In this document: positions 1-64,000 of the stretch, one piece after another
Layout of the letters: every line of letters begins with the position of its first letter
Numbering within the stretch: the first letter of the stretch is position 1
Assembly: GCF_000687715.1 (NCBI RefSeq)
Contig: NZ_JHXD01000003.1
Location: forward strand, 1-64,000
DNA length: 64,000 bases
Direction of reading: 5' to 3'
Source: Xylanibacter ruminicola Ga6B6
Lineage (GTDB): Bacteria; Bacteroidota; Bacteroidia; Bacteroidales; Bacteroidaceae
Notes under the pieces: model-generated
The model's input: the letters and a program-made list of their open reading frames with translations, nothing else
Told to the model about the DNA's origin: nothing
Databases searched by the model: none
Made by a program: the position numbers and the translations under genes

Positions 1-118
1 AAGCCAGCCGCAAGATGAGGACTCCATTGAGGGTCGTCATAGACGATGACGTTGATAGGGTGCAGGTGTAAAGACGGTGACGTCAAAGCCGAGCACTACT
101 AATTGCCCGAGATCTTTC
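1..118 (+). rRNA. 23S rRNA, 3' end (partial)
   Basis: The first ~118 bases read as the 3' terminal part of a Bacteroidetes 23S rRNA, ending in the conserved GCACTACTAATTGCCCGAGA stretch that corresponds to the GGTACTAATGAACCG end of E. coli 23S. A 5S gene follows in the usual order. The gene begins before the window and the exact 3' end is estimated. Confidence 0.85.
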
Positions 119-201
119 GCTTCATGCTGATATTATCAGATGTAGTTGTTTCCAAGAGCAATCTTGAGCTACGTTTCTTGTGTGCAATTGTCAACCTTAT
201 A

Positions 202-237
202 CTAGATATTCTAGTTAAGCTAGAAGTTCTAGAACGA
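202..237 (+). repeat. 9-bp CTAG tandem repeat in the 23S-5S spacer
   Basis: Four consecutive 9-bp units each begin with CTAG: CTAGATATT, CTAGTTAAG, CTAGAAGTT, CTAGAACGA. The array lies between the 23S and 5S genes. An array of the same period and unit type occurs inside waaA at 53040-53075. Function unknown. Confidence 0.75.
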
Positions 238-242
238 ACTAT

Positions 243-354
<112 letters not shown>

Positions 355-366
355 TTTTAAACGAAG

Positions 367-401
367 TAGGAATCACTTTCGAGTGGTTCCTATTTTTTTT
401 T
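367..401 (+). terminator. Terminator of the rRNA operon
   Basis: An 11-bp stem (367-377 with 382-392, one G-T wobble) closes on a TTCG loop and is followed by a run of T. This is a textbook factor-independent terminator just after 5S rRNA. Confidence 0.9.
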
Positions 402-435
402 GTATTTATTATTTGGAATTTTACTCGCTTATTCG

Positions 436-443
436 TATCTTTG
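436..443 (+). promoter_or_regulatory. Promoter box TATCTTTG
   Basis: This matches the Bacteroidetes -7 consensus TAnnTTTG. A TTTG lies about 20 bp upstream near 413. The ATG at 449 is only 5 bases beyond the box, so the transcript should have almost no leader. Confidence 0.6.
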
Positions 444-448
444 CAGTG

Positions 449-967
449 ATGAATCTATTTAAACGCTGTTTAGTTTGGCTCAGTCGCATTCATCGGTGCC
501 GTGGGTTTGGAATCCAGTCGCCAACCGATTACTCGTTTGTACGCTACGTTATCAACGAGCATTGGCCTTATTATGCTTATGAGCAGCTTCAGGGTGATGA
601 CTGGCTTACCAGTAAGCTGGGACGCCTTTATTTCCGCTTAGCCAATTGGCGCCAGCCATCTATGATGATTCCAGATGAATACCAACGCTACTGGCAGGCA
701 GGATGTCAGCAAACAGTTTTTACACCTACTATTAATAAAGTAGAGTTGGCTAGAGTTTCCATTGAGGATAAAGCCGCTTGGGAAGCTTTGCTGTCAAAAT
801 GCGATGATCAATCTGTAATGGTGGTCGAGAGTATCTGGCGTGATTTGGAACGTTGGCACGAGATAGAATCCGACACTAGAACCGTGATTACCTATGACCT
901 TTACTATTGCGGTATCGTATGCTTTGATAGAACGAGATATAAACACCACTATAAGATTAACTTCTAA
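449..967 (+). CDS. Degenerate class I methyltransferase-like protein
   Basis: This encodes 172 residues. The ATG at 449 is preferred because an upstream in-frame start would lie inside 5S rRNA and its terminator. The N-terminal RGFGIQSPTDYSFV and following PYYAYEQL, and the C-terminal DLYYCGIVCFDR with a final HYKINF, resemble the two ends of a Bacteroidetes family of SAM-dependent methyltransferases (family recalled, not searched). Those proteins are usually about 240-250 residues and have a glycine-rich SAM-binding loop in the middle. Here the middle is shortened and no such loop is visible, so catalysis is doubtful. It stops 11 bp before the cobalamin adenosyltransferase gene and may be co-transcribed with it. 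Confidence 0.65.
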   Translation: MNLFKRCLVWLSRIHRCRGFGIQSPTDYSFVRYVINEHWPYYAYEQLQGDDWLTSKLGRLYFRLANWRQPSMMIPDEYQRYWQAGCQQTVFTPTINKVELARVSIEDKAAWEALLSKCDDQSVMVVESIWRDLERWHEIESDTRTVITYDLYYCGIVCFDRTRYKHHYKINF

Positions 968-978
968 CCAATCAATTT

Positions 979-1542
979 ATGAAAATAACTAAAGTCTATA
1001 CCCGAGGTGGCGATATGGGTAAAACATCGCTTGTAGGCGGTCAGCGTGTATCGAAGGCCAGTGAGCGTCTTGAGGCTTATGGCACGGTAGATGAACTGAG
1101 CAGTCATTTAGGTCTGTTGGCCTCGTCCTTACCTGATGGTGATGACAAATCGATGATTACGCGCATTCAGAACTGTTTGTTTAATGTGTGTACCAACTTG
1201 GCTACCGATCAGGATCAAACAACCTTATCTCCCTCCGCATATCTGCCTGAGGGCGAGATAGAGATGGTAGAGCGTCAGATAGATGTCATTATGAAGTTGT
1301 TACCCGAGAAACAGGGCTTTGTGCTGCCTGGTGGAACTCGTGAGGCTTCTCAGGCACATATATGTCGAACGGTGTGTCGTAGGGCCGAACGTCGCATTGT
1401 TGCCTTGTCGGAAGTGGCAAAAATTAGCCCTGAAATATTGCAATATGTGAACAGATTGAGCGATTATCTGTTTGTTTTGGCAAAAAAAATAAATTTTAAC
1501 GCAAATCAGAGTGAAATAGTATGGCAAAATGTTGGTAGATAG
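979..1542 (+). CDS. Cob(I)alamin adenosyltransferase, PduO type
   Basis: This 187-residue protein transfers the adenosyl group of ATP to cob(I)alamin, making adenosylcobalamin for enzymes such as methylmalonyl-CoA mutase. Visible family signatures are the N-terminal ATP-binding TRGGDMGKTSL (residues ~8-18), VDELSSHLG (~38-46), the cobalamin/ATP helix CRRAERR (~132-138) and the C-terminal NRLSDYLFVLA. Length is typical for PduO-type enzymes. It lies 11 bp after the methyltransferase-like gene. No cobalamin biosynthesis genes are nearby, so a role in corrinoid salvage is inferred. The E. coli BtuR/CobA type is unrelated and excluded by the motifs. Confidence 0.93.
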   Translation: MKITKVYTRGGDMGKTSLVGGQRVSKASERLEAYGTVDELSSHLGLLASSLPDGDDKSMITRIQNCLFNVCTNLATDQDQTTLSPSAYLPEGEIEMVERQIDVIMKLLPEKQGFVLPGGTREASQAHICRTVCRRAERRIVALSEVAKISPEILQYVNRLSDYLFVLAKKINFNANQSEIVWQNVGR

Positions 1543-1554
1543 AAATTAATTCAT

Positions 1555-1562
1555 TACTTTTG
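1555..1562 (+). promoter_or_regulatory. Promoter box TACTTTTG
   Basis: This is a TAnnTTTG match with TTGG at 1532-1535, about 20 bp upstream. The box lies 45 bp before the DUF2795-type gene. Confidence 0.65.
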
Positions 1563-1607
1563 CGGCCGAATAAAAAAATGAATTAGTTAAACTAACAAAC
1601 TTGTATT

Positions 1608-1829
1608 ATGTATTGGACACTTGAATTAGCTTCGAAATTAGAAGACGCACCTTGGCCCGCTACCAAGGATGAACTCATAGATTATGCCATCCGTTCGGGA
1701 GCTCCACTCGAAGTATTGGAGAATCTGCAAGAGATTGAGGATGAAGGTGAGGTGTATGAGAGCATCGAAGACATCTGGCCCGACTATCCTACTAAAGAAG
1801 ATTTCTTGTTCAACGAGGATGAGTACTAA
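1608..1829 (+). CDS. DUF2795 family small protein
   Basis: This is a 73-residue acidic soluble protein. The core WPATKDELIDYAIRSGAPLE followed by VLENLQEIED is characteristic of the DUF2795 family, widespread in Bacteroidetes and of unknown function. The C-terminus is rich in Asp/Glu (DEGEVYESIEDIWPDYPTKE). It has its own promoter upstream and a strong terminator downstream, so it is a monocistronic gene. No catalytic or metal-binding motif is visible. Confidence 0.85.
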   Translation: MYWTLELASKLEDAPWPATKDELIDYAIRSGAPLEVLENLQEIEDEGEVYESIEDIWPDYPTKEDFLFNEDEY

Positions 1830-1872
1830 TTGCTGAAAACAAACGAGCTCTAACCTTAGACGTCTTTTAATG

Positions 1873-1915
1873 AGCAACATGACATAATCTGCGTGATTTG
1901 TCATGTTGCTTATTT
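1873..1915 (+). terminator. Terminator after the DUF2795 gene
   Basis: A perfect 12-bp stem, AGCAACATGACA at 1873-1884 paired with 1899-1910, has a 14-base loop and a T-rich tail. Confidence 0.8.
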
Positions 1916-1916
1916 T

Positions 1917-1976
1917 ATATTTCTGTTATACACACGTGTTGTTTGTTGAATTGTTAACTACTTGATAATCAGTATG
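1917..1976 (+). promoter_or_regulatory. Putative regulator-binding region of the first PUL, copy 1
   Basis: Motif A, ATATTTCTGTTATACA (1917-1932), is identical to 10120-10135. Motif B, a near palindrome TTGATAATCAG (1962-1972), matches CTGATTATCAG at 10164-10174. The spacing between A and B differs by one base, and motif B lies about 80 bp before the promoter box in both places. The binding protein is inferred to be the SusR-like regulator encoded at 8503. Confidence 0.6.
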
Positions 1977-2047
1977 TATTTTGTTCGTAAAGGCTTATAT
2001 TGCCTTATACAAATCTTTTTTATTGGCGAATAATGGATATAAGAGGT

Positions 2048-2055
2048 TAACTTTG
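2048..2055 (+). promoter_or_regulatory. Promoter box TAACTTTG of susC-like operon
   Basis: TAnnTTTG match, with TTGG at 2023-2026 as the upstream element. It drives the SusC/SusD/SusE-like genes with a leader of about 45 bases. Confidence 0.7.
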
Positions 2056-2101
2056 CACCGCAAATCAATCCAAAGCTAACAAATTAACAATTTAACAAAA
2101 A

Positions 2102-5100
2102 ATGAAGAAACAACTAACCAAAATTTGTCACTTCTGGTTACCTGCCGGTTCTGTGATGCTTTGCAGCCTGACTATGCTGATGGCTGCTCCGTTGTTGCCT
2201 CAGGCTCCTGCGGCTGTGGCGCAAAGCGTACAGACCAACCAGGTAACAGGTCTTGTAACCGATAAGCAGAAAGAACCGCTTATTGGTGTTACCGTAACTT
2301 TGGTGGGTACTGAAACTCGTGCCATTACCGATGCTGATGGTATGTTCCGAATTAACGTGCCCGCTAAGAGTGGTACTACGTTAGAGTTTAATTACATTGG
2401 TTTTGCTAGCAAACAGGTAAAGGTAAATGGTTCGCGCCTGCTGAATGTGATGCTGGAGGAAGAAACCAATGAGTTTACCGAAGTGGTAGTAACTGGTTAT
2501 TCCAGTCAGAAGAAAGCATCTATCATTGGTGCTATCGAGACCATCAAGCCTGCTGAGCTGCAGTTCGGTTCTACGCGTACTTTATCTAATAATCTGGCTG
2601 GTAAGCTGAGTGGTGTTATTGGTATTCAACGCTCAGGTGAGCCTGGCTATGATGACTCAAACTTCTGGATTCGAGGTATCTCAACCTTCTCTGGTAGCAA
2701 CAACCCATTGATTCTGGTTGATGGTGTGGAGCGTGACTTGGATAACGTAGATGTTGCTGAAATTGAGTCGTTTTCTATATTGAAAGATGCTTCGGCGTCG
2801 GCCATGTATGGTGTCCGAGGTGCTAACGGCGTGATCGTGATTACCACCAAGCGTGGTAAGATAGGAGCACCTCAGGTGAGTTTCCATGTTGAACACGCTA
2901 TCAATCAGCCCACTCAGTTGCCAAAGTTCCTGAATGCGCCCGACTATATGTCGCTGCTCAACGAGTTGGCTGCTCAGGACAGGGTGGCTCAGCCTTTTAC
3001 ACAGCAGCAGATTGACCGTACCCGCTCTGGCTATGATCCCGACCTTTATCCTGATGTGAACTGGGTAGATGCCATTACAAAGGATTATGCCTATACTACT
3101 CGCGGTAATCTAGAAGTAAGCGGTGGTTCAGACTTCCTGCGCTACTCGATTGTGACCTCATATTTTAAGGAGACTGGTTTGTTGGAGCAGGATAAGAGTT
3201 TGGTTTTCGATAATGCAACTAACAACCAGCAGTATAACCTGCGCACCAACATTGATATGGACGTGACCAAGACCACCATGCTCCGTGTAAACATTGGTGG
3301 TTATCTGAACCGATTCAAGAAGCAGCGTTGCAATACCAATGATGCGTTTGGTGAGGCTTTCCGTACCTTGCCTTTCGTGCATCCAGCCCGTTATAGTGAT
3401 GGTGCTATCCCTGTGATTTCGTATCGTGCTAACCCCTGGCGTACGGTCACTCAGCAAGGTTACGACTTCATTACTTCAAGTAAAATTCAGACTCTGTTCA
3501 GTGTTGAGCAGGATTTGAAGATGATTCTGCCAGGATTGAAGGCTAAGGGTCTGTTTAGTTTCGACCGCTGGAACCGTAGCCGTCGTAGTCGTACGGCTAA
3601 ACCAAGTACCGTATTCCCCGCTACTGGACGTGATGAAGAGGGTAACCTGATTTACTCGCAGCATGAAGCTGGCGATGAATCGCTGGGCAACGAGCAGGGC
3701 AATGAATATGGTAATACCCGCGTGTATTTCGAGACCGACCTGATGTACAACCGTCGTTTCGGTAAGACTGATGTGGATGCCATGTTGCTCTACAATCAGC
3801 AGGCCTATGATGATGGTAGTATTCAGGACTACCGTAAGCAGGGTATCGCCGGTCGCTTGTCGGCCACCTATGACAACCGCTATGTGGCTGAGTTCAACTT
3901 CGGTTACAACGGTTCTGAGAACTTTGCCAAGGGTAAGCGTTTCGGTTTTTTCCCTTCTTTTGCTATCGGATGGTTGCTCAGTGAGGAGCACTTCATGGAG
4001 AAACTGAAACCTATCTTCCATAAGATCAAGTTCCGTGCCAGCATTGGTCAGGCCGGTGATGATAATATTGGTGGTCGCCGTTTTGCCTATCTGGGCACAC
4101 TTTTCACCAACGAGGAGGGCTATATTTGGGGAACCAATGGTCAGAAAAACTATGATCGCGATGGTGTCAAGGGTATCACCGAAGGTGAGATTGGTGTTGA
4201 TAACCTGACTTGGGAGACCGTGACCAAGAAGAACCTTGGTATCGAGGTCGGTTTGTGGAATATGCTCGATCTGAATGTGGATTTCTTCAATGAGAAGCGT
4301 AAGAATATCTTTATGGAGCGTAGCATCATTCCCACTCAGACTGGTTTTGTGAAGGCTCCTTGGGCTAACTTCGGTCAGGTATCTAACAAAGGTTTTGAGG
4401 TGACACTCAATTTCCACAAGCAGTGGAACAAGGACCTGTTCACTTCGGCCTATGGTAACTTTACTTATGCCAAGAACCGTGTAGATGAGAAAGACGAGCC
4501 AGAGGCTCTGAAGGGCACTCACCGTTCGGCCACAGGTCGCTCGATGAATGAGTTGTGGGGTTTGGTTGCTGAGCGCTTATTCACCTACGACGACTTTAAT
4601 GCCGACGGAACCTTAAAGGATGGTATTCCTACACAGGATGGTGTGGGTGCTGCCATTCTGCATCCTGGCGACATTAAGTATGTAGATGTGGATGGTGATG
4701 GTGCTATTACTGAGGCCGACGAAGGTTACATTGGTGGTACTGAAGACCCACGCATCGTGTATGGTTTCGGTGGGGTGATTAGCTACAAGAACTTCGATTT
4801 CAATTTCTTCTTCCAAGGCACAGGTGATATGTATCGTGTGATTGGTAATCAGCCTTACTTCCTGCCTGGTGGTGGTACTACTACGGAGGGTAACGCCTAC
4901 AGTTATAATCTCGACGATCGCTGGACAGAGACCAATCAGGATCCATATGCCTTCTGGCCCCGTCTGACCTATGGTCCTAACGTGAACAACTACCGTCGTT
5001 CTACCTGGTGGAAGAAAGATATGAGCTTCCTGCGTTGTAAGACTCTTGAGGTTGGTTATACCTTGCCCAAGTCTTGGTTGCAGAGTTTCTATGTGAAGAG

Positions 5101-5239
5101 TTGTCGTGTGTATGTCAGTGGCAATAACCTGTTCTGCCTCTCGTCGTTCAAGCTGTGGGATCCTGAGTTGGGAACCAACGACGGCTTGAAGTATCCAATG
5201 AACCGTTCAGTGATGTTCGGTGTCGACATTAACTTTTAG
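2102..5239 (+). CDS. SusC/RagA-family TonB-dependent outer-membrane transporter
   Basis: This 1045-residue protein imports oligosaccharides across the outer membrane with its SusD partner. It has a long signal sequence (~1-41), then a carboxypeptidase-regulatory-like domain (~46-125: VTGLVTDKQKEPLIGVTVTL, FNYIGFASKQV). A short TonB-box-like region (FTEVVVTGY) and a plug domain with SILKDASASAMYGVRGANG and VIVITTKRGK (~220-250) follow. The remainder is a 22-strand barrel ending in the aromatic terminus MFGVDINF, as in the family. It is the first gene of a susC-susD-susE-like operon, 17 bp before susD. The substrate cannot be read from the sequence; neighbouring GH31 and GH38 enzymes suggest an alpha-linked glycan containing glucose and/or mannose. 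Confidence 0.95.
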   Translation: MKKQLTKICHFWLPAGSVMLCSLTMLMAAPLLPQAPAAVAQSVQTNQVTGLVTDKQKEPLIGVTVTLVGTETRAITDADGMFRINVPAKSGTTLEFNYIGFASKQVKVNGSRLLNVMLEEETNEFTEVVVTGYSSQKKASIIGAIETIKPAELQFGSTRTLSNNLAGKLSGVIGIQRSGEPGYDDSNFWIRGISTFSGSNNPLILVDGVERDLDNVDVAEIESFSILKDASASAMYGVRGANGVIVITTKRGKIGAPQVSFHVEHAINQPTQLPKFLNAPDYMSLLNELAAQDRVAQPFTQQQIDRTRSGYDPDLYPDVNWVDAITKDYAYTTRGNLEVSGGSDFLRYSIVTSYFKETGLLEQDKSLVFDNATNNQQYNLRTNIDMDVTKTTMLRVNIGGYLNRFKKQRCNTNDAFGEAFRTLPFVHPARYSDGAIPVISYRANPWRTVTQQGYDFITSSKIQTLFSVEQDLKMILPGLKAKGLFSFDRWNRSRRSRTAKPSTVFPATGRDEEGNLIYSQHEAGDESLGNEQGNEYGNTRVYFETDLMYNRRFGKTDVDAMLLYNQQAYDDGSIQDYRKQGIAGRLSATYDNRYVAEFNFGYNGSENFAKGKRFGFFPSFAIGWLLSEEHFMEKLKPIFHKIKFRASIGQAGDDNIGGRRFAYLGTLFTNEEGYIWGTNGQKNYDRDGVKGITEGEIGVDNLTWETVTKKNLGIEVGLWNMLDLNVDFFNEKRKNIFMERSIIPTQTGFVKAPWANFGQVSNKGFEVTLNFHKQWNKDLFTSAYGNFTYAKNRVDEKDEPEALKGTHRSATGRSMNELWGLVAERLFTYDDFNADGTLKDGIPTQDGVGAAILHPGDIKYVDVDGDGAITEADEGYIGGTEDPRIVYGFGGVISYKNFDFNFFFQGTGDMYRVIGNQPYFLPGGGTTTEGNAYSYNLDDRWTETNQDPYAFWPRLTYGPNVNNYRRSTWWKKDMSFLRCKTLEVGYTLPKSWLQSFYVKSCRVYVSGNNLFCLSSFKLWDPELGTNDGLKYPMNRSVMFGVDINF

Positions 5240-5256
5240 TTTATCGTATTATTGTT

Positions 5257-7182
5257 ATGAAGAAAAAACTTCTATATATTTTCTGTGCGCTTAGCGCCAT
5301 TAGCGGCTCGTTAGTGTCGTGCTCCGACTATCTCGACAAGGAGCCCGATACCGAGCTTACCACCGACATGGTGTTCGAGAATCGTGAAAAGGTTTACCAG
5401 TGGCTGGCCTATGTATATAATGTGATTCATACGCCTGATAAGTGGGAACTGAAAACCGACGGTTATGAGGTGTTTGCCGATGACATGACTCCTTCAAAGC
5501 GTTGGCAGCAGTGGGACTGGAGCAAAGTTATCCCAAAGATTTTCGGCCAGTGGACCATTAACTCACAGTGGGATGCCAATTACTGGCAGATGATGCCCCG
5601 TTATATCCGACATGGCTACATTTTTAATAATATGGTGAAGGCCATGCCCGATCACGACCTGCCACAGTCGGAGGTTGACAACATGAAGAACGAGGTGAAG
5701 TTCCTTACCGCCTATGGCTGGTGGCAGTTGGCCGAAAACCATGGTGGTATCCCCTTCAAGCCCGATTATATTGCACCCACCGATTTTGATTTGGCAGATT
5801 TGATGGTAGGTCAGTCTAAGTTCGACGATGTGGTTGATTACTGTGATAAGCAGATGTTGGAGGCTGCTATGGCACTGCCTGCTGTATATGACGATCCTTC
5901 GAAATATGGTCGTATCAACCGCATCATGGCGCTCACCGTTCGTTCGCGCATGTTGCTCTTTGCCGCCAGTCCATTGGTGAATGGTAACCCTTGGTACAAG
6001 GATTATGTGAACAACGAAGGTGAACAGATTTTTAATCCTACCTACGATCCACAGAAATGGGTGCGTGCTGTAGAAGCTTTGAAACTCTGTATCGACGAGG
6101 CCGAGAAAGCTGGCTATGCTCTCTATACCGAGAAAGGTCCTAATGGTGAGATCGACCCCTTCATGAGTACCTATAACGTGCACATCAAGCGTTGGAGCGA
6201 GGGTAACCACGAGATTACCTTCCCTGTAACCAAGAATAATAGTTATAATTTCTTCCTGGTTAAGGTGAGTGTACGTGAGTATGGTGGTGGTTGTGGTCTG
6301 GGTGTTTATCAGGGCTTGGTTGATGCCTTCTTCACCAAGAACGGTCTGCCCATCAGCGATCCTAACTCAGGTTATGTAGAGGATGGTATGTCGACCTCTG
6401 TTGACGATCGTTCGGATATCACCAACTGGGAGTATGGTACAGGTAAGCCCGGACAGGTTACCGCCCGTGGTACCTATAATATGTACTGCAACCGCGAGCC
6501 TCGTTTCTACAATGCTGTATCGTTCCATGGTGCTTGGTTGGCTGTAGGCAATCGTAAGTATGATTTCCTTTATAACGGTCGCGATAATATCCAGACTTCA
6601 TCACCTCACGATGCCCCACAGAATGGCTATCTGGCTCGTAAGGGCTTGAACGTGCTCGATAATAATCTCACCGGGTCAATCACCCCACGTCAGGGCTTTA
6701 CCTATCGTCTGGCTTTTACTTATCTCGACTATGCCGAGGCTGTGAACGAGTGCTACGACAATAGTTCTTCGCGTCAGGAGGCGCTGAAGTATCTGAACCG
6801 TATCCGTGAGCGTGCCGGCGTGCGCCAGTATACCACTGCTGACGTGAGCCCAATGGACGAGAAGTTCATCCATGTGGATGACACCCAGGCCGAGCTGCGC
6901 CGTGTGATTCGTGCCGAGCGCCGTGTGGAGCTGTGCTGCGAGAACAATCGCTGGTACGATATCCGTCGTTGGAAGGAGGCCGAGAACCTGCCCGAGATGT
7001 GTGGCGACGACTATGGTATGAACTTCCAGGGTAGCACTCCTGAGGAATTCTTCAAGCGCACTGTGTTCCAGACCCGTATCTGGAAGCGACAGTACTACTG
7101 GATGCCTATCTATATCGACGAGTACGAGAAGAACCCCAACTTGCGCGAGGCCCCATTCTGGGTAAACGAAAATGGTAATTAA
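5257..7182 (+). CDS. SusD/RagB-family surface glycan-binding lipoprotein
   Basis: This 641-residue lipoprotein forms the lid of the SusC transporter. The signal peptide ends in a lipobox (SGSLVSC, Cys22), followed by SDYLDKEPD, the typical SusD mature start. TPR-like helices and the C-terminal RRVIRAERRVELCCENNRWYD-type segment (~550-571), conserved as the RxERxxEL..E..R..D motif in SusD proteins, are present. It ends with RQYYWMPI. The gene follows susC by 17 bp and precedes the SusE-like gene by 7 bp, so one transcript is expected. It is longer than the commonest SusD proteins (~500-570). Confidence 0.95.
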   Translation: MKKKLLYIFCALSAISGSLVSCSDYLDKEPDTELTTDMVFENREKVYQWLAYVYNVIHTPDKWELKTDGYEVFADDMTPSKRWQQWDWSKVIPKIFGQWTINSQWDANYWQMMPRYIRHGYIFNNMVKAMPDHDLPQSEVDNMKNEVKFLTAYGWWQLAENHGGIPFKPDYIAPTDFDLADLMVGQSKFDDVVDYCDKQMLEAAMALPAVYDDPSKYGRINRIMALTVRSRMLLFAASPLVNGNPWYKDYVNNEGEQIFNPTYDPQKWVRAVEALKLCIDEAEKAGYALYTEKGPNGEIDPFMSTYNVHIKRWSEGNHEITFPVTKNNSYNFFLVKVSVREYGGGCGLGVYQGLVDAFFTKNGLPISDPNSGYVEDGMSTSVDDRSDITNWEYGTGKPGQVTARGTYNMYCNREPRFYNAVSFHGAWLAVGNRKYDFLYNGRDNIQTSSPHDAPQNGYLARKGLNVLDNNLTGSITPRQGFTYRLAFTYLDYAEAVNECYDNSSSRQEALKYLNRIRERAGVRQYTTADVSPMDEKFIHVDDTQAELRRVIRAERRVELCCENNRWYDIRRWKEAENLPEMCGDDYGMNFQGSTPEEFFKRTVFQTRIWKRQYYWMPIYIDEYEKNPNLREAPFWVNENGN

Positions 7183-7189
7183 GCTATAA

Positions 7190-8332
7190 ATGAATACGAT
7201 TATGAAGAAATATGCAATGATATTCAGTGCCTTGTGCACAGGACTGCTGTTCACATCGTGCAACAAGGACCCAGAGTATTTCACGCTGGAGGAGAACCCC
7301 GACGAGATGCACGTGAAGAGCTCGGTTGAGGAGATTACCCTCAGCAAGAGTGCTGCCGACCAGACGGCCGTCACCTTCAGTTGGGATGCGGCCACAAGTG
7401 TCGACCCATCAACCGAAGGCATCAGCTACAAGCTATGCCTCTATCCCACAGGTCAGAAGGAGAGTCACTCCGACTATAAGGAGTTGGGCACTAACCTGAC
7501 TTATTCGATGACCCACGACGAACTGAATAGTCTGCTGAGCCAGTGGGCTCTGCCAGGTCAGGCTGTCAAGGTAACAGCTCAGTTGCTGGCTGTCTTCAGG
7601 AACGAGCAGCGCTATATCAAGCCTGAGCTCTCGACTGTCGAGTTCACAGCTACAGGCTACGAGAAATACTCACCCTACCTGTACATGCAGATTACCACCG
7701 ATGATGGTAAGAAGAGTACCCAGCGTCTGGATCAGCGCCAGTTGGGTACTGGCATCTACGAGGCTACGTTGAACATGAGTGCCTGCAAGTTCCACTTCAC
7801 CACCACACCAGAGGCTTATCCTGCCTATGGTATGGCCGAAGGCGAGCAGTTGGAGTACTATACAGACGGTGATGTGCGCGATTTCCGTTTCGATGGCAAT
7901 GGCAAGCGTACGGTTATCGTGGATACCAACGTCGGCTTCAACGACTGTCGTGTACTTGACATCGTTCAGTTGCCCACACCAGGACAGATCTGGATTTGTG
8001 GTAACGGCTGTTCGGTAGGTTGGAATACAAACACCTCTAATGGTCGTTTGGAGATGGTAGGTAGCGCACGCGAACCATATTATTATGCTTGGACTGGCGA
8101 TTTCAATGCTGGTGGTGAGTTTAAAATTGGTGTTGGTAATGGCTGGGGCGATCCCTTCTTCTTCGCGCCTGACTATAATGCCGATCCATTAACCGACCAC
8201 CGTTTGTCAACCTATCGTTATCAGGACAATGGTGGTGACGTAAAATGGGTGCCTTCTGTGAGCGGGCGTTACACTCTTACGCTCTGTTTGTTGGCTACAG
8301 ATATGTGGACTAAGTTCGAACCGGCTAATTAG
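7190..8332 (+). CDS. SusE-like surface lipoprotein
   Basis: This 380-residue lipoprotein has a signal peptide with lipobox LLFTSC. If translation starts at the second ATG (7202) the protein is four residues shorter; that start gives the cleaner signal peptide (MKKYAM). The N-terminal half has a SusE-type Ig-like domain (EEITLSKSAADQTAVTFSWD, ~45-65). The C-terminal half contains aromatic-rich beta modules (GQIWICGNGCSVGW, EFKIGVGNGWGDPFF) like the binding modules of SusE/SusF. It probably retains glycan at the cell surface for the SusC/D pair. It is the last gene of this transcript, with a hairpin following. Confidence 0.85.
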   Translation: MNTIMKKYAMIFSALCTGLLFTSCNKDPEYFTLEENPDEMHVKSSVEEITLSKSAADQTAVTFSWDAATSVDPSTEGISYKLCLYPTGQKESHSDYKELGTNLTYSMTHDELNSLLSQWALPGQAVKVTAQLLAVFRNEQRYIKPELSTVEFTATGYEKYSPYLYMQITTDDGKKSTQRLDQRQLGTGIYEATLNMSACKFHFTTTPEAYPAYGMAEGEQLEYYTDGDVRDFRFDGNGKRTVIVDTNVGFNDCRVLDIVQLPTPGQIWICGNGCSVGWNTNTSNGRLEMVGSAREPYYYAWTGDFNAGGEFKIGVGNGWGDPFFFAPDYNADPLTDHRLSTYRYQDNGGDVKWVPSVSGRYTLTLCLLATDMWTKFEPAN

Positions 8333-8361
8333 TAAGTAGTAAAGTAATATTTCGGCCGATG

Positions 8362-8407
8362 GGCAGTTAGTAGCTCTCTGTGAGCTATTAATTGCCTGTT
8401 GGTTTTT
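8362..8407 (+). terminator. Hairpin after the SusE-like gene
   Basis: A 15-bp stem (8362-8376 with 8382-8396, two G-T wobbles) with a 5-base loop is followed by TGTTGGTTTTT. The T run is interrupted, so the terminator may be leaky. Confidence 0.65.
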
Positions 8408-8466
8408 ATGGCGTTAATTATTGTTATATTTTGAATTGAGATGGTGCGTGGTTGGGTTTTTATCTT

Positions 8467-8474
8467 TAACTTTG
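8467..8474 (+). promoter_or_regulatory. Promoter box TAACTTTG of the SusR-like gene
   Basis: TAnnTTTG match, 28 bp before the ATG at 8503. No well-placed TTTG element was found upstream, so activity is uncertain. Confidence 0.5.
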
Positions 8475-8502
8475 GCTGCGATTAACGAAGACTCAAACTA
8501 AA

Positions 8503-10104
8503 ATGAAGATTAGGAAACCTATACTAACATGTTTATTGGTATTTTTAATGGTGCCTGTTAAGGCTGCAATTGATAAGAATACTGCCGACTGGTTAAACAA
8601 ACTGGATGCCAGTCTTGCCAAGCGTGACTATTATGAGAAACAGCGTATCGACCGTATTGAAAGTCTGAAAGAGGGTATGGCTAAAGCCAAGGCCGAAGGT
8701 CGCGAATTTACCCAGATGTACGCCCTATACAACGAATACAAAAGCTATCGCTACGACTCAGCCCGTCACTACTCTTATGCTTGTTTGGGATTAGCCACTC
8801 GTCTGCAGAATCCACAGTATATCGCCCAGTCGCAAGAGGCTATTGCTTTCTCGTTGATATCGGCTGGTATCTTGAGCGAGGCTCACGATGTGATGCTCTC
8901 GATAGATCGTAGTGCGCTTAGCGGAAAACTTCTCGAGGATTATTATGAGATTAAAAGCTTGCTGTGGCGCAATATGGCCGATTACATCAAGGAAGAACCC
9001 TTTTATACCAAATATATCAACAGAAGTAATGGGTATCTCGACTCGCTTAAGCAGATTGTGCCGCCCAATTCCTGCATGTGGTGGTCGGTTACTGGTACGC
9101 GCCAGTTGCGTGAGCACGAGCATCAGAAAGCACTCGAGTCGCTGCAACATGTACTTGATGGATGTGGTGACGACTTGCACATGCGTGCCAAAGCGATGGC
9201 AGAGATGGCATGGGCTCATCTCTTATTGGAGCATGAGGATAAGGCTATAGTATGTTTCGCCCAAGCGGCTATGGCTGATAACGAAACGGCAACACGTGAG
9301 ATAACCGCTCTTTATCATTTGGCTCGTCTGATTTTTAAGGAGGGTGAGCATGAACGTGCCAGCGTGTATGTGCATCAGGCTTTAGAGGATGTAAACTTCT
9401 ACGGAACCCGACTCCGTAAGGTGGAAATCAATGATATCCTGCCTATTATCGAGCAAGATCGCTACGATGGTATGCGTGGTCAGCGTAACTGGCTGTTTGT
9501 GGCAACGGCCCTGTTCGTTATCCTGTTGTTGGCATGTCTATGGAGCTACTGGACTATCCGCCGTAAGAACCTAAAGCTTACCGAGGCGCGTGAAACCATT
9601 GCCGGGCAGTTGGAGCAGCTCAAGCTCACTAATCTGCAGTTGCAGGAGGATGATAAGATCAAGAATGCCTATATCGGTCGTTCATTCTATACCAATGCCG
9701 AGTTTATTGCCAAGTTGGAGAAACTTTATCTGGCTATCGATCGTAAGATAGCAGCTCGTCAGTACGAGGATCTCCGCTCGATGATGAAACTCTCAACCCT
9801 TAATGCTGAGCGTGAGAATATGTATGAGGCTTTCGATCAGACATTCCTGAAATTGTTCCCCGACTTTGTGGAGCGTTATAATGCGCTGTTCGAGGAGAAA
9901 GACCGTAAGCAGCCTGCCAACGAGCAGTCGCTCACATCCGAGATGCGTATCTTTGCCCTTATCCGATTGGGTATCAACGATAGCGAGCGCATTGCCAAGT
10001 TCCTGGATTACTCGGTACATACGGTAAATACGTATAAAACCAGAATAAAGAACCGTTCGACGGTGGACAACGAGCAGTTTGAGCACCTGATTATGGAAAT
10101 CTAG
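8503..10104 (+). CDS. SusR-like membrane-spanning transcription regulator (DUF6377)
   Basis: This 533-residue one-component regulator has a signal sequence (~1-21) and a helical, TPR-like periplasmic domain (~22-325). A single membrane helix follows (NWLFVATALFVILLLACLWS, ~329-348), then a coiled coil (ARETIAGQLEQLKLTNLQLQ) and a C-terminal LuxR-like helix-turn-helix (RLGINDSERIAKFLDYSVHT, ~488-507, then VNTYKTRIKNRS). This is the architecture of Bacteroides SusR, which senses an oligosaccharide in the periplasm and activates sus genes from the inner membrane. It lies between the SusC/D/E-like genes and the GH31 operon. It is the likely activator of the two promoters that share motifs at 1917 and 10120 (inference). 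Confidence 0.85.
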   Translation: MKIRKPILTCLLVFLMVPVKAAIDKNTADWLNKLDASLAKRDYYEKQRIDRIESLKEGMAKAKAEGREFTQMYALYNEYKSYRYDSARHYSYACLGLATRLQNPQYIAQSQEAIAFSLISAGILSEAHDVMLSIDRSALSGKLLEDYYEIKSLLWRNMADYIKEEPFYTKYINRSNGYLDSLKQIVPPNSCMWWSVTGTRQLREHEHQKALESLQHVLDGCGDDLHMRAKAMAEMAWAHLLLEHEDKAIVCFAQAAMADNETATREITALYHLARLIFKEGEHERASVYVHQALEDVNFYGTRLRKVEINDILPIIEQDRYDGMRGQRNWLFVATALFVILLLACLWSYWTIRRKNLKLTEARETIAGQLEQLKLTNLQLQEDDKIKNAYIGRSFYTNAEFIAKLEKLYLAIDRKIAARQYEDLRSMMKLSTLNAERENMYEAFDQTFLKLFPDFVERYNALFEEKDRKQPANEQSLTSEMRIFALIRLGINDSERIAKFLDYSVHTVNTYKTRIKNRSTVDNEQFEHLIMEI

Positions 10105-10119
10105 GCGGCTCACTGCTCA

Positions 10120-10178
10120 ATATTTCTGTTATACAAACAACTAACTCGACTTAAGTGAACTTGCTGATTATCAGCATT
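10120..10178 (+). promoter_or_regulatory. Putative regulator-binding region of the first PUL, copy 2
   Basis: Motif A (10120-10135) is identical over 16 bases to 1917-1932. Motif B, CTGATTATCAG (10164-10174), is a near-perfect dyad that matches 1962-1972. Motif B is about 80 bp before the promoter box at 10248, as upstream of susC. Confidence 0.6.
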
Positions 10179-10247
10179 CTCTTTGATATGTTGCATATTA
10201 TTCATTATACATTTACTTGCTTCCTTTCGTGTGTGCTTTATTTGCAG

Positions 10248-10255
10248 TACTTTTG
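10248..10255 (+). promoter_or_regulatory. Promoter box TACTTTTG of the GH31 operon
   Basis: TAnnTTTG match, with TTTCG at 10225-10229 spaced about 19 bp upstream in place of TTTG. The ATG follows at 10287. Confidence 0.65.
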
Positions 10256-10286
10256 TGCATGAAATAACAAAAACGTATTTTATAAA

Positions 10287-12536
10287 ATGAAACGAATTCT
10301 AACTTTATTATTCATTTGTCTGAGTATCAACACCGCGTGGGCACAGGAGTTGAATCCGGTGGCTCATCCCGATGCTGTCGTACGCTCTGGCAAGGCGCGT
10401 TTTACTGTATTGACGCCCGAAATGATTCGCATTCAGTACAGCGACCGTTCGCTGTTCGAGGATCGTGCTACGTTTGCTATCGTGAACCGTCGTTTACCCG
10501 TACCTGCTTTTACGGCAGTAGAGAAGGATGGCTATCTTGAAATCAAGACGTCGGCCCTTACGCTTAAATATAAGATAGGTGGCGTGATAGATGGGTGCCA
10601 TCCATCAGCCGAGGTTCTCAGCATCTCGATGACACTTAACGGCCGTCGTGTATTGTGGTATCCTGGCAAGGATGATGCGCTGAACCTGAAGGGAACCACC
10701 CGTACTCTCGACGGACAGATTGGTGATAACAAGCGCCAGGAACTGGAGAATGGTTTGCTGTCGCGTGCTGGTTGGAGTATTATCGATGAGTCGCCATTGA
10801 CCCGTCGTGGCGATGGCTCGAACACATTTGTATTCGACAAGCAGGTGGATGGTATCGACTGGGTAGCTGAGCCCGTTGACAAGCAGGCCATCGACTGGTA
10901 CTTCTTAGGCTATGGTCATCAGTATAAGAAGGCGTTGGGCGATTACATCAAGGTGGCCGGTCGCCAGCCCATGCCGCCACTCTATGTGCTGGGCTATTGG
11001 TATAGCAAATACCAGCGTTACACCTCGGATGAGTTCATGGAGATTGTGAACGATGTAAAGCACTTCAACATCCCGATGGACGTGATGATTTTTGATATGG
11101 ACTGGCACACCCAGGGGTGGACCGGTTGGACTTGGGACCGTACGGCTATTCCCGATCCCGAAGGTCTTATCGACTGGATGCACCAACACGGTTTGAAGGT
11201 ATCGCTGAATCTGCACCCAGCTGATGGTGTGGACGATGATGAGGATTTCTTCGATGATCTGCGCGAGGATATGGGACTGGATAAACAGACCAAGCGTGTG
11301 CCCTGGAACTTGAGTGATGGCCGCTTTTACCACAATATGTTTAAGCACATTATCCGTGCCCGCGAGCGTCAGGGTGTCGACTTCTGGTGGCTCGACTGGC
11401 AGCAGAACCTCACCAGTAAGTATGTTGATGGACTGGGTGAGACATTCTGGTGCAACCATGTGTTCTATAACGATATGCGACTGAATCGTCCTGACCGTCG
11501 CCCATTGATTTTCCATCGTTGGGGCGGCCTTGGTAGTCATCGTTATCCTATCGGTTTCTCGGGCGACTCGTTCACTACTTATGGAACCTTGGCCTGGCAG
11601 CCTTACTTTACTGCCACTGCCTCGAATGTAGGCTTTGGCTACTGGGGCCACGACCTGGGCGGACACCAACAGACTGGCGGCAACGATCCCGAGATTTATC
11701 TGCGCTGGATGCAGTTCGGTGTGTTTACCCCTATCTTCCGCACCCATGCTACTAACTGGGAAGGTATCGAGCGTCGCATCTGGAAGTACTCTAACTTCCC
11801 CTCGTTGCTCGAGACGGTTAAGTTGCGCTATGCGCTGATGCCTTATATCTATACCGCAGCCCGCCAGGCTTATGATACGGGCGTTAGTCTGTGCCGTCCG
11901 CTCTATTACGAGTGGCCCGAGGCTAACAATGCCTATCTGTTTGAAGATGAGTATATGTTTGGCGACGATATCTTGGTGGCTCCAGTGGTTACCAAACCCG
12001 AAAAGGATGGAACTACGGCCCGTCGTACCTGGCTGCCCGAAGGTCGCTGGTTTGATGTGTGCCGCAACAAGGTGGTTGAAGGTAATCGCACCTTTACCGA
12101 TCGTTATGCCATGGAGGAGATTCCTTACTTCTTCCGTGCTGGTAGCGTGATTGTGAATAATCCACCGATGATGAACCTCAGCACACGTCCCGACCGCTTG
12201 ATACTGAAGGTTGTGCCTGGTGGTAACGGACAGACCTCGCTTTACGAGGACGAGGGTGATACCGAGGGCTACAAGCAGGGGGCTTATACCACCACTACCA
12301 TCAGCCACGAGGGTAACACGCTCACCATTCTTCCCCGTGAGGGAAAATTTGCGGGCATGCCTGAGAGTCGTTCGTACACCGTAGAGTTCCTGGCTGTTAA
12401 TCGTCCTAGCACCGTGGTTATCAACGGTAGTCAGGTGGCTGAAAGCGAATGGAAATACGATGCGCAGCGCCGTTTGCTCACCGTAAATGTGACTCGTACA
12501 TCGTGTGATAAGAGAACTGTGATAACAATTAAATAA
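10287..12536 (+). CDS. Glycoside hydrolase family 31 with WLDWQQ nucleophile motif
   Basis: This 749-residue secreted enzyme has a signal peptide (~1-19, cut near AWAQ), an N-terminal beta-sandwich and a GH31 (beta/alpha)8 barrel (~220-560). DUF5110-type beta domains at the C-terminus include LYEDEGDTEGYKQGAY. The predicted nucleophile is Asp370 in FWWLDWQQ and the acid/base is Asp427 in GFSGDSF; both are expected for retaining GH31 hydrolases. The nucleophile context differs from the WNDMNE of classical alpha-glucosidases such as the gene at 13306, so the sugar specificity may differ (alpha-glucosidase, alpha-galactosidase or alpha-N-acetylgalactosaminidase are all possible in GH31). It is the first gene of an operon with the SusE/F-like and second GH31 genes. 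Confidence 0.88.
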   Translation: MKRILTLLFICLSINTAWAQELNPVAHPDAVVRSGKARFTVLTPEMIRIQYSDRSLFEDRATFAIVNRRLPVPAFTAVEKDGYLEIKTSALTLKYKIGGVIDGCHPSAEVLSISMTLNGRRVLWYPGKDDALNLKGTTRTLDGQIGDNKRQELENGLLSRAGWSIIDESPLTRRGDGSNTFVFDKQVDGIDWVAEPVDKQAIDWYFLGYGHQYKKALGDYIKVAGRQPMPPLYVLGYWYSKYQRYTSDEFMEIVNDVKHFNIPMDVMIFDMDWHTQGWTGWTWDRTAIPDPEGLIDWMHQHGLKVSLNLHPADGVDDDEDFFDDLREDMGLDKQTKRVPWNLSDGRFYHNMFKHIIRARERQGVDFWWLDWQQNLTSKYVDGLGETFWCNHVFYNDMRLNRPDRRPLIFHRWGGLGSHRYPIGFSGDSFTTYGTLAWQPYFTATASNVGFGYWGHDLGGHQQTGGNDPEIYLRWMQFGVFTPIFRTHATNWEGIERRIWKYSNFPSLLETVKLRYALMPYIYTAARQAYDTGVSLCRPLYYEWPEANNAYLFEDEYMFGDDILVAPVVTKPEKDGTTARRTWLPEGRWFDVCRNKVVEGNRTFTDRYAMEEIPYFFRAGSVIVNNPPMMNLSTRPDRLILKVVPGGNGQTSLYEDEGDTEGYKQGAYTTTTISHEGNTLTILPREGKFAGMPESRSYTVEFLAVNRPSTVVINGSQVAESEWKYDAQRRLLTVNVTRTSCDKRTVITIK

Positions 12537-12546
12537 AGTAAGTGTG

Positions 12547-13272
12547 ATGAAAAGATTATATATGATGATGGCTGCACTGGTGGTGTGTATTGCCATGTGT
12601 GCCCAGCAGTATCAGGAGCTGTGGATTACGGGTTCCGCTGTGCCTGGTGGCGCCCAGAAGCTCACCAAGGTTAGCGATAACGATTTTAAGTATGCTGGTC
12701 GCCTCCTGGCAGGCGAGTTGCGTATCAGTACCGCCAAGAAAGCAGGCAAGGGCACTACTTATCTGGTGGCTAACACCCCCGATGCCAATATCGTTAACAA
12801 AGGTATCGACTATACCATCACTACCGATGCCAAGCAGGCTGGCTGGCAGGTGGTGGTAAGCGAGGATCGTTACCGTTTCCATATCGATACCGAGAAGAAA
12901 CAGTTACGTGGCGAACTGTTCCAGCCTTGGGGCGAGCTGTTCTTAGCTGGCGGTGCCACCGAGGTGGGCTGGAAGTCAGAAGGCCATATGCTGCTGATGA
13001 AACAGGACTTGAACAATCCTTGCATCTGGACTTGGGAGGGCGAGCTGAAACGCCATCCCGAGGTTGAGGAGCCTGCCAGCTTTAAGTTCCAGGGACAGGA
13101 CCGCTGGCATCCCAAATCCATCCATCCTTATGCGACCGATACGGATATCCTGAAAGATCAGCGCTTCCATACCGGTGGTGATGATACCAAGTGGACATTA
13201 TCAGCCGATGGGCGTTATCGTATCAAGGTAGATTTGTTTAACGAAACCATCCAGGCCGAGTTAGTGAAATGA
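12547..13272 (+). CDS. SusE/SusF-like glycan-binding protein
   Basis: Translation most likely starts at the ATG at 12547, giving 241 residues; a GTG directly before it is also in frame. After a signal peptide (~1-19) come two beta modules that resemble each other. One begins ELWITGSAVPGGAQKL and the second LFLAGGATEVGWKSEGH, with FKFQGQDRWHPKSIHP. The second pattern is typical of SusE/SusF starch-binding modules. No lipobox cysteine is seen after the signal peptide (CAMCAQQ is a weak candidate). It lies 10 bp after the first GH31 gene and 33 bp before the second, so it is co-transcribed. A role in holding substrate near the GH31 enzymes is inferred. Confidence 0.75.
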   Translation: MKRLYMMMAALVVCIAMCAQQYQELWITGSAVPGGAQKLTKVSDNDFKYAGRLLAGELRISTAKKAGKGTTYLVANTPDANIVNKGIDYTITTDAKQAGWQVVVSEDRYRFHIDTEKKQLRGELFQPWGELFLAGGATEVGWKSEGHMLLMKQDLNNPCIWTWEGELKRHPEVEEPASFKFQGQDRWHPKSIHPYATDTDILKDQRFHTGGDDTKWTLSADGRYRIKVDLFNETIQAELVK

Positions 13273-13305
13273 AATAATAATTGAGTTAATTAATAGTTAG
13301 TAATC

Positions 13306-15429
13306 ATGACTGTAAGAATCAGTTTTATCCTTAGTAGTCTGGCCATCGCATCTGTTGCGATGGCTCAGTCTGCATTTATCACCAACGATAGTGTGGCCGT
13401 GTTTTACCCTGCCCATTACGATGCCAAGCAGCACCAGCCTTCGCCCATCTTCGAGCAGGAGCCTGCTGCCATTAATCCCTTGGATGCCCAGTGGCCTCTG
13501 CGTGTTGTTTTTAGTCAGCAGAATGGTCATAGTATAGCAACCATCCGCGTGACCGACGATGTGGATTTCTATGGCACAGGCGAGGTGACTGGTCCGCTGC
13601 GCCGTAACGGTCGCACCATCGAGTTGTGGAATGTTGATACCCCTGCCTATGGTGTTGATGATGGTACCCACCTTTATCAGAGTCATCCTTGGGTGATGGG
13701 TCTGCGTAAGGATGGTACAGCCTTTGGTATCATTGCCGACAATACCTGGCGACAGAAGATTACTACCGCCGACCACGAGGTAACCTTTGATAGCGAGGGC
13801 CCGGCCTTCCGTGTGTTCATTATCGAGCGCCAGAGTCCACAGGCTCTCATGCAGGCATTGGTGGGTCTCACTGGTACCATGTCGCTACCTCCCCTGTGGT
13901 CGTTAGGCTACCACCAGTGTAAGTTTACCTACTATCCCGACAGTAAGGTGATGGAGGTAGCCGATTTGCTGCGTAAACACCGTATCCCATCAGATGTAAT
14001 CTGGATGGATATCGATTATATGGATGGCTATCGCATTTTTACCTTCGATCCCAAAGGATTCAGCAATCCAAACCGTTTGAACGATTATCTGCATCAGAAT
14101 AACTTTAAGTCGGTGTATATGATCGACCCCGGTGTGAAGGTAGAGAAAGGCTACTTTGTTGACGATCAGGGTACCGCAGGTGATTATTGGGTGAAAACAC
14201 GCGATGGCAAGCCTTTCGAGGGCGATGTGTGGCCAGGTGCCTGTCACTTCCCCGATTTTACCCGTCCCGAGGTACGTACCTGGTGGGCCACGCTATATAA
14301 GGACTTTATGGCTAAGGGCGTGGATGGTGTTTGGAACGACATGAACGAACCCGCTGTGTTTGGACAGAAAGAGAGCACCATGCCACGTGATAACCAGCAC
14401 CTGAATGGCGATGGCGGTGCTGCAGGTCCCCACCTGCGTTTCCACAATGTGTTCGGCTTGAACATGGTACGTGCCAGTCGTCAGGGTCTGCTGTTGGCTA
14501 ACCCGCAGAAACGTCCGTTCATTTTGTCGCGTTCAAACTTCTTGGGTGGTCATCGTTATGCGGCTACCTGGACAGGTGACAATCTCTCATCGCCCGAGCA
14601 GATGAAACTCAGCGTGCCCATGACACTTACGTTAGGCTTGAGCGGTCAGCCCTTCAATGGTCCTGATATCGGTGGATTCTGCGAGAATTCTAATGCCGAG
14701 CTGGTGGCTCAGTGGACAGCCCTGGGTGTTTATTTCCCCTTTGTGCGCAACCACAATACCAAGGGTACTATCGATCAGGAGCCATGGGCTTTCGACGAAA
14801 AGGTGCTCGATGTGTGTCGTACAGCCATCAATCGCCGCTATATGCTCATGCCTTATATCTACACCTGCTTCCGCGAGGCCAGTGTGGATGGTATGCCCGT
14901 GATGCGTCCGCTGTTTATGAGTAATCCTAAGGACTTGAGTTTGCGTAACGAGGACCGTGCTTTCCTGTTGGGTGCCGACCTGATGGTTCGTCCACAGTGG
15001 GCAACTGATGTGGCTCAGCCCGATGGCGGCAGCTGGCAGAAGTTGACACTCGAGACCAATACCGATAGCTATCAGGCCGAACTGCGCCAGCGCCCTGGAT
15101 CAATTATCCCTCTGGCTAATCTGGCTCAGAGCACAGCTGAGATGCGTACCGACTCGCTCACTCTGCTGGTATGCGTGGATGCCAACGGACAAGCCAAAGG
15201 ACAGTTGTATGAGGATGCTGGTGATGGCTTTGACTATCAGAAGGGGCAGTATCGCCTGACTGAAATGAAGGCCGTTAAGCTGAAAAACCAGCTCAAGGTA
15301 ACCCTCACTCAGAAGGATGGACAACTGGCTCCTGTTCAGCGTCAGTTGCGTATCGGCTACGTAAATGGTGGCAAAGTAAAGTACAGTGCCTGGAAAACAG
15401 GCGCAGCAATAACCGTTCCCATCAAATAA
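13306..15429 (+). CDS. Glycoside hydrolase family 31 alpha-glucosidase
   Basis: This 707-residue secreted enzyme (signal peptide ~1-20, cut near AMAQ) is a classical GH31 retaining hydrolase that removes alpha-linked glucose from non-reducing ends. Seen in order: an N-terminal domain with FYGTGEVTGPLRRNG, the barrel start SLPPLWSLGYHQCKFTYYPD and DVIWMDIDYMDGYRIFTFDP. The nucleophile Asp345 is in GVWNDMNEPAVF and the acid/base Asp425 in TWTGDN; GPDIGGFC and FVRNHNTKG follow. All residues expected in the alpha-glucosidase group are present. It is the third gene of the operon. Final specificity (alpha-1,4, -1,3 or -1,6) is not readable. Confidence 0.93.
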   Translation: MTVRISFILSSLAIASVAMAQSAFITNDSVAVFYPAHYDAKQHQPSPIFEQEPAAINPLDAQWPLRVVFSQQNGHSIATIRVTDDVDFYGTGEVTGPLRRNGRTIELWNVDTPAYGVDDGTHLYQSHPWVMGLRKDGTAFGIIADNTWRQKITTADHEVTFDSEGPAFRVFIIERQSPQALMQALVGLTGTMSLPPLWSLGYHQCKFTYYPDSKVMEVADLLRKHRIPSDVIWMDIDYMDGYRIFTFDPKGFSNPNRLNDYLHQNNFKSVYMIDPGVKVEKGYFVDDQGTAGDYWVKTRDGKPFEGDVWPGACHFPDFTRPEVRTWWATLYKDFMAKGVDGVWNDMNEPAVFGQKESTMPRDNQHLNGDGGAAGPHLRFHNVFGLNMVRASRQGLLLANPQKRPFILSRSNFLGGHRYAATWTGDNLSSPEQMKLSVPMTLTLGLSGQPFNGPDIGGFCENSNAELVAQWTALGVYFPFVRNHNTKGTIDQEPWAFDEKVLDVCRTAINRRYMLMPYIYTCFREASVDGMPVMRPLFMSNPKDLSLRNEDRAFLLGADLMVRPQWATDVAQPDGGSWQKLTLETNTDSYQAELRQRPGSIIPLANLAQSTAEMRTDSLTLLVCVDANGQAKGQLYEDAGDGFDYQKGQYRLTEMKAVKLKNQLKVTLTQKDGQLAPVQRQLRIGYVNGGKVKYSAWKTGAAITVPIK

Positions 15430-15475
15430 TTACAAAAAAGGCAGAAACGAGAACATCGATTCCGGCGAAATGGGC

Positions 15476-15483
15476 TACTTTTG
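15476..15483 (+). promoter_or_regulatory. Promoter box TACTTTTG before the GH38 gene
   Basis: TAnnTTTG match, 28 bp before the ATG at 15511. No clear upstream TTTG, and the shared A/B motifs of the other two PUL promoters are absent here. Confidence 0.5.
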
Positions 15484-15510
15484 CGGCACCAACCCATTAA
15501 TTAACATTCT

Positions 15511-18500
15511 ATGATTATGAATTCTAAAAAGTTTTTATCTGTGGCTGTGGCTGCGCTGCTCTCATCGGGAGCTTTGGCGCAGACCGAGAAGAAGGCCTAC
15601 ATGGTTGCCGATGCCCATTTGGACACGCAGTGGAACTGGGACGTGCAAACCACTATTCGCGAGTACATAAAAAGTACGCTCGATCAGAACTTGATGCTCT
15701 TGAAGCAGTATCCAAGTTACATTTTTAATTTCGAGGGTGCCGTTAAGTACAGCTGGATGAAGGAGTACTATCCGTTGCAGTTTGCCGAGTTGAAACACTA
15801 TGTGGCCAATGGCCGCTGGCACCTGACCGGTAGCGGCTGGGATGCCAACGAGGTGATTATCTGCTCGCCCGAATCGTGGTTGCGTAACATCTTGCTGGGT
15901 CAGACGTTCTACCGTCAGGAGTTCAATACAGAGAGCACCGATGTGTTCTTGCCCGACTGCTTTGGCTTTGGTTACACGCTGCCCACACTGGCAGCTCACT
16001 GCGGCTTGATTGGTTTCTCGTCGCAGAAACTGGTGTGGCGTACCAATCCCTTCTACGAGGGTGGCAAGCGTTATCCTTACACCATTGGCCTGTGGCAGGG
16101 TATCGATGGCAGTCGCATCATGATGACCCACGGTTTCAATTACAGCCAGCGTTACAACGACGAAGACCTGTCGCAGAACCAACAGTTGCTGCGCGAGATA
16201 GGTGAGAGTCCGCTTGGTCAGGCCTATCATTACTATGGTACTGGCGATATCGGTGGTTCGCCCACCATCGCCTCAGTGCGTGCTATCGAGAAAGGTATCA
16301 AAGGTAGCGGCCCGATTAAGATTGTGAGTGCTACCAGCGATCAGATCTACAAAGATTATCTGCCTTACGACAAGCACCCTGAACTGCCAGTATTCAACGG
16401 TGAGTTGCCTATGGACGTTCATGGCAACGGCTGCTATACTTCGCAGGCAGTCATGAAACTGTATAACCGTCAGAACGAACACCTGGGTGATGCGGCTGAA
16501 CGTACAGCAGTGATGGCCGACTGGCTAGGCGCTGCCAGCTATCCAACTGATGTGATGACCGATACGTGGAAGCGCGTCATCTGGCATCAGTTCCACGATG
16601 ACCTGACTGGTACCAGCATTCCCCGTGCCTACGAGTTCTCGTGGAACGATGAGCTGCTGGCACTCAAGAAGTTCTCGGATGTGCTTACACACAGCGTTTC
16701 GGGCATTGCCCGCCTGATGGACACACGCGTTTCGGGGCAGCCTGTTGTGGTTTACAACAATGAAACTACCCCCGTCCGTGCCATCGCACAGGTAGAAGTG
16801 AAAGATAACCGCGATTACCGTGTAACCGATGCTAATGGTCGTAGTGTGGCTTCGCAGGTAGTAGAGCGCGATGGTAAGCGCGTGCTGCTGTTCGATGCCG
16901 ATGTACCTGCTACTGGTATGGCTGTATATGGTGTTAAGGCTGCTGGCAATAAGAAGATGGCTGCCGCCACCGCAGGTCGAACCATCCAGTCGTCGCGTTA
17001 TCAGCTTACCGTAGATGATTTCGGTGATGTTGTATCTCTCATCGATAAAAAGAATAACCGCCAGCTGGTGGCTAACGGAAAAAGTCTGCGCCTGGTGGTG
17101 TTCGACGACTGTCGTTCAGAGAGATGGCCTGCTTGGGAAATCCTGAAGCGCACACTCGATAAGACTCCGTTGCCTGTTCACGATGCTGTAGAGATTTCCA
17201 TCCAGCCTGGCAGCCTGCGACAGACTTTGGTTATCAAGAAGAAATATGGCGAGAGCGACATCATTCAGCGCATCCATCTGTACGAGGGTGCACAGGCCGA
17301 TCGTATCGACTTTGAGAACGAGGTCGACTGGCGTTCGCTTAATGCCCTGCTCAAGGCTGAATTCCCACTTAGTGTGGCTAATGCTGAGGCTACCTACGAT
17401 ATTGGTTTGGGTAGCGTACGTCGTGGCAACAACCGTGATAACAGTTTCGAGGTGTATGCCCACGAGTGGACCGACCTGACCGACCGCAAGGGCGACTATG
17501 GTGTAACCTTGCTTAACGATTCGCGTTACGGTTGGGATAAACCCGCCGACAACACTCTGCGTTTGTCGCTGCTCTATTCGCCACAGCCAGGTCGTAGCTA
17601 TACCTATCAGGCCCGTCAGGACTTCGGTCATCATGTGTTCACCTACAGCCTGGTGGGTCACGAGGGCGCACTTAATGCTGTAGAGGCTGTATGTGAGGCC
17701 GACCGTTTGAATAGTCCGCTGCGTACGTTCCATGCCGATCGTCATGCAGGTACATTAGGTAAGCAGTTCTCGTTCGTCAGCTCTGATAACAAGAATGTAG
17801 TGGTTCGTGCCCTGAAGCGTGCCGAGGTGAGTGATGAGTATGTAATACGTGTGTACGAGATGAGTGGCAAGGGTGCCCAGCAGGCTCGTATCACTTTTGC
17901 TGCCCCAGTGGTTAAGGCTGTTGAGGCTGATGGTACCGAGCGCACCATTGGCGAGGCTGCTACCGATGGCGGCTCGCTGGTAGTAGATATCAAGCCTTAC
18001 AGCGTGAAGACCTACAAGGTGCTGTTGGCTGACACAAAGCAGCAGACTGCTCCCGATGTGCAGCAGCTGGCTCTTGATTTCGATCGCCATTGCTTCAGCT
18101 TTAACGAGTTCCGTACCTCGGGCAATTTCGAGGGTGGCTGCAGCTATGCTGCCGAGTTGCTGCCCGACGAGGGTATCACCGTAGGCGATATCCCCTTCAC
18201 CTTTGGCGAGAAGGATGCTGCTAACGGTGTGACCTGTAAGGGACAGACCATTCAGCTGCCTGCTGATAAGGATTACCGCCACGTATATCTGCTGATGGCA
18301 TCGGATAAGGACGACCGTCAGGCTGCGTTTACTGTTGGTGGCAAACAGCAGCAGGTGAGTGTACCTTACTATACAGGCTTTATTGGCCAGTGGGGCCACG
18401 ATGGTCAGACCGTGGGTTACCTCAAGGATGCCCAGGTGGCTTGGGTAGGCAGTCATCGCCACTCTGGTGCCGGCGACGAGCCTTACGAGTTTACCTATAT

Positions 18501-19092
18501 GTTCCGTGTACGTTTGGATATACCGAAAGGTGTACGTCAGATTAAGTTGCCCGAGGATGAGCATGTGGTTATCTTCGCGGCTACAGCCGCCAACGATATC
18601 GCTGATGCAACCGTTGCAGCACCATTGTTTAAAACCTCAATCCTGCCCACCACACTAAAGACAGCTGCATCTGCCCAGGCTCAGGTAAACCTGCTGCGCG
18701 AGGCTAAGGTTATCGCTGTTTCGGGCGAGGCCAACGACGATGAGCGCGCCACCCTGCTGACTGATGGTGATCCTAACACCAAGTGGTGTGATCCGCAGGC
18801 TGCTCCTAATTATGTGGTATTCGATTTTGGTAAACCTACCACTATCACGCGTTGGCGTGTGCTGAGTGCTGCTTGTGAGCAGTCGGCTTATATCACCCGT
18901 ACCTGTCTGCTTCAGGGGCGTAATAGCGATACCGAAGAGTGGCAAACGCTGGATATGTTCGAAGGCAATCGCAACAACTACACCGATCGCAGCTTCACAG
19001 CTACCAGCGTGCGCTATCTGCGACTCTTTGTGATAGCTCCTACACAGGGCCAGGATTCTGCCGCCCGCATCTATGAGTTAGAGGTTTATTAA
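15511..19092 (+). CDS. Glycoside hydrolase family 38 alpha-mannosidase with C-terminal F5/8C domain
   Basis: This 1193-residue secreted enzyme (signal ~1-24; an ATG two codons later is an alternative start) is a retaining, zinc-dependent alpha-mannosidase. The N-terminal GH38 domain shows the metal motif DAHLDTQWNW (His36, Asp38) and the nucleophile Asp149 in LPDCFGFG. The helical middle domain contains IWHQFHDDLTGTSIPRAYEF. Beta-sandwich domains follow, and the C-terminal ~150 residues look like an F5/8 type C (discoidin, CBM32-like) module: LLTDGDPNTKWCD, VVFDFGKPTTITRWRV and VRYLRLFV. It follows the second GH31 gene by 81 bp with a possible separate promoter and ends in a strong terminator. 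Its presence beside alpha-glucosidases points to a mannose-containing glycan. Confidence 0.93.
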   Translation: MIMNSKKFLSVAVAALLSSGALAQTEKKAYMVADAHLDTQWNWDVQTTIREYIKSTLDQNLMLLKQYPSYIFNFEGAVKYSWMKEYYPLQFAELKHYVANGRWHLTGSGWDANEVIICSPESWLRNILLGQTFYRQEFNTESTDVFLPDCFGFGYTLPTLAAHCGLIGFSSQKLVWRTNPFYEGGKRYPYTIGLWQGIDGSRIMMTHGFNYSQRYNDEDLSQNQQLLREIGESPLGQAYHYYGTGDIGGSPTIASVRAIEKGIKGSGPIKIVSATSDQIYKDYLPYDKHPELPVFNGELPMDVHGNGCYTSQAVMKLYNRQNEHLGDAAERTAVMADWLGAASYPTDVMTDTWKRVIWHQFHDDLTGTSIPRAYEFSWNDELLALKKFSDVLTHSVSGIARLMDTRVSGQPVVVYNNETTPVRAIAQVEVKDNRDYRVTDANGRSVASQVVERDGKRVLLFDADVPATGMAVYGVKAAGNKKMAAATAGRTIQSSRYQLTVDDFGDVVSLIDKKNNRQLVANGKSLRLVVFDDCRSERWPAWEILKRTLDKTPLPVHDAVEISIQPGSLRQTLVIKKKYGESDIIQRIHLYEGAQADRIDFENEVDWRSLNALLKAEFPLSVANAEATYDIGLGSVRRGNNRDNSFEVYAHEWTDLTDRKGDYGVTLLNDSRYGWDKPADNTLRLSLLYSPQPGRSYTYQARQDFGHHVFTYSLVGHEGALNAVEAVCEADRLNSPLRTFHADRHAGTLGKQFSFVSSDNKNVVVRALKRAEVSDEYVIRVYEMSGKGAQQARITFAAPVVKAVEADGTERTIGEAATDGGSLVVDIKPYSVKTYKVLLADTKQQTAPDVQQLALDFDRHCFSFNEFRTSGNFEGGCSYAAELLPDEGITVGDIPFTFGEKDAANGVTCKGQTIQLPADKDYRHVYLLMASDKDDRQAAFTVGGKQQQVSVPYYTGFIGQWGHDGQTVGYLKDAQVAWVGSHRHSGAGDEPYEFTYMFRVRLDIPKGVRQIKLPEDEHVVIFAATAANDIADATVAAPLFKTSILPTTLKTAASAQAQVNLLREAKVIAVSGEANDDERATLLTDGDPNTKWCDPQAAPNYVVFDFGKPTTITRWRVLSAACEQSAYITRTCLLQGRNSDTEEWQTLDMFEGNRNNYTDRSFTATSVRYLRLFVIAPTQGQDSAARIYELEVY

Positions 19093-19096
19093 ATAC

Positions 19097-19132
19097 AAAA
19101 AAGAGAGCTGATGTTTGTCAGCTCTCTTTTTT
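19097..19132. terminator. Bidirectional terminator between GH38 and PspC genes
   Basis: A perfect 15-bp stem (19097-19111 with 19118-19132) has a 6-base loop. It has A and T runs at its ends, so it can terminate both the GH38 gene on + and the PspC gene on -. Confidence 0.9.
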
Positions 19133-19147
19133 CGTTTGTGACCGCAA

Positions 19148-20722
19148 TTATTTCTTTGTATTTGGCAGGTCGGCTGTGCGGGTAAGTTCAAAGTCCATAG
19201 CCGAGAACCATTTGGCGTGACAAGTTTCTCCTGTGAATTCTGAATCCGACGATATGCCGTAGGCTATTGAGTCACCTGCTACCACAATGCTATCAATGGT
19301 GATGGGCTTCCATCCCATTCCGTTTTCATTCTCGTTAACGGGGATGGGCTGCAACAACTTTTTATTGCCCATGGCATAAACAAAAGTGCCAGGACCCTCG
19401 GCTCGGGCATAGCATGTAAGCTCGTAAATACCAGGCTCGACCTTTTCCTTGCGCTCGGCTTGGAATACCTCCTCGCAGCGATTGTTAAACACATCCATAA
19501 AACGAACGTTGTCGAACTCCTGACTATCCAGGCCATAATACGTGTAATGATCGCAGTTCTTGGCTTTTATCAGATTCCAGTTACCACGGCGCAGGAAATC
19601 GGCATCATTCTCATTCATTTTTATCCCCTGATAGGTGGTGGTTGTATCTATTTGGTAACGATCCTGGTAATAGTCATAATGATAATTGGCAATGGTGATC
19701 CCCAAGGGCACTGCAATGCACACGGCGGCAACCCAAAGCACGATGTTTACGATACGCTGAATAACACCCATAGGGCGGATCTTGCCAGTGAGTGAGAGTA
19801 CCAAGTGGATAATGGCATAGATGGGCAGAAGCAATACCAGGAACAGGGCGATTACAAAGATGATGAGCATCTTGGGGTTACTAACCCATGCGCCTTCTAG
19901 TCCCATAGCTCCGAGGCTGAACGGTAGGGTGCTGTTTAATGGCAGCACCATCGCACTAACCGTAGCAATGAGCACGCCGAAGAATCCGAGTGACAGGGCA
20001 ATGCACACGACGATTGAAATGATAACGACAAAGGCTATAACAATTTTCATAAGGATGATGAACAACAGACGCATAAAGCCGGGACGCTGCACGTGCTGCT
20101 TTTCGCCCTCAACCACTACATCTGCCAGGTTCTGCGGCGTAACATCCTTGCCCTCCATCTGCAACAGCTGCTCGGGTGTTCTGGCTTCGGGAATGACGAG
20201 TGCCAACACAAGATAGATAAAGATACCCACGCCATAGCAGAAGGTAAACAATATCATCAGGAATCGCCAGATAACAGGGTCGGTATTGGTATATACAGCA
20301 ATACCAGACATGACACCTGCCAGCATCTTATCCTTGGGGTTGCGATACAGTTTTTTGCCAGCTGTACGTGCGCGTACATTCTCATAAATCTTCTGTCCAG
20401 CCGAACGGGCCTGTTCCTCCCAGTTGGTGCCGTTGCTTTCATGTTGCTTCTCGCCATCCTCGCCTGTAAGCTCTTCGGGCTTGCCGATACGGGTGATGAT
20501 TTCCTTTACATGCTCGATGGTGATGGCCTCGACGCCTTGCTGGCGCAGTTCGTCGAAGAGTTCGGCGATGCGGCTCTCGATGTCGTCCACAATCTCATCG
20601 CCCCCCTCCTGTTTGCCAAACGATGAACGGAGCGAGTTAATGTACTGCTGCAGCAGCTCGTAGGCATCCTCGTCTATCTGAAACAGACGTCCACACAGGT
20701 TGATGGTAATATTCTTCTTCAT
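19148..20722 (-). CDS. PspC-domain membrane protein
   Basis: This 524-residue protein begins with a cytoplasmic helical region (~1-85: EIVDDIESRIAELFDEL, EHVKEIITRIGKPEEL). A PspC domain follows (~115-175: KLYRNPKDKMLAGVMSGIA, then TDPVIWRFLMILFTF), with four or more membrane helices (~145-170, 225-275, 285-310, 335-350) and a C-terminal extracytoplasmic region of about 170 residues. PspC proteins are linked to envelope stress. The start overlaps the PadR stop by four bases (ATGA), so the two are translationally coupled. PadR-PspC pairs are a recurring arrangement and suggest that PadR represses this gene. The C-terminal domain is not recognised. Confidence 0.85.
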   Translation of the reverse strand: MKKNITINLCGRLFQIDEDAYELLQQYINSLRSSFGKQEGGDEIVDDIESRIAELFDELRQQGVEAITIEHVKEIITRIGKPEELTGEDGEKQHESNGTNWEEQARSAGQKIYENVRARTAGKKLYRNPKDKMLAGVMSGIAVYTNTDPVIWRFLMILFTFCYGVGIFIYLVLALVIPEARTPEQLLQMEGKDVTPQNLADVVVEGEKQHVQRPGFMRLLFIILMKIVIAFVVIISIVVCIALSLGFFGVLIATVSAMVLPLNSTLPFSLGAMGLEGAWVSNPKMLIIFVIALFLVLLLPIYAIIHLVLSLTGKIRPMGVIQRIVNIVLWVAAVCIAVPLGITIANYHYDYYQDRYQIDTTTTYQGIKMNENDADFLRRGNWNLIKAKNCDHYTYYGLDSQEFDNVRFMDVFNNRCEEVFQAERKEKVEPGIYELTCYARAEGPGTFVYAMGNKKLLQPIPVNENENGMGWKPITIDSIVVAGDSIAYGISSDSEFTGETCHAKWFSAMDFELTRTADLPNTKK

Positions 20723-21069
20723 TTTGATTCTAATAATTTTGGTGTAACATTCTTTAGATAATTAATGGTGTTAGTGAGTTCCTGCCAGGCTCCATCCAGC
20801 CCTTCGAGAAACTTTTCGCCCTCTTTGCTCAAGGCGTAATACTTACGAGGCGGTCCTTGGGTCGACTCCTGCCATTCGTACTGCAGTAAACCATCGTTCT
20901 TAAGTCGGGTTAATAGTGGGTAGAGTGTACCCTCCACCACCAGTAGCTCGGCATTTTTCAGTTGTTGGATAATGTCGCTGGCATATGAAGGGCGATGCTT
21001 CAAGAGTAGCAGTACACAGTACTCAAGCATGCCTTTACGCATTTGCGACTTTGCATTTTCAATGTTCAT
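20719..21069 (-). CDS. PadR-family transcriptional repressor
   Basis: This 116-residue winged-helix regulator shows the PadR pattern: KGMLEYCVLLLLKHRPSYAS at the first helices, the recognition and wing region VVEGTLYPLLTRLKNDGLL and QESTQGPPRKYYALSKEGEKF. A C-terminal dimerisation helix (WQELTNTINYL) follows. It is the first gene of a two-gene operon with the PspC protein. A dyad at 21119-21139 lies immediately upstream of its promoter box and is a likely autoregulatory operator. Confidence 0.93.
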   Translation of the reverse strand: MNIENAKSQMRKGMLEYCVLLLLKHRPSYASDIIQQLKNAELLVVEGTLYPLLTRLKNDGLLQYEWQESTQGPPRKYYALSKEGEKFLEGLDGAWQELTNTINYLKNVTPKLLESK

Positions 21070-21098
21070 ATCTTTACCGTTTTAAAAGATTTCTGCGG

Positions 21099-21139
21099 CA
21101 AAGATAAGCAAAAACCTAGTACCTTGTATAACAAAGTAC
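21099..21139 (-). promoter_or_regulatory. PadR promoter box and dyad operator
   Basis: On the minus strand, TATCTTTG at 21106-21099 matches TAnnTTTG. Just upstream, 21119-21139 forms a dyad with half-sites GTACCTTGT and ACAAAGTAC around a central T (8 of 10 pairs match). Its position over the -33 region fits repression by PadR. Confidence 0.65.
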
Positions 21140-21162
21140 CAAGTTTTTGCAAGGAATTATAT

Positions 21163-23451
21163 CTATTTAACAATTAGGCCGTTATTTGAGAACGAGTAGG
21201 GGAGGCTGTTCTCATTAGTGCCTCGCTGCTGGTTGGGCTTCGACGACAAACGATAATCGATACGACCACCCTTCAGCAGGTCGGTGTGTTCCAGGTAGTT
21301 CTTGTCATAGGTAGCACCATTCACGCTCATCTCGCTTACGTAGCAGTTCTCTGTACTGTTATTATCGGCATTGATAACCAGTGTATTGCCGTTGGCCAGA
21401 TGCAGGGTTACTTTATTAAAGTAAGGTGTGCCCAGTGCATACTGCCCTGAACCTGGACAAACAGGATAGAAACCGAGGGCTGAGAACACATACCAGGCCG
21501 AAGTCTGTCCGTTGTCCTCATCGCCGCAGTAGCCATCTGGTGCGGCCTGATACATGCGGTCCATCACCTGACGAACCCAGTACTGTGCCTTCCAAGGCTG
21601 TCCTGCCCAGTCATACAGATAAATCATGTGTTGGATGGGCTGGTTACCATGGGCATAGTTGCCCATATTCATGATCTGCATCTCGCGAATCTCATGAATC
21701 ACTGCACGATAATAGCTCTCGTCGAAAACAGGTGGCAGGTTGAACACAGAGTCGAGCATACTCACAAAGTTCTCCTTTCCCCCCATCAGACGAATCAATC
21801 CAGCAGGATCGTGGAAAACCGACCAGGTATAGTGCCATGAGTTACCCTCGGTAAAAGCATCGCCCCACTTCAGGGGGTTAAACGGACTCTGGAAGGTGCC
21901 GTCCTCATTTCTGCCGCGCATCAAACGGGTTTCCTTGTCGAACACTTTCTGGTAGTTCAAGGCACGCTCCTTATAAGGTCTTAGTTCTTTCTTAGATTTG
22001 CCGAGTGCCTGTCCTAAACGATAGATACACCAGTCGTCGTATGCATATTCTAAGGTGCGAGCTACATTTTCCTTGATGCCTACATTATAAGGCACATAGC
22101 CCAGTCGGTTATAGTATTCAAATCCCAGTCGGCCTGTGCTTGATACCTGAGGATGGACGGCATTGGCACCGTGCTTTACAGCCTGCCAGAGTGTCTCCAC
22201 ATCGTAGCCACGCATGCCTTTCAGATAGGCGTCGGCCACCACCGAGGCCGAGTTGTTGCCCACCATGCAGCCGCGATGACCAGGACTGGCCCATTCTGGT
22301 AGGAATCCACTCTCCTTGTAGGTGTTTACCAGTCCCTCCTGCATCTGCTGACTCATCTCAGGATAAACCAGGTTGAGTAGTGGGAAGAGCGAACGGAAGG
22401 TATCCCAGAAACCGGTATCGGTGAACAAACGTCCACTGTGTACCTGTCCGTCGAAAGGACTGTAGTGTACAATCTCGCCCGTCTTGTTTGCCTCGTGGAA
22501 CATGCGGGGAAAGAGAACCGAACGATACAAGCAAGAATAGAAGGTGCGCAAGTGATCAACATTGTTATCTTCAACCTCCAGACGACTTAGGATAGTGTTC
22601 CAACGCTGACGACCATCATTGCAGACGGTATCGAACGAACGCCCGGTGACCTCCTTCAGGTTCTGTCGGGCCTGCTCGGCGCTGATGAACGATGAAGCTA
22701 CACGTAGGGTCACAGTCTCGCCACGAACTGTCTGGAATCCTACTATTGCACCGGCATGATTACCTTCAAATTCGCGTTTGTCGGTCTGTATCTTGCCATC
22801 TGCTACTGTAGAGAAGAATGTGAACGGCTTGTCGCTCTCAATCACAAAGTAGTTCTTAAAGTTCTCAGGTACGCCGCCACTATTCTTGGTGGTATAACCC
22901 TCAATGTGGCAATCGTCGATAATGCTTACCATCGAACCTTTATCAAAAGCATCCACTACGATGCGTGACTCTTTGGAGTCGGGGTAAGTGAATCGCATCT
23001 CAGCGGCACGTTCAGTGGGTGTTACCTCGGCTGTGATGTCGTAATCAGCCAGATACACCTTATAGTAATACGGACGGGCCGTTTCGGCCTTGTGCGAGAA
23101 CCAAGAGGCACGCTTGTCTTCATCGAACACGGTGCCAACAGTGGGAAGGATGGCAAACTGTCCGTAGTCGTTTATCCAGGGCGAAGGCTGGTGGGTCTGC
23201 TTCAATCCACGAATCTTACTTGCGTCGTAGGTATAAGCCCATCCGTCGCCCATCTTTCCTGTCTGAGGCATCCAGAAATTCATGCCCCAGGGGAGTGCGA
23301 TGGCAGGGTAGGTGTTGCCAGTTGAGAGTGCGTGGTTTGACTGTGTGCCTACCAGCGTGTTAACATAATCAACAGGCGTAGTGGCTGCTATAGCACTGCC
23401 CCCAAGGAGCAGTGCCACAACCAAAAGGCTCTTTCTCAGATTCTTTCTCAT
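21163..23451 (-). CDS. Glycoside hydrolase family 92 alpha-mannosidase
   Basis: This 762-residue secreted enzyme (signal ~1-22) belongs to the calcium-dependent inverting exo-alpha-mannosidases that trim mannan and high-mannose N-glycans. Typical features in order: VDYVNTLVGTQSNHALSTGN and YPAIALPWGMNFW at the start of the N-terminal beta domain, TDTGFWDTFRSLFPLL, LPEWASPGHRGCMVGNNSAS and GNSWHYTWSVFHDPAGL in the alpha/alpha barrel. The catalytic acid-pair motif CGDEDNGQTSAWYVFSALGF spans residues ~642-661 (Asp644 and Asp646). It is the last gene of the seven-gene operon. No terminator hairpin is evident before the PadR promoter. The linkage preference (alpha-1,2, -1,3 or -1,4) cannot be assigned. 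Confidence 0.95.
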   Translation of the reverse strand: MRKNLRKSLLVVALLLGGSAIAATTPVDYVNTLVGTQSNHALSTGNTYPAIALPWGMNFWMPQTGKMGDGWAYTYDASKIRGLKQTHQPSPWINDYGQFAILPTVGTVFDEDKRASWFSHKAETARPYYYKVYLADYDITAEVTPTERAAEMRFTYPDSKESRIVVDAFDKGSMVSIIDDCHIEGYTTKNSGGVPENFKNYFVIESDKPFTFFSTVADGKIQTDKREFEGNHAGAIVGFQTVRGETVTLRVASSFISAEQARQNLKEVTGRSFDTVCNDGRQRWNTILSRLEVEDNNVDHLRTFYSCLYRSVLFPRMFHEANKTGEIVHYSPFDGQVHSGRLFTDTGFWDTFRSLFPLLNLVYPEMSQQMQEGLVNTYKESGFLPEWASPGHRGCMVGNNSASVVADAYLKGMRGYDVETLWQAVKHGANAVHPQVSSTGRLGFEYYNRLGYVPYNVGIKENVARTLEYAYDDWCIYRLGQALGKSKKELRPYKERALNYQKVFDKETRLMRGRNEDGTFQSPFNPLKWGDAFTEGNSWHYTWSVFHDPAGLIRLMGGKENFVSMLDSVFNLPPVFDESYYRAVIHEIREMQIMNMGNYAHGNQPIQHMIYLYDWAGQPWKAQYWVRQVMDRMYQAAPDGYCGDEDNGQTSAWYVFSALGFYPVCPGSGQYALGTPYFNKVTLHLANGNTLVINADNNSTENCYVSEMSVNGATYDKNYLEHTDLLKGGRIDYRLSSKPNQQRGTNENSLPYSFSNNGLIVK

Positions 23452-23461
23452 ACTAACAATA

Positions 23462-25960
23462 TTACTTTACTAACAATCTCATCCAATAACCACCAATAAC
23501 CGAGCGGGCCTTGAAGCCAACCATCATTCCGGTCTTTGTCTCGTGCCAGTCGCTGATGGGAACACGCGACTGGGTCTCGTCTATATATTTGTAGATAGGT
23601 TCCACAAACTTCAGGAAGGTATCCTTATCGTTGGCCATCGCTGCACTCCACATAATCCAGTCGGTCTTGGTATAATCCTTACGGATGTCGAGTGGCAGAC
23701 CGTAGGTATTCTGCTGCTTCAGGTAGTAGTTTACCTCGCGCTGCATCACCTCATCGCCAAACAGGTTGGTGTTCCACAGCTTGTCCCAGATCATATTGTA
23801 CTTCTGACTCCAGGTGTTCTGACGGTCGAATGCCAACTTGTAGTGATCGCCCTCGCGAGCATCGGCCTCCCATTTCTTAGCCATCTGGCGGGCGCGGTTC
23901 ATATAGCGATCGGCAGTAGCGGCATCACCCTTTATGCGGGCCATCAATGCGTAGCCTGCCACGCCCATAATGGCTTTAACCGAGAGGTTACAGTTGTGAG
24001 GCCAGTGACCAGCAAAGTCGTCGGTACACAGCTGGTTAGAGGGATCTTGTCCGTTCTCTACCAGATAGTCGGTCCACTGGGTCAGAATGTCCCAATAGGG
24101 CTTTACGTAATCGATATTACCGTCCTGGATACAGAGCTGGGCTGCCAGGGTCAGCATATTACCTGCCTCTTCGATTGGCATGTCGCCACCATATACCTGT
24201 CCGTTGGCAATGGGGTAGGTACCCAGGTCGTGAGCAGCAAAGGGTTTGGTCCAGCGACCAGAGCGACTATACTCGAAGATACTGGTCATCATGGCCTTCT
24301 GCAGGTCAGGGTTGTAAGCCAGGAAGAGTGGGGCCGAAGGATAGGTCAGATCCACGGTGTTCACACAACCGTTAGAGTTATTCTCCTTCGAGAAGTACAG
24401 CAGGTGTCCCTCGTTGTCCTCGAACAGCTTGTGTGCTGCCAGCACGTGACGATAAGAGCCTGAGAGAATTTCGGCATAGTGGGCGTTACCCACCTTCAAG
24501 GCATCGTCGTAAATCTGTTTATCCATGGCGCGGCAACGCTCCATGATACTCTTGTAATTACGGTTCAGCTTATTGAAAGCGTCGAAGATATCTACCTTGC
24601 CACCATGTGCCCAGTAGGCCTTGTAGCGCTGGTACATATACTCGATATCCTCTACCTCGTCGTAGCCTATCAGCGAGAACGATGCCTGTGGCTGCTGGTC
24701 AACCTTGCCAAAGTTATGCACATAGGCCAGCACAGGGGTGTCGTTCTGCTTGTACGCACGCACCAGCTGCTGTCCGCAGCTCAGGTCGCCCTTGGTCATG
24801 AAGCCATTGATAATGTTGTTGTAGCTGTCGAGCGAAACCTTTCCATTGAAGTCGGCTACATACAGATAGCCCCAGTCGATGCCGATGCCATCGCCTTTCT
24901 TGGCGAGGATGGGCTGGTCGATGGTTCCTGTCTTGAGATATTTTACGCCATTCACAGATACCACCGATGACTCTGTGGGCTGATGAGACTTGTTGGTGGC
25001 TATTTGTGGACTTGCCAACAATGCAAACTGCACATCATGCTTCTTGCGGTCAAGGCTCTTTACCTGATAAGAAACATACGAAACGGGGGTAGAGAGCAGG
25101 TCGAGATCGTCAATCAGCATGGGCGATGTGAACACTACATCCAGTGCTACCGGACCGCAGGTAAATGTGTAGTAGGTTGACGTGGCCATCACGTCGACGC
25201 TCTTCTGTACGGCTGTTTTAACCGCGGTGGCCTCGATGCCGATGTTGGCATACAATCCAAAGTCGGCATAGGCACCGCCCGCGTTATTATACACGTGCAG
25301 GGCCATCACGTTACGTCCCTCGTGCAGCAGCTGCTTCTGCTGGGCATTCAGACGAACCGACTCATTGAATACGGCGTCCATACGACCTGTTGCCACCTGT
25401 GTGCCGTTGATATACAACTCACAGGCATCATCGTGTGAGTACAAGGCATAGAGGTCGCCCTTCAAATCCTCGGCTGTGAGGTTAATCTCACGGCGGATAT
25501 AGATGTCGCTGTGCTCCTTGCTCCAGCCAGTGCGAATGTTGTCGCCTGCATTACCAAATGCAGCGCGGCCTGTCTGCCAGCCATTGGCCTTAAAGTCGGG
25601 CATCTGCCAGCCATCTGCCTGTTTGGCCTCGGTGTACTGGCCCTCCCAGGCAGCCTCATCGCTCATAGGGGCAAGTGCCTTCAGCACCTTATGCTCCTTG
25701 TCGCCCATAAAGCGATAGGTGGTGCCATCTACACGAAGGAGACCTTCCAGCGGTTTCTCGTCGCCAGTCCAAAGACGTGTGTTGCCTTCGGTCAACTTGT
25801 CGTAGGGCGACCAGATGGAGAAATAGGGATCGTTAACCACAATGGGTACTGCAGGGAGTCGGAGCGCTGTAGCCTTGTAAGGCGTGAAGAGCTCAGATTG
25901 GGCAAAGGTGCTGGCTACTGCCAGCGCCATGCCTAATACGGAAAAAACTTTTTTTATCAT
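23462..25960 (-). CDS. DUF4965/DUF1793 (glutaminase A-like) protein with inserted beta-sandwich
   Basis: This 832-residue secreted protein (signal ~1-20) matches the family annotated as DUF4964/DUF5127/DUF4965/DUF1793, related by name to fungal glutaminase GtaA. Visible landmarks: LRLPAVPIVVNDPYFSIWSP at the N-terminus, GNIDYVKPYWDILTQWTDYL and DDFAGHWPHNCNLSVKAIMG in the alpha/alpha barrel. The terminal region reads RVPISDWHETKTG then RSVIGGYWMRLL. Around residues 95-235 lies a galactose-binding-like jelly roll (DIYIRREINLTAEDL, YINGTQVATG, GRNVMALHVYNNAGG) that appears inserted in the N-terminal part. The setting between SusD/DUF3823 and GH92 makes a carbohydrate role more likely than a glutaminase one, but no activity can be assigned. 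Confidence 0.75.
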   Translation of the reverse strand: MIKKVFSVLGMALAVASTFAQSELFTPYKATALRLPAVPIVVNDPYFSIWSPYDKLTEGNTRLWTGDEKPLEGLLRVDGTTYRFMGDKEHKVLKALAPMSDEAAWEGQYTEAKQADGWQMPDFKANGWQTGRAAFGNAGDNIRTGWSKEHSDIYIRREINLTAEDLKGDLYALYSHDDACELYINGTQVATGRMDAVFNESVRLNAQQKQLLHEGRNVMALHVYNNAGGAYADFGLYANIGIEATAVKTAVQKSVDVMATSTYYTFTCGPVALDVVFTSPMLIDDLDLLSTPVSYVSYQVKSLDRKKHDVQFALLASPQIATNKSHQPTESSVVSVNGVKYLKTGTIDQPILAKKGDGIGIDWGYLYVADFNGKVSLDSYNNIINGFMTKGDLSCGQQLVRAYKQNDTPVLAYVHNFGKVDQQPQASFSLIGYDEVEDIEYMYQRYKAYWAHGGKVDIFDAFNKLNRNYKSIMERCRAMDKQIYDDALKVGNAHYAEILSGSYRHVLAAHKLFEDNEGHLLYFSKENNSNGCVNTVDLTYPSAPLFLAYNPDLQKAMMTSIFEYSRSGRWTKPFAAHDLGTYPIANGQVYGGDMPIEEAGNMLTLAAQLCIQDGNIDYVKPYWDILTQWTDYLVENGQDPSNQLCTDDFAGHWPHNCNLSVKAIMGVAGYALMARIKGDAATADRYMNRARQMAKKWEADAREGDHYKLAFDRQNTWSQKYNMIWDKLWNTNLFGDEVMQREVNYYLKQQNTYGLPLDIRKDYTKTDWIMWSAAMANDKDTFLKFVEPIYKYIDETQSRVPISDWHETKTGMMVGFKARSVIGGYWMRLLVK

Positions 25961-25977
25961 ACTTGTTTAATTATGTG

Positions 25978-26802
25978 TTATGGAATAATAACTTCCAGTG
26001 GTTCGCTGTAGTTCCAGCGACGGGTGCCACTGCCTCGCGGCGTGTCGTAATTGATACGGGCGGCAGCACGCACAAAGACATGATAGCCTGATGGGATGGT
26101 CTGTCCGGCAGCCGAGCGGATGGTGATAGGCTTGCCTTCGAACTCATCAAAACTGTCGCCAGTATAGTTGATCTGACTTGACCAGCGCTGGTCGCGAGCA
26201 CGGTAGCCAACACTCGACGACATCGATACAAACAGCTGAATGTCGGTAACGTTTGTGAAGTCGTTGCTGTAACCGCCCATCGGTTCAACCATATTGCGGA
26301 ATTCCTCTTTACTAGTAGCACGAGTAACTTTTACCTTGGCTGTTATCTGACCGTTAGATACTGATGGCGTTTCAACGAACTCCACCTTCAGGAAGGGGTG
26401 TACCTCGAACTTCACTTTGGTTGTACCTGAAATCTTGCCATACCAAGTATCGTCGGAGATCACTGTTCCATCGTCGGTATCACGGTATATAGGTATAAAC
26501 GGACCGTCAATGCGAATATTGTATTCTCCATCGAAAATCTTTGTGTTTCTGAAGGTTCCATCGGGACGACAATAGAAATCAGGATTGTGATCTACGTTAT
26601 CACCATAGCTCAGTTCGGTCAGACGTACGCGGATACCCTCAGAACCTTGATCGGTCAGTACGGGTTCGCCAGTCTTGGCATCTATTACCACACCCTCGAT
26701 GGTCTCGCCTGGCTCTTCGTAGTTGTCAATCTCGAAGGCATCGCAGGCAGTAAGTGCGAATGCTGCAAACAGCAGGCTCGAAAAATATCTGAATGTTTTC
26801 AT
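25978..26802 (-). CDS. DUF3823-family lipoprotein
   Basis: Translation most likely starts at the ATG giving MKTFRYFSS (274 residues); an upstream in-frame ATG adds ten polar residues and would spoil the signal peptide. The lipobox is FALTAC, followed by DAFEIDNYEEPGETIEGVVI. The first domain (~30-120) is a transthyretin-like beta fold (EGVVIDAKTGEPV, then YNIRIDGPFIPI) and a second beta domain follows. DUF3823 proteins accompany SusC/SusD pairs in mannan-type loci and are thought to be surface proteins. It lies 36 bp after susD and 17 bp before the DUF4965 gene. Confidence 0.8.
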   Translation of the reverse strand: MKTFRYFSSLLFAAFALTACDAFEIDNYEEPGETIEGVVIDAKTGEPVLTDQGSEGIRVRLTELSYGDNVDHNPDFYCRPDGTFRNTKIFDGEYNIRIDGPFIPIYRDTDDGTVISDDTWYGKISGTTKVKFEVHPFLKVEFVETPSVSNGQITAKVKVTRATSKEEFRNMVEPMGGYSNDFTNVTDIQLFVSMSSSVGYRARDQRWSSQINYTGDSFDEFEGKPITIRSAAGQTIPSGYHVFVRAAARINYDTPRGSGTRRWNYSEPLEVIIP

Positions 26803-26838
26803 TGTTTTCTGTTTTTTATCTGTTATTATCATTGTAGA

Positions 26839-28899
26839 TTATCTGTTAGGCTGCTGATCGATGACCGGACTCTTTGATACTTCGCCACCAGGGATAGCAA
26901 AATAGTAGTCGATGGCATTGAACTCGCTTTCGTTCTGTCCCAGATACTGGTAGTGGTAATCGAAGAAATACTTACCTGACTGGGCCGACATGTAAGGGAA
27001 GAGACCGTGGAAACGGTAGCGGCTGTTGTCGCTGTAGATATCCTTATCGCGTGTGATACCCCAGAATCCGTCGCGGTTGTCGTAATCCTGTACACGCCAG
27101 CGGCGCAGGTCGTACTTGGTCTTCTGTTCAAAGGCCAGCTCCTTGCGGCGCTCCTTACGTACGATGTTACGGCTCTTCTCGTTAGATGTCAGATCGGTGC
27201 TGATGATGTTGGCACCAGCGCGCTCCTGGATGGCACGGATAGCCTCGGTGGCTTCGGCCAGCATGTTGGTGCCATCGGGTGAGTCTATTCCCTGCAGTGA
27301 GAGCTCAACAGCTGCTTCGGCAAAGTTCAGCAGCACCTCGGCATAGCGCATCAGGATAAAATGCTGGTCGCATACACCCTCGCCACTACGGGCATCGCTA
27401 CCCTGATAGAGCCATTTACGAGAATACATACCGGTAACACCACCCTCGGCCCAGCTGTAGAAAGGACCATCGGCACCTGTAGCCTGTGTTTTTACGCCTT
27501 TCACGTCAACAGTCTCTATGGTACCTTGGTTCGGACACATATAGAGTGTCTTGGGCTTGTCGTTGTAGGCCTTCAGAGTCTGGGGCCCCTTGCTGGCATT
27601 TCCGTATGAGTAATCAGCACCTGGATCGGTAGAGAACAGAGGCTTGATGGGCTCAGAGCCAGTATAGATACCCTGACGAATCTCGATGACCTTACCACGG
27701 AACACATCGCCAGGTACGATAACCTGAGCACGCAAACGTGGTTCGGCATTCTTAAAGAAGTCGAAGGGACTATCGTACAGCACATAGTTGCCCTGTGCGT
27801 CGGTGGTCTTGATAGAGCCATCAGCATTTACGGGGATACCATCAAACAGCGAGATGAAGTCGGCTGTAGGACAGGTACCACCCGACAGAGGTGAGTGGAT
27901 GGTACAGGGTGTGTTATACGAATCGTAAGAGTGAACATAGGTAGGATAACTGTACTCGCGTGTCTGGATGTTCTCTGGACTGTCGGAATCGGATAGCATG
28001 TTTACCATCGACTGCATGATAGCATCCTTGTTGCCAGCCTCCCAACCTTTCTTATAAAGGGAGTATCTGCCGCTCTTGATAACCTCATGGGCAGCCAGAT
28101 AAGCCTCCTTGAACCACTGGTTGGCCAATTTATCAGCCTGAGCATCATCAAACCCCATCACACGTACGCCTGTCTTCTGTCCAACACCTGTCAGATGACC
28201 GGTAACCGTTTTGTTATACTTGGCTACACATGCGGCATAGAGGGCTGCTTCCGACTTCCACGAGAGGGCCACATATTTGTTGGCATAACCATCCTTCAGA
28301 CTGATGGGACCCATCAGCTCTGCAGCCTTGTCGTAGTCGGCCAGAATCTGCTTCCAGGTGTCCTCCTCGCTCGAGCGTGGTACTTCCAATTCATCGCTCT
28401 CAGCAGGATAGTCGATAACTTTTGTAACCAAAGGAATACCACCGTAACGACGGGCCAACGCATAGAAAATGGTGGCACGGCAATAGTAAGCATCGCCCAG
28501 ATACTGGTTGAGTGTGGGCTCAGGCAGACTGCTGGCCTTTGCAGGCAGATCGTTGATAAGCTGATTGATCTGGCGTAGTGTTCTGAAAGCCTGACTCCAG
28601 TAGGGATTAGCCTCGCTTCGCCATGCATTCATGAATCCTTCGCGGCCAACGCCCTCGCCGATACCCTCGGTACCAAAGCTAACAAGCCATCCGTTGTTGG
28701 TGAAGCCTTCGCTGAAACGGTACTTAAAGTCTTCGAAAGGCATATTACTATAGATGTTGGCAAAGTAAATATCAAGGCCTGACTCATCGCCGAGCAACTG
28801 ATCTTCGGTTACCACATTATTGGGGGGTACATCAAGACCTACGCATGAGTTAAACAGAAGGGCGATGCCGGCTGCCATGATGAATATAATCTTTTTCAT
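26839..28899 (-). CDS. SusD/RagB-family lipoprotein of the mannan-type operon
   Basis: This 686-residue surface lipoprotein has lipobox LFNSC (Cys19) and the mature start VGLDVPPNNVVTEDQL. Later segments are typical of SusD: YYCRATIFYALARRYGGIPL (~128-147) and YAEVLLNFAEAAVEL. The C-terminal RNIVRKERRKELAFEQKTKY precedes DLRRWR, and the end reads FFDYHYQYLGQNE and FYFAIPGGE-like sequence. It is the substrate-binding lid for the SusC encoded 25 bp upstream. It is larger than average, as often seen for SusD partners of mannan transporters. Confidence 0.95.
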   Translation of the reverse strand: MKKIIFIMAAGIALLFNSCVGLDVPPNNVVTEDQLLGDESGLDIYFANIYSNMPFEDFKYRFSEGFTNNGWLVSFGTEGIGEGVGREGFMNAWRSEANPYWSQAFRTLRQINQLINDLPAKASSLPEPTLNQYLGDAYYCRATIFYALARRYGGIPLVTKVIDYPAESDELEVPRSSEEDTWKQILADYDKAAELMGPISLKDGYANKYVALSWKSEAALYAACVAKYNKTVTGHLTGVGQKTGVRVMGFDDAQADKLANQWFKEAYLAAHEVIKSGRYSLYKKGWEAGNKDAIMQSMVNMLSDSDSPENIQTREYSYPTYVHSYDSYNTPCTIHSPLSGGTCPTADFISLFDGIPVNADGSIKTTDAQGNYVLYDSPFDFFKNAEPRLRAQVIVPGDVFRGKVIEIRQGIYTGSEPIKPLFSTDPGADYSYGNASKGPQTLKAYNDKPKTLYMCPNQGTIETVDVKGVKTQATGADGPFYSWAEGGVTGMYSRKWLYQGSDARSGEGVCDQHFILMRYAEVLLNFAEAAVELSLQGIDSPDGTNMLAEATEAIRAIQERAGANIISTDLTSNEKSRNIVRKERRKELAFEQKTKYDLRRWRVQDYDNRDGFWGITRDKDIYSDNSRYRFHGLFPYMSAQSGKYFFDYHYQYLGQNESEFNAIDYYFAIPGGEVSKSPVIDQQPNR

Positions 28900-28924
28900 A
28901 TCTTTTCTTTCTTATTGATTCGAC

Positions 28925-31900
28925 TTAGAATGACAATTGCAGACCAAAGGTATAGGTCTTGTTCAGCGGATACAAACGGCCCAGGTCGCTGTCGGGATGC
29001 TCTGGGTCAACAAACTTCACACCTGTGAATGTAAGCAGGTTGTAAGCGTTGGCATAGATGCGGAGCGACATACCGTTTAGTGCTTTCAACTTAGGCAGGG
29101 TGTAACCCAGCTCTACGCTCTTCAAACGCAGATAGGCGGTACTTACGCGGTTGAACTCTGAGTTGCCGATAGGATTGTGGTTGGTATAGGCGTAGTAGCC
29201 CGATACCCACTCCTGAGTAGGATCCCAAGGATCGGCAGTTGGATTAACCGGGTGCCAGCGATCCCAGAACTGCTCAAGTGTACCACCTGCAGCAGCCTCG
29301 TAACCCCAGATGCGGTAGAGTGGCTCTTCGTAGCGCATGCTACCCATAGCCGAGCCCTGGAAGAGAATGTTCAGGTCGAAGTTACGCCAGGTGGCATCGA
29401 TGTTGAACGAGTAGTTCATCCATGGTGTCTGGTCGTAGGCAAAAGGATGCTCGTCGAGTCCGTTTATCTCGCCATCGCCATTCCAGTCTTCATATTTGTA
29501 ATCGCCAGGCAGCACGTCGCGTTCGTGGTAGATGTCGTAGTTCCATATATCCTCCCAGCTGGTGAAACGACCTGCTGAAGTGTAACCGAACTGTACACCC
29601 TGATAGCGACCGTTCAGATTGTCGTTGCGCCATTTGTCATAGCTGTTGGCGTAGGTGGCATTCTGAACAGCTGTAAGATACTTGTTACGGGTAAGACTGA
29701 AGATACCCTTCAGGCCGTAGCTTACCTCGCCGATACGATTGCGATGTGTGATTTCAAGTTCTACACCGGCGTGCTGGTCGCTGTTGGCATTCATCTGTGG
29801 AGCATCGGCACCAATCACTGTTGGGAAATCGCCAGGACGCATGTAGAGACCTGTGCGCTTGCGGATAAAGTAGTCGAAGGTAATACCCAACTTGCCATCC
29901 CATGCGGTGAAGTCGAAACCGATATTGAAACTCTTTGATTTATACCATGAAATCGACTCGTTAGGCATAGCCTTGGGCGAGGCACCATAGATAAACTGTC
30001 CACCAAACATCCAGCCTGGGGCATAGCCGTTATACCAGCCCTTGTTGCCGTCGCCACTGCCGCCTGAGGGGTAAGAGTAGCCTGATACCCAGTCGTACGA
30101 AGCGCCTGAGTCGTCACCCATCTCGCCATAGCTGGCACGTACCTTCAGGTTCTGGATAAAATGCAGGGCATTGATGTTCTTGAAGAAAGGCTCTTCGCTG
30201 ATACGCCAACCGGCACTGGCTGATGGGAAGAAACCCCAGCGGTGACCTTCGGCAAACTGCGAGCTGCCATCGTAACGGAACTGACCCTCCAAAAGGTAAC
30301 GGTCGGCATAGTTATAGTTCAAACGACCGATGAATGAGTTGTAGTTAGCAGCATGGATATCGCCTGCATTGGCATTACCCACCTGACCATCGTCAACGCC
30401 ATTAAAAAGGTAAGGACTGTTGAAGGCAAGATTGCGTCGGGCATAGAAGGCGTCGTAAACCTTCTGCTGTGTTTCCAAACCAATCATGGCGCCTATCGTG
30501 TGTGAAGATATGGTGCGATTGTAGTTCAGAGTGAACTGCGAAAGCTTCTGCGTGTTGTCATAGTGCTCCTTGCGCAACTGGGCTGGCGAGCTGCCTGCGT
30601 AAACCTGCTGGATATAGGTATCTGTTACAGGATCGTAGGCATACTGGTTATACTGGCGACGATAGATCTCGTTTTTGTCCATGTGGAAGTCGTAAGAGTA
30701 CATGGCTCTTGCGGTCAATCCTTTGAGGACATCTACATACTTTCCAAAGTCGAATGTGATTGTACCCTGAGTCAGCATCTGGTAACGCTTGTACTTTCTG
30801 TGTCCGCTGATAGAGCTGGTCATTTCGGCTACAGCGTTCTCGCCCAGATCCAGATTCTGATAGTTCAGCATGGTGTGCTCTGGGTCGGCATAGGCTGCTG
30901 CCAGCGGACCTTGGCGCCAGTAGTTGCGGATGATGTCGGTAGTTGATGTGTAAGGTGTGTTGCGGTTGTCGAGCATGCCGTTTATCTGCAGCTCGAAGTT
31001 CAATCCCTTCACAATCTCAGCGTTAATCTTCGATGTGATGTTGAACTTGTCGTAGTTCAGGTCGCCGCTCTTCAGAAAACCTTCCTGATAGAGGTAACCC
31101 ATGCTTACGAAATACTGCATCTTCTCCGAGCCGCCGCTGATGGTCATGTTGTGATTGGTCTCAGGGGCTGTATCGGCAAAAATCAGTTTGTTCCAGTCGG
31201 TGCCTTGTTTGGTACCATTACGGTATTCCTCTATAGCCTCTTCGGTAAACATGGGAGCACCTCCGTCGATGTTGTTCTTCTTGAGCTCGTTCATCAGTGT
31301 CATAGCACGAACGGGATCGAGCAGCTTAGGCATACTTTTGGGTGCCTGGATAGTGAATGAACCGCTATAGCTGACTTGGGTTTTACCCATACCGCCTTTC
31401 TTGGTGGTAACAAGCACTACACCGTTAGCGGCACGCAGACCGTAGATGGCTGCCGAGGCATCTTTCAGCACCGAGATGTCCTCGATGTCATTGGCATTCA
31501 TGCGTTGGAAATCCTCAACCGAACGGGGCACTCCATCGATAACGATAAGTGGCGCACCAAGTCCGCGTACATCAAAATTATTTTTGTAGGTACCAGGCTC
31601 AGCACTCTGCTGCCAAACGCGAACGCCGGCAATACGGCCTGTTAACATATTCTGGGTGTTTTCGTTGTTGGTTTTCAGCATTTCCTTACCACGCAGGGCG
31701 CTTACCGAACCTGTTATCGAACCACGTTTCTGTGTGCCGTAACCTACTACAATCACGTCGTTCAGTTCGGATACATCTTCTTTCATGCTGATGTTTATAG
31801 TCTGTCGGCCTTGAACATTCTGGCTTACAGCTTTCATGCCAATGTAGGCAAAATCAAGTGTGCCGTTGTCGGCTACTGAGATGGAATAGTTTCCATCGAA

Positions 31901-32071
31901 ATCGGTTACTACGGCCGTCTTTGTGCCACGATGGGTGACTGTAGCGCCTATCACTGGCTCGTTGTTCTGGTCGGTAACAGTTCCTTTTACGGTGATGATA
32001 CTCTGTGCCTGCACGCTCAGACTGAAAGCTGCCGACAGCAGAAGTAAACATTTCTTGGTTAAAATATTCAT
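28925..32071 (-). CDS. SusC/RagA-family transporter of the mannan-type operon
   Basis: This 1048-residue TonB-dependent transporter has a signal peptide (~1-22) and a carboxypeptidase-regulatory-like domain (VKGTVTDQNNEPVIGATVTH, AYIGMKAVSQNV). The TonB-box region is LNDVIVVGYGTQKRGSITGS and the plug contains VLKDASAAIYGLRAANGVVL then VTTKKG. A barrel follows, ending KTYTFGLQLSF. It sits 21 bp after GH76 and 25 bp before susD. Together with SusD it should import manno-oligosaccharides made by GH76 at the surface (inference from neighbours). Confidence 0.96.
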   Translation of the reverse strand: MNILTKKCLLLLSAAFSLSVQAQSIITVKGTVTDQNNEPVIGATVTHRGTKTAVVTDFDGNYSISVADNGTLDFAYIGMKAVSQNVQGRQTINISMKEDVSELNDVIVVGYGTQKRGSITGSVSALRGKEMLKTNNENTQNMLTGRIAGVRVWQQSAEPGTYKNNFDVRGLGAPLIVIDGVPRSVEDFQRMNANDIEDISVLKDASAAIYGLRAANGVVLVTTKKGGMGKTQVSYSGSFTIQAPKSMPKLLDPVRAMTLMNELKKNNIDGGAPMFTEEAIEEYRNGTKQGTDWNKLIFADTAPETNHNMTISGGSEKMQYFVSMGYLYQEGFLKSGDLNYDKFNITSKINAEIVKGLNFELQINGMLDNRNTPYTSTTDIIRNYWRQGPLAAAYADPEHTMLNYQNLDLGENAVAEMTSSISGHRKYKRYQMLTQGTITFDFGKYVDVLKGLTARAMYSYDFHMDKNEIYRRQYNQYAYDPVTDTYIQQVYAGSSPAQLRKEHYDNTQKLSQFTLNYNRTISSHTIGAMIGLETQQKVYDAFYARRNLAFNSPYLFNGVDDGQVGNANAGDIHAANYNSFIGRLNYNYADRYLLEGQFRYDGSSQFAEGHRWGFFPSASAGWRISEEPFFKNINALHFIQNLKVRASYGEMGDDSGASYDWVSGYSYPSGGSGDGNKGWYNGYAPGWMFGGQFIYGASPKAMPNESISWYKSKSFNIGFDFTAWDGKLGITFDYFIRKRTGLYMRPGDFPTVIGADAPQMNANSDQHAGVELEITHRNRIGEVSYGLKGIFSLTRNKYLTAVQNATYANSYDKWRNDNLNGRYQGVQFGYTSAGRFTSWEDIWNYDIYHERDVLPGDYKYEDWNGDGEINGLDEHPFAYDQTPWMNYSFNIDATWRNFDLNILFQGSAMGSMRYEEPLYRIWGYEAAAGGTLEQFWDRWHPVNPTADPWDPTQEWVSGYYAYTNHNPIGNSEFNRVSTAYLRLKSVELGYTLPKLKALNGMSLRIYANAYNLLTFTGVKFVDPEHPDSDLGRLYPLNKTYTFGLQLSF

Positions 32072-32092
32072 ACTGTTTTTGTTATATGGTTA

Positions 32093-33556
32093 TTACTGCA
32101 AATTAGTTGCTACGAGCATGCCGTATTCCGAGGCGTAGGCGAAAGCGATGATGGCACGTACATCGTTCTGTGCCTGATTATTGCTCCAACCGCCTGTAAG
32201 ACCGCGTGGCAATGCGTTCTGACGGAGAAAGCTCTCCCACGAATAGTCGAGGTTTGTCTGGAAGGTGGCAACGCCCTCTTTAGCGTCCACTCCAATACTT
32301 ACTGCATCTATCCAACCGCGCATCAGTACATCGTCGAACCAACGGCTGAAGTCGCTATAGGCATAATCCCATGTGCCTTTCGAGTTCTTCTTGGGGAAGT
32401 AGTCGAAGGTAGCTGTGTAAAGCTTGCGTGTATCGTCGAGATAACGACTGTCGTGAGTGAGTGCATACAGGTCGGCACCGCCACTTACCATAGTACCGCT
32501 GTTATAGGTGTGCTTGGTGCCACCTGCACCTGTGCCTGGATTAGAGATGCGGTACTGTACGCCATCAAAAACATCGTAGCGGATGTTGTTGCTGGCGCCT
32601 ACCATATCCAGATATACGCCATCCGATGCACGCAGGTTGTATTGCTGCCACTCGTATATCTTTTTAGCCATCATCAGGTAGTAATCGGCTTTTGTGGCAG
32701 TAACATCCTGTCGCTTACCATCATTAGCGATGGTGCGATAGGTTACTTTATCGTTCTTGCCCTGATAGTACTCGGCCAACCACACTAGTGGCGATACGAA
32801 CGGACCGTTGCTGCAAGCATGTTTGGTGCCGTAGGATGGGCCCCAGGTAATGCCGCCCACCTCATTGCCCCAGGCGTGCTGCTTGTCGTCAAGGCACCAG
32901 TCCCAGCCATCCAGTACATAGGCTGTCAGGTATTCTGCCTTATCCAGATATTTCTGTTCGCCAGTGGCTTTCCACGAACGTAGAAGTTCGCGGATAATCC
33001 ACTGCTGATCGTCGTATACATTCTGGTCGCCATCTACCTTGGCGCCTCCTTTCATACCGCCACGGTGTACACCATAAACGGTCCACTCCTGATTGTTGCG
33101 GGTATAGGAGGTGAGCTTAAAGGTGCCTGCATAGTACTCCAGTCCGTCGTACAGTTTTGCAAGCTGCTCCTTATAGGCTGCTGCTGTTCCCTGCTGGGCA
33201 CTCTTTCCGGCCTTAGTAAGTGCTGCGTAACCCTCAAGGATGCTGTTGCAGGCCTCGATGGCTGCAGTATAGGGCCATACGTCGGCCTCGCCCGATGCTT
33301 TGTCGGTATAAGGGTTGTACATGTCGGCCATCTTCATGTCGCCGCTGATGTAGTGCTGCATGGCTGCATCAAACAGGGCGGTGGCTCTGGTGAGATTGCG
33401 TACACTCACATCGTTGGTCTCAATAGGCTGGGGCGCAACGGGAGTGGTAGGTTCGTCGGTCTGGAAGTCGTTATTGCTGCCACAGCTGGCTGTGGTAGAG
33501 AGCGCGAGGGCCAGACTGACCATAGTTAGAATTTCTTTCTTCATTTTCTTATTCAT
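32093..33556 (-). CDS. Glycoside hydrolase family 76 endo-alpha-1,6-mannanase, lipoprotein
   Basis: This 487-residue enzyme (483 if the second ATG at 33544 is used) has lipobox STTASC (Cys25), so it is probably surface anchored. GH76 enzymes cut the alpha-1,6-mannan backbone of fungal cell-wall mannan with retention. The conserved catalytic Asp pair is visible as Asp182-Asp183 in NVYDDQQWIIREL. Further (alpha/alpha)6-barrel landmarks are GVHRGGMKGG and NEVGGITWGPSYGTKHACSN. Its surface location, with SusC/D next in the operon, fits initial backbone cleavage before import. It is the second gene of the operon, 7 bp after the first. Confidence 0.92.
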   Translation of the reverse strand: MNKKMKKEILTMVSLALALSTTASCGSNNDFQTDEPTTPVAPQPIETNDVSVRNLTRATALFDAAMQHYISGDMKMADMYNPYTDKASGEADVWPYTAAIEACNSILEGYAALTKAGKSAQQGTAAAYKEQLAKLYDGLEYYAGTFKLTSYTRNNQEWTVYGVHRGGMKGGAKVDGDQNVYDDQQWIIRELLRSWKATGEQKYLDKAEYLTAYVLDGWDWCLDDKQHAWGNEVGGITWGPSYGTKHACSNGPFVSPLVWLAEYYQGKNDKVTYRTIANDGKRQDVTATKADYYLMMAKKIYEWQQYNLRASDGVYLDMVGASNNIRYDVFDGVQYRISNPGTGAGGTKHTYNSGTMVSGGADLYALTHDSRYLDDTRKLYTATFDYFPKKNSKGTWDYAYSDFSRWFDDVLMRGWIDAVSIGVDAKEGVATFQTNLDYSWESFLRQNALPRGLTGGWSNNQAQNDVRAIIAFAYASEYGMLVATNLQ

Positions 33557-33563
33557 ATCTTTG

Positions 33564-35366
33564 TTAGTTCAAGTCAATACTGTAGATGGTTACCTTGTTC
33601 TCATCGCCGTTTGCCTCGCCTTTGTAAACAGCCAGAACCAATGTTACGTTCTTACCATTATACTGCGACAAGTCGAACACAAATTTTCCATAATTCTCTG
33701 GGTGTCCGGTATCACCGTTACTGTGGCGGAACTTGATGGTGCCGTCGGGGCCTTCCTTCAAGTCAGATACCTTCGATTCGCTATTGGGCTGCAGATACTT
33801 CACGTTCATTTCGTCAGTAATGGCAATAAGTTTGAAGTAGGTGGCGTTGTCGCCAAAGTTGCGGGCACGCAGGGTGAATTTGTTTCTGTTATTGCTGATG
33901 GCGAACTTGCTGTACAGGTAGCTTTCGGCTTTCGTCGTACTTACGCTGCCATCGCCGCCACGGGTCTTGATGGTGTAACCCTCGTTGGTAAATACATCGC
34001 AGTCTTTAGTGATTGAGGTCAGTCCCCAATAGGCTGCTACGTGTCCAGTCTTGTTCCAATCGCGGTAAGCCCATACATACTCGTCGCGGTTCTTCTTACC
34101 TTCGTAGGTGGTGATACCTGTAAACGAATTCATCTCGTTTGGCATGGTGGCACGTACCATATCCTGGGTAAGGTGCAAATCCTCAAGCTGCTCGTTGATA
34201 GGTGTACCAGGCAACCAAGCCAGTCCATTGGTGGCTGATGGAGCGAAACTCAAGCGGCGCAATACTAGCTGAACCCACTCGCCTGAATAGTAAGTGCCAA
34301 TGGCTATGGCGATATCCTTGCCTACGTAGGCGCTCAGATCGAACGTGAAGTTCTTGTAGTTACCATCCTGGAACGAGATGTTGTCGCCCAGCTTCTTGGC
34401 CTGTGGTTTCTGCTCGCTCAGGTCAACCACTACCACATTCCAGATGGCAGGACCTTGGTGGGTGCGGGCAAACACGGTCAGAATCTTATTATCTTCGGTG
34501 ATGTGCTTTCTACCATATATAAAGGTGTTCAGATGATCGTAGTCGACTCCGCCTTTGCTCTCATCAACACGCATGGTGGTTCCTTCGTTCTGCTCCTCCC
34601 AGTTACCCATCATGTCGAGTGTACACATGTAGTTTACACTCCAGTCGAATTGTGGGTAGTTGTCGGCATTACGTCCACCGCGGTATTCGTTGTACATCCA
34701 GGGAGTACAGGTTTTCAGATCGCTCAGCGTCAGACCTGGTAAAACCTCATCGCCGCCCATGATGATGTCGGGCAGTTGGGCTACGCCATCCTTAAAGTCG
34801 TCGGCTTTCACCTCTTTAGTTACAGGTGCGTAATCGCCGTATGTAAAAGTGATGGTGTAGTTGTCCAAGGGTAGCTGCGATATGGTATACACGCCATCGC
34901 TGCCTGTTGTAACAGGTTCGCTACCAACTGTTGCTGTGGCGCCTGCCAGTGGCTGCTTACCGTTTTGGGCATCAAGCAGTCTACCGGTAATCTTCGCTGC
35001 GGCATAACGCATGCTGGTGCTGATGTTGGCAGTACCATCGCTCCACTGTTTGGGAGCCACCGTACAGCTCACGGTCTGGTAGTCTTGCTTACTAAATGTA
35101 ATAATGTGTTTGCCGATGGGTAGCCCTGTCAGGGTGTAGCTACCTGATACATCAGTAGTACTGCTGATGTCTGCATCGTTCACTGTTACACTGACGCCTT
35201 GTAGAGGATTGCTTTGGTCGTCGGTAATAATACCGCTTACGTTACCATTGCCCAGGTTTACGTCATTGTTGTTTTCGTCGTTGGTGCAGCTTGTGCTGCC
35301 GAGTGCCAAAAAACATACCGTTAAGAGATATGCCGTTAGTTGTTTGGCTTTGGTTTTCTGTCTCAT
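33564..35366 (-). CDS. Putative surface glycan-binding lipoprotein with two CarboxypepD-reg-like domains
   Basis: This 600-residue lipoprotein (lipobox LGSTSC, Cys27) has two transthyretin-like domains (~42-120: GNVSGIITDDQSNPLQGVSV; ~125-205: KITGRLLDAQNGKQPLAGAT). Two longer beta domains follow that look homologous. One contains KNFTFDLSAYVGKDIAIAIG and the other GKFVFDLSQYNGKNVTLVLA; both resemble the end of a galactose-binding-like fold. No hydrolase motif is visible. As the first gene of a mannan-type operon, before GH76 and SusC/D, it is likely a surface glycan-binding protein (inference). It has no clear SusE/F similarity. Confidence 0.65.
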   Translation of the reverse strand: MRQKTKAKQLTAYLLTVCFLALGSTSCTNDENNNDVNLGNGNVSGIITDDQSNPLQGVSVTVNDADISSTTDVSGSYTLTGLPIGKHIITFSKQDYQTVSCTVAPKQWSDGTANISTSMRYAAAKITGRLLDAQNGKQPLAGATATVGSEPVTTGSDGVYTISQLPLDNYTITFTYGDYAPVTKEVKADDFKDGVAQLPDIIMGGDEVLPGLTLSDLKTCTPWMYNEYRGGRNADNYPQFDWSVNYMCTLDMMGNWEEQNEGTTMRVDESKGGVDYDHLNTFIYGRKHITEDNKILTVFARTHQGPAIWNVVVVDLSEQKPQAKKLGDNISFQDGNYKNFTFDLSAYVGKDIAIAIGTYYSGEWVQLVLRRLSFAPSATNGLAWLPGTPINEQLEDLHLTQDMVRATMPNEMNSFTGITTYEGKKNRDEYVWAYRDWNKTGHVAAYWGLTSITKDCDVFTNEGYTIKTRGGDGSVSTTKAESYLYSKFAISNNRNKFTLRARNFGDNATYFKLIAITDEMNVKYLQPNSESKVSDLKEGPDGTIKFRHSNGDTGHPENYGKFVFDLSQYNGKNVTLVLAVYKGEANGDENKVTIYSIDLN

Positions 35367-35403
35367 TGATTATACAAGTTTAGTTATTATTAGAAATCGG
35401 CTG

Positions 35404-35411
35404 CAAAAATA
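35404..35411 (-). promoter_or_regulatory. Promoter box TATTTTTG of the mannan-type operon
   Basis: On the minus strand this matches TAnnTTTG and precedes the ATG at 35366 by about 37 bases. It should drive all seven genes down to 21163. Confidence 0.6.
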
Positions 35412-35425
35412 GGTGTCAATATCAT

Positions 35426-35452
35426 AAATAACCGGTTAATTAAGGGTTATTT
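35426..35452. promoter_or_regulatory. Dyad in the divergent promoter region (candidate operator)
   Basis: An inverted repeat AAATAACC (35426-35433) and GGTTATTT (35445-35452) flanks a TTAATTAA core. It lies between the promoter of the mannan-type operon and that of the Kelch-SARP regulator, where an operator controlling both would be expected. Confidence 0.45.
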
Positions 35453-35508
35453 TGTGATTAAAAGTGTTAATCTGCGTAAACTTTGATTATATTCTGCCTT
35501 AAAAGCGC

Positions 35509-35516
35509 TAATTTTG
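35509..35516 (+). promoter_or_regulatory. Promoter box TAATTTTG of the Kelch-SARP regulator
   Basis: TAnnTTTG match, with a TTTG at 35482-35485 (spacing 23, somewhat long). The ATG follows 22 bases later at 35539. Confidence 0.6.
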
Positions 35517-35538
35517 CAACCACAAAACAAAAACTGAC

Positions 35539-38013
35539 ATGGACAAAATTTTAAAACTGCTATTGTTACTCTTATTTTCTGTGAGTTACGCCCATTCGCG
35601 TGCTCAAGGTTTACGTTTTCTGAATCCTATCGATTCTATTAATGGCCGTACCTCATATTCTGTGTTTGCCGACGATGAAAAGGTGTTTTTTCATCAGTTG
35701 GATATCCAGTTCGATATGCTGTTGCCCCGAGTGGGCGAGGTGGGGTATATACTCCATGTGGTTGACGAGGAGAAAGGGGTTAACTTTAATATCTTCTACG
35801 ATGGACGTGGAAATGATCTTATCGAGCTCAACGAGGAAGGTAAGACTACGCTGATTCGTCGTCGGTTTAATCGCCAGGGGCTGCTCGATAAGGGATGGAT
35901 ATCGTTTAAAGTCTCGTTTAATCTCGATAAGCACGAAATTTACATGAACATTGATGGACAGAAGCAGACAGTTCTCGTTCAATCGCTGCCTGCTTCGTTA
36001 TCGCCCCGAATCGTGTTTGGTCGCTTTGACTATCTCATCGAGGTTCCCTCTGTTACCATCAGAAACCTGCGCATCAGAAGTGGCGAGGCAAACTATTTTT
36101 TCCCTCTTTCGCAGAGTAGTGGCAATGTGGTGTTCGATCATCAGCTTAAAAAGGTGGGGCATGTGGATAACCCCTATTGGAGCATTAACGACTGCTATCA
36201 CTGGCAGCGACTTAGCGAGATGAAATTCCAGCATAATGCTGGAGCCGCTTTCGATTTCCAGCGCCATTTGTTTTATGGTTATACACGCGATACCTTATTA
36301 ATATATAATACCGATAATCGTGAAACCACTTGTCGTGTATTCCCCCAAAAATGTCCTGTTGATGTTAATCTGGGTATGAATTTTATCGATCCTCGTAGTA
36401 GGAAACTCTATACTTACGAGGTGTACAAGTATGATAACCTGGCCGACCGTCCACAGGATGAGGCCTCGATAGCCAGTCTGGATCTGAATACACTTGAGTG
36501 GACACCTGAGTGTTACACCCAGTTGCCCACCCAGCTGCATCATCATGGCTCGTTTGTTGATACTTTACGTAATCGATTCTGTATTTTCGGAGGTTTTGGT
36601 AGCATGCTGTATTCCAGGCAGTTACATGTGTACAATCTGGATAACCATCAGTGGCAGCAACCTCAAAACCTCCAGGCTTGTACACCGCGTTATTTTACTT
36701 CTATGGGTATCGACTCGTTGTCGCGTTACGCCTATATCTTTGGTGGCATGGGCAATGAGTCGGGTAACCAGTCAATCGGGCGTCACTATCTCTACGATTT
36801 ATATCGAATCGACCTGGCAAATGATTCGGCTGTGCGTATGTGGACCATCGACTGGGGCAAACGCCAGAATATTGTGCCTGTGCGTAATCTCGTGGTGATG
36901 GGCGGTTACTTCTATACGCTGTGCTATCCCGAGGCATTGTCGGACTCGTATCTGCGTTTGTGCCGTTTCTCAATTGCCGATGGTAGTATGGAGATGTTAG
37001 GCGATTCTATCCCCATCCACTCCGATAAGATAGCCACCAATGCCAATATCTATTACGACCCAGTGGTAGATAAGTTCTTTGTGTGTGTGCAGGAGTTTAC
37101 GGATGACATCTCGTCAACCATTTCGTTTTACTCAATTCAGCTGCCTGTGCTGTCGGATGCGCAGTTTGCCGAGGTTTCCAAGTTGCCTGCCGACAGACGT
37201 CTTTGCTACCTGGCCGTGGCGCTGCTACTGATAGTAGTGGCTTCTGTGTGGATGCTTTACCATTGTTATCGCAAACGTAAACAGGTTATTGCAAACAATG
37301 AGAAAATCGACGTACAACTGCCCGAAACCAAGCCCAATGCTATTTATGTTTTTGGTAGTTTCTGTGCTTTCGACAGAAAGAACCGTGATATATCGTACCT
37401 GTTTACCGATAAATTGCGTGAGCTTACCTGTGTGTTGCTTTGGTATCACAAGCAAGGAGGTGTATCGTCAAAGTTACTTGGTACCATGCTGTGGGGCGAC
37501 AAACCGGCTGATAAGATTAAAAACTCGCGTAGTGTGCTTATTAATCACATGCGTAAGGTGTTGGAGGAGATGGATGGTATCGAGTTGGTTTATACCGATG
37601 GCTATTACCATTTTGTTACCAGTCACCCCTTCTATTGCGATTATCTCGATTGCGCCCGTCAGATATTTACCGAGCAATATACCGAGCAGAGTCTGCTGGG
37701 CATCTTGTGTCGCGGCAAATTCCTGCTAACTCAGGATGCACCCTCACTCGATCAGTTTAAGTCAGAGACCGAGCGTATTCTTAAACCCGTTATCCTGCGC
37801 ATGATAAAACATACCTATGCTAGCAACGAACTTAAACTTACACTTTATCTCGTAGAGGCGATGTTACATATCGATCCCTACCATGTCGACTCGTTCTCCT
37901 ACAAAATCAAATCGCTCAAGCGTCTGGGTAAGGTCTATGAGGCGCAGGATGCCTCGCGTGCCTTCCACGAAGAGTACATTAAAGCCTTCGGCGAAGATTT
38001 TGAATTAAAATAA
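35539..38013 (+). CDS. Transmembrane one-component regulator: LamG-like and Kelch sensor with SARP-like output
   Basis: This 824-residue protein has a signal sequence (~1-23), a beta-sandwich that looks LamG/concanavalin-like (~40-185: ISFKVSFNLDKHEIYMNIDG) and a Kelch-type beta-propeller (~205-545) with repeats such as RNRFCIFGGFGSMLYSRQLH and RYAYIFGGMGNESG. One membrane helix follows (YLAVALLLIVVASVWMLYHC, ~557-576). The cytoplasmic part has a winged-helix domain (~590-690: YVFGSFCAFDRKNRDISYLF, KSRSVLINHMRKVL-like) and a helical BTAD-like tail, the combination found in SARP regulators. It is divergent from the alpha-mannan-type operon, so it is its likely regulator (inference). The domain fusion is unusual. 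The type IX genes start 53 bp later on the same strand. Confidence 0.75.
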   Translation: MDKILKLLLLLLFSVSYAHSRAQGLRFLNPIDSINGRTSYSVFADDEKVFFHQLDIQFDMLLPRVGEVGYILHVVDEEKGVNFNIFYDGRGNDLIELNEEGKTTLIRRRFNRQGLLDKGWISFKVSFNLDKHEIYMNIDGQKQTVLVQSLPASLSPRIVFGRFDYLIEVPSVTIRNLRIRSGEANYFFPLSQSSGNVVFDHQLKKVGHVDNPYWSINDCYHWQRLSEMKFQHNAGAAFDFQRHLFYGYTRDTLLIYNTDNRETTCRVFPQKCPVDVNLGMNFIDPRSRKLYTYEVYKYDNLADRPQDEASIASLDLNTLEWTPECYTQLPTQLHHHGSFVDTLRNRFCIFGGFGSMLYSRQLHVYNLDNHQWQQPQNLQACTPRYFTSMGIDSLSRYAYIFGGMGNESGNQSIGRHYLYDLYRIDLANDSAVRMWTIDWGKRQNIVPVRNLVVMGGYFYTLCYPEALSDSYLRLCRFSIADGSMEMLGDSIPIHSDKIATNANIYYDPVVDKFFVCVQEFTDDISSTISFYSIQLPVLSDAQFAEVSKLPADRRLCYLAVALLLIVVASVWMLYHCYRKRKQVIANNEKIDVQLPETKPNAIYVFGSFCAFDRKNRDISYLFTDKLRELTCVLLWYHKQGGVSSKLLGTMLWGDKPADKIKNSRSVLINHMRKVLEEMDGIELVYTDGYYHFVTSHPFYCDYLDCARQIFTEQYTEQSLLGILCRGKFLLTQDAPSLDQFKSETERILKPVILRMIKHTYASNELKLTLYLVEAMLHIDPYHVDSFSYKIKSLKRLGKVYEAQDASRAFHEEYIKAFGEDFELK

Positions 38014-38066
38014 GAACCATCAAAAAGTAAACACAATAAATGGCGAGGAAATACGTTTTATAATAT

Positions 38067-39005
38067 GTGAAACGTTTCATTATCGCGATAGTAGGATTGT
38101 GGATTGTGGTCGTAGCGGTGCGGGCGCAATACGATGTTTCCTTTGCTCATTACTGGGCAATGGAGCCGTCGTTTAACCCAGCGACTGTGGGTAAGGAGGC
38201 TAAATTGAATGTGACTGGGGCCTATGGGCTGCAGCTGGCAGGCTTTGAGCATAACCCAAAAACCATGTACGCGGCGGCCGACATGCAACTGTATGGCTTG
38301 GGTACCTATCACGGTGTGGGTGTGCAGCTGCTGAACGATGATATCGGACTGTTCTCGCACAAGCGCTTGGCTGTGCAGTATGCCTACCAGCGACGGGTTC
38401 TGAAGGGCAAGCTGAGCGTAGGTGTGCAGTTGGGTATGCTGGGCGAGACGTTTGATGGTAGTAAGGCCGAAATGCCCGAGGATGGCAGCGACCCCGTATT
38501 GTCGAGCTCGTCGATTAACGGATCGGGACTTGATATATCGGCAGGCATCTACTATAAGGCCCGAAAATGGTACATGGGAGCATCGGTTCTGCACCTTAAC
38601 AACCCCGTGGTAACACTGGGCGAAACCAGCGAACTGAGCATTGGTGCAACATATTATTTTACCGCTGGATACAATATTCAGCTAAATCATCCGTTTTTTA
38701 AAATACAGACCTCTGTGTTAGGGCGCACCGATGGCACCGCCTGGCGGGCCGATGTAACAGGGCGCATCAGGTACGAACACGATAAAAAGATGCTGTACGC
38801 AGGCCTCTCGTACAGTCATACTAACTCGGTAACGGTGCTGGTAGGTGGCCGATGGCACGGCATACACCTGGGCTATAGCTACGAGTGTTACACCAGTGCC
38901 ATTAACGTGGGTAACGGCAGTCATGAACTGTTTGTGGGCTACGAGACAGAGCTGAATCTGTATAAAAAAGGCAGGAATCTGCATAAGAGCGTAAGATTAC
39001 TATAG
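38067..39005 (+). CDS. PorP/SprF-family type IX secretion outer-membrane protein
   Basis: This 312-residue outer-membrane barrel starts with GTG at 38067; no in-frame ATG gives the complete signal peptide (MKRFIIAIVGLWIVVVAVRA). Family features are YDVSFAHYWAMEPSFNPATV near the mature N-terminus and later GIYYKARKWYMGASVLHLNN. It is followed by gldK, gldL, gldM and gldN in the order of the por operon, which supports PorP/SprF. In P. gingivalis PorP works with PorK/N in the type IX machine. A weak box TACGTTTT at 38052 may be the promoter; read-through from 38013 is the alternative. Confidence 0.9.
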   Translation: MKRFIIAIVGLWIVVVAVRAQYDVSFAHYWAMEPSFNPATVGKEAKLNVTGAYGLQLAGFEHNPKTMYAAADMQLYGLGTYHGVGVQLLNDDIGLFSHKRLAVQYAYQRRVLKGKLSVGVQLGMLGETFDGSKAEMPEDGSDPVLSSSSINGSGLDISAGIYYKARKWYMGASVLHLNNPVVTLGETSELSIGATYYFTAGYNIQLNHPFFKIQTSVLGRTDGTAWRADVTGRIRYEHDKKMLYAGLSYSHTNSVTVLVGGRWHGIHLGYSYECYTSAINVGNGSHELFVGYETELNLYKKGRNLHKSVRLL

Positions 39006-39019
39006 TAAATAAGATATAT

Positions 39020-40456
39020 ATGAAGAAACTGATAGGACTATGCACCGTTGCGGCACTGATGCTTACCAGCTGTTTTGGTGGTAAGCTGATGACGGCTAAT
39101 GGTGGTGAGGTGACAGGTACCAGTGGCAGGGCTTTTACCGAGCCAACACCCTACGGCATGGTGCTGGTTAAGCGTGGCCATGTGAAAATGGGTATTGAAA
39201 ACCAGGATTCGCTGTGGGGTAAGAAAACACCCGTACGCGACATCTCGGTAGATGGATTCTGGATGGACGAGACCGAGGTTACCAACTCGAAGTATCGCCA
39301 GTTTGTGAATTATGTACGCGACTCGATTCTGCGCGAACGTCTCTCGGAGATTGACGAGACCTACAAAACGGTAAAGACCGACCGTGAGGGTAACGAGATA
39401 TCGACCGTACTGAACTGGAAGAAACCGCTGCCCCGCCGTCCGAGCGAGGATGAGCAGGAGATTATTGACGCCATGTACGTAACCAACCCAGTTACAGGCG
39501 ATAAGATGTTGGATTTCCGCCAGCTTAACTACCGTTACGAGGTGTACGACTATACCGCCGCAGCCCTGCGTCGCAACAGATTGAACCCACAAGAGCGCAA
39601 CCTGAATACCGACCTGACAGTTGATCCCGACGAGCAGGTGTGGATATCGAAAGATACAGCCTATGTGGATGACGAGGGGCGTATTGTTCGCGAGAGCATC
39701 AACCGTCCGCTCTCGGGCCCGTGGGATTTCCAGAATACCTATATCGTAAACGTATTCCCCGACACCACGTGCTGGGTAAACGATTTCCCCAATGCTGATA
39801 ACGAGATGTATCTGCGCTACTATTTCTCGAATCCCGCTTACAACGATTACCCCGTGGTGGGTGTTACCTGGGAGCAGGCCAATGCTTACTGTGCCTGGCG
39901 TACTGAGTATCTGCTGAAAGGCTTAGGTCCCGCAGCCCGTTATGTGCAGCGTTACCGTCTGCCAACCGAGGCCGAGTGGGAGTATGCCGCCCGTGGTAAG
40001 GATCAGAACGAGTTCCCTTGGGACAACGAGGATGTGGCCAGCGGCAAGGGCTGTTTTTACGCCAACTTTAAGCCCGATAACGGCAACTATACCAAGGATG
40101 GTAATCTGATTACCAGTAGGGTGGGCATCTATTCGGCCAACTCGAATGGACTTTACGATATGGCAGGTAATGTGGCCGAGTGGACCAGCACCATCTATAC
40201 CGAGGCAGGTGTTGAGGCAATGAACGATATCAACCCCACACTGAAGTACAACGCTGCTCAGGAGGATCCCTATCGACTGAAGCGAAAGAGTGTGCGTGGT
40301 GGTTCGTGGAAGGATCCCGAGTCGTATATCCGTTCGGCCTGGCGTACAGCAGAGTATCAGAATCAGCCCCGTTCGTACATCGGATTCCGCTGTGTGCGCA
40401 GTCTGGCCAACTCAACCAGCGAGCGCGCCAAAAGCACAAAAGGTAAGAGAATGTAA
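39020..40456 (+). CDS. gldK: GldK/PorK, type IX secretion lipoprotein
   Basis: This 478-residue lipoprotein (lipobox LTSC, mature start CFGG) has a formylglycine-generating-enzyme-like (SUMF1) fold. Landmarks are GMVLVKRGHVKMG and VDGFWMDETEVTNSKYRQFV near the N-terminus. YRLPTEAEWEYAARG, NSNGLYDMAGNVAEWTSTIY and SVRGGSWKDPESYIRSAWRT lie toward the C-terminus. GldK/PorK forms a periplasmic ring with GldN under the outer membrane. It lies 14 bp after the PorP-like gene and 20 bp before gldL, in the canonical order. Confidence 0.95.
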   Translation: MKKLIGLCTVAALMLTSCFGGKLMTANGGEVTGTSGRAFTEPTPYGMVLVKRGHVKMGIENQDSLWGKKTPVRDISVDGFWMDETEVTNSKYRQFVNYVRDSILRERLSEIDETYKTVKTDREGNEISTVLNWKKPLPRRPSEDEQEIIDAMYVTNPVTGDKMLDFRQLNYRYEVYDYTAAALRRNRLNPQERNLNTDLTVDPDEQVWISKDTAYVDDEGRIVRESINRPLSGPWDFQNTYIVNVFPDTTCWVNDFPNADNEMYLRYYFSNPAYNDYPVVGVTWEQANAYCAWRTEYLLKGLGPAARYVQRYRLPTEAEWEYAARGKDQNEFPWDNEDVASGKGCFYANFKPDNGNYTKDGNLITSRVGIYSANSNGLYDMAGNVAEWTSTIYTEAGVEAMNDINPTLKYNAAQEDPYRLKRKSVRGGSWKDPESYIRSAWRTAEYQNQPRSYIGFRCVRSLANSTSERAKSTKGKRM

Positions 40457-40476
40457 ACACTAAATACGCAATAGTT

Positions 40477-41241
40477 ATGACGATATACAGCAAATATAAT
40501 GTAATTTACCGCTTGCAGAAGTGGATGGACAGTGTGCCAGGACAGACGTTCCTGAACTACGCCTACTCATGGGGCGCATCAATCGTAATCTTAGGTACGT
40601 TGTTTAAGCTCACCCACATGGGTGGAGCCGATTATCTGCTGTTCTTTGGATTAGGAACAGAGGTCATTGTGTTCTTCCTTTACGCCTTCGATCGTCCGTT
40701 CGACAAGACTACCGATGGTATGGTGCTGGATACCCACGTGAACGTTAATGGTGAAGCGCCCGTTGTTAGTAAAGGTGGTAGCGCAACCGTAGTAGGTGGA
40801 AATGGCGGAACCATTATCATTAATGGCAACGGTGGTACCTATACTGGATCATCGACCAATGTACCGTCGACACCCAGCGCCCAGCCGACAGCTGTACAGC
40901 ATGCAGTCGCTGCCCAGCCCGTATCTGTTTCGGCTCACCCCGAATTGGATGCTGCTACCTCTACCTACGTAGAGGAGCTGAAGCACCTGACAGAAACTCT
41001 CTCGAAGGTATCGGCCCAGAACGAGAAGCTGGCTCACGACTCTGAGGAGATGGAGAACCTGAACCGCACGCTTACCGGCATCTGCAAGGTTTACGAGATG
41101 CAGTTGAAGAGTGCCAGCGCCCAGATTGGTACGATCGATGATATTAACGATCAGACCAAGAAGATGGCCGCACAGATAGCAGAACTGAATAAGATTTATA
41201 GCCGTATGATTGAGGCAATGACGGCTAAGATGAACGCATAA
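40477..41241 (+). CDS. gldL: GldL/PorL, type IX secretion motor protein
   Basis: This 254-residue inner-membrane protein has two membrane helices (~25-45 and ~52-71) and a long cytoplasmic tail. The second helix contains Glu62 in GLGTEVIVFFLYAFD, matching the conserved membrane glutamate used in proton-driven rotation. The tail has a glycine-rich stretch (~98-125: GGSATVVGGNGGTIIINGNG), a Ser/Pro/Ala linker and then a coiled coil (ATSTYVEELKHLTETLSKVS). GldL and GldM form the rotary motor of type IX secretion. It lies 5 bp before gldM. The glycine-rich insert is the only unusual part. Confidence 0.95.
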   Translation: MTIYSKYNVIYRLQKWMDSVPGQTFLNYAYSWGASIVILGTLFKLTHMGGADYLLFFGLGTEVIVFFLYAFDRPFDKTTDGMVLDTHVNVNGEAPVVSKGGSATVVGGNGGTIIINGNGGTYTGSSTNVPSTPSAQPTAVQHAVAAQPVSVSAHPELDAATSTYVEELKHLTETLSKVSAQNEKLAHDSEEMENLNRTLTGICKVYEMQLKSASAQIGTIDDINDQTKKMAAQIAELNKIYSRMIEAMTAKMNA

Positions 41242-41246
41242 CGACT

Positions 41247-42806
41247 ATGGCAATCAAGAAAAGACCCGTTTCTCCACGCCAGAGGATGATTAACTTGATG
41301 TACGTTGTCCTGATGGCGATGTTGGCACTTAACGTTTCGAACGAGGTGCTCAACGGTTTTTCGATTGTGGAGGAAAGTCTGAACCGCACTACAGGTAACT
41401 CTGCCAAGGAGAACCTGGCCATCTACAAAACCTTTGAGCAGCAGCTGAAGGCTAACCCGCAGAAAACCCGTGAATGGTATGACAAAGCCCAGCAGGTACG
41501 CCAGATGAGCGACTCGCTGTATAACTTTGCTGCCAGTCTGAAGCAGGCCATCGTGGTTGAGGCTGATGGCAAGGATGGCGACGTAACCAATATTCGCAAT
41601 AAGGAGGATCAGGAGCCCGCTAACTATGTGATGCTCTCGCCTACCAACGGACAGGGACAGAAACTGTACAAGGCTATCAACAGTTTCCGCGAGCGTATGC
41701 TGACGATGGTAACTGATGAGAAACAGCGACAGATTATAGCCAGCAATCTTACTACCCAGATGCCCAAGCGTGCTATGGGTAAGAACTGGGCCGAATATAT
41801 GTTTGAGTCGATGCCCGCTGCGGCTGCTGTTACGCTGCTGTCAAAACTGCAGAGTGATGTGCGCTATGCCGAGGGAGAGGTTCTGCATACTCTGGTACAG
41901 AACATCGACGTGAAGGATGTTCGTGTAAACCTGTTGGATGCCTTTGTGATTCCCAACTCAAAAACGATTGTTCGTGGCGACCGTTTCTCGGCCCGTATCG
42001 TGATGGCTGCTGTTGATACTACTCAGGTACCCGATATCTTTATCGGCGGACAGAAAGTAAATTTGCAGAACGGCTTGTATGAGACCGTATGTGGCAAGAC
42101 GGGTGACTTTACGCTGAAGGGCTATATGGAGATGGTGAATGGCAATGGCGACCGTATACGCCGTGAGTTTGCACAGGATTACACCGTAGTTGAGCCCAGT
42201 GCCACCGTATCGGCCGACCTGATGAATATGCTTTATGCAGGTTATGCCAACCCCATCAGCATTAGTGTGCCAGGTGTGCCCCTGAATAAGATTCAGGCCT
42301 CGATGACCAATGGTACTTTACAGAGCGTAGGTCCTGGCAAATATATCGCACGTCCAGCTAAGATAGGTCAGAATGCTGTGATTACCGTTACCAGCATCAA
42401 TACCGGTCATGCCCAGCAGATGGGACAGTACACCTTCCGTGTAAGGAAATTGCCCGATCCTACACCTTATATAGCGATGAAGGACGAGCATGGCAATCCC
42501 GCTCGATACAAGGGTGGTGCCCTGAGCAAGGGACAGCTGGTGGCAGTAGATCATCTGGGTGCTGCTATCGACGATGGCATACTGGATATCGCCTTCCGTG
42601 TGCAGAGCTTCGAAACGGTGTTTTTCGATAATATGGGTAACGCCGTGCCGATGGCATCGGATGGTGCGCAGTTCTCGGCCCGCCAGAAAGATACCTTCCG
42701 CAAACTGGCCCGTAATCGCCGATTCTATATCTCGAGGGTAACGGTAACCGGTCCCGATGGATTAACCCGTACCCTGACTAACCCCATGGAAGTGATTGTA
42801 AAATAA
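41247..42806 (+). CDS. gldM: GldM/PorM, type IX secretion motor shaft protein
   Basis: This 519-residue protein has one N-terminal membrane helix (MINLMYVVLMAMLALNVSNE, ~14-33) and a long periplasmic part of stacked helical and beta domains, as in PorM crystal structures. Landmarks are the start KKRPVSPRQRMINLMYVVLM and LMNMLYAGYANPISISVPGV near residue 330. It couples the inner-membrane motor to the PorK/N ring. It lies 5 bp after gldL and 17 bp before gldN. Confidence 0.95.
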   Translation: MAIKKRPVSPRQRMINLMYVVLMAMLALNVSNEVLNGFSIVEESLNRTTGNSAKENLAIYKTFEQQLKANPQKTREWYDKAQQVRQMSDSLYNFAASLKQAIVVEADGKDGDVTNIRNKEDQEPANYVMLSPTNGQGQKLYKAINSFRERMLTMVTDEKQRQIIASNLTTQMPKRAMGKNWAEYMFESMPAAAAVTLLSKLQSDVRYAEGEVLHTLVQNIDVKDVRVNLLDAFVIPNSKTIVRGDRFSARIVMAAVDTTQVPDIFIGGQKVNLQNGLYETVCGKTGDFTLKGYMEMVNGNGDRIRREFAQDYTVVEPSATVSADLMNMLYAGYANPISISVPGVPLNKIQASMTNGTLQSVGPGKYIARPAKIGQNAVITVTSINTGHAQQMGQYTFRVRKLPDPTPYIAMKDEHGNPARYKGGALSKGQLVAVDHLGAAIDDGILDIAFRVQSFETVFFDNMGNAVPMASDGAQFSARQKDTFRKLARNRRFYISRVTVTGPDGLTRTLTNPMEVIVK

Positions 42807-42823
42807 ATAAGGTATAAGATAGT

Positions 42824-43879
42824 ATGAAGAGATTATTGTTCATATCAACCCTCGTGCTGATGGTGAGTGTAGCAGTGGCTCAGCCACCACAGCGCCGTGC
42901 CGAGCAGCAGGCTCAGCAGCAAGCCAAGCAGAATGCAGCATCTTCGGCTATGTCGATGCGCGCACAGATATCATTCCCCACAGCTGTAGAGATGCCCGAA
43001 GAGGTGGTGTGGCGTCGTGATATCTATCGTGAGATATCATTAGAGGATGATGCCAACGGCGGACTTTACTATCCCGTAGAGCCACAGGGCAAACAGTTGA
43101 ACTTGTTTACCTATATCTTTAAGCTGGCGCTGAACGGCTATATCCCCGTGTACGAGTATCCTACCGATGGCAGCGATGTGTTTACCGATGCTACTAAGGC
43201 CGATATGAAGGCCCTGCTGGATAACTACCACATCTATTATGAGGAAAAGGATGGTAAGATACGTGTGGATAACAGTGATATTCCCTCGGCGATGGTGAAG
43301 AAGTACTATCTGAAGGAGAGTGCCTATTACGATCAGGCTAACTCGTCGTTCCACATCAAGGTGCAGGCCTTATGTCCCATTATGATGGACGAGTTTGGTG
43401 GCGAGGCAACGCAGTACCCCCTGTTCTGGGTGAAATACAGTGACTTGGAACCCTACCTGAACCGTCAGACGGTGATGGCCAGCAGTATGAACAATGCCGC
43501 CACCGTATCGATGGACGATTTCTTTACGCTCAACATGTATCGTGGAAAAATCTATAAAACCAACAACGCACAGGGCAAAACATTGCTGCAGTTATGTGGT
43601 GGCGATGAGGCTAAGATGACAGCCGAACAGAAGCGTATCGAAGCCGAACTGGAGGGTTTTAAGAAAACGATTTTCGGCGATCCTGCTAAGCGCGACTCGC
43701 TTGATAGCATAGCTGCCCTGAAGGATAGCAAGGCCGACAAGAAGGTGAAGGCTGCCAAGAACAAAACCGCCGCAACCAAGGGCGTAAAGGTGACTAAGCA
43801 GAAGAGTGCCAAGACCGAGAAATCGAGTGGCAGTAGCAACAGTGGTGCCCGTGTGTCGGTACGTCGACAGCGTCACTAA
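42824..43879 (+). CDS. gldN: GldN/PorN, type IX secretion ring protein, with basic tail
   Basis: This 351-residue periplasmic protein (signal ~1-19) matches GldN/PorN through VVWRRDIYREISLEDDANGG (~51-70), NLFTYIFKLALNG and IKVQALCPIMMDEFGGEATQ. It binds GldK in the periplasmic ring. The last ~50 residues are a low-complexity tail rich in Lys, Ala and Ser (KADKKVKAAKNKTAATKGVK and SGSSNSGARVSVRRQRH). I do not expect that tail in all family members. A terminator follows, closing the five-gene type IX operon. Confidence 0.95.
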   Translation: MKRLLFISTLVLMVSVAVAQPPQRRAEQQAQQQAKQNAASSAMSMRAQISFPTAVEMPEEVVWRRDIYREISLEDDANGGLYYPVEPQGKQLNLFTYIFKLALNGYIPVYEYPTDGSDVFTDATKADMKALLDNYHIYYEEKDGKIRVDNSDIPSAMVKKYYLKESAYYDQANSSFHIKVQALCPIMMDEFGGEATQYPLFWVKYSDLEPYLNRQTVMASSMNNAATVSMDDFFTLNMYRGKIYKTNNAQGKTLLQLCGGDEAKMTAEQKRIEAELEGFKKTIFGDPAKRDSLDSIAALKDSKADKKVKAAKNKTAATKGVKVTKQKSAKTEKSSGSSNSGARVSVRRQRH

Positions 43880-43892
43880 CTAGTCAAAATAC

Positions 43893-43930
43893 AAGGGAAT
43901 AATCGAAAAAAAACGGTTATTCCCTTTTCG
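43893..43930 (+). terminator. Terminator of the type IX secretion operon
   Basis: A 13-bp stem (43893-43905 with 43914-43926, one G-T wobble) encloses an A-only loop of 8 bases and is followed by a short T run. Confidence 0.8.
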
Positions 43931-43946
43931 ATTCCAACTTTTTTCG

Positions 43947-43954
43947 TAACTTTG
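43947..43954 (+). promoter_or_regulatory. Promoter box TAACTTTG
   Basis: TAnnTTTG match, 43 bp before the ATG of the outer-membrane barrel gene at 43997. Confidence 0.65.
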
Positions 43955-43996
43955 CGCCGTGGAATGATTCAATAACATTAATAATTGGTATAAGTT

Positions 43997-44605
43997 ATGA
44001 AGAAATTTTTTACTTTAGTAGTGCTGCTGGCAACAATGGCTGTTGCTGCTCAGGCACAGGTGAAGTTTGGTGTTAAGGGTGGTCTTAACCTGACTAATAT
44101 GAAGTTCGACAATTCGATCATTGACAAGTCGAATCAGACTGGTTTCTTTATCGGTCCGACTCTTAATTTTACACTCCCAGTGGTAGGTCTTGGTATTGAT
44201 GCATCGGCCTTGTACGATCAGCGTTCGGCTGAGGTTAATGATGAGAAACTTAAGCAGCAGTCAATTCAGATTCCCATTAACCTTCGTTATGGTTTTGGCT
44301 TGGGTAATACTGCAAGCATTTACATCTTTGCTGGTCCTCAATTTGGCTTTAATGTGGGTGATAAAAAGACAAATCTGGTGAATGAGGCACTTGATTGGCG
44401 CATGAAGGACTCAAGCTTGAGCGCAAATGTGGGTTTAGGTTTGATGCTCCTTAATCATCTTCAGGTATCTGCTAACTACAACATTGCTATGGGTACAACA
44501 GGTGAGTTTGATATACTAAAAGATGTACCCGATGCTGCCTGGAAGCAGGTTACGGGAAAAACTAAGGCTAATTCTTGGCAGCTTTCGGTTGCTTACTTCT
44601 TCTAA
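43997..44605 (+). CDS. Outer-membrane beta-barrel protein (OMP_b-brl_2 type)
   Basis: This 202-residue protein has a signal peptide (~1-21, cut near AQAQ) and alternating beta strands of a small, eight-strand type barrel: VKFGVKGGLNLTNMKF, PINLRYGFGLGNTASIYIFA, LSANVGLGLMLLNHLQVSAN. It ends in the aromatic terminus SWQLSVAYFF, typical of Bam-inserted barrels. PorT of the type IX system has the same general fold, but nothing here is specific for it. The gene has its own promoter after the gldN terminator, so it is not part of that operon. Confidence 0.85.
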   Translation: MKKFFTLVVLLATMAVAAQAQVKFGVKGGLNLTNMKFDNSIIDKSNQTGFFIGPTLNFTLPVVGLGIDASALYDQRSAEVNDEKLKQQSIQIPINLRYGFGLGNTASIYIFAGPQFGFNVGDKKTNLVNEALDWRMKDSSLSANVGLGLMLLNHLQVSANYNIAMGTTGEFDILKDVPDAAWKQVTGKTKANSWQLSVAYFF

Positions 44606-44608
44606 GGG

Positions 44609-46864
44609 GTGAGTTACGCGGATATCATATTACCTGTTCCGTTAACAGGACTTTTTACCTACGCCGTGCCCGATGGCATGAGCGTAGGTATTGGTATGCG
44701 CGTACTGGTAACCTTCGGACGTAGCAAAACCTACTTGGGTATTGTGGCCCGATTACACAATGAGAAACCAAAAGACTATCAGGTAAAGCCCATCAGTCAG
44801 GTGATGGATGCCACACCTATCATTACTGATAACCAATTGAAACTATGGCAGTGGATAGCCGATTACTACATGTCGCCCATTGGCGAGGTGTATAAGGCTG
44901 CACTCCCGTCGGGACTGAAAGCCGAGGATGGTTATCGTCCACGTACCGAACTTTACATCCAGCTATCGCCTAAGTTCCGCAGCGAGCAGGCCTTGCATGT
45001 GGCTATCGATATGTTGCAGCGTGCTCCTAAGCAGCTCAAGGCTTTCCTGGATTATCTGGAACTCTCGGGTTGGGACCAGTTGGGACAGACCGAGGAACAG
45101 TTCGAGATAACCCGCGACGAGTTGATTAACCAGGGACACACCCTACAGTCGGTAAACGCCTTGGTGCAGCGTGGTGTGTTGGAAACCTATGATAAAGAGG
45201 TGGGGCGATTGAACTTTGGTGGCGATCCGCATCCTGAACATATCAAACCGCTGAGTGATGTACAGCAGGAAGCGTTTAACCAGATACAGTTCTCGTTTCT
45301 GCAGAAGAACGTGACGCTGCTGCATGGCGTGACCTCGAGCGGTAAAACCGAGATTTATATCCACCTGATACAGCAGGCGTTGGATAAGCATCAGCAGGTG
45401 CTTTATCTGTTGCCCGAGATTGCCCTTACCGTGCAGATGATGCAACGTCTGCAACGTGTGTTTGGCAATCGCCTGGGCATCTATCATAGCAAATACTCGG
45501 ATGCTGAGCGTGTGGAAATCTGGCAGAAACAGCTCTCGAAGCATCCCTATGATGTGATTCTGGGTGCGCGCAGTGCCGTGCTACTGCCTTTCCAGAACTT
45601 AGGACTGATTATTGTGGATGAGGAGCATGTGACCTCGTATAAACAGCAAGACCCAGCACCGCGTTATCATGCCCGTTCGGCAGCTATCATGCTGGCACAG
45701 ATGTATGGTGCCAAGACGTTATTGGGTACTGCCACGCCGTCGCTCGAGACCTATCATAATGCCAAAACGGGTAAGTATGGTTTGGTGGAGCTTTTCCAAC
45801 GTTATAAAGGTATTCAGCTGCCTGATATCCAGGTGGTGGATATCAAGGACCTGCAGCACCGTAAGATGATGAACGGTGCGTTCTCACCTTTGTTGTTGGC
45901 GAAGACCCGCGAGGCATTGGAGCGAGGCGAACAGGTGATATACTTCCAGAACCGTCGTGGCTATGCACCCATGATAGAATGCAAGCAATGTGGTTGGGTG
46001 CCTCATTGTCAGCATTGCGATGTGTCGCTGACGTTACATCGTAATATGAATCAGCTTACCTGTCACTACTGCGGCTACACCTACCAGGTACCCATCGAGT
46101 GCCCTGCCTGTGGTGGACATGATTTGATAACCAAGGGTTACGGCACCGAGAAGATTGAAGACCAGTTGCGTGATATCTTCCCTGAGGCCCGTATTGCCCG
46201 TATGGACCTTGATACCACCCGTACCCGTAATGCCTACGAACGTATCATCAGCGATTTCTCGGCAGGGCGTACCAATCTGTTGATAGGTACCCAGATGATA
46301 TCCAAGGGCTTGGATTTTGATAAGGTATCAGTTGTAGGTATTCTGAATGCCGACAACATGCTGAACTATCCCGATTTCCGTGCTTACGAGCAGGCTTATA
46401 TGATGATGGCTCAGGTAGCTGGGCGCGCCGGTCGTAAGGGTAAGCAGGGGTTGGTAATCCTACAAACCAAATCGCCAACGCTACCCGTTATCCAGCAGGT
46501 TGTGCAGAACGATTATGCCGGATTGTACCGTTCGCTGATAGCCGAGCGCCAGCATTTCCATTATCCGCCTTATTATCGCTTAATCTATGTTTATCTGAAA
46601 CATCGGTCGGATGCGGTGGTTGAGTCGGCAGGTATTGAGATGGGTAGCAGATTGCGCCAGTGGTTCTCGGCCCGTGTGTTAGGTCCCGACAAACCTGCCA
46701 TCGCTAAAGTAAAGTCGCTCTCTATTCGTAAGTTGGTGCTTAAGTTAGAACCAGGCATCGGTATGGTCGACGTGCGTAAATATTTAGCGCTTGCCCAGCA
46801 GCAGATGCTACAAGACAAGCGCTATTCGTCGCTTCAGATCTACTTTGATGTAGATCCATTATAA
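44609..46864 (+). CDS. priA: Primosomal protein N' (replication restart helicase PriA)
   Basis: This 751-residue superfamily 2 helicase reloads the replisome at stalled forks. It starts with GTG at 44609, three bases after the previous stop, giving the expected start SYADIILPVPLTGLFTYAVP. Landmarks: Walker A LLHGVTSSGKTEIYIHL (~245), Walker B IIVDEEH (~333), and the zinc region CKQCGWVPHCQHCDVSLTLH followed by CHYCGY and CPACGG (~455-500). LIGTQMISKGLDFDKV and AQVAGRAGRKGKQGLVILQT follow toward the C-terminus. All helicase motifs and eight metal-binding cysteines appear intact. It converges on the porin gene with 8 bp between. Confidence 0.97.
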   Translation: MSYADIILPVPLTGLFTYAVPDGMSVGIGMRVLVTFGRSKTYLGIVARLHNEKPKDYQVKPISQVMDATPIITDNQLKLWQWIADYYMSPIGEVYKAALPSGLKAEDGYRPRTELYIQLSPKFRSEQALHVAIDMLQRAPKQLKAFLDYLELSGWDQLGQTEEQFEITRDELINQGHTLQSVNALVQRGVLETYDKEVGRLNFGGDPHPEHIKPLSDVQQEAFNQIQFSFLQKNVTLLHGVTSSGKTEIYIHLIQQALDKHQQVLYLLPEIALTVQMMQRLQRVFGNRLGIYHSKYSDAERVEIWQKQLSKHPYDVILGARSAVLLPFQNLGLIIVDEEHVTSYKQQDPAPRYHARSAAIMLAQMYGAKTLLGTATPSLETYHNAKTGKYGLVELFQRYKGIQLPDIQVVDIKDLQHRKMMNGAFSPLLLAKTREALERGEQVIYFQNRRGYAPMIECKQCGWVPHCQHCDVSLTLHRNMNQLTCHYCGYTYQVPIECPACGGHDLITKGYGTEKIEDQLRDIFPEARIARMDLDTTRTRNAYERIISDFSAGRTNLLIGTQMISKGLDFDKVSVVGILNADNMLNYPDFRAYEQAYMMMAQVAGRAGRKGKQGLVILQTKSPTLPVIQQVVQNDYAGLYRSLIAERQHFHYPPYYRLIYVYLKHRSDAVVESAGIEMGSRLRQWFSARVLGPDKPAIAKVKSLSIRKLVLKLEPGIGMVDVRKYLALAQQQMLQDKRYSSLQIYFDVDPL

Positions 46865-46872
46865 TCAAATAC

Positions 46873-48357
46873 TTAAAAATTCAGTTCGCAACCAATACCC
46901 AGTACGCGGTTGGTACGTGTAAATGAGTCGCTGATCAGTGGCTCGGTTGAAGTAACACGATCGTAGTGACCGTAATTGGTCTGGAAGTAAGCAGCCTTCA
47001 GAGTGATGTTGTCGGCAGCCTTGTAGTTAAAGCCGAAACCTAAACTGTAGCTGTTTACTACGAACGACATATCGTTCATATACTCGTCGGTAAGCTGATA
47101 ACGGGTAATCTGACCACCACCACTGATGGTGAGCTTGTCGGTCAAATCCCACTCTACACCAGCCAGGTACTCGTTAGTACCGCCACCCAGCAGGTCTTGA
47201 GTATTGTTATACCACTTTACGTCCTTATCAAAGAAGTGATGATAACCTACGTTCAAACGGAAGTCGTCGCTGATGCTCCACATGGCACCAACTGCCAACT
47301 GTGCAGGTGAGTCCTCGTCAATCTTCTCAGAATCGCGGAACTTATTAATAGCGGGAATCTCGCTGGCCTCGTTAACGGTCGACTCGTTCTTCATGTGAAT
47401 CTCGGTCTTAGCCTCGTACTTAGCAGCGAAGTTGAACTTACCTACGCGCCAGTCGATACCAATAACAGGAGCTACACCTACGCTCGACTGGTTACACAGC
47501 AGGTTTACACCCTGTGAGTATTTCTGCAGTGAGTTCAGGCTCTGCTTGGTTCCCTCTAACTGGGCCAACTGAGTTGTGAGCTCGGCAGGAACGTCAACAC
47601 CTGCTGCCTGATACTGGGCTATACCTGCGTTAACCTTGCTGATACCTGCATCAACGGTAGTTGTTGCACCCTGCAGGAAACTACCGAAGTCCAGGTAACC
47701 ATTAGCGGTGTTTACCATGATGTTGCTGATCTTTGCCTTGTAGGTAGCTGTACCGTAAAGCACACGCAGACCACCGTAAACCGACAGATCCTTTGTGACC
47801 TTGTAGGCAGCACCAAGCTGGAAACCAAAGTAGTACTGACGGCCCTGCATGTAGCCATCCATATCGTAACCGGTAGCGCCCAGAGGCTTCAGCTGGTTGG
47901 CAATGCCACCAACAACGCTCTCGAACGAACCCAGTCCGTCCTGGAACTCACAGGCTCCACCACCACCAGGAACTGAGAAGTTGAACTGCAAACTCCAGTT
48001 GCCCTTGTTGTAAGCGGCCTGGATTGAGGGGATAAATGGTGCATCGGCAATACCCTCGAAAGTCTTGGTGCTCTGACCGTTGTTCTTCTTACCTAAGGCA
48101 AACAGCGGATTGTTGCACTCGATAGTACGGGTCTGGTGAGCATACTGCCAGTTGATACCTAAATAGAAACCTTCGGGCATGAAGGCTACACCGGCGGGGT
48201 TACTGTATACTCCATCAAGACCGATGGCTGCATCTCGCGCAGGGTTGCGCAAAAAGTCGATACTCTGATTGGTGTTGGTTAAGATGCCACCTGCTGTGGC
48301 TGTTGTTGTAGCTGCTGTCAGCATCAGACTGGCCAGCAAGACATTCATCTTTTTCAT
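46873..48357 (-). CDS. FadL/OmpP1-family outer-membrane transport protein
   Basis: This 494-residue barrel has a signal peptide (~1-22) and the FadL-type start GGILTNTNQSIDFLRNPARD and VYSNPAGVAFMPEGFYLGIN, where the N-terminal Asn-Pro-Ala hatch motif is clear. FadL proteins move hydrophobic molecules across the outer membrane. An extra helical segment around residues 225-275 (TVDAGISKVNAGIAQYQAAG, then ELTTQLAQLEGTKQSLNSLQ) looks like a coiled-coil insertion. It ends RVLGIGCELNF. It is monocistronic with a promoter box at 48388-48395. Confidence 0.88.
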   Translation of the reverse strand: MKKMNVLLASLMLTAATTTATAGGILTNTNQSIDFLRNPARDAAIGLDGVYSNPAGVAFMPEGFYLGINWQYAHQTRTIECNNPLFALGKKNNGQSTKTFEGIADAPFIPSIQAAYNKGNWSLQFNFSVPGGGGACEFQDGLGSFESVVGGIANQLKPLGATGYDMDGYMQGRQYYFGFQLGAAYKVTKDLSVYGGLRVLYGTATYKAKISNIMVNTANGYLDFGSFLQGATTTVDAGISKVNAGIAQYQAAGVDVPAELTTQLAQLEGTKQSLNSLQKYSQGVNLLCNQSSVGVAPVIGIDWRVGKFNFAAKYEAKTEIHMKNESTVNEASEIPAINKFRDSEKIDEDSPAQLAVGAMWSISDDFRLNVGYHHFFDKDVKWYNNTQDLLGGGTNEYLAGVEWDLTDKLTISGGGQITRYQLTDEYMNDMSFVVNSYSLGFGFNYKAADNITLKAAYFQTNYGHYDRVTSTEPLISDSFTRTNRVLGIGCELNF

Positions 48358-48387
48358 AATTTAAACACTTTTTTTCAAAATCGGCTG

Positions 48388-48395
48388 CAAAGGTA
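48388..48395 (-). promoter_or_regulatory. Promoter box TACCTTTG of the FadL-family gene
   Basis: On the minus strand this matches TAnnTTTG, 31 bases before the ATG at 48357. Confidence 0.65.
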
Positions 48396-48455
48396 TACTG
48401 AATGTTTTAAAATCTTATGTTTACGCACACAAAGTTAACGTTGTTTAACGAAAAT

Positions 48456-48523
48456 TGCACACAAACCTGCACAAATGTGCAAAAGTGTGCAGGTTTTTGC
48501 ACACTTTTGGGTGGTTTTGTGCA
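48456..48523. repeat. Cluster of six TGTGCA/TGCACA hexamers with an 11-bp inverted repeat
   Basis: Hexamers occur at 48456, 48468, 48476, 48486, 48498 and 48518 in both orientations. AAACCTGCACA at 48463-48473 pairs perfectly with 48486-48496. The cluster lies between the stop of the PgpH-like gene and the promoter of the FadL-family gene, both on minus. It may act as a terminator for the former, a regulatory site for the latter, or both. Confidence 0.6.
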
Positions 48524-48532
48524 TAAATGGAT

Positions 48533-50584
48533 TTACTTTTTCAGCTCAGGGTAGCTCAAACGGGTGTGATAGATGGTCTTCAGCTTCTCAATCAGTACGG
48601 TTTTGGCATAGGCAATATCACGGAAGGTAATGGGGCACTCCTTAAAGTAACCCTCGGCCACCTGAGCATCAATCAGTCTGTTAACCAGTTCGCGAATCGA
48701 CTTTTCTGTGTAGTCGGGCAGCGAGCGCGAGGCGGCTTCTACGGTGTCGGCCATCATCAGGATGGCCTGCTCCTTAGTAAACGGATTAGGACCAGGGTAG
48801 GTAAACAGCAGGTCGTCGACATCGTCGTTGGGGTGAGCATTCTTATATTGTACGTAGAAGTACTTGGTTTTTCCCTGTCCGTGGTGGGTGGTAATAAATT
48901 CCTTGATCACATCGGGCAGGTTGTACTTGTCGGCCAGTTTGGTTCCCTCGGTAACATGACTGATAATCATCTGGGCGCTGTCTATAGGATTCATCTTCTC
49001 GTGTGGATTTACACCCGACTGGTTTTCGGTAAAATAGATAGGATTAACAATCTTACCAATATCATGATACAGTGCACCAGTACGCACCAACTGACTCTTG
49101 GCACCAATCTTGTTGGCAATCTCGGCAGCCAGGTTTCCTACCTGAATAGAGTGCTGGAAAGTGCCTGGGGCAACCTCGCTCATCTTGCGCAGCACGACCT
49201 TGTTCATGTCAGAAAGCTCAATCAGCGTGATATTAGATGTAAAGCCGAAGGCCTTCTCGATGACATAGAGTAGGGGATATGAGCAGAATAGCAATACACC
49301 GTTGATAATCAGGTAGTTGTATTCGCTATAACTGATTTTCGAAATGTCGTTGATGCGAATCCAGTCGAGTGCCAGGTTTGTAAGAATTCCTGCCAAGGTT
49401 ACCGATACGGCTGTCCAGAACAGCTGTGAACGACTTGACAGTTCGCGCAGCGAGAAGATGGCTACCAATCCGGCTACCAGTTCAACGGCTACAAACTCCA
49501 GCGGGTACTGCAGGAAGCAGGCGCAGGTAAGAACCATTGTAGAATGGGCCATAAAGGCTGTTCGCGAATCCATGAACACTCGGATGAAGATGGGCACCAT
49601 CGCAAATGGTACGATATAAACATGTAGTACGCTGTGCTCTACCATCGCCGAGGCAATAATCGTAAACAGCACAATGAGTGCATACAGCATGGTGGTAGAT
49701 CGTACCTTCTCAAAGTAGTCTTTTCTGAACAGGGTGAGGAAGATGGTAAAGCAGGCAATCAGGATGGCTGTGTACAGCAACTGTCCCATGATGTTCAGGC
49801 GAATCTTCTCCTGATCCACATTCTGACGCTCCATCTCCTTCTGGAACGATAGCAGTTTGTTGTAGGTTTTGCCGTCGACGATATCACCACGGTCGATAAT
49901 CTTCTCGCCTCGCTGTACCAGTCCGCTGGCCAGCGGAATACTGTTTTGCAGGTCGTTCAAACTGGCCTCGCTGCGTTCCTTGTCGTAGGTGAGGTTGGGG
50001 GTGATATAGTCATTTAGGTTACATTTCTGCAGTACCTCACGATGCTTGGCAAGTGTCTGATCCTGAAACAGTTGCTCGTAGGCCGATACCACCGAGTATA
50101 CATGGCTGATTTGTAGGCTGGTGGCGTTCTTACCGCTGACGATACGTACAAATCGAGAGGTGTCCTTGCTGATCTTGGCATAGTCGGAATTGCTCATGAT
50201 ACCCTGCTCGTACAAACGGTGCAGACGGTTTGAGATAATGCTGATGTAATCGTTGTGCAGTCCGGGAATGCCGTTTGAGTAGTCTTTTGAGAACTGGCGC
50301 ACCTGTTTGCCCACAATCTCGCTGTTCATGATGTAATACGGTTCGTATTGCTTCATGATGCTGTCGCGTTCGGCCTTCACGGCTTCATCACTCTTGTAGA
50401 TGGGAAAGTCGAATGGCGCTTTCAGGTCGGTATATATCCAGGGTCGGCCTTTTTCGATCTTGAAATTATGCTGACTGCTGCGTGGCATCATCCACACGAT
50501 GATGGCAACAGTTATGATGATCAGACCCAAACGAATGAGGAAATCACGCCAAGTTAGGTCGTTTTTAATGTTAAAACTACTCAT
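48533..50584 (-). CDS. PgpH-like 7TM HD-domain phosphohydrolase (probable c-di-AMP phosphodiesterase)
   Basis: Start placed at the ATG at 50584 (683 residues), because the promoter box at 50612-50619 lies inside any longer reading frame. Order of parts: one N-terminal membrane helix (~10-30), an extracytoplasmic helical domain (~40-265), several membrane helices (~275-455) and a cytoplasmic HD domain. The HD motif is ALYHDIGKIVNPIYFTENQS (~512-531), with IISHVTEGTKLADKYNLPD and ITTHHGQGKTKYFY after it. These are the marks of the PgpH group, whose studied members hydrolyse cyclic di-AMP. It is divergent from gltX. That the substrate here is c-di-AMP is inferred from family. Confidence 0.92.
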   Translation of the reverse strand: MSSFNIKNDLTWRDFLIRLGLIIITVAIIVWMMPRSSQHNFKIEKGRPWIYTDLKAPFDFPIYKSDEAVKAERDSIMKQYEPYYIMNSEIVGKQVRQFSKDYSNGIPGLHNDYISIISNRLHRLYEQGIMSNSDYAKISKDTSRFVRIVSGKNATSLQISHVYSVVSAYEQLFQDQTLAKHREVLQKCNLNDYITPNLTYDKERSEASLNDLQNSIPLASGLVQRGEKIIDRGDIVDGKTYNKLLSFQKEMERQNVDQEKIRLNIMGQLLYTAILIACFTIFLTLFRKDYFEKVRSTTMLYALIVLFTIIASAMVEHSVLHVYIVPFAMVPIFIRVFMDSRTAFMAHSTMVLTCACFLQYPLEFVAVELVAGLVAIFSLRELSSRSQLFWTAVSVTLAGILTNLALDWIRINDISKISYSEYNYLIINGVLLFCSYPLLYVIEKAFGFTSNITLIELSDMNKVVLRKMSEVAPGTFQHSIQVGNLAAEIANKIGAKSQLVRTGALYHDIGKIVNPIYFTENQSGVNPHEKMNPIDSAQMIISHVTEGTKLADKYNLPDVIKEFITTHHGQGKTKYFYVQYKNAHPNDDVDDLLFTYPGPNPFTKEQAILMMADTVEAASRSLPDYTEKSIRELVNRLIDAQVAEGYFKECPITFRDIAYAKTVLIEKLKTIYHTRLSYPELKK

Positions 50585-50611
50585 TTCTACGTATTTTATG
50601 CAATTATGGTG

Positions 50612-50619
50612 CAAAAATA
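50612..50619 (-). promoter_or_regulatory. Promoter box TATTTTTG of the PgpH-like gene
   Basis: TAnnTTTG on the minus strand, 28 bases before the chosen ATG at 50584; it decides the start of that gene. Confidence 0.65.
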
Positions 50620-50642
50620 CGAAAAAACTCTCAATTTTTTTG

Positions 50643-50650
50643 TAACTTTG
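50643..50650 (+). promoter_or_regulatory. Promoter box TAACTTTG of gltX
   Basis: TAnnTTTG match, 20 bases before the gltX ATG at 50671. Confidence 0.7.
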
Positions 50651-50670
50651 CACACAAATTTTAATTGATT

Positions 50671-52188
50671 ATGTCAGAAAGAAGAGTTAGAGTACGTTTT
50701 GCACCCAGTCCAACGGGTGCTTTGCACATTGGTGGTGTGCGCACAGCATTGTATAACTATCTGTTTGCCAAGCAGCATGGTGGTGATCTGGTTTTCCGTA
50801 TCGAGGATACCGATAGTAACCGTTTCGTACCAGGTGCCGAGGAGTATATCATCGAGTCGTTCAAGTGGCTCGGTATCAAGTTTGATGAAGGTGTTAGCTT
50901 TGGTGGCGACAAAGGTCCTTATCGCCAGAGCGAACGTCGTGATATTTACAAGAAATATGTTCAGCAGTTGCTGGATGCCGATAAGGCTTATATTGCTTTC
51001 GATACCCCAGAGGAGTTGGAGGCTAAGCGTGCTGAGATTCAGAACTTCCAGTACGATTGTCATACCCGCGGTCAGATGCATAACTCGCTGACCATGCCTA
51101 AGGAAGAGGTTGAGAAGCTGATTGCCGAGGGTAAACAGTATGTGGTTCGCTTCAAGGTTGAGGCTGGTCAGGAGATCCTGGTTAACGACCTGATTCGTGG
51201 CGAGGTACGTGTGAAGAGCGATATCTGTGATGATAAGGTGCTTTATAAGAGTGCCGACCAGCTACCTACCTATCATCTGGCTAACATCGTTGACGACCAT
51301 CTGATGGAAATCTCGCATGTTATCCGTGGTGAGGAGTGGTTGCCATCTGCTCCATTGCACGTCATGTTGTATCGTGCTTTCGGTTGGGAGGACACCATGC
51401 CTCAGTTTGCTCACCTGCCATTGCTGCTCAAGCCCGATGGTAAGGGTAAACTGTCGAAGCGTGACGGCGACCGTCTGGGATTCCCTGTATTCCCACTGCT
51501 GTGGAAGGATCCTAAGAGTGGTGAGACTTCTCGCGGTTATCGTGAGGATGGCTACTTCCCAGAGGCTGTTATCAACTTCCTGGCTCTGCTTGGATGGAAT
51601 CCTGGTACTGAGCAGGAAATCTTCTCACTCGATGAGCTGGTTCCTCTGTTCGATATCTCTAAATGTTCAAAGGCTGGTGCCAAGTTCGCCTTCGAGAAGG
51701 CTGTTTGGTTCAACCACGAGTATATTCTGAAGAAGAGCAACGAGGAGATTGCTGCTCTCTTCGAGCCTATCGTGAAAGAGCATTGTCCTAACGAGACTTC
51801 AGAGCGTGTTCTCAAGGTTACCGAGATGATGAAGGATCGTGTATCGTTTGTTCACGAGTTGTGGCCACTTTGCTCGTTCTTCTTCGAGGCTCCTACAGCC
51901 TACGATGAGAAGACTGCCAAGAAGCGTTGGAAGGAAGATAGTGCTCAGGTGATGACCGAACTGATCGGTGTGCTTGAGGGTATCGACGACTTCTCGCTCG
52001 AGAATCAGGAGCAGATTGTACACGCTTGGGTTGAGCAGAAGGAGTATAAGCTGGGTAATGTAATGAACGCATGGCGACTCACTCTCGTTGGCGAGGGTAA
52101 GGGTCCTGGCATGTTCGATATCTCTGCCTTCCTGGGTAAGGAGGAGACCATCGCCAGAATGAAACGTGCGATTGAAGTACTGGGCTAA
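50671..52188 (+). CDS. gltX: Glutamyl-tRNA synthetase
   Basis: This 505-residue class I aminoacyl-tRNA synthetase charges tRNA-Glu. The start is the ATG at 50671 ([16 protein letters not shown]); an in-frame TTG two codons upstream is not needed. The HIGH-like motif appears in [20 protein letters not shown] and the KMSKS motif as [16 protein letters not shown] (Lys260 onward). The C-terminal helical anticodon-binding domain is complete. The stop overlaps the waaA start by one base, so the pair is co-transcribed. Confidence 0.98.
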
Positions 52189-53423
52189 TGATTTACAACC
52201 TTGTCATATATCTGTATCTTCTTGGAGTGGCTATTTATAGCCGCTTCAATGAGAAGGTACGTAAAATGTGGCGTGGCGAGCGCGAGGCATTCAAGATTCT
52301 ACGCGAAAAGGTAGATCCGAATGCCAAGTACGTGTGGTTCCATGCTGCCTCGCTGGGTGAGTTTGAGCAGGGACGCCCCTTGATGGAGCAGCTGCGCAAG
52401 GATCATCCTGAATACAAGATTCTGCTCACATTCTTCTCGCCCTCAGGTTATGAGGTGCGTAAGAACTACGAGGGTGCTGATATCATCACCTATCTGCCAC
52501 TCGACACCATCACCAACGCACGTCGTTTCCTGCGTACCGTACGTCCTGTGATGGCTTTCTTCATCAAGTATGAGTTCTGGTACAACTACCTGCATATTCT
52601 GAAGCATCGTGGTGTACCTGTCTATAGCGTGTCGAGCATCTTCCGTCCCGAGCAGGTGTTCTTTAAGTGGTATGGCCGCCAGTATGGTCGCGTGCTTAAT
52701 TGCTTCACTCATTTCTTTGTGCAGAACGAGATCAGCAAGGAACTCTTGGCCAAGATTGGTATCACCGATACTACCGTGGTGGGCGATACCCGCTTCGACC
52801 GTGTGCTGCAGATTAAAGAGGCTGCCAAGCAACTGCCTGTTGTTGAGGCATTCGTGAAGGATGCTCCTCTGGTGTTCGTGGCAGGTTCGTCGTGGCCTCC
52901 CGATGAAGAGATTTTCATTAAATACTTTAATGAGCATAAGAACTGGAAACTGATTATCGCCCCTCATGTGATTGGCGAGGATCATTTGCAGCAGATAGAA
53001 AAACTGCTCGAAGGTCGCAAGGTCATCCGCTATACCACTCTAGATGGGCTAGATAATCTAGAAAATCTAGATAAGCAGGATGTGTTGATTATCAACTGCT
53101 TCGGCTTGCTGTCGAGCATCTATCACTATGGCAATGTGGCTTATGTCGGTGGCGGTTTTGGTGTTGGTATCCACAACCTGTTGGAGGCTGCTGTTTGGGA
53201 TGTGCCCGTATTCTTTGGTCCCAACAACCAGAAGTTCCAGGAGGCTCAGGGACTGAAGACCAGCGGTGGTTTCGAGATTAGCAGCTACGAAGATTTTGCT
53301 GCACAGATGGATCGCTTTGCTGCCGATGCTGCCTACCTGCAGGAGCAGGGCCAAAAGGCTGGTCATTTTGTAAAGGGCCAGTCGGGTGCCACACAGAAGG
53401 TACTCTCGTCTGTCGCTCTGTAA
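52188..53423 (+). CDS. waaA: 3-deoxy-D-manno-octulosonic acid (Kdo) transferase
   Basis: This 411-residue membrane-associated GT-B enzyme (family GT30) adds Kdo to lipid A precursors in lipopolysaccharide synthesis. It has an N-terminal hydrophobic helix (~1-18), VWFHAASLGEFEQGRPLMEQ with the expected Glu, TYLPLDTITNARRFL and FIKYEFWYNYLHIL. C-terminal landmarks are VAGSSWPPDEEI and VAYVGGGFGVGIHNLLEAAV followed by PVFFGPNNQKF. Residues 285-296 (LDGLDNLENLDK) are encoded by four 9-bp units starting with CTA codons. This looks like a repeat expansion in a loop rather than conserved sequence. Confidence 0.96.
   Translation: MIYNLVIYLYLLGVAIYSRFNEKVRKMWRGEREAFKILREKVDPNAKYVWFHAASLGEFEQGRPLMEQLRKDHPEYKILLTFFSPSGYEVRKNYEGADIITYLPLDTITNARRFLRTVRPVMAFFIKYEFWYNYLHILKHRGVPVYSVSSIFRPEQVFFKWYGRQYGRVLNCFTHFFVQNEISKELLAKIGITDTTVVGDTRFDRVLQIKEAAKQLPVVEAFVKDAPLVFVAGSSWPPDEEIFIKYFNEHKNWKLIIAPHVIGEDHLQQIEKLLEGRKVIRYTTLDGLDNLENLDKQDVLIINCFGLLSSIYHYGNVAYVGGGFGVGIHNLLEAAVWDVPVFFGPNNQKFQEAQGLKTSGGFEISSYEDFAAQMDRFAADAAYLQEQGQKAGHFVKGQSGATQKVLSSVAL
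53040..53075 (+). repeat. In-frame 9-bp CTAG repeat inside waaA
   Basis: Four consecutive units CTAGATGGG, CTAGATAAT, CTAGAAAAT, CTAGATAAG encode LDG, LDN, LEN, LDK. The unit has the same 9-bp period and CTAG start as the array in the 23S-5S spacer at 202-237. Confidence 0.85.
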
Positions 53424-53437
53424 TTTTTTTGTAAAGC

Positions 53438-54544
53438 ATGAAAACTATGTGGATGATACTATTCCTGTTATTACCATTCTTGGCTATCGGCTATCTGGCA
53501 TGGCACATCTGGGTGATGATGCCCGTGCAGGCTTGGCTCAAAGGGCTTGTTATCGCTGTTGGCGTACTGAGTTTTGTAATGCTGTTCCTGAATTTCCGTC
53601 GCGCCTTTGATAGCATGCCTTTGTTTACGGCTCGCTGGGCTTACGAGATTGGTACATCCTCATTGTTTGTTTTGCTTTATCTGGTGATGATTTTCCTGGT
53701 ACTCGACTTGGGCCGGTTGGTTCGTCTGGTGCCCAAGTCAATTCTTTACCAAAACGGATATACTGCCCTTGGCATCTTGGTGCTGATGGTGGGCGTGTTT
53801 GTGTATGGTAATCTGCATTACCATCATAAGGAGCGTGTAGCGCTTGATTTAAAGTCGGCAAAGCCACTTGCGAAGGAATATAAGATAGTGATGGCGAGCG
53901 ATCTCCATATTGGCTATCACAATCCGCGAAAGGAGCTGGCGCGCTGGGTGGATATGATGAATGCTGAGAATCCCGACTTTATCCTGATAGCAGGTGATAT
54001 TATCGATGGTAGTATGCGCCCTGTGCAGGAGGAGCAGATGGCTCAGGAGTTTCGTCGCTTGAAAGCCCCCGTGTATGCCTGCTTAGGTAATCATGAGTTT
54101 TATTCGGGTGTGCCTGGTGCCAAACAGTTTTATAAGGATGCAGGTATCCACCTGTTGATTGACGAGGCTGCCGTTATTGATAGCAGCATTGTTATCATTG
54201 GTCGCGACGATCGTACCAACATGCGCCGCAAACCTATCAAAGAACTAATAACCAACACCCGTCACCTATCACCCAACACCCAACACTACACCATCGTGCT
54301 CGATCATCAGCCTTATAATTTGGATCGTGCTGAGGCGGCGGGTGTCGACTTTCAATTAAGTGGCCACACCCATCGTGGACAGGTATGGCCAATTTCTTGG
54401 ATTACAGATCGTATCTACGAATGCTCTTGGGGTAGCCACCAGCGTGGCAAAACCCAGTTCTATGTCTCGTCGGGCATAGGCATCTGGGGTGGAAAGTTCC
54501 GCATTGGAACCCAGAGTGAGTATGTAGTAGCTACGCTGAAGTAA
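53438..54544 (+). CDS. Membrane-anchored metallophosphoesterase
   Basis: This 368-residue protein has several N-terminal membrane helices (~5-25, 32-50, 70-92, 107-125) and a C-terminal calcineurin-like phosphoesterase domain. Metal ligands are visible in order: ASDLHIGYHN (Asp, His), ILIAGDIIDG (Asp), CLGNHEFYSG (Asn-His), VLDHQPYN (His) and LSGHTHRGQ (His-x-His). This fits the YkuE-like family; the substrate is unknown. It follows waaA by 14 bp, so an envelope role is plausible. Residues around 268-283 (ELITNTRHLSPNTQHY) are encoded by a 7-bp tandem repeat. Confidence 0.9.
   Translation: MKTMWMILFLLLPFLAIGYLAWHIWVMMPVQAWLKGLVIAVGVLSFVMLFLNFRRAFDSMPLFTARWAYEIGTSSLFVLLYLVMIFLVLDLGRLVRLVPKSILYQNGYTALGILVLMVGVFVYGNLHYHHKERVALDLKSAKPLAKEYKIVMASDLHIGYHNPRKELARWVDMMNAENPDFILIAGDIIDGSMRPVQEEQMAQEFRRLKAPVYACLGNHEFYSGVPGAKQFYKDAGIHLLIDEAAVIDSSIVIIGRDDRTNMRRKPIKELITNTRHLSPNTQHYTIVLDHQPYNLDRAEAAGVDFQLSGHTHRGQVWPISWITDRIYECSWGSHQRGKTQFYVSSGIGIWGGKFRIGTQSEYVVATLK
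54252..54286 (+). repeat. 7-bp tandem repeat inside the metallophosphoesterase gene
   Basis: Five units read CCAACAC, CCGTCAC, CTATCAC, CCAACAC, CCAACAC. The stretch is strongly C/A-biased compared with the flanking coding sequence. It lies in the segment before the VLDHQP motif. Confidence 0.75.
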
Positions 54545-54548
54545 ATAC

Positions 54549-55076
54549 TTAGAATTTTGTAGGTTCTGTTTCGCCCTCCTCCAGATAGAATTTGGAGTAG
54601 GCTACATAGTGCTTGGCATTATCCGTCTGTCCTGGACGTACGGGCTTGATGTATTTGGCAGGCACGCCGCCCCAGATCTCGCCAGCAGGAATCTTGGTGT
54701 TCTGCAGCACCAAGGCGCCAGCAGCTACGATCGAGCCTTCGCCTATCTCACAACCATCCAACAGGGTGCTGCCCATACCAATCAAGGCGTTATCATGAAT
54801 GGTGCAGGCATGAACGGTTACGTTATGCCCGATGGTGACGTAGTTGCCGATATGTGTAGGACCTGTCTCATGGGTTACATGCACACAACTGCCATCCTGA
54901 ATGTTCGTGCAGTTGCCAATAGTGATAGGTGCTACATCGCCGCGCACCACCGCATTAAACCACACCGAGCACTCATCGCCCATCGTTACATCGCCCACAA
55001 TCGTAGCGTTCTCACTAAAATAACAATCTCGCCCCCATTTGGGAGCGAGACCGCGATATGTTTTTATTAGAGCCAT
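54549..55076 (-). CDS. Gamma-carbonic-anhydrase-like hexapeptide-repeat protein
   Basis: This 175-residue left-handed beta-helix protein has hexapeptide repeats (ATIVGDVTMGDECSVWFNAV, TIGNCTNIQDGSCVHVTHET). The three histidines expected at the trimer interface for zinc are seen in VHVTHETGPTHIGNYVTIGH and HNVTVH. VRGDVAPI supplies the conserved Arg and Asp of the gamma class. Such proteins (YrdA/PaaY group) are often annotated as carbonic anhydrases but many are untested. It lies 48 bp after mdh on the same strand, separated only by a 7-bp repeat, so read-through is likely. Confidence 0.9.
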   Translation of the reverse strand: MALIKTYRGLAPKWGRDCYFSENATIVGDVTMGDECSVWFNAVVRGDVAPITIGNCTNIQDGSCVHVTHETGPTHIGNYVTIGHNVTVHACTIHDNALIGMGSTLLDGCEIGEGSIVAAGALVLQNTKIPAGEIWGGVPAKYIKPVRPGQTDNAKHYVAYSKFYLEEGETEPTKF

Positions 55077-55088
55077 ACCTGATAATTA

Positions 55089-55123
55089 TCAATTATCAAT
55101 TGTCAATTATCAATTGTCAACTG
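55089..55123. repeat. 7-bp tandem repeat between mdh and the gamma-CA-like gene
   Basis: Five 7-bp units, TCAATTA, TCAATTG, TCAATTA, TCAATTG, TCAACTG, fill nearly the whole 48-bp gap. The pair-unit TCAATTATCAATTG is repeated twice exactly. Confidence 0.85.
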
Positions 55124-55124
55124 A

Positions 55125-56111
55125 TTACAGGTTGGCATTGTCCTTAGCCCAATCCTCAACAGCGGGGATGATACCAAGGCTGATGATCTCGTCGCGCATC
55201 TTCTGCAGGTGCTCGTAAGAAGCCTGGAGTGAAGCCATCTCCTCAGCTGTGCCCTCGGGCTCAGTGAAGTGTACACCGTCCTTGTCGATAACAGTAGGCA
55301 TAGCCATCATAACGTTCTTGAAGCCGTAAGCGTTTACATAGCAACCAGCAGGCCACTTGAAAGGCTCACCGCCCATAGCACCCTCAATCATCTTAACAGC
55401 CTGATATGCAGGGCTCTGGAATGAAGAACGGCCACGGAGCTTGATGATGTTGCTACCACCCTGAGTAGTCATGTGCTTGATCTCAGCCCAACGCTCGTCA
55501 GAGAGAGAAAGCTCTGAGAGAGGCTTGCCGTCGATGAGAGCCTTGCTGGCAAATACTGCCATCTGCTCACCATGACCACCGTAGGTGTAAGCGTTAGTAA
55601 CCTTGTCCTGCTGTACGCCGAACTCCTGAGCCAGCTGCTGCTGCAGACGGGTAGAGTCGAGAGCTGCCAGAGAGGTCAGCTGGTTGGGCTTCAAACCTGA
55701 GTGAATCAGAGCTGTAAGAGCTGTTACGTCAGCGGGGTTGAAGATAACTACCACGTGCTTAACGTCTGGGCAGTACTTCTTGATGTTCTCACCGAAGTCG
55801 GCTGCAATCTGGCAGTTGCCCTTCAGCAGGTCCTCACGGGTCATACCCTCCTTACGTGGAGCACCACCTGAAGAGATGATGTACTTAGCACCAGTGAAAG
55901 CCTCCTTAGGATCTACAGTGTAAGAAATGTTTGCACCTGGGAAAGCGCAGTGGCACATCTCATCATATACACCATGAACACCTGGCTCATAGATATCATA
56001 CAAACAAATGTTGGGAGTCAAGCCCAGCATCAACACACTCTGTACCATGTTAGAGCCAATCATACCACCGGCACCAACAATCACCAATTTCTCGTTAGTT
56101 AAAAAAGCCAT
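55125..56111 (-). CDS. mdh: Malate dehydrogenase
   Basis: This 328-residue NAD-dependent enzyme interconverts malate and oxaloacetate. Start placed at the ATG giving MAFLTNEKLVIVGAGG; the upstream extension is Asn/Lys-rich, lies over the leader and is not conserved in type. The nucleotide-binding loop is VIVGAGGMIGSNMV (~9-22). The substrate arginine lies in ISSGGAPRKEGMTREDLLKG, the second in LAALDSTRLQQQLA, and the catalytic His in TYGGHGEQMAVF. Sequence and length match the lactate/malate dehydrogenase type common in Bacteroidetes. A promoter box lies at 56148-56155. Confidence 0.94.
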   Translation of the reverse strand: MAFLTNEKLVIVGAGGMIGSNMVQSVLMLGLTPNICLYDIYEPGVHGVYDEMCHCAFPGANISYTVDPKEAFTGAKYIISSGGAPRKEGMTREDLLKGNCQIAADFGENIKKYCPDVKHVVVIFNPADVTALTALIHSGLKPNQLTSLAALDSTRLQQQLAQEFGVQQDKVTNAYTYGGHGEQMAVFASKALIDGKPLSELSLSDERWAEIKHMTTQGGSNIIKLRGRSSFQSPAYQAVKMIEGAMGGEPFKWPAGCYVNAYGFKNVMMAMPTVIDKDGVHFTEPEGTAEEMASLQASYEHLQKMRDEIISLGIIPAVEDWAKDNANL

Positions 56112-56147
56112 AATTGTATTTTTATTATTGTTATTTTTAAAGTGCTG

Positions 56148-56155
56148 CAAAGTTA
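56148..56155 (-). promoter_or_regulatory. Promoter box TAACTTTG of mdh
   Basis: TAnnTTTG on the minus strand, 37 bases before the ATG at 56111. Confidence 0.65.
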
Positions 56156-56230
56156 CGAAAAAAGACTCATATATAGCGTTTTTTTATTATTAATCTGTGT
56201 TAATCATGTGATTTTCTGCTAGTTATTTTG

Positions 56231-56238
56231 TACCTTTG
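56231..56238 (+). promoter_or_regulatory. Promoter box TACCTTTG of the aminopeptidase P gene
   Basis: TAnnTTTG match, 24-30 bases before the ATG cluster at 56262-56270. Confidence 0.65.
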
Positions 56239-56261
56239 TAATCTCGAAATTACAAAACACG

Positions 56262-58040
56262 ATGATGATGACAGTAAATCAACGAATAGAAGCATTGCGC
56301 GAGGTGATGAAACGCGAACATCTCGCTGCGTTTATCTTTCCAAGTACCGACCCTCATCAGGGCGAATACGTGCCCGATCATTGGAAAGGGCGCGAGTTTA
56401 TCAGTGGCTTTAACGGCTCGGCTGGTACGGCTGTGGTTACGATGACTTCGGCTGCCTTGTGGACTGATTCACGCTACTTCATTGCGGCCGAGGAACAGTT
56501 GCGTGGCACCGAGTTCCAGTTGATGAAACTGAAGATGCCCGGTACGCCTACCATCCCAGAATGGATTGGTAAGGAGTGTGGCGCTGGTGCCGAAGTGGGC
56601 CTGGATGGTATGGTGAACTCTGCTAACGAGGTGAAGGAGTTGATTGCCGAACTTCGCCACCAGGGTGGCATCACGCTGCGTACTAATCTCGATCCGTTGG
56701 CACAGATCTGGACCGATCGCCCTGTTATCCCAGAGCATGTTGTCGAGATTTTTCCATTGCAGTATGCCGGTGAGAGCTGTCATGAAAAGATTGCCCGTAT
56801 CCGCAAGGCCCTGCGCGAAAAACATGCCGATGGTATGCTGATGTCGGCGCTCGACGATATTGCCTGGACGCTGAACCTGCGTGGCACCGATGTGCATTGC
56901 AATCCTGTGTTCGTGAGTTACCTGCTTATCTCGTCTACAAATGTTACCTTATATATTAATAAGGTGAAGCTAACGTCCGAGGTTGAAACTTATCTTAAAG
57001 CCGAGGGGGTAGAGGTGGCACCTTACGAGGATGTGGCTAAAGGCTTGAAGGCGTATTTCGAGTATAATATCCTGCTCGATCCCAATGAGGTAAACTATAC
57101 GCTTTACAAACAGGTTACTCGCGAGATTGTTGAGGTGGAATCACCTGTTAAGCGTATGAAGACTGTCAAGAATCCTACAGAGATTGCGGGTTTTAAATCA
57201 GCGATGCTGAAAGACGGTATCGCTATGGTGAAATTCTTGTACTGGTTGAAACCTGCCGTTGAAGCAGGTGGACAGACGGAGATATCTATTGACCAGAAGC
57301 TCACCTCGCTCCGTGCCGAACAACCGCTCTATCGTGATATCTCGTTCGATACCATCGCTGGTTATCAGGCTCATGGAGCCATTGTGCATTACGAGGCAAC
57401 CCCAGAGACCGATATCTCCTTGAAGCCCGAGGGCTTCCTGTTGTTGGATAGCGGTGCTCAGTATCTTGATGGTACTACCGATATCACCCGCACCATTGCC
57501 CTCGGCCCTTTGACTGAGGAGCAGAAGCGCGTTTATACCTTGGTGCTTAAAGGTCATATCCAGATCGAGCTGTGTAAGTTCCCTAGCGGTGCCAGCGGTA
57601 CCCAATTGGATGTGCTGGCTCGTGAGGCCATGTGGCGCGAGGGCTTTAACTATCTGCATGGTACAGGTCATGGTGTAGGCACCTATTTGAATGTTCACGA
57701 AGGTCCTCATCAGTTCCGTATGGAGTGGAAACCTGCTCCCCTTGTGGCTGGTATGACCATTACCGACGAGCCTGGTATCTATCTCGAGGGTAAGTTTGGT
57801 GTTCGCGTAGAGAATACCCTGCTTATTACTCCTTACAAGGAAACCCAGTTCGGTCAGTTCCTGCAGTTCGAGAGTCTCACCCTCTGTCCTATCGACACCA
57901 CGCCGATTGTGAAAGAGATGATGTTAGACGAAGAGATCGCTTGGCTCAACCAATATCACCAGCATGTTTTAGCCACCCTTTCACCCCATCTCGATGATGA
58001 AGAAAAAGAATGGCTAAAAGATGCTTGCAAGGAGATATAA
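56262..58040 (+). CDS. Xaa-Pro aminopeptidase (M24B, three-domain type)
   Basis: This 592-residue cytosolic metallopeptidase removes N-terminal residues before proline. Three consecutive ATG codons open the gene (56262, 56265, 56268), so the exact start is ambiguous by two residues. Two creatinase-N-like domains (~7-145 and ~150-310) precede the pita-bread catalytic domain. Its five metal ligands are all present: Asp396 and Asp407 in LLDSGAQYLDGTTDITRTIA, His470 in GTGHGVGTYL, Glu503 in TDEPGIYLEG and Glu517 in VRVENTLLI. The extra N-terminal domain and C-terminal extension make it the long eukaryote-like form usual in Bacteroidetes. Confidence 0.95.
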   Translation: MMMTVNQRIEALREVMKREHLAAFIFPSTDPHQGEYVPDHWKGREFISGFNGSAGTAVVTMTSAALWTDSRYFIAAEEQLRGTEFQLMKLKMPGTPTIPEWIGKECGAGAEVGLDGMVNSANEVKELIAELRHQGGITLRTNLDPLAQIWTDRPVIPEHVVEIFPLQYAGESCHEKIARIRKALREKHADGMLMSALDDIAWTLNLRGTDVHCNPVFVSYLLISSTNVTLYINKVKLTSEVETYLKAEGVEVAPYEDVAKGLKAYFEYNILLDPNEVNYTLYKQVTREIVEVESPVKRMKTVKNPTEIAGFKSAMLKDGIAMVKFLYWLKPAVEAGGQTEISIDQKLTSLRAEQPLYRDISFDTIAGYQAHGAIVHYEATPETDISLKPEGFLLLDSGAQYLDGTTDITRTIALGPLTEEQKRVYTLVLKGHIQIELCKFPSGASGTQLDVLAREAMWREGFNYLHGTGHGVGTYLNVHEGPHQFRMEWKPAPLVAGMTITDEPGIYLEGKFGVRVENTLLITPYKETQFGQFLQFESLTLCPIDTTPIVKEMMLDEEIAWLNQYHQHVLATLSPHLDDEEKEWLKDACKEI

Positions 58041-58043
58041 TAA

Positions 58044-60389
58044 TTACTTGCAGAACTTTTCCATAGTCTGTTTGAATGCCTCCATGTCGTCAGCGTGGAG
58101 CCAATCCAGGTCGTGGATGTTGCCTTGCTTGTCTATGATTTTATAGGTGGGAAAGCCTTGTACGTTCAGGTAACGCTCGATGGCACTCTGCTGCTCTTTG
58201 GGCAGATTGTAATGAACGCAGTTGGGACCTGCTAAGTTATACTCCTTGATGACATTCTTCCACGATTCGTCGCTGCTGCCGTTACAGAGATAGAGGTATA
58301 CAATATCTAAATCCTTGAGTGCCTCCTTCTCCTTCCACGAGTCTTTTAGCCGCTGCTTACATGGTCCGCACCATGTGCCCCACACATCGAGGTAGATAAC
58401 GCGCCCCTTGTATGGCTCGATAATCTTACGTAGCATCTTCTCGCCATCGGTCATATTCTCCACATCGGTAGATGGACGCAGGCTGGCTGCATTAGCCAAA
58501 TCTTGATGCTCAAGGGCTATGTACTTGTCGTTTGTTGTCTTCACAATATCGAGTGCAGCAGGCAACTTTATTTCTTGCAGCGCAAAGTTCAGCGCAGCGG
58601 TGGCTAATGACTTGCGGAAGCTGTTGAGCGTCCAATAGAATCTGTGAGCCAAGGCCAAGTCTATCAAAGCTGGGTCAGGATTCGTTGATTTTACAGCCTC
58701 TAGCTGGTAGTAGATATCAACCAACGTACTCTCTTCATCTATCACAGCCTTTACATCAGGGCGCTCCATAATGGCATGATATTGCTCAGAGTAGCTGTTG
58801 CTAATATTGATGTTAAGACTATCTATTTTCTGGTTTTGGGCTTGAGCAGCATACTCCTTACGATATGCTTCTGCATAACGCTCTACAAGGGCTATCTCAT
58901 CGTCGGTAATCGACACCCTGCCGTCAGCCTTAGCCCGGCGCAGAATGGTGGGATAGGCCCCTTCGGGCAAGGTAATGGTGTAACGATCAATTTTTACGCC
59001 ATGACGCTCTGTTACCACTTGGTCGAGATAGTCGCGCATAAAGGTTGAGAAGGGCATAAAGAGTGTATAGGGTTTAGGCATTTTCTGCCATAGTTGCGTG
59101 GTGACGTAATCCATATACTCCTTTGGCAATTCTTTGCCAGGCACTACGAAACGTGCCTGCATCATCGATTCTCCTTGACCAGCCAAACACAAGCCATTCA
59201 CGTAGTCGATATAGCGTTGCGAGAGATTGGGGCGCTTTGCAATGTTCTCCTGTATCTCAGCCTTCATCGCCTCACAGATGCCATCCATACGTGTCTTGAA
59301 CTGCATCGCATCCTCGCCTTGATTGATGCGTCGATAACCCCATGCTGCAGGACAGGCAGCAAGTTCGTTCTGCAAGCGGGCATCATCGCCCATAAACAAC
59401 TCTTGTCCAGTCTTAAAGTCCTTGAGGAAGAAATAGGTCTTGCCAGGCTCAAGTACTGGTGAAACAGAAGAACGGCGCAGATCAAGGAAGGCGTCTGACG
59501 AATTGACCAATGGGAAACGCAGGGTGAAACGCCCCAGCGAGTCGAGTTTTGTGGTATATCTTTCCTGATTGTCGATGATGAGGTGACTGATGATTGCTTC
59601 AAACTCTCCACTCTGTTTCCAAGCCTGTTCTGGCATATCTTTCAGCCAGCCAACGATGGTTACGCTGTCGCCTGTACGATAACCGTTGTCTACAAATCCC
59701 TTGCGCATATCCTTTGTAGGATAATCGGGCATAGTAGCTGTGGTGATGGGACTACATACGATGCCCTTTTGCTGGTCGATACCGATGGTGCGCTTACCCT
59801 TCTTTAACTTTCCTACCTTGATGATTGGCCCATCGGTAAGGGCAATGGTGTAAGCATCCTTATTGTTTGTCAGCGTGGCGATATCCCACACCTTATTATT
59901 ATATATCACGTGGTTGACAGCAAAACCTATCAGCCAATCGCCTGTAGCATTGTTGCGCCAATAGGTATCAATGATGCCATCAGGAATCTCGCCAGCTCCA
60001 TGAATGTTCGAGAACGTTAAACCTGCGGGTTCAATCAAATCCATCCGCGTGGTGCCGAGTGGTGCAGGATTAAATATCAGCGAGAAGTCTACCGTATCAG
60101 TAGGCATGGTGTAACCCTCGTTGAGTTTGATAACGGTTGCGTTCTTGACGGCGTACTGCTGAGTACCTACTTTCAGATGTGTGCCACTGGTGAATCCAAA
60201 CTGCTTGCCAGCTCGAAAACTAAGCCGCATGCACACTTCGGTACTATCTGGCGTAAACGTAACTTTGGTTATATCGATAACGGGAATGTTGCAATAACCA
60301 GTAATGACATCATCCCACACTTTGGATTTTTGCGCCAACGCAGCCACACAGGTTATAGCCAGCACGATAGTTGATAAAAGTTTCTTCAT
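58044..60389 (-). CDS. Thioredoxin-domain (TlpA-like) secreted protein
   Basis: This 781-residue protein has a signal peptide (~1-19) and a beta-rich N-terminal half of unknown function (~20-270, with WDDVITGYCNIPVIDITKVT). A DUF4369-like region around 275-320 (FEAIISHLIIDNQERYTTKL) and a helical middle follow. The C-terminal TlpA/ResA-type thioredoxin domain (~640-781) has the active site DVWGTWCGPCKQ and the cis-proline region VQGFPTYKIID. Such proteins act as periplasmic or surface thiol-disulfide reductases in Bacteroidetes. It stands alone, converging with the aminopeptidase gene (3 bp apart), with a promoter box upstream. The long N-terminal part is not recognised. Confidence 0.85.
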   Translation of the reverse strand: MKKLLSTIVLAITCVAALAQKSKVWDDVITGYCNIPVIDITKVTFTPDSTEVCMRLSFRAGKQFGFTSGTHLKVGTQQYAVKNATVIKLNEGYTMPTDTVDFSLIFNPAPLGTTRMDLIEPAGLTFSNIHGAGEIPDGIIDTYWRNNATGDWLIGFAVNHVIYNNKVWDIATLTNNKDAYTIALTDGPIIKVGKLKKGKRTIGIDQQKGIVCSPITTATMPDYPTKDMRKGFVDNGYRTGDSVTIVGWLKDMPEQAWKQSGEFEAIISHLIIDNQERYTTKLDSLGRFTLRFPLVNSSDAFLDLRRSSVSPVLEPGKTYFFLKDFKTGQELFMGDDARLQNELAACPAAWGYRRINQGEDAMQFKTRMDGICEAMKAEIQENIAKRPNLSQRYIDYVNGLCLAGQGESMMQARFVVPGKELPKEYMDYVTTQLWQKMPKPYTLFMPFSTFMRDYLDQVVTERHGVKIDRYTITLPEGAYPTILRRAKADGRVSITDDEIALVERYAEAYRKEYAAQAQNQKIDSLNINISNSYSEQYHAIMERPDVKAVIDEESTLVDIYYQLEAVKSTNPDPALIDLALAHRFYWTLNSFRKSLATAALNFALQEIKLPAALDIVKTTNDKYIALEHQDLANAASLRPSTDVENMTDGEKMLRKIIEPYKGRVIYLDVWGTWCGPCKQRLKDSWKEKEALKDLDIVYLYLCNGSSDESWKNVIKEYNLAGPNCVHYNLPKEQQSAIERYLNVQGFPTYKIIDKQGNIHDLDWLHADDMEAFKQTMEKFCK

Positions 60390-60416
60390 TTTTAATTATT
60401 TTTTCTTAAGTGGATG

Positions 60417-60424
60417 CAAAGGTA
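60417..60424 (-). promoter_or_regulatory. Promoter box TACCTTTG of the TlpA-like gene
   Basis: TAnnTTTG on the minus strand, 28 bases before the ATG at 60389. The rest of 60425-60600 is AT-rich with no other feature seen. Confidence 0.65.
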
Positions 60425-60614
60425 AACGTTTTTGTCCATTCCTCAAAAAATAAATAGAAGAATTATATGTATTTTAAGAACATCTCTGCTTTGGTGATTT
60501 TTTCTTGCCACAAAATTGCAAAATTCTCAAAAATTGCTGCTTTCGGATGGAAGAATACCTGCCGTTTTTTCGCATATTTTGTTGTGTTTGCTTGCTAATT
60601 TGGAAAAATCATTG

Positions 60615-60622
60615 TATGTTTG
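60615..60622 (+). promoter_or_regulatory. Promoter box TATGTTTG of the nucleotidyltransferase locus
   Basis: TAnnTTTG match, with TTG at 60592-60594 about 20 bp upstream. The ATG of the broken partner gene is at 60646. Confidence 0.55.
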
Positions 60623-60645
60623 CCCGCAAATAACGGAATTCAGAA

Positions 60646-60812
60646 ATGGATGAGCAGAAAGATAAAAGATGGATTCAGCGATATGCTAACTATCATAAGG
60701 CATGTGGCAGACTCGTTGAGGTGACTGAGGCCGACAGGTTCTTGGTCTGTTGAAAAAACTGGATGAAGATTTGAACGTGCTTTCACAAAACGAAGATTAT
60801 AAACAGACATGA
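60646..60812 (+). pseudogene. Remnant of a nucleotidyltransferase-partner (HI0074/HEPN-like) gene
   Basis: An ATG at 60646 opens 35 codons (MDEQKDKRWIQRYANYHKAC, then GRLVEVTEA) that resemble the start of HI0074-type nucleotidyltransferase substrate-binding proteins, then stops at 60751-60753. From about 60744 another frame reads GLLKKLDEDLNVLSQNEDYK and ends at 60812, overlapping the ATG of the nucleotidyltransferase by four bases (ATGA). This is the position where an intact partner would stop. Family members are about 130-145 residues, so most of the middle is missing and the frame is shifted. The family assignment of so short a piece is tentative. Confidence 0.6.
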
Positions 60813-61114
60813 AATTTGGACTAAGCGATACTGTTATTAAGGAACTGCAAGATGTGTTTCGTCGGCATGCGAACATCAAGAAAGTTCTGATTTTCGGCTC
60901 TCGGTCGAAAGGAACTTATCGTGAAGGTTCAGATATCGATCTGGCTGTGATTGGCGAAGGTGTTGATTATAATCAGATACTAACCATTCTGTGCGAGATT
61001 GATGATTTGGAACTCCTGTACTCCATCGATCTGCTTGATTACAATAAAAAGAAAGGTACACCAATAGGCGACCATATCGATAGAGTAGGGCAGATATTTT
61101 ACGAAGCAGCATAG
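60809..61114 (+). CDS. Minimal nucleotidyltransferase (MNT type)
   Basis: This 101-residue protein has the minimal polymerase-beta-like fold: GSRSKGTYREGSDIDLAV carries the GS motif (residues 30-35) and the acidic pair Asp42/Asp44, with a third acidic residue at Asp74 in YSIDLLDY. MNT proteins are encoded beside HEPN-fold or HI0074-type partners and act in toxin-antitoxin modules or as substrate-specific transferases. The active-site residues look intact, but the partner upstream is broken, so the gene appears orphaned. A strong terminator follows. Confidence 0.9.
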   Translation: MKFGLSDTVIKELQDVFRRHANIKKVLIFGSRSKGTYREGSDIDLAVIGEGVDYNQILTILCEIDDLELLYSIDLLDYNKKKGTPIGDHIDRVGQIFYEAA

Positions 61115-61119
61115 ATCAT

Positions 61120-61157
61120 AAGCGGCACCTCAATCACTGCGAGGTGCCGCTTTTTTA
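61120..61157 (+). terminator. Terminator after the nucleotidyltransferase gene
   Basis: A perfect 12-bp GC-rich stem, AAGCGGCACCTC (61120-61131) with 61141-61152, has a 9-base loop and T run. Confidence 0.92.
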
Positions 61158-61201
61158 TAAAAAAATAAGGTGGATTGTTGGTAAAATACAATAAAAAAGT
61201 G

Positions 61202-61209
61202 TACCTTTG
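61202..61209 (+). promoter_or_regulatory. Promoter box TACCTTTG of the HU-like gene
   Basis: TAnnTTTG match with TTG at 61180-61182, spacing 19, close to the ideal. The ATG is at 61236. Confidence 0.7.
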
Positions 61210-61235
61210 CAGCAGATACTAAAAAGCTAAAGTAT

Positions 61236-61856
61236 ATGCCTAGAAAAGAAAGTGGAATGTGGTATGAGGTTCATCGAACCCCAGTAAAGGGCGAAGATGG
61301 ACAAAACATAGTATATGTCCGTCCCAAAAGCGGAATGAAGCTGAACATGAAGCAGCTCGAGGACTACTGCGAGCGGATGAACTATCTGCGGTATGGCGAA
61401 CTAAGTAGGGTGATGGATGCCTTTGTGCGTGCAGCGGGTAGATTCCTGGCCGAGGGCTATCGCATTGATACACCTATAGGTTCGTTTGCGCCAAAGTTGT
61501 CGCTGGCTAAACAGTTGACTGATGCCGACCAGGTGAAAGATCGCGATGTAAGGCTTGAGGGCGTGGAGTATAACCCTGGCAAGTTTTGGGAAAGGGAGAT
61601 TATGAAGTGGCTCGACGGATTTCGTCGCTATCATAACCCTGACACCAAGGAGATACTGGCCGATAAGGATAAACTGGAACAGACGATGCGCGACTGTTTG
61701 CAGCGTAACGGCTATATTACTGCTGGCATGTTTGCCCACATTACAGGGCTTACTATCTATTCGGCTCGTAAACAACTGCAGGAGTGGTCCAAGGGCGACA
61801 ATCCTAAACTGCTGATGACACCACGTGGCAAGGAGCACATCTATACAGAGATATAA
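61236..61856 (+). CDS. HU-like DNA-binding protein with extra C-terminal domain
   Basis: This 206-residue protein has an N-terminal HU/IHF-like domain (~20-120) of the Bacteroidetes type: MKLNMKQLEDYCERMNYLRY, VMDAFVRAAGRFLAEGYRID and TPIGSFAPKLSLAKQLTD resemble the HU helices and beta arm. The C-terminal part (~145-206: LEQTMRDCLQRNGYITAGMF, AHITGLTIYSARKQLQEWSK) looks like a helix-turn-helix or winged-helix domain. Such HU proteins occur beside VirE_N/DUF3987 genes in Bacteroidetes, and a VirE_N-like gene starts 1.9 kb downstream. It may bind the repeats in the following intergenic region (inference). I see no methylase, integrase or phage gene nearby. Confidence 0.8.
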   Translation: MPRKESGMWYEVHRTPVKGEDGQNIVYVRPKSGMKLNMKQLEDYCERMNYLRYGELSRVMDAFVRAAGRFLAEGYRIDTPIGSFAPKLSLAKQLTDADQVKDRDVRLEGVEYNPGKFWEREIMKWLDGFRRYHNPDTKEILADKDKLEQTMRDCLQRNGYITAGMFAHITGLTIYSARKQLQEWSKGDNPKLLMTPRGKEHIYTEI

Positions 61857-61888
61857 ATAGATGACGATGGTGCTGGAGTGCGATTGAA

Positions 61889-61954
61889 ATCGGGTATAGT
61901 CGAACAGTTGTTTGCGTATAGGCGCACAATCGTTTGAGTATAGGCAAACGATAT
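61889..61954 (+). repeat. Three iteron-like direct repeats with 22-bp period
   Basis: Repeats start at 61889, 61911 and 61933, exactly 22 bp apart. The second and third share TTTGnGTATAGGCnnAC (14 of 17 bases); the first matches the second at 12 of 17, including TATAG. The third overlaps an inverted repeat ATCGTTTG...CAAACGAT (61929-61952). A further inverted repeat AAACAGG...CCTGTTT follows at 61957-61979. This spacing of about two helical turns is typical of iterated protein-binding sites. Confidence 0.65.
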
Positions 61955-62061
61955 TTAAACAGGCATTCTGTACCTGTTTGCCTTAGGTTTTGTACTTGCT
62001 AGGTTTAATATTCGCACCTTCATCTATTAGTATTCGCAACTGCACTACTTCACGGTGTAAT

Positions 62062-62093
62062 GGTCACGTGGTCACAGCTGTGACCATGTGACC
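62062..62093. repeat. 32-bp palindrome, copy 1
   Basis: Left half GGTCACGTGGTCACAG and right half CTGTGACCATGTGACC pair at 15 of 16 positions. Each half holds two GGTCAC/GTGACC units. The second copy starts 121 bp downstream. Confidence 0.9.
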
Positions 62094-62182
62094 GCAGTGA
62101 GGAAGATGTGATGTTTTGTTGTGACTAACTTATTGATAAATAGATAATTACGAATAAAAACAAATAATCAAAAGGATAAAAT

Positions 62183-62214
62183 GGTCACATGGTCACAGCT
62201 GTGACCATGTGACC
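62183..62214. repeat. 32-bp palindrome, copy 2 (perfect)
   Basis: Left half GGTCACATGGTCACAG is the exact reverse complement of the right half. It ends 12 bases before the likely ATG at 62227 of the next gene and so overlaps its leader or promoter region. It could be an operator, a recombination or replication site, or an RNA hairpin. Confidence 0.92.
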
Positions 62215-62226
62215 GATAAACATGAA

Positions 62227-63696
62227 ATGAGTATGAAGACCGAAGAAATTAAAAAGATTGTTGACGACGAGCGCACTGAGCAATTAACGGTTCAGGTGTG
62301 CCGTCATTGGCAGGTGGCTGCCGACCGGCTTGAGTGCTTGGTACAGGAACTGACTGATGGTATGGATACTTGTGTTGAGGCTGAAGTCTATGCAGCCATC
62401 ATGCGTATGCAGAGTACGATGACGGCCTTGGTCGAGCTGAATAAGATGCCTTGCGCATTTTTATATTCCGAGTATCTGGATCGCATCGATAAGATGGTGT
62501 GCAACAACAGTTTACGCAAATCGGTAATAACGCTTACCAGTAATTATTTGGGCGAGCCATTAGCGCATAAGTCGGTATCGTTTGTGGATCTTTCGCAGCA
62601 GATGATGAATCAGTATTTTGCTATGCCACCTCAAGAGGCTAAGAACGCACAGCCTGAAAGTTCGCCATTGCAATACTTTATGTATGTTTGTGCTCAGCAT
62701 CTTAAGCCAGAAGATTTGATAGTGATGGCCACCATTGTTAATAGTATAAACGAGAAAGATGCATCGCAGGATAAAGATTTGGCAACCACCTATTTTAAAA
62801 CATTACACCAAGCGATGGATTCGATAGGTACGGGTTTAACCAACAATATGCAGGTTATGGTACTTTGGCTGTTGGTTCTGATGCTATTGCCAGGAATGCT
62901 TGTGAGCATTATGAAGAGTAACCGAAGTAAAGGCAAGGCAATGGCCAACCTGCTTGATAAGGAATTGGCACGTGTGCGAAAGAGCAACACCTGGGAGGCC
63001 TATTGGAAAGAACATCGTGATACACTCAGGGTGGTAAACGATAGCTGCTCGTGGATGGAAGTGATGGCTGCCGAGCGCAGTAAAGAGCTGCAGGAACTGG
63101 CACAGGTACCTGGTGGACTGTTTGCCAAATGGAGTGCCGATCGCGAGGCGTTCGACCGGGATTTTCAGGAGGCACAACTTGGTGATGAGCAAATCCGTTA
63201 TTTCATTTTCCACCTTGCATCGCTTTGCGAAGTTGCCCGCGAACTGGATCCTACCACCAAGTTCGGACAAGAGCAGCTGGTAAACACCGATGTTCAGCAG
63301 ATAGGCGAGGCTGTGATAAATGCTGCCAATAAACTTGCCAATCTTCTTGACGAGAAGTGGATGCCCCATTATATAAATATGTGGAGGGAGTTGATAGAGG
63401 ATGAAAACATATTTGCTCACCTGAAGGTTACTCGTAAAAGTCCGCATAATAATCAGTTTACTGCCCGCTTTTTCTGTCATTTGGTGGGAGAAATGAAAAA
63501 AAGTGCAATGTTTGGCGCTCATTCCGACCGCGATTTAGCCCAAAAGCTTACTGAGGTACGATATGTTGACACATTCAGAAAGAATATTCAGGAAGGTTTT
63601 AGTAGTGAAGACGAAAAATTGAAAAAAGTTTTTAGTGCTATCTATCAGAAATATAACCAGTTAGCAAACTCTAAGAATAATTGCACTATTAGCTAG
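62227..63696 (+). CDS. Unrecognised single-span membrane protein
   Basis: I do not recognise this protein (489 residues from the ATG at 62227; ATG at 62233 is also possible, and a GTG at 62209 lies inside the palindrome and is rejected). The N-terminal ~200 residues are soluble and helical (KTEEIKKIVDDERTEQLTVQ; EVYAAIMRMQSTMTALVELN). One strong membrane helix follows near residue 205-225 (NMQVMVLWLLVLMLLPGMLV), then a ~260-residue soluble C-terminal part that is again helical (EKWMPHYINMWRELIEDENI, KVTRKSPHNNQFTARFFCHL). No signal peptide, nuclease, NTPase or helicase motif is visible. Its place between HU-like and VirE_N-like genes, just after the palindrome, suggests an accessory-element function. 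Confidence 0.75.
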   Translation: MSMKTEEIKKIVDDERTEQLTVQVCRHWQVAADRLECLVQELTDGMDTCVEAEVYAAIMRMQSTMTALVELNKMPCAFLYSEYLDRIDKMVCNNSLRKSVITLTSNYLGEPLAHKSVSFVDLSQQMMNQYFAMPPQEAKNAQPESSPLQYFMYVCAQHLKPEDLIVMATIVNSINEKDASQDKDLATTYFKTLHQAMDSIGTGLTNNMQVMVLWLLVLMLLPGMLVSIMKSNRSKGKAMANLLDKELARVRKSNTWEAYWKEHRDTLRVVNDSCSWMEVMAAERSKELQELAQVPGGLFAKWSADREAFDRDFQEAQLGDEQIRYFIFHLASLCEVARELDPTTKFGQEQLVNTDVQQIGEAVINAANKLANLLDEKWMPHYINMWRELIEDENIFAHLKVTRKSPHNNQFTARFFCHLVGEMKKSAMFGAHSDRDLAQKLTEVRYVDTFRKNIQEGFSSEDEKLKKVFSAIYQKYNQLANSKNNCTIS

Positions 63697-63707
63697 AATT
63701 ATCCCAT

Positions 63708-63738
63708 TTTGAAGGTGCAAAACCCCTTGCGACCTTTG
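63708..63738 (+). promoter_or_regulatory. Promoter of the VirE_N-like gene
   Basis: TTTG at 63708-63711 and GACCTTTG at 63731-63738 are 19 bp apart; the box differs from TAnnTTTG only in its first base. The ATG at 63747 is 8 bases beyond. Confidence 0.5.
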
Positions 63739-63746
63739 CCGCCGAT

Positions 63747-64000
63747 ATGATACAAATGGCATCATCTTTTAGCGGCAAGCCTCGCAAGGCGAGCATGGCT
63801 GCTTACCGTCAGCTGCTGGCGGAGAATCACGTAGAGGAAATCCTCACCGACGTGAAGCAGAACAAGAATTTGAGTCGCAAGAAGGAACTGCCTGTATGGC
63901 TGCCTCTTGCAGAGTGTTTTACCAACGGAACCCGTAAAGCTGAAGATGCTGTACCTTCGGGACTTTTCTTCCTCGACATCGATGAGAAGGGTCTGACTGA
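63747..64000 (+). CDS. VirE_N / BT4734-like protein, N-terminal part (runs off the window)
   Basis: The frame opens with ATG at 63747 (MIQMASSFSGKPRKASMAAY) and is still open at the window end after 84 codons. ELPVWLPLAECFTNGTR followed by VPSGLFFLDIDEKGL fits the N-terminal domain of the VirE_N/BT4734 family, where the SGLxxLDxD segment is characteristic. Such proteins are often fused to or followed by DUF3987 primase/helicase-like domains in Bacteroidetes. Neither can be checked here because the sequence stops. A start at 63756 is also possible. Confidence 0.7.
   Translation, partial: MIQMASSFSGKPRKASMAAYRQLLAENHVEEILTDVKQNKNLSRKKELPVWLPLAECFTNGTRKAEDAVPSGLFFLDIDEKGLT

Follow-up and report, generated by a model that had tools for sequence, protein, structure and literature searches.

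A probable membrane-bound Kelch-SARP activator of an alpha-mannan PUL in Xylanibacter ruminicola

Introduction

The PUL regulators named in the available portions of two published sources are SusR, HTCS and ECF sigma/anti-sigma pairs (PMC3878776, PMC4321491), and the second of these also names an AraC-like regulator (PMC4321491). According to the accessible part of PMC3878776, SusR couples a periplasmic sensor to a cytoplasmic DNA-binding domain that has no significant similarity to other known ones, and in its predicted sites two boxes are separated by 67 or 77 bp. The same portion of that source describes HTCS as a membrane sensor and a DNA-binding domain in one chain and assigns them to alpha-mannan loci, two mannan-induced loci of B. 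thetaiotaomicron encoding the HTCS BT2628 and BT3786 (PMC3878776). In SARP sites, according to PMC10936776, direct repeats are spaced 11 or 22 bp, and the 3' repeat stands 8 bp away from the -10 element.

The window analysed here, a stretch of 64,000 nucleotides from Xylanibacter ruminicola Ga6B6 (contig NZ_JHXD01000003.1), contains a regulator gene that is divergent from an alpha-mannan PUL (Table 1). ToxR/CadC-type membrane regulators, in which a single membrane helix connects an OmpR-type winged helix with a periplasmic part, share these elements with the product of this gene, in which, unlike in them, the domain order is reversed and a predicted BTAD domain is added. The protein would resemble SusR as a PUL regulator with a periplasmic sensor and a cytoplasmic DNA-binding domain, and would differ from it going by the published description. 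It would likewise resemble HTCS in carrying sensor and DNA-binding domain in a single membrane protein, but no histidine kinase, receiver or AraC domain occurs among its Pfam matches to E 1, and no ECF sigma or anti-sigma domain occurs among them either. The likeness to the SARPs AfsR and EmbR lies in a predicted winged helix plus BTAD fold over the whole C-terminal part, and SARP activators also share with this system an 11-bp direct-repeat site near a -10-like promoter box. Unlike in these activators, the SARP part here follows a Kelch sensor and a membrane helix, the promoter-nearest repeat is spaced 12 bp, the protein occurs in Bacteroidota beside PULs, and the resemblance in sequence is weak, Pfam BTAD being matched by 17 of 56 homologues. 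Because the SARP part is C-terminal behind a membrane helix, we do not file the protein as a classical soluble SARP, in which the SARP domain is N-terminal.

Table 1. Features of the regulator locus and its neighbourhood (window coordinates)
Feature	Position	Strand	Basis or remark
GH92 family glycosyl hydrolase	21163..23451	-	
DUF4964/DUF5127/glutaminase-A-hairpin protein	23462..25960	-	
DUF3823 protein	25978..26832	-	
SusD-like protein	26839..28899	-	
SusC-like TonB-dependent transporter	28925..32071	-	
GH76 protein	32093..33556	-	
CarboxypepD-reg lipoprotein (CpD), first PUL gene	33564..35366	-	
PUL promoter -7 box, TATTTTTG	35404..35411	-	
Candidate operator: GGTTAA 35434, GGTTAT 35445, GATTAA 35456	35422..35462	+	11-bp period
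Degenerate promoter-proximal repeat of the window site, TCATAA	35422	+	
GATTAAAAGTGTTAATC, at the end of the repeats	35456..35472	+	identical in window and L066-L070 (alignment)
Presumed -7 box of the regulator's own promoter, TAATTTTG	35509..35516	+	
Kelch-TM-SARP regulator gene	35539..38013	+	ATG start, 824 aa
N-terminal hydrophobic segment, probable signal peptide, residues 1-23	35539..35607	+	sequence; helix 2-17 in model
Beta-rich domain, about residues 24-215	35608..36183	+	model strands
Kelch propeller, about residues 217-539, presumed periplasmic sensor	36187..37155	+	Pfam; Kelch structures
Single membrane helix, about residues 552-579	37192..37275	+	model and hydropathy
Winged-helix DNA-binding domain (predicted), about residues 600-695	37336..37623	+	models; AfsR/EmbR structural matches
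Helical BTAD-like domain, about residues 700-820	37636..37998	+	model; AfsR/EmbR structural matches
porP-gldKLMN type IX secretion genes; neighbour, judged outside the system	38067..43879	+	

Results

Domain architecture of the regulator

An initial annotation, made from the letters of this DNA, had divided the protein into a signal peptide, a sandwich domain, a Kelch-like propeller with FGGxG motifs, one membrane helix and a winged-helix plus BTAD-like cytoplasmic part. A full-length AlphaFold2 model built on an alignment of 14 homologues (pLDDT 83.9, pTM 0.58) shows a beta-rich domain, a propeller, a membrane helix, a winged helix and a helical domain in this order, bearing out the proposed segments, the sandwich in part. 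Pfam matches Kelch repeats at residues 310-433 (E 1.5e-14), the rest of the protein having no convincing Pfam match, and the expected motifs are present as FGGFG at residues 350-354 and FGGMG at residues 401-405. Nearly all of the 50 VIA-align matches listed for the model are Kelch structures, with Z between 19.1 and 22.3 (for example 9mf0_F, Z 21.4, rmsd 3.5, 276 aligned). The sandwich domain is beta-rich in the model but matches no family convincingly: Pfam matches to it are scattered and weak (the best, 0.00059, being Rad1, in 3/39), and comparison with solved structures returned lipocalin-type chains at E 0.025 or worse, none of them a convincing relative.

Hydropathy was surveyed in 79 orthologues, the split L144 being left out. 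Exactly one membrane segment precedes the C-terminal part in 78 of them, as annotated for the window protein, and K and R are richer on its C-terminal side in 69 of those 78. The N-terminus is likely a signal peptide; a hydrophobic stretch is there, and 53 of the 79 orthologues pass the hydropathy cut-off, but the window protein falls below it. One membrane segment, the K/R bias and the N-terminal hydrophobic segment thus fit an inferred topology in which the sensor is periplasmic and the C-terminus cytoplasmic.

The C-terminal part was modelled separately from an alignment of 56 sequences (pLDDT 94.5, pTM 0.87). The model predicts an OmpR-type winged helix followed by a BTAD fold, the ODB plus BTAD arrangement of the SARP family, with the helical domain spanning about residues 701-817. 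AfsR and EmbR rank at the top of its VIA-align matches in the PDB: two AfsR chains, 8k60_I (Z 15.4, rmsd 4.7, 220 aligned) and 8hvr_I (Z 15.1, rmsd 4.6, 217 aligned), are followed by the EmbR structures 2fez (Z 13.6, rmsd 4.6, 220 aligned) and 2ff4_B (Z 13.3, rmsd 4.6, 221 aligned). The remaining matches listed are TPR or other helical proteins that cover 65-129 residues at Z of 11.6 or below, and all six chains that Foldseek returned at E<=1e-3 are EmbR or AfsR. Among the 56 homologues, Pfam BTAD reaches 3.9e-6 at best, Trans_reg_C is matched in nine (best 0.0072) and DUF4919 in eight (best 2.7e-5). The window protein's own C-terminal part matched no Pfam family at E<=0.1, and when the PDB was searched with a sequence profile of this part, the matches were mostly designed TPR proteins, with no SARP among them. 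Structure prediction gives the SARP fold good support, and sequence gives it partial support; the winged-helix fold, on which the initial annotation had staked its reading, is present in the model.

Co-occurrence of the regulator and the alpha-mannan PUL

The divergent alpha-mannan operon had been predicted from the same letters, and seven PUL genes are found on the minus strand, running away from the regulator in the order CpD, GH76, SusC, SusD, DUF3823, glutaminase-A-like and GH92. A single-protein search of 40 relatives matched the regulator's own genome only, and a search in a sample of 301 family genomes matched 12, own included. A pattern scan of GTDB species genomes yielded 153 relatives, and the 80 best loci among them (L066-L145) were used; going by their names, these presumably belong to the Bacteroidales, Cytophagales, Sphingobacteriales and other groups.

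The initial annotation had tied its reading to a link between homologues and GH76/GH92 loci, and this link is found in both search directions. First, 73 of the 80 regulator loci carry, inside the stretch analysed, at least one homologue of the same PUL (CpD, GH76, SusC, DUF3823, the glutaminase-A-like protein and GH92 being scored at fixed cut-offs), versus one of 20 control stretches, which were taken at arbitrary positions from five genomes of the window's family and are not clade-matched. Six of the seven loci without PUL genes above the cut-off (L087, L092, L094, L105, L109 and L114) are stretches of 4-15 kb, and the seventh, L108, is a full 22 kb. Second, in a reverse test keyed on CpD, eight of 393 genomes of the order matched, own included, and the SARP part is present in all seven others, with best E from 2.5e-107 to 2.0e-64. 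It lies on the CpD contig in six of these genomes and on another contig in G1051, an assembly of 480 contigs with the weakest match. Across a sample of the phylum, a survey that may miss some, the SARP part reached E<=1e-10 in nine of 296 genomes, own included. By the contrast between 7/7 and 9/296, presence of the mannan PUL is a strong predictor of the regulator. Among the weak phylum matches are three with long frames (L188-L190, 1065-1216 aa), which might carry other sensors.

A direct-repeat candidate operator

When the intergenic regions of the window and L066-L070 are aligned, GGTTAA, GGTTA and GATTAA recur exactly every 11 bp, the spacers between them being variable. A training set of 63 regulator-upstream regions was assembled from the window and from loci in which the left neighbour points away and the gap is about 100-700 bp. 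Direct 7-mer repeats in these regions peak at a spacing of 11 (187), other spacings giving 26-100 (100 at 12 and 22). Expectation maximisation on the 63 regions returned the motif GaTTAAntnntGGGTTAAAaanGGGTTA at a log-likelihood of 724, a value inflated by close relatives among the regions, versus 114-120 in three letter shuffles. Thirteen training regions score below 12, and in ten of these the PUL start does not adjoin the regulator.

The spacing was examined further in 95 stretches, namely the 80 loci and 15 further stretches from genomes among them, with relatives not thinned. The grid GRTTAW-12-GGTTAN-11-GGTTA occurs 47 times in 43 of these 95 stretches, at most four times at any other first spacing, and not at all in 400 kb of control DNA. 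Pairs of GGTTAW number 50 at 11 bp, 26 at 12, 18 at 23 and nine or fewer elsewhere; the control has one each at 7, 11, 12, 19 and 23 bp. Equal-spacing triples, a weaker test than the 12+11 grid, number 14 at period 11 versus at most two at other periods. In the sites, the outer pair is 11 bp apart and the promoter-proximal spacing is mostly 12. The putative target is thus made of direct repeats at a spacing that characterizes SARP sites (11 or 22 bp), and the repeats GRTTAA-12-GGTTA-11-GGTTA just ahead of the PUL promoter box are likely the operator. The upstream regions of 11 more distant paralogues have no clear shared repeat; a 21-22 bp peak among them is due for the most part to a single tandem repeat, that of L053.

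The best site adjoins the regulator gene in 62 of the 80 loci, lying upstream on the plus strand in 56 and downstream on the minus strand in six, without exception, and in 54 of the 56 loci with an upstream site the left neighbour points away. Eleven of the 62 adjoining sites lay outside the training stretches (that of L102 partly), among them those of all five loci in which regulator and PUL share a strand, the PUL lying 3' (L097, L110, L129, L137 and L145). L110 and L129 appear to duplicate the loci L051 and L052, whose contigs have equal lengths.

PUL promoters distant from the regulator were reached by a GH76 search in 16 genomes, covering 14 loci in which no site adjoins the regulator and two in which one does (L111 and L117). 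In 15 of these, the 7.5 kb that surround and precede the GH76 start were examined, L099, whose GH76 frame is at a contig end, being left out. In all 15 the best match is located upstream of CpD (13) or of the adjacent upstream GH92 gene (2), in the expected orientation and with scores of 17.6-36.5, and none of these sites was in training; in L167 and L173 the GH76 gene and the regulator are even on different contigs. A model built from eight Sphingobacterium-type sites has its best match at the same place in the 15 far promoters and in L066-L071 (scores 0.6-35.3). Among the seven genomes of the reverse test, five have a site scoring at least 21.9 upstream of CpD, and in L207 and L208 no site comes within 1.5 kb of this gene. 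Thus, the site follows the PUL and not the regulator gene, and the regulator gene therefore need not be autoregulated. Five of the 80 loci are without a located site (L087, L092, L094, L099 and L105), L099 and several of the others being cut contigs.

The initial annotation had placed the operator at a dyad at 35426-35452. The dyad covers two of the repeats. The place was right, but the symmetry was not: these are direct repeats. The letters of the dyad are present, but its left arm differs among relatives, and for this lack of conservation the dyad was rejected as an operator. The pattern RRTTAW-N5-RRTTAW-N5-RRTTAW, written after the window site was seen, has its sole match in the window's own genome at 35434-35461, and the reversed pattern has none. 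Under a Prevotella-free model (43 of the 63 regions, with seven Prevotella-type and 13 low-scoring rows dropped) the window site scores 12.5, the best in the window, the next independent place scoring 9.0; one of 20 control stretches also reaches 12.5, and L066-L071 score 17.2-24.4. Under the eight-site Sphingobacterium-type model the window site is third in the window, at -1.0. The degeneracy of its promoter-proximal repeat is common to the window and L066. The window's copy of the candidate operator is weak.

Promoter geometry

The Bacteroidota -7 consensus is TAnnTTTG. Geometry was scored on 79 sites of at least 17, of which 77 were left after L093 and L169 were dropped and 60 after dereplication. 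The TTTG of the -7 box starts 14-15 nt past the site on the PUL strand in 37 of the 60 dereplicated loci, and the full TAnnTTTG stands at this place in 12 of the 79 sites, separated from the site by 9-10 nt. This is close to the 8 bp that lie between 3' repeat and -10 element in SARP promoters. This match in promoter layout is independent of the match in fold.

Discussion

The Kelch protein is probably a membrane-bound one-component SARP activator of the alpha-mannan PUL. The initial annotation had already read it as a one-component PUL regulator, and the fold match to AfsR and EmbR, the linkage in 73 of 80 loci and the reverse test in 7 of 7 genomes support this. Architecture, SARP fold, PUL linkage and the site with its geometry are each supported by computation.

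The sign of the control deserves separate consideration. The repeats closely precede the -7 box, a position that would also suit a repressor, and a SARP-fold membrane repressor might use the site to block the region upstream of this box until sugar binds. We regard this as unlikely: the layout matches that of SARP activator promoters as presented in the available part of PMC10936776, and the top structural matches are AfsR, which was solved as an activation complex, and EmbR. Less probable again is that another transcription factor binds the repeats and that the Kelch protein, as a sensor or a component of the envelope, only travels with the PUL. The pairing of protein and site comes from comparison, which leaves room for such a factor; against it, a SARP fold coincides with SARP-type repeats at the PUL promoter, and regulator and PUL co-occur whichever of the two is searched for.

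The type IX secretion core, porP-gldKLMN, begins 53 bp 3' of the regulator gene on the same strand, a neighbour absent from the initial annotation. That the Kelch-SARP protein mainly controls these genes, with which it may be co-transcribed given the gaps of 9-53 bp to porP in the window and L066-L069, is highly improbable, since PorP, GldK and GldM are each found in only four of the 80 orthologue loci, porP stands behind other genes without a Kelch gene in 12 same-genus stretches, and GldK is present in 56 of 60 same-genus genomes versus the regulator in none of 23 others. The four loci and the 12 stretches lead us to take the type IX neighbour as local to L066-L069, which are named Prevotella or Xylanibacter, two of them ruminicola, and to reject a conserved link to type IX secretion.

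As a membrane-bound SARP activator, the protein could work as follows. The Kelch propeller and the beta-rich domain would stand in the periplasm, where the propeller may bind a mannan oligosaccharide imported by the PUL. Binding of this ligand would change or pair the protein and bring the cytoplasmic SARP domains, whose fold is predicted, side by side on the repeats. There, ahead of the PUL promoter, they would occupy direct repeats spaced 11/12 bp, a site placed by comparative genomics, and would contact RNA polymerase as AfsR does. The presumed outcome is activation and not repression, with a rise in transcription of CpD-GH76-SusC-SusD.

The novelty of this control design in print is provisional. 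The Kelch-SARP regulator type is not described in the available portions of PMC11253607, PMC7825182, PMC13088901 and PMC4071793, and the word 'regulator' is absent from the main text of a paper on a Salegentibacter alpha-mannan PUL (PMC9213526). We found no description of a SARP or Kelch protein with a PUL in Bacteroidota in the literature outside subscription journals, preprints and PULDB.

The concrete promoter site makes function, ligand and mechanism directly testable, and the system might find use in the engineering of Bacteroidota as a promoter switched by sugar. On balance we favour the broader view that membrane-tethered Kelch-SARPs constitute a further class of PUL regulator across the Bacteroidota, with a direct-repeat operator code of their own, and may be switched on when a ligand pairs their SARP domains side by side at the membrane. 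If so, a membrane sensor would have taken up an activator fold that is most familiar from antibiotic producers, and a class would be added to the short list of regulators by which gut and soil Bacteroidota control glycan harvest.

Second candidate operator sites and neighboring genes

Motif scoring located a second candidate operator of the same kind in the loci of three regulator relatives (L112, L118 and L128; scores 22.5–23.2). Because each copy, in the expected orientation, lies ahead of the gene for a 732–733 residue protein behind the regulator, the sequences suggest a two-operon regulon in these loci. Gaps between the regulator and porP are short in the four Prevotella or Xylanibacter loci, at 53, 27, 9 and 27 bp in L066, L067, L068 and L069, respectively; thus, the regulator and the porP-gldKLMN type IX secretion genes are possibly co-transcribed in the window and this group. 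Xylanibacter ruminicola D31d (L066) retains the regulator, the site and GH92, and its missing genes reflect either a deletion or a short form. In one Sphingobacterium locus (L144), the regulator is divided between two ORFs, representing a broken gene or a sequencing error. Elsewhere in the window, the DUF6377 protein is possibly the regulator of its adjoining PUL.

Coordinates of second sites and neighboring features
Feature	Location	Context
DUF6377 protein	window 8503-10104	flanked by SusE-like gene and GH31/GH38 genes
porP-gldKLMN	window 38067-43879	starts 53 bp past regulator end
Missing PUL genes	L066 7300-12475	CpD, GH76, SusC, SusD, DUF3823 genes absent between regulator and glutaminase-A-like gene
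Second site	L112:12617	
Second site	L118:12621	
Second site	L128:14348	
Split regulator	L144 9893-12466	two ORFs replace single frame

Distant relatives

More distant Kelch-SARP relatives (22–23% identity; L056, L058, L060 and L063) have SusC/SusD or GH92 genes nearby, and as many as three occur in one genome (G126). Thus, this regulator class may serve several glycans.
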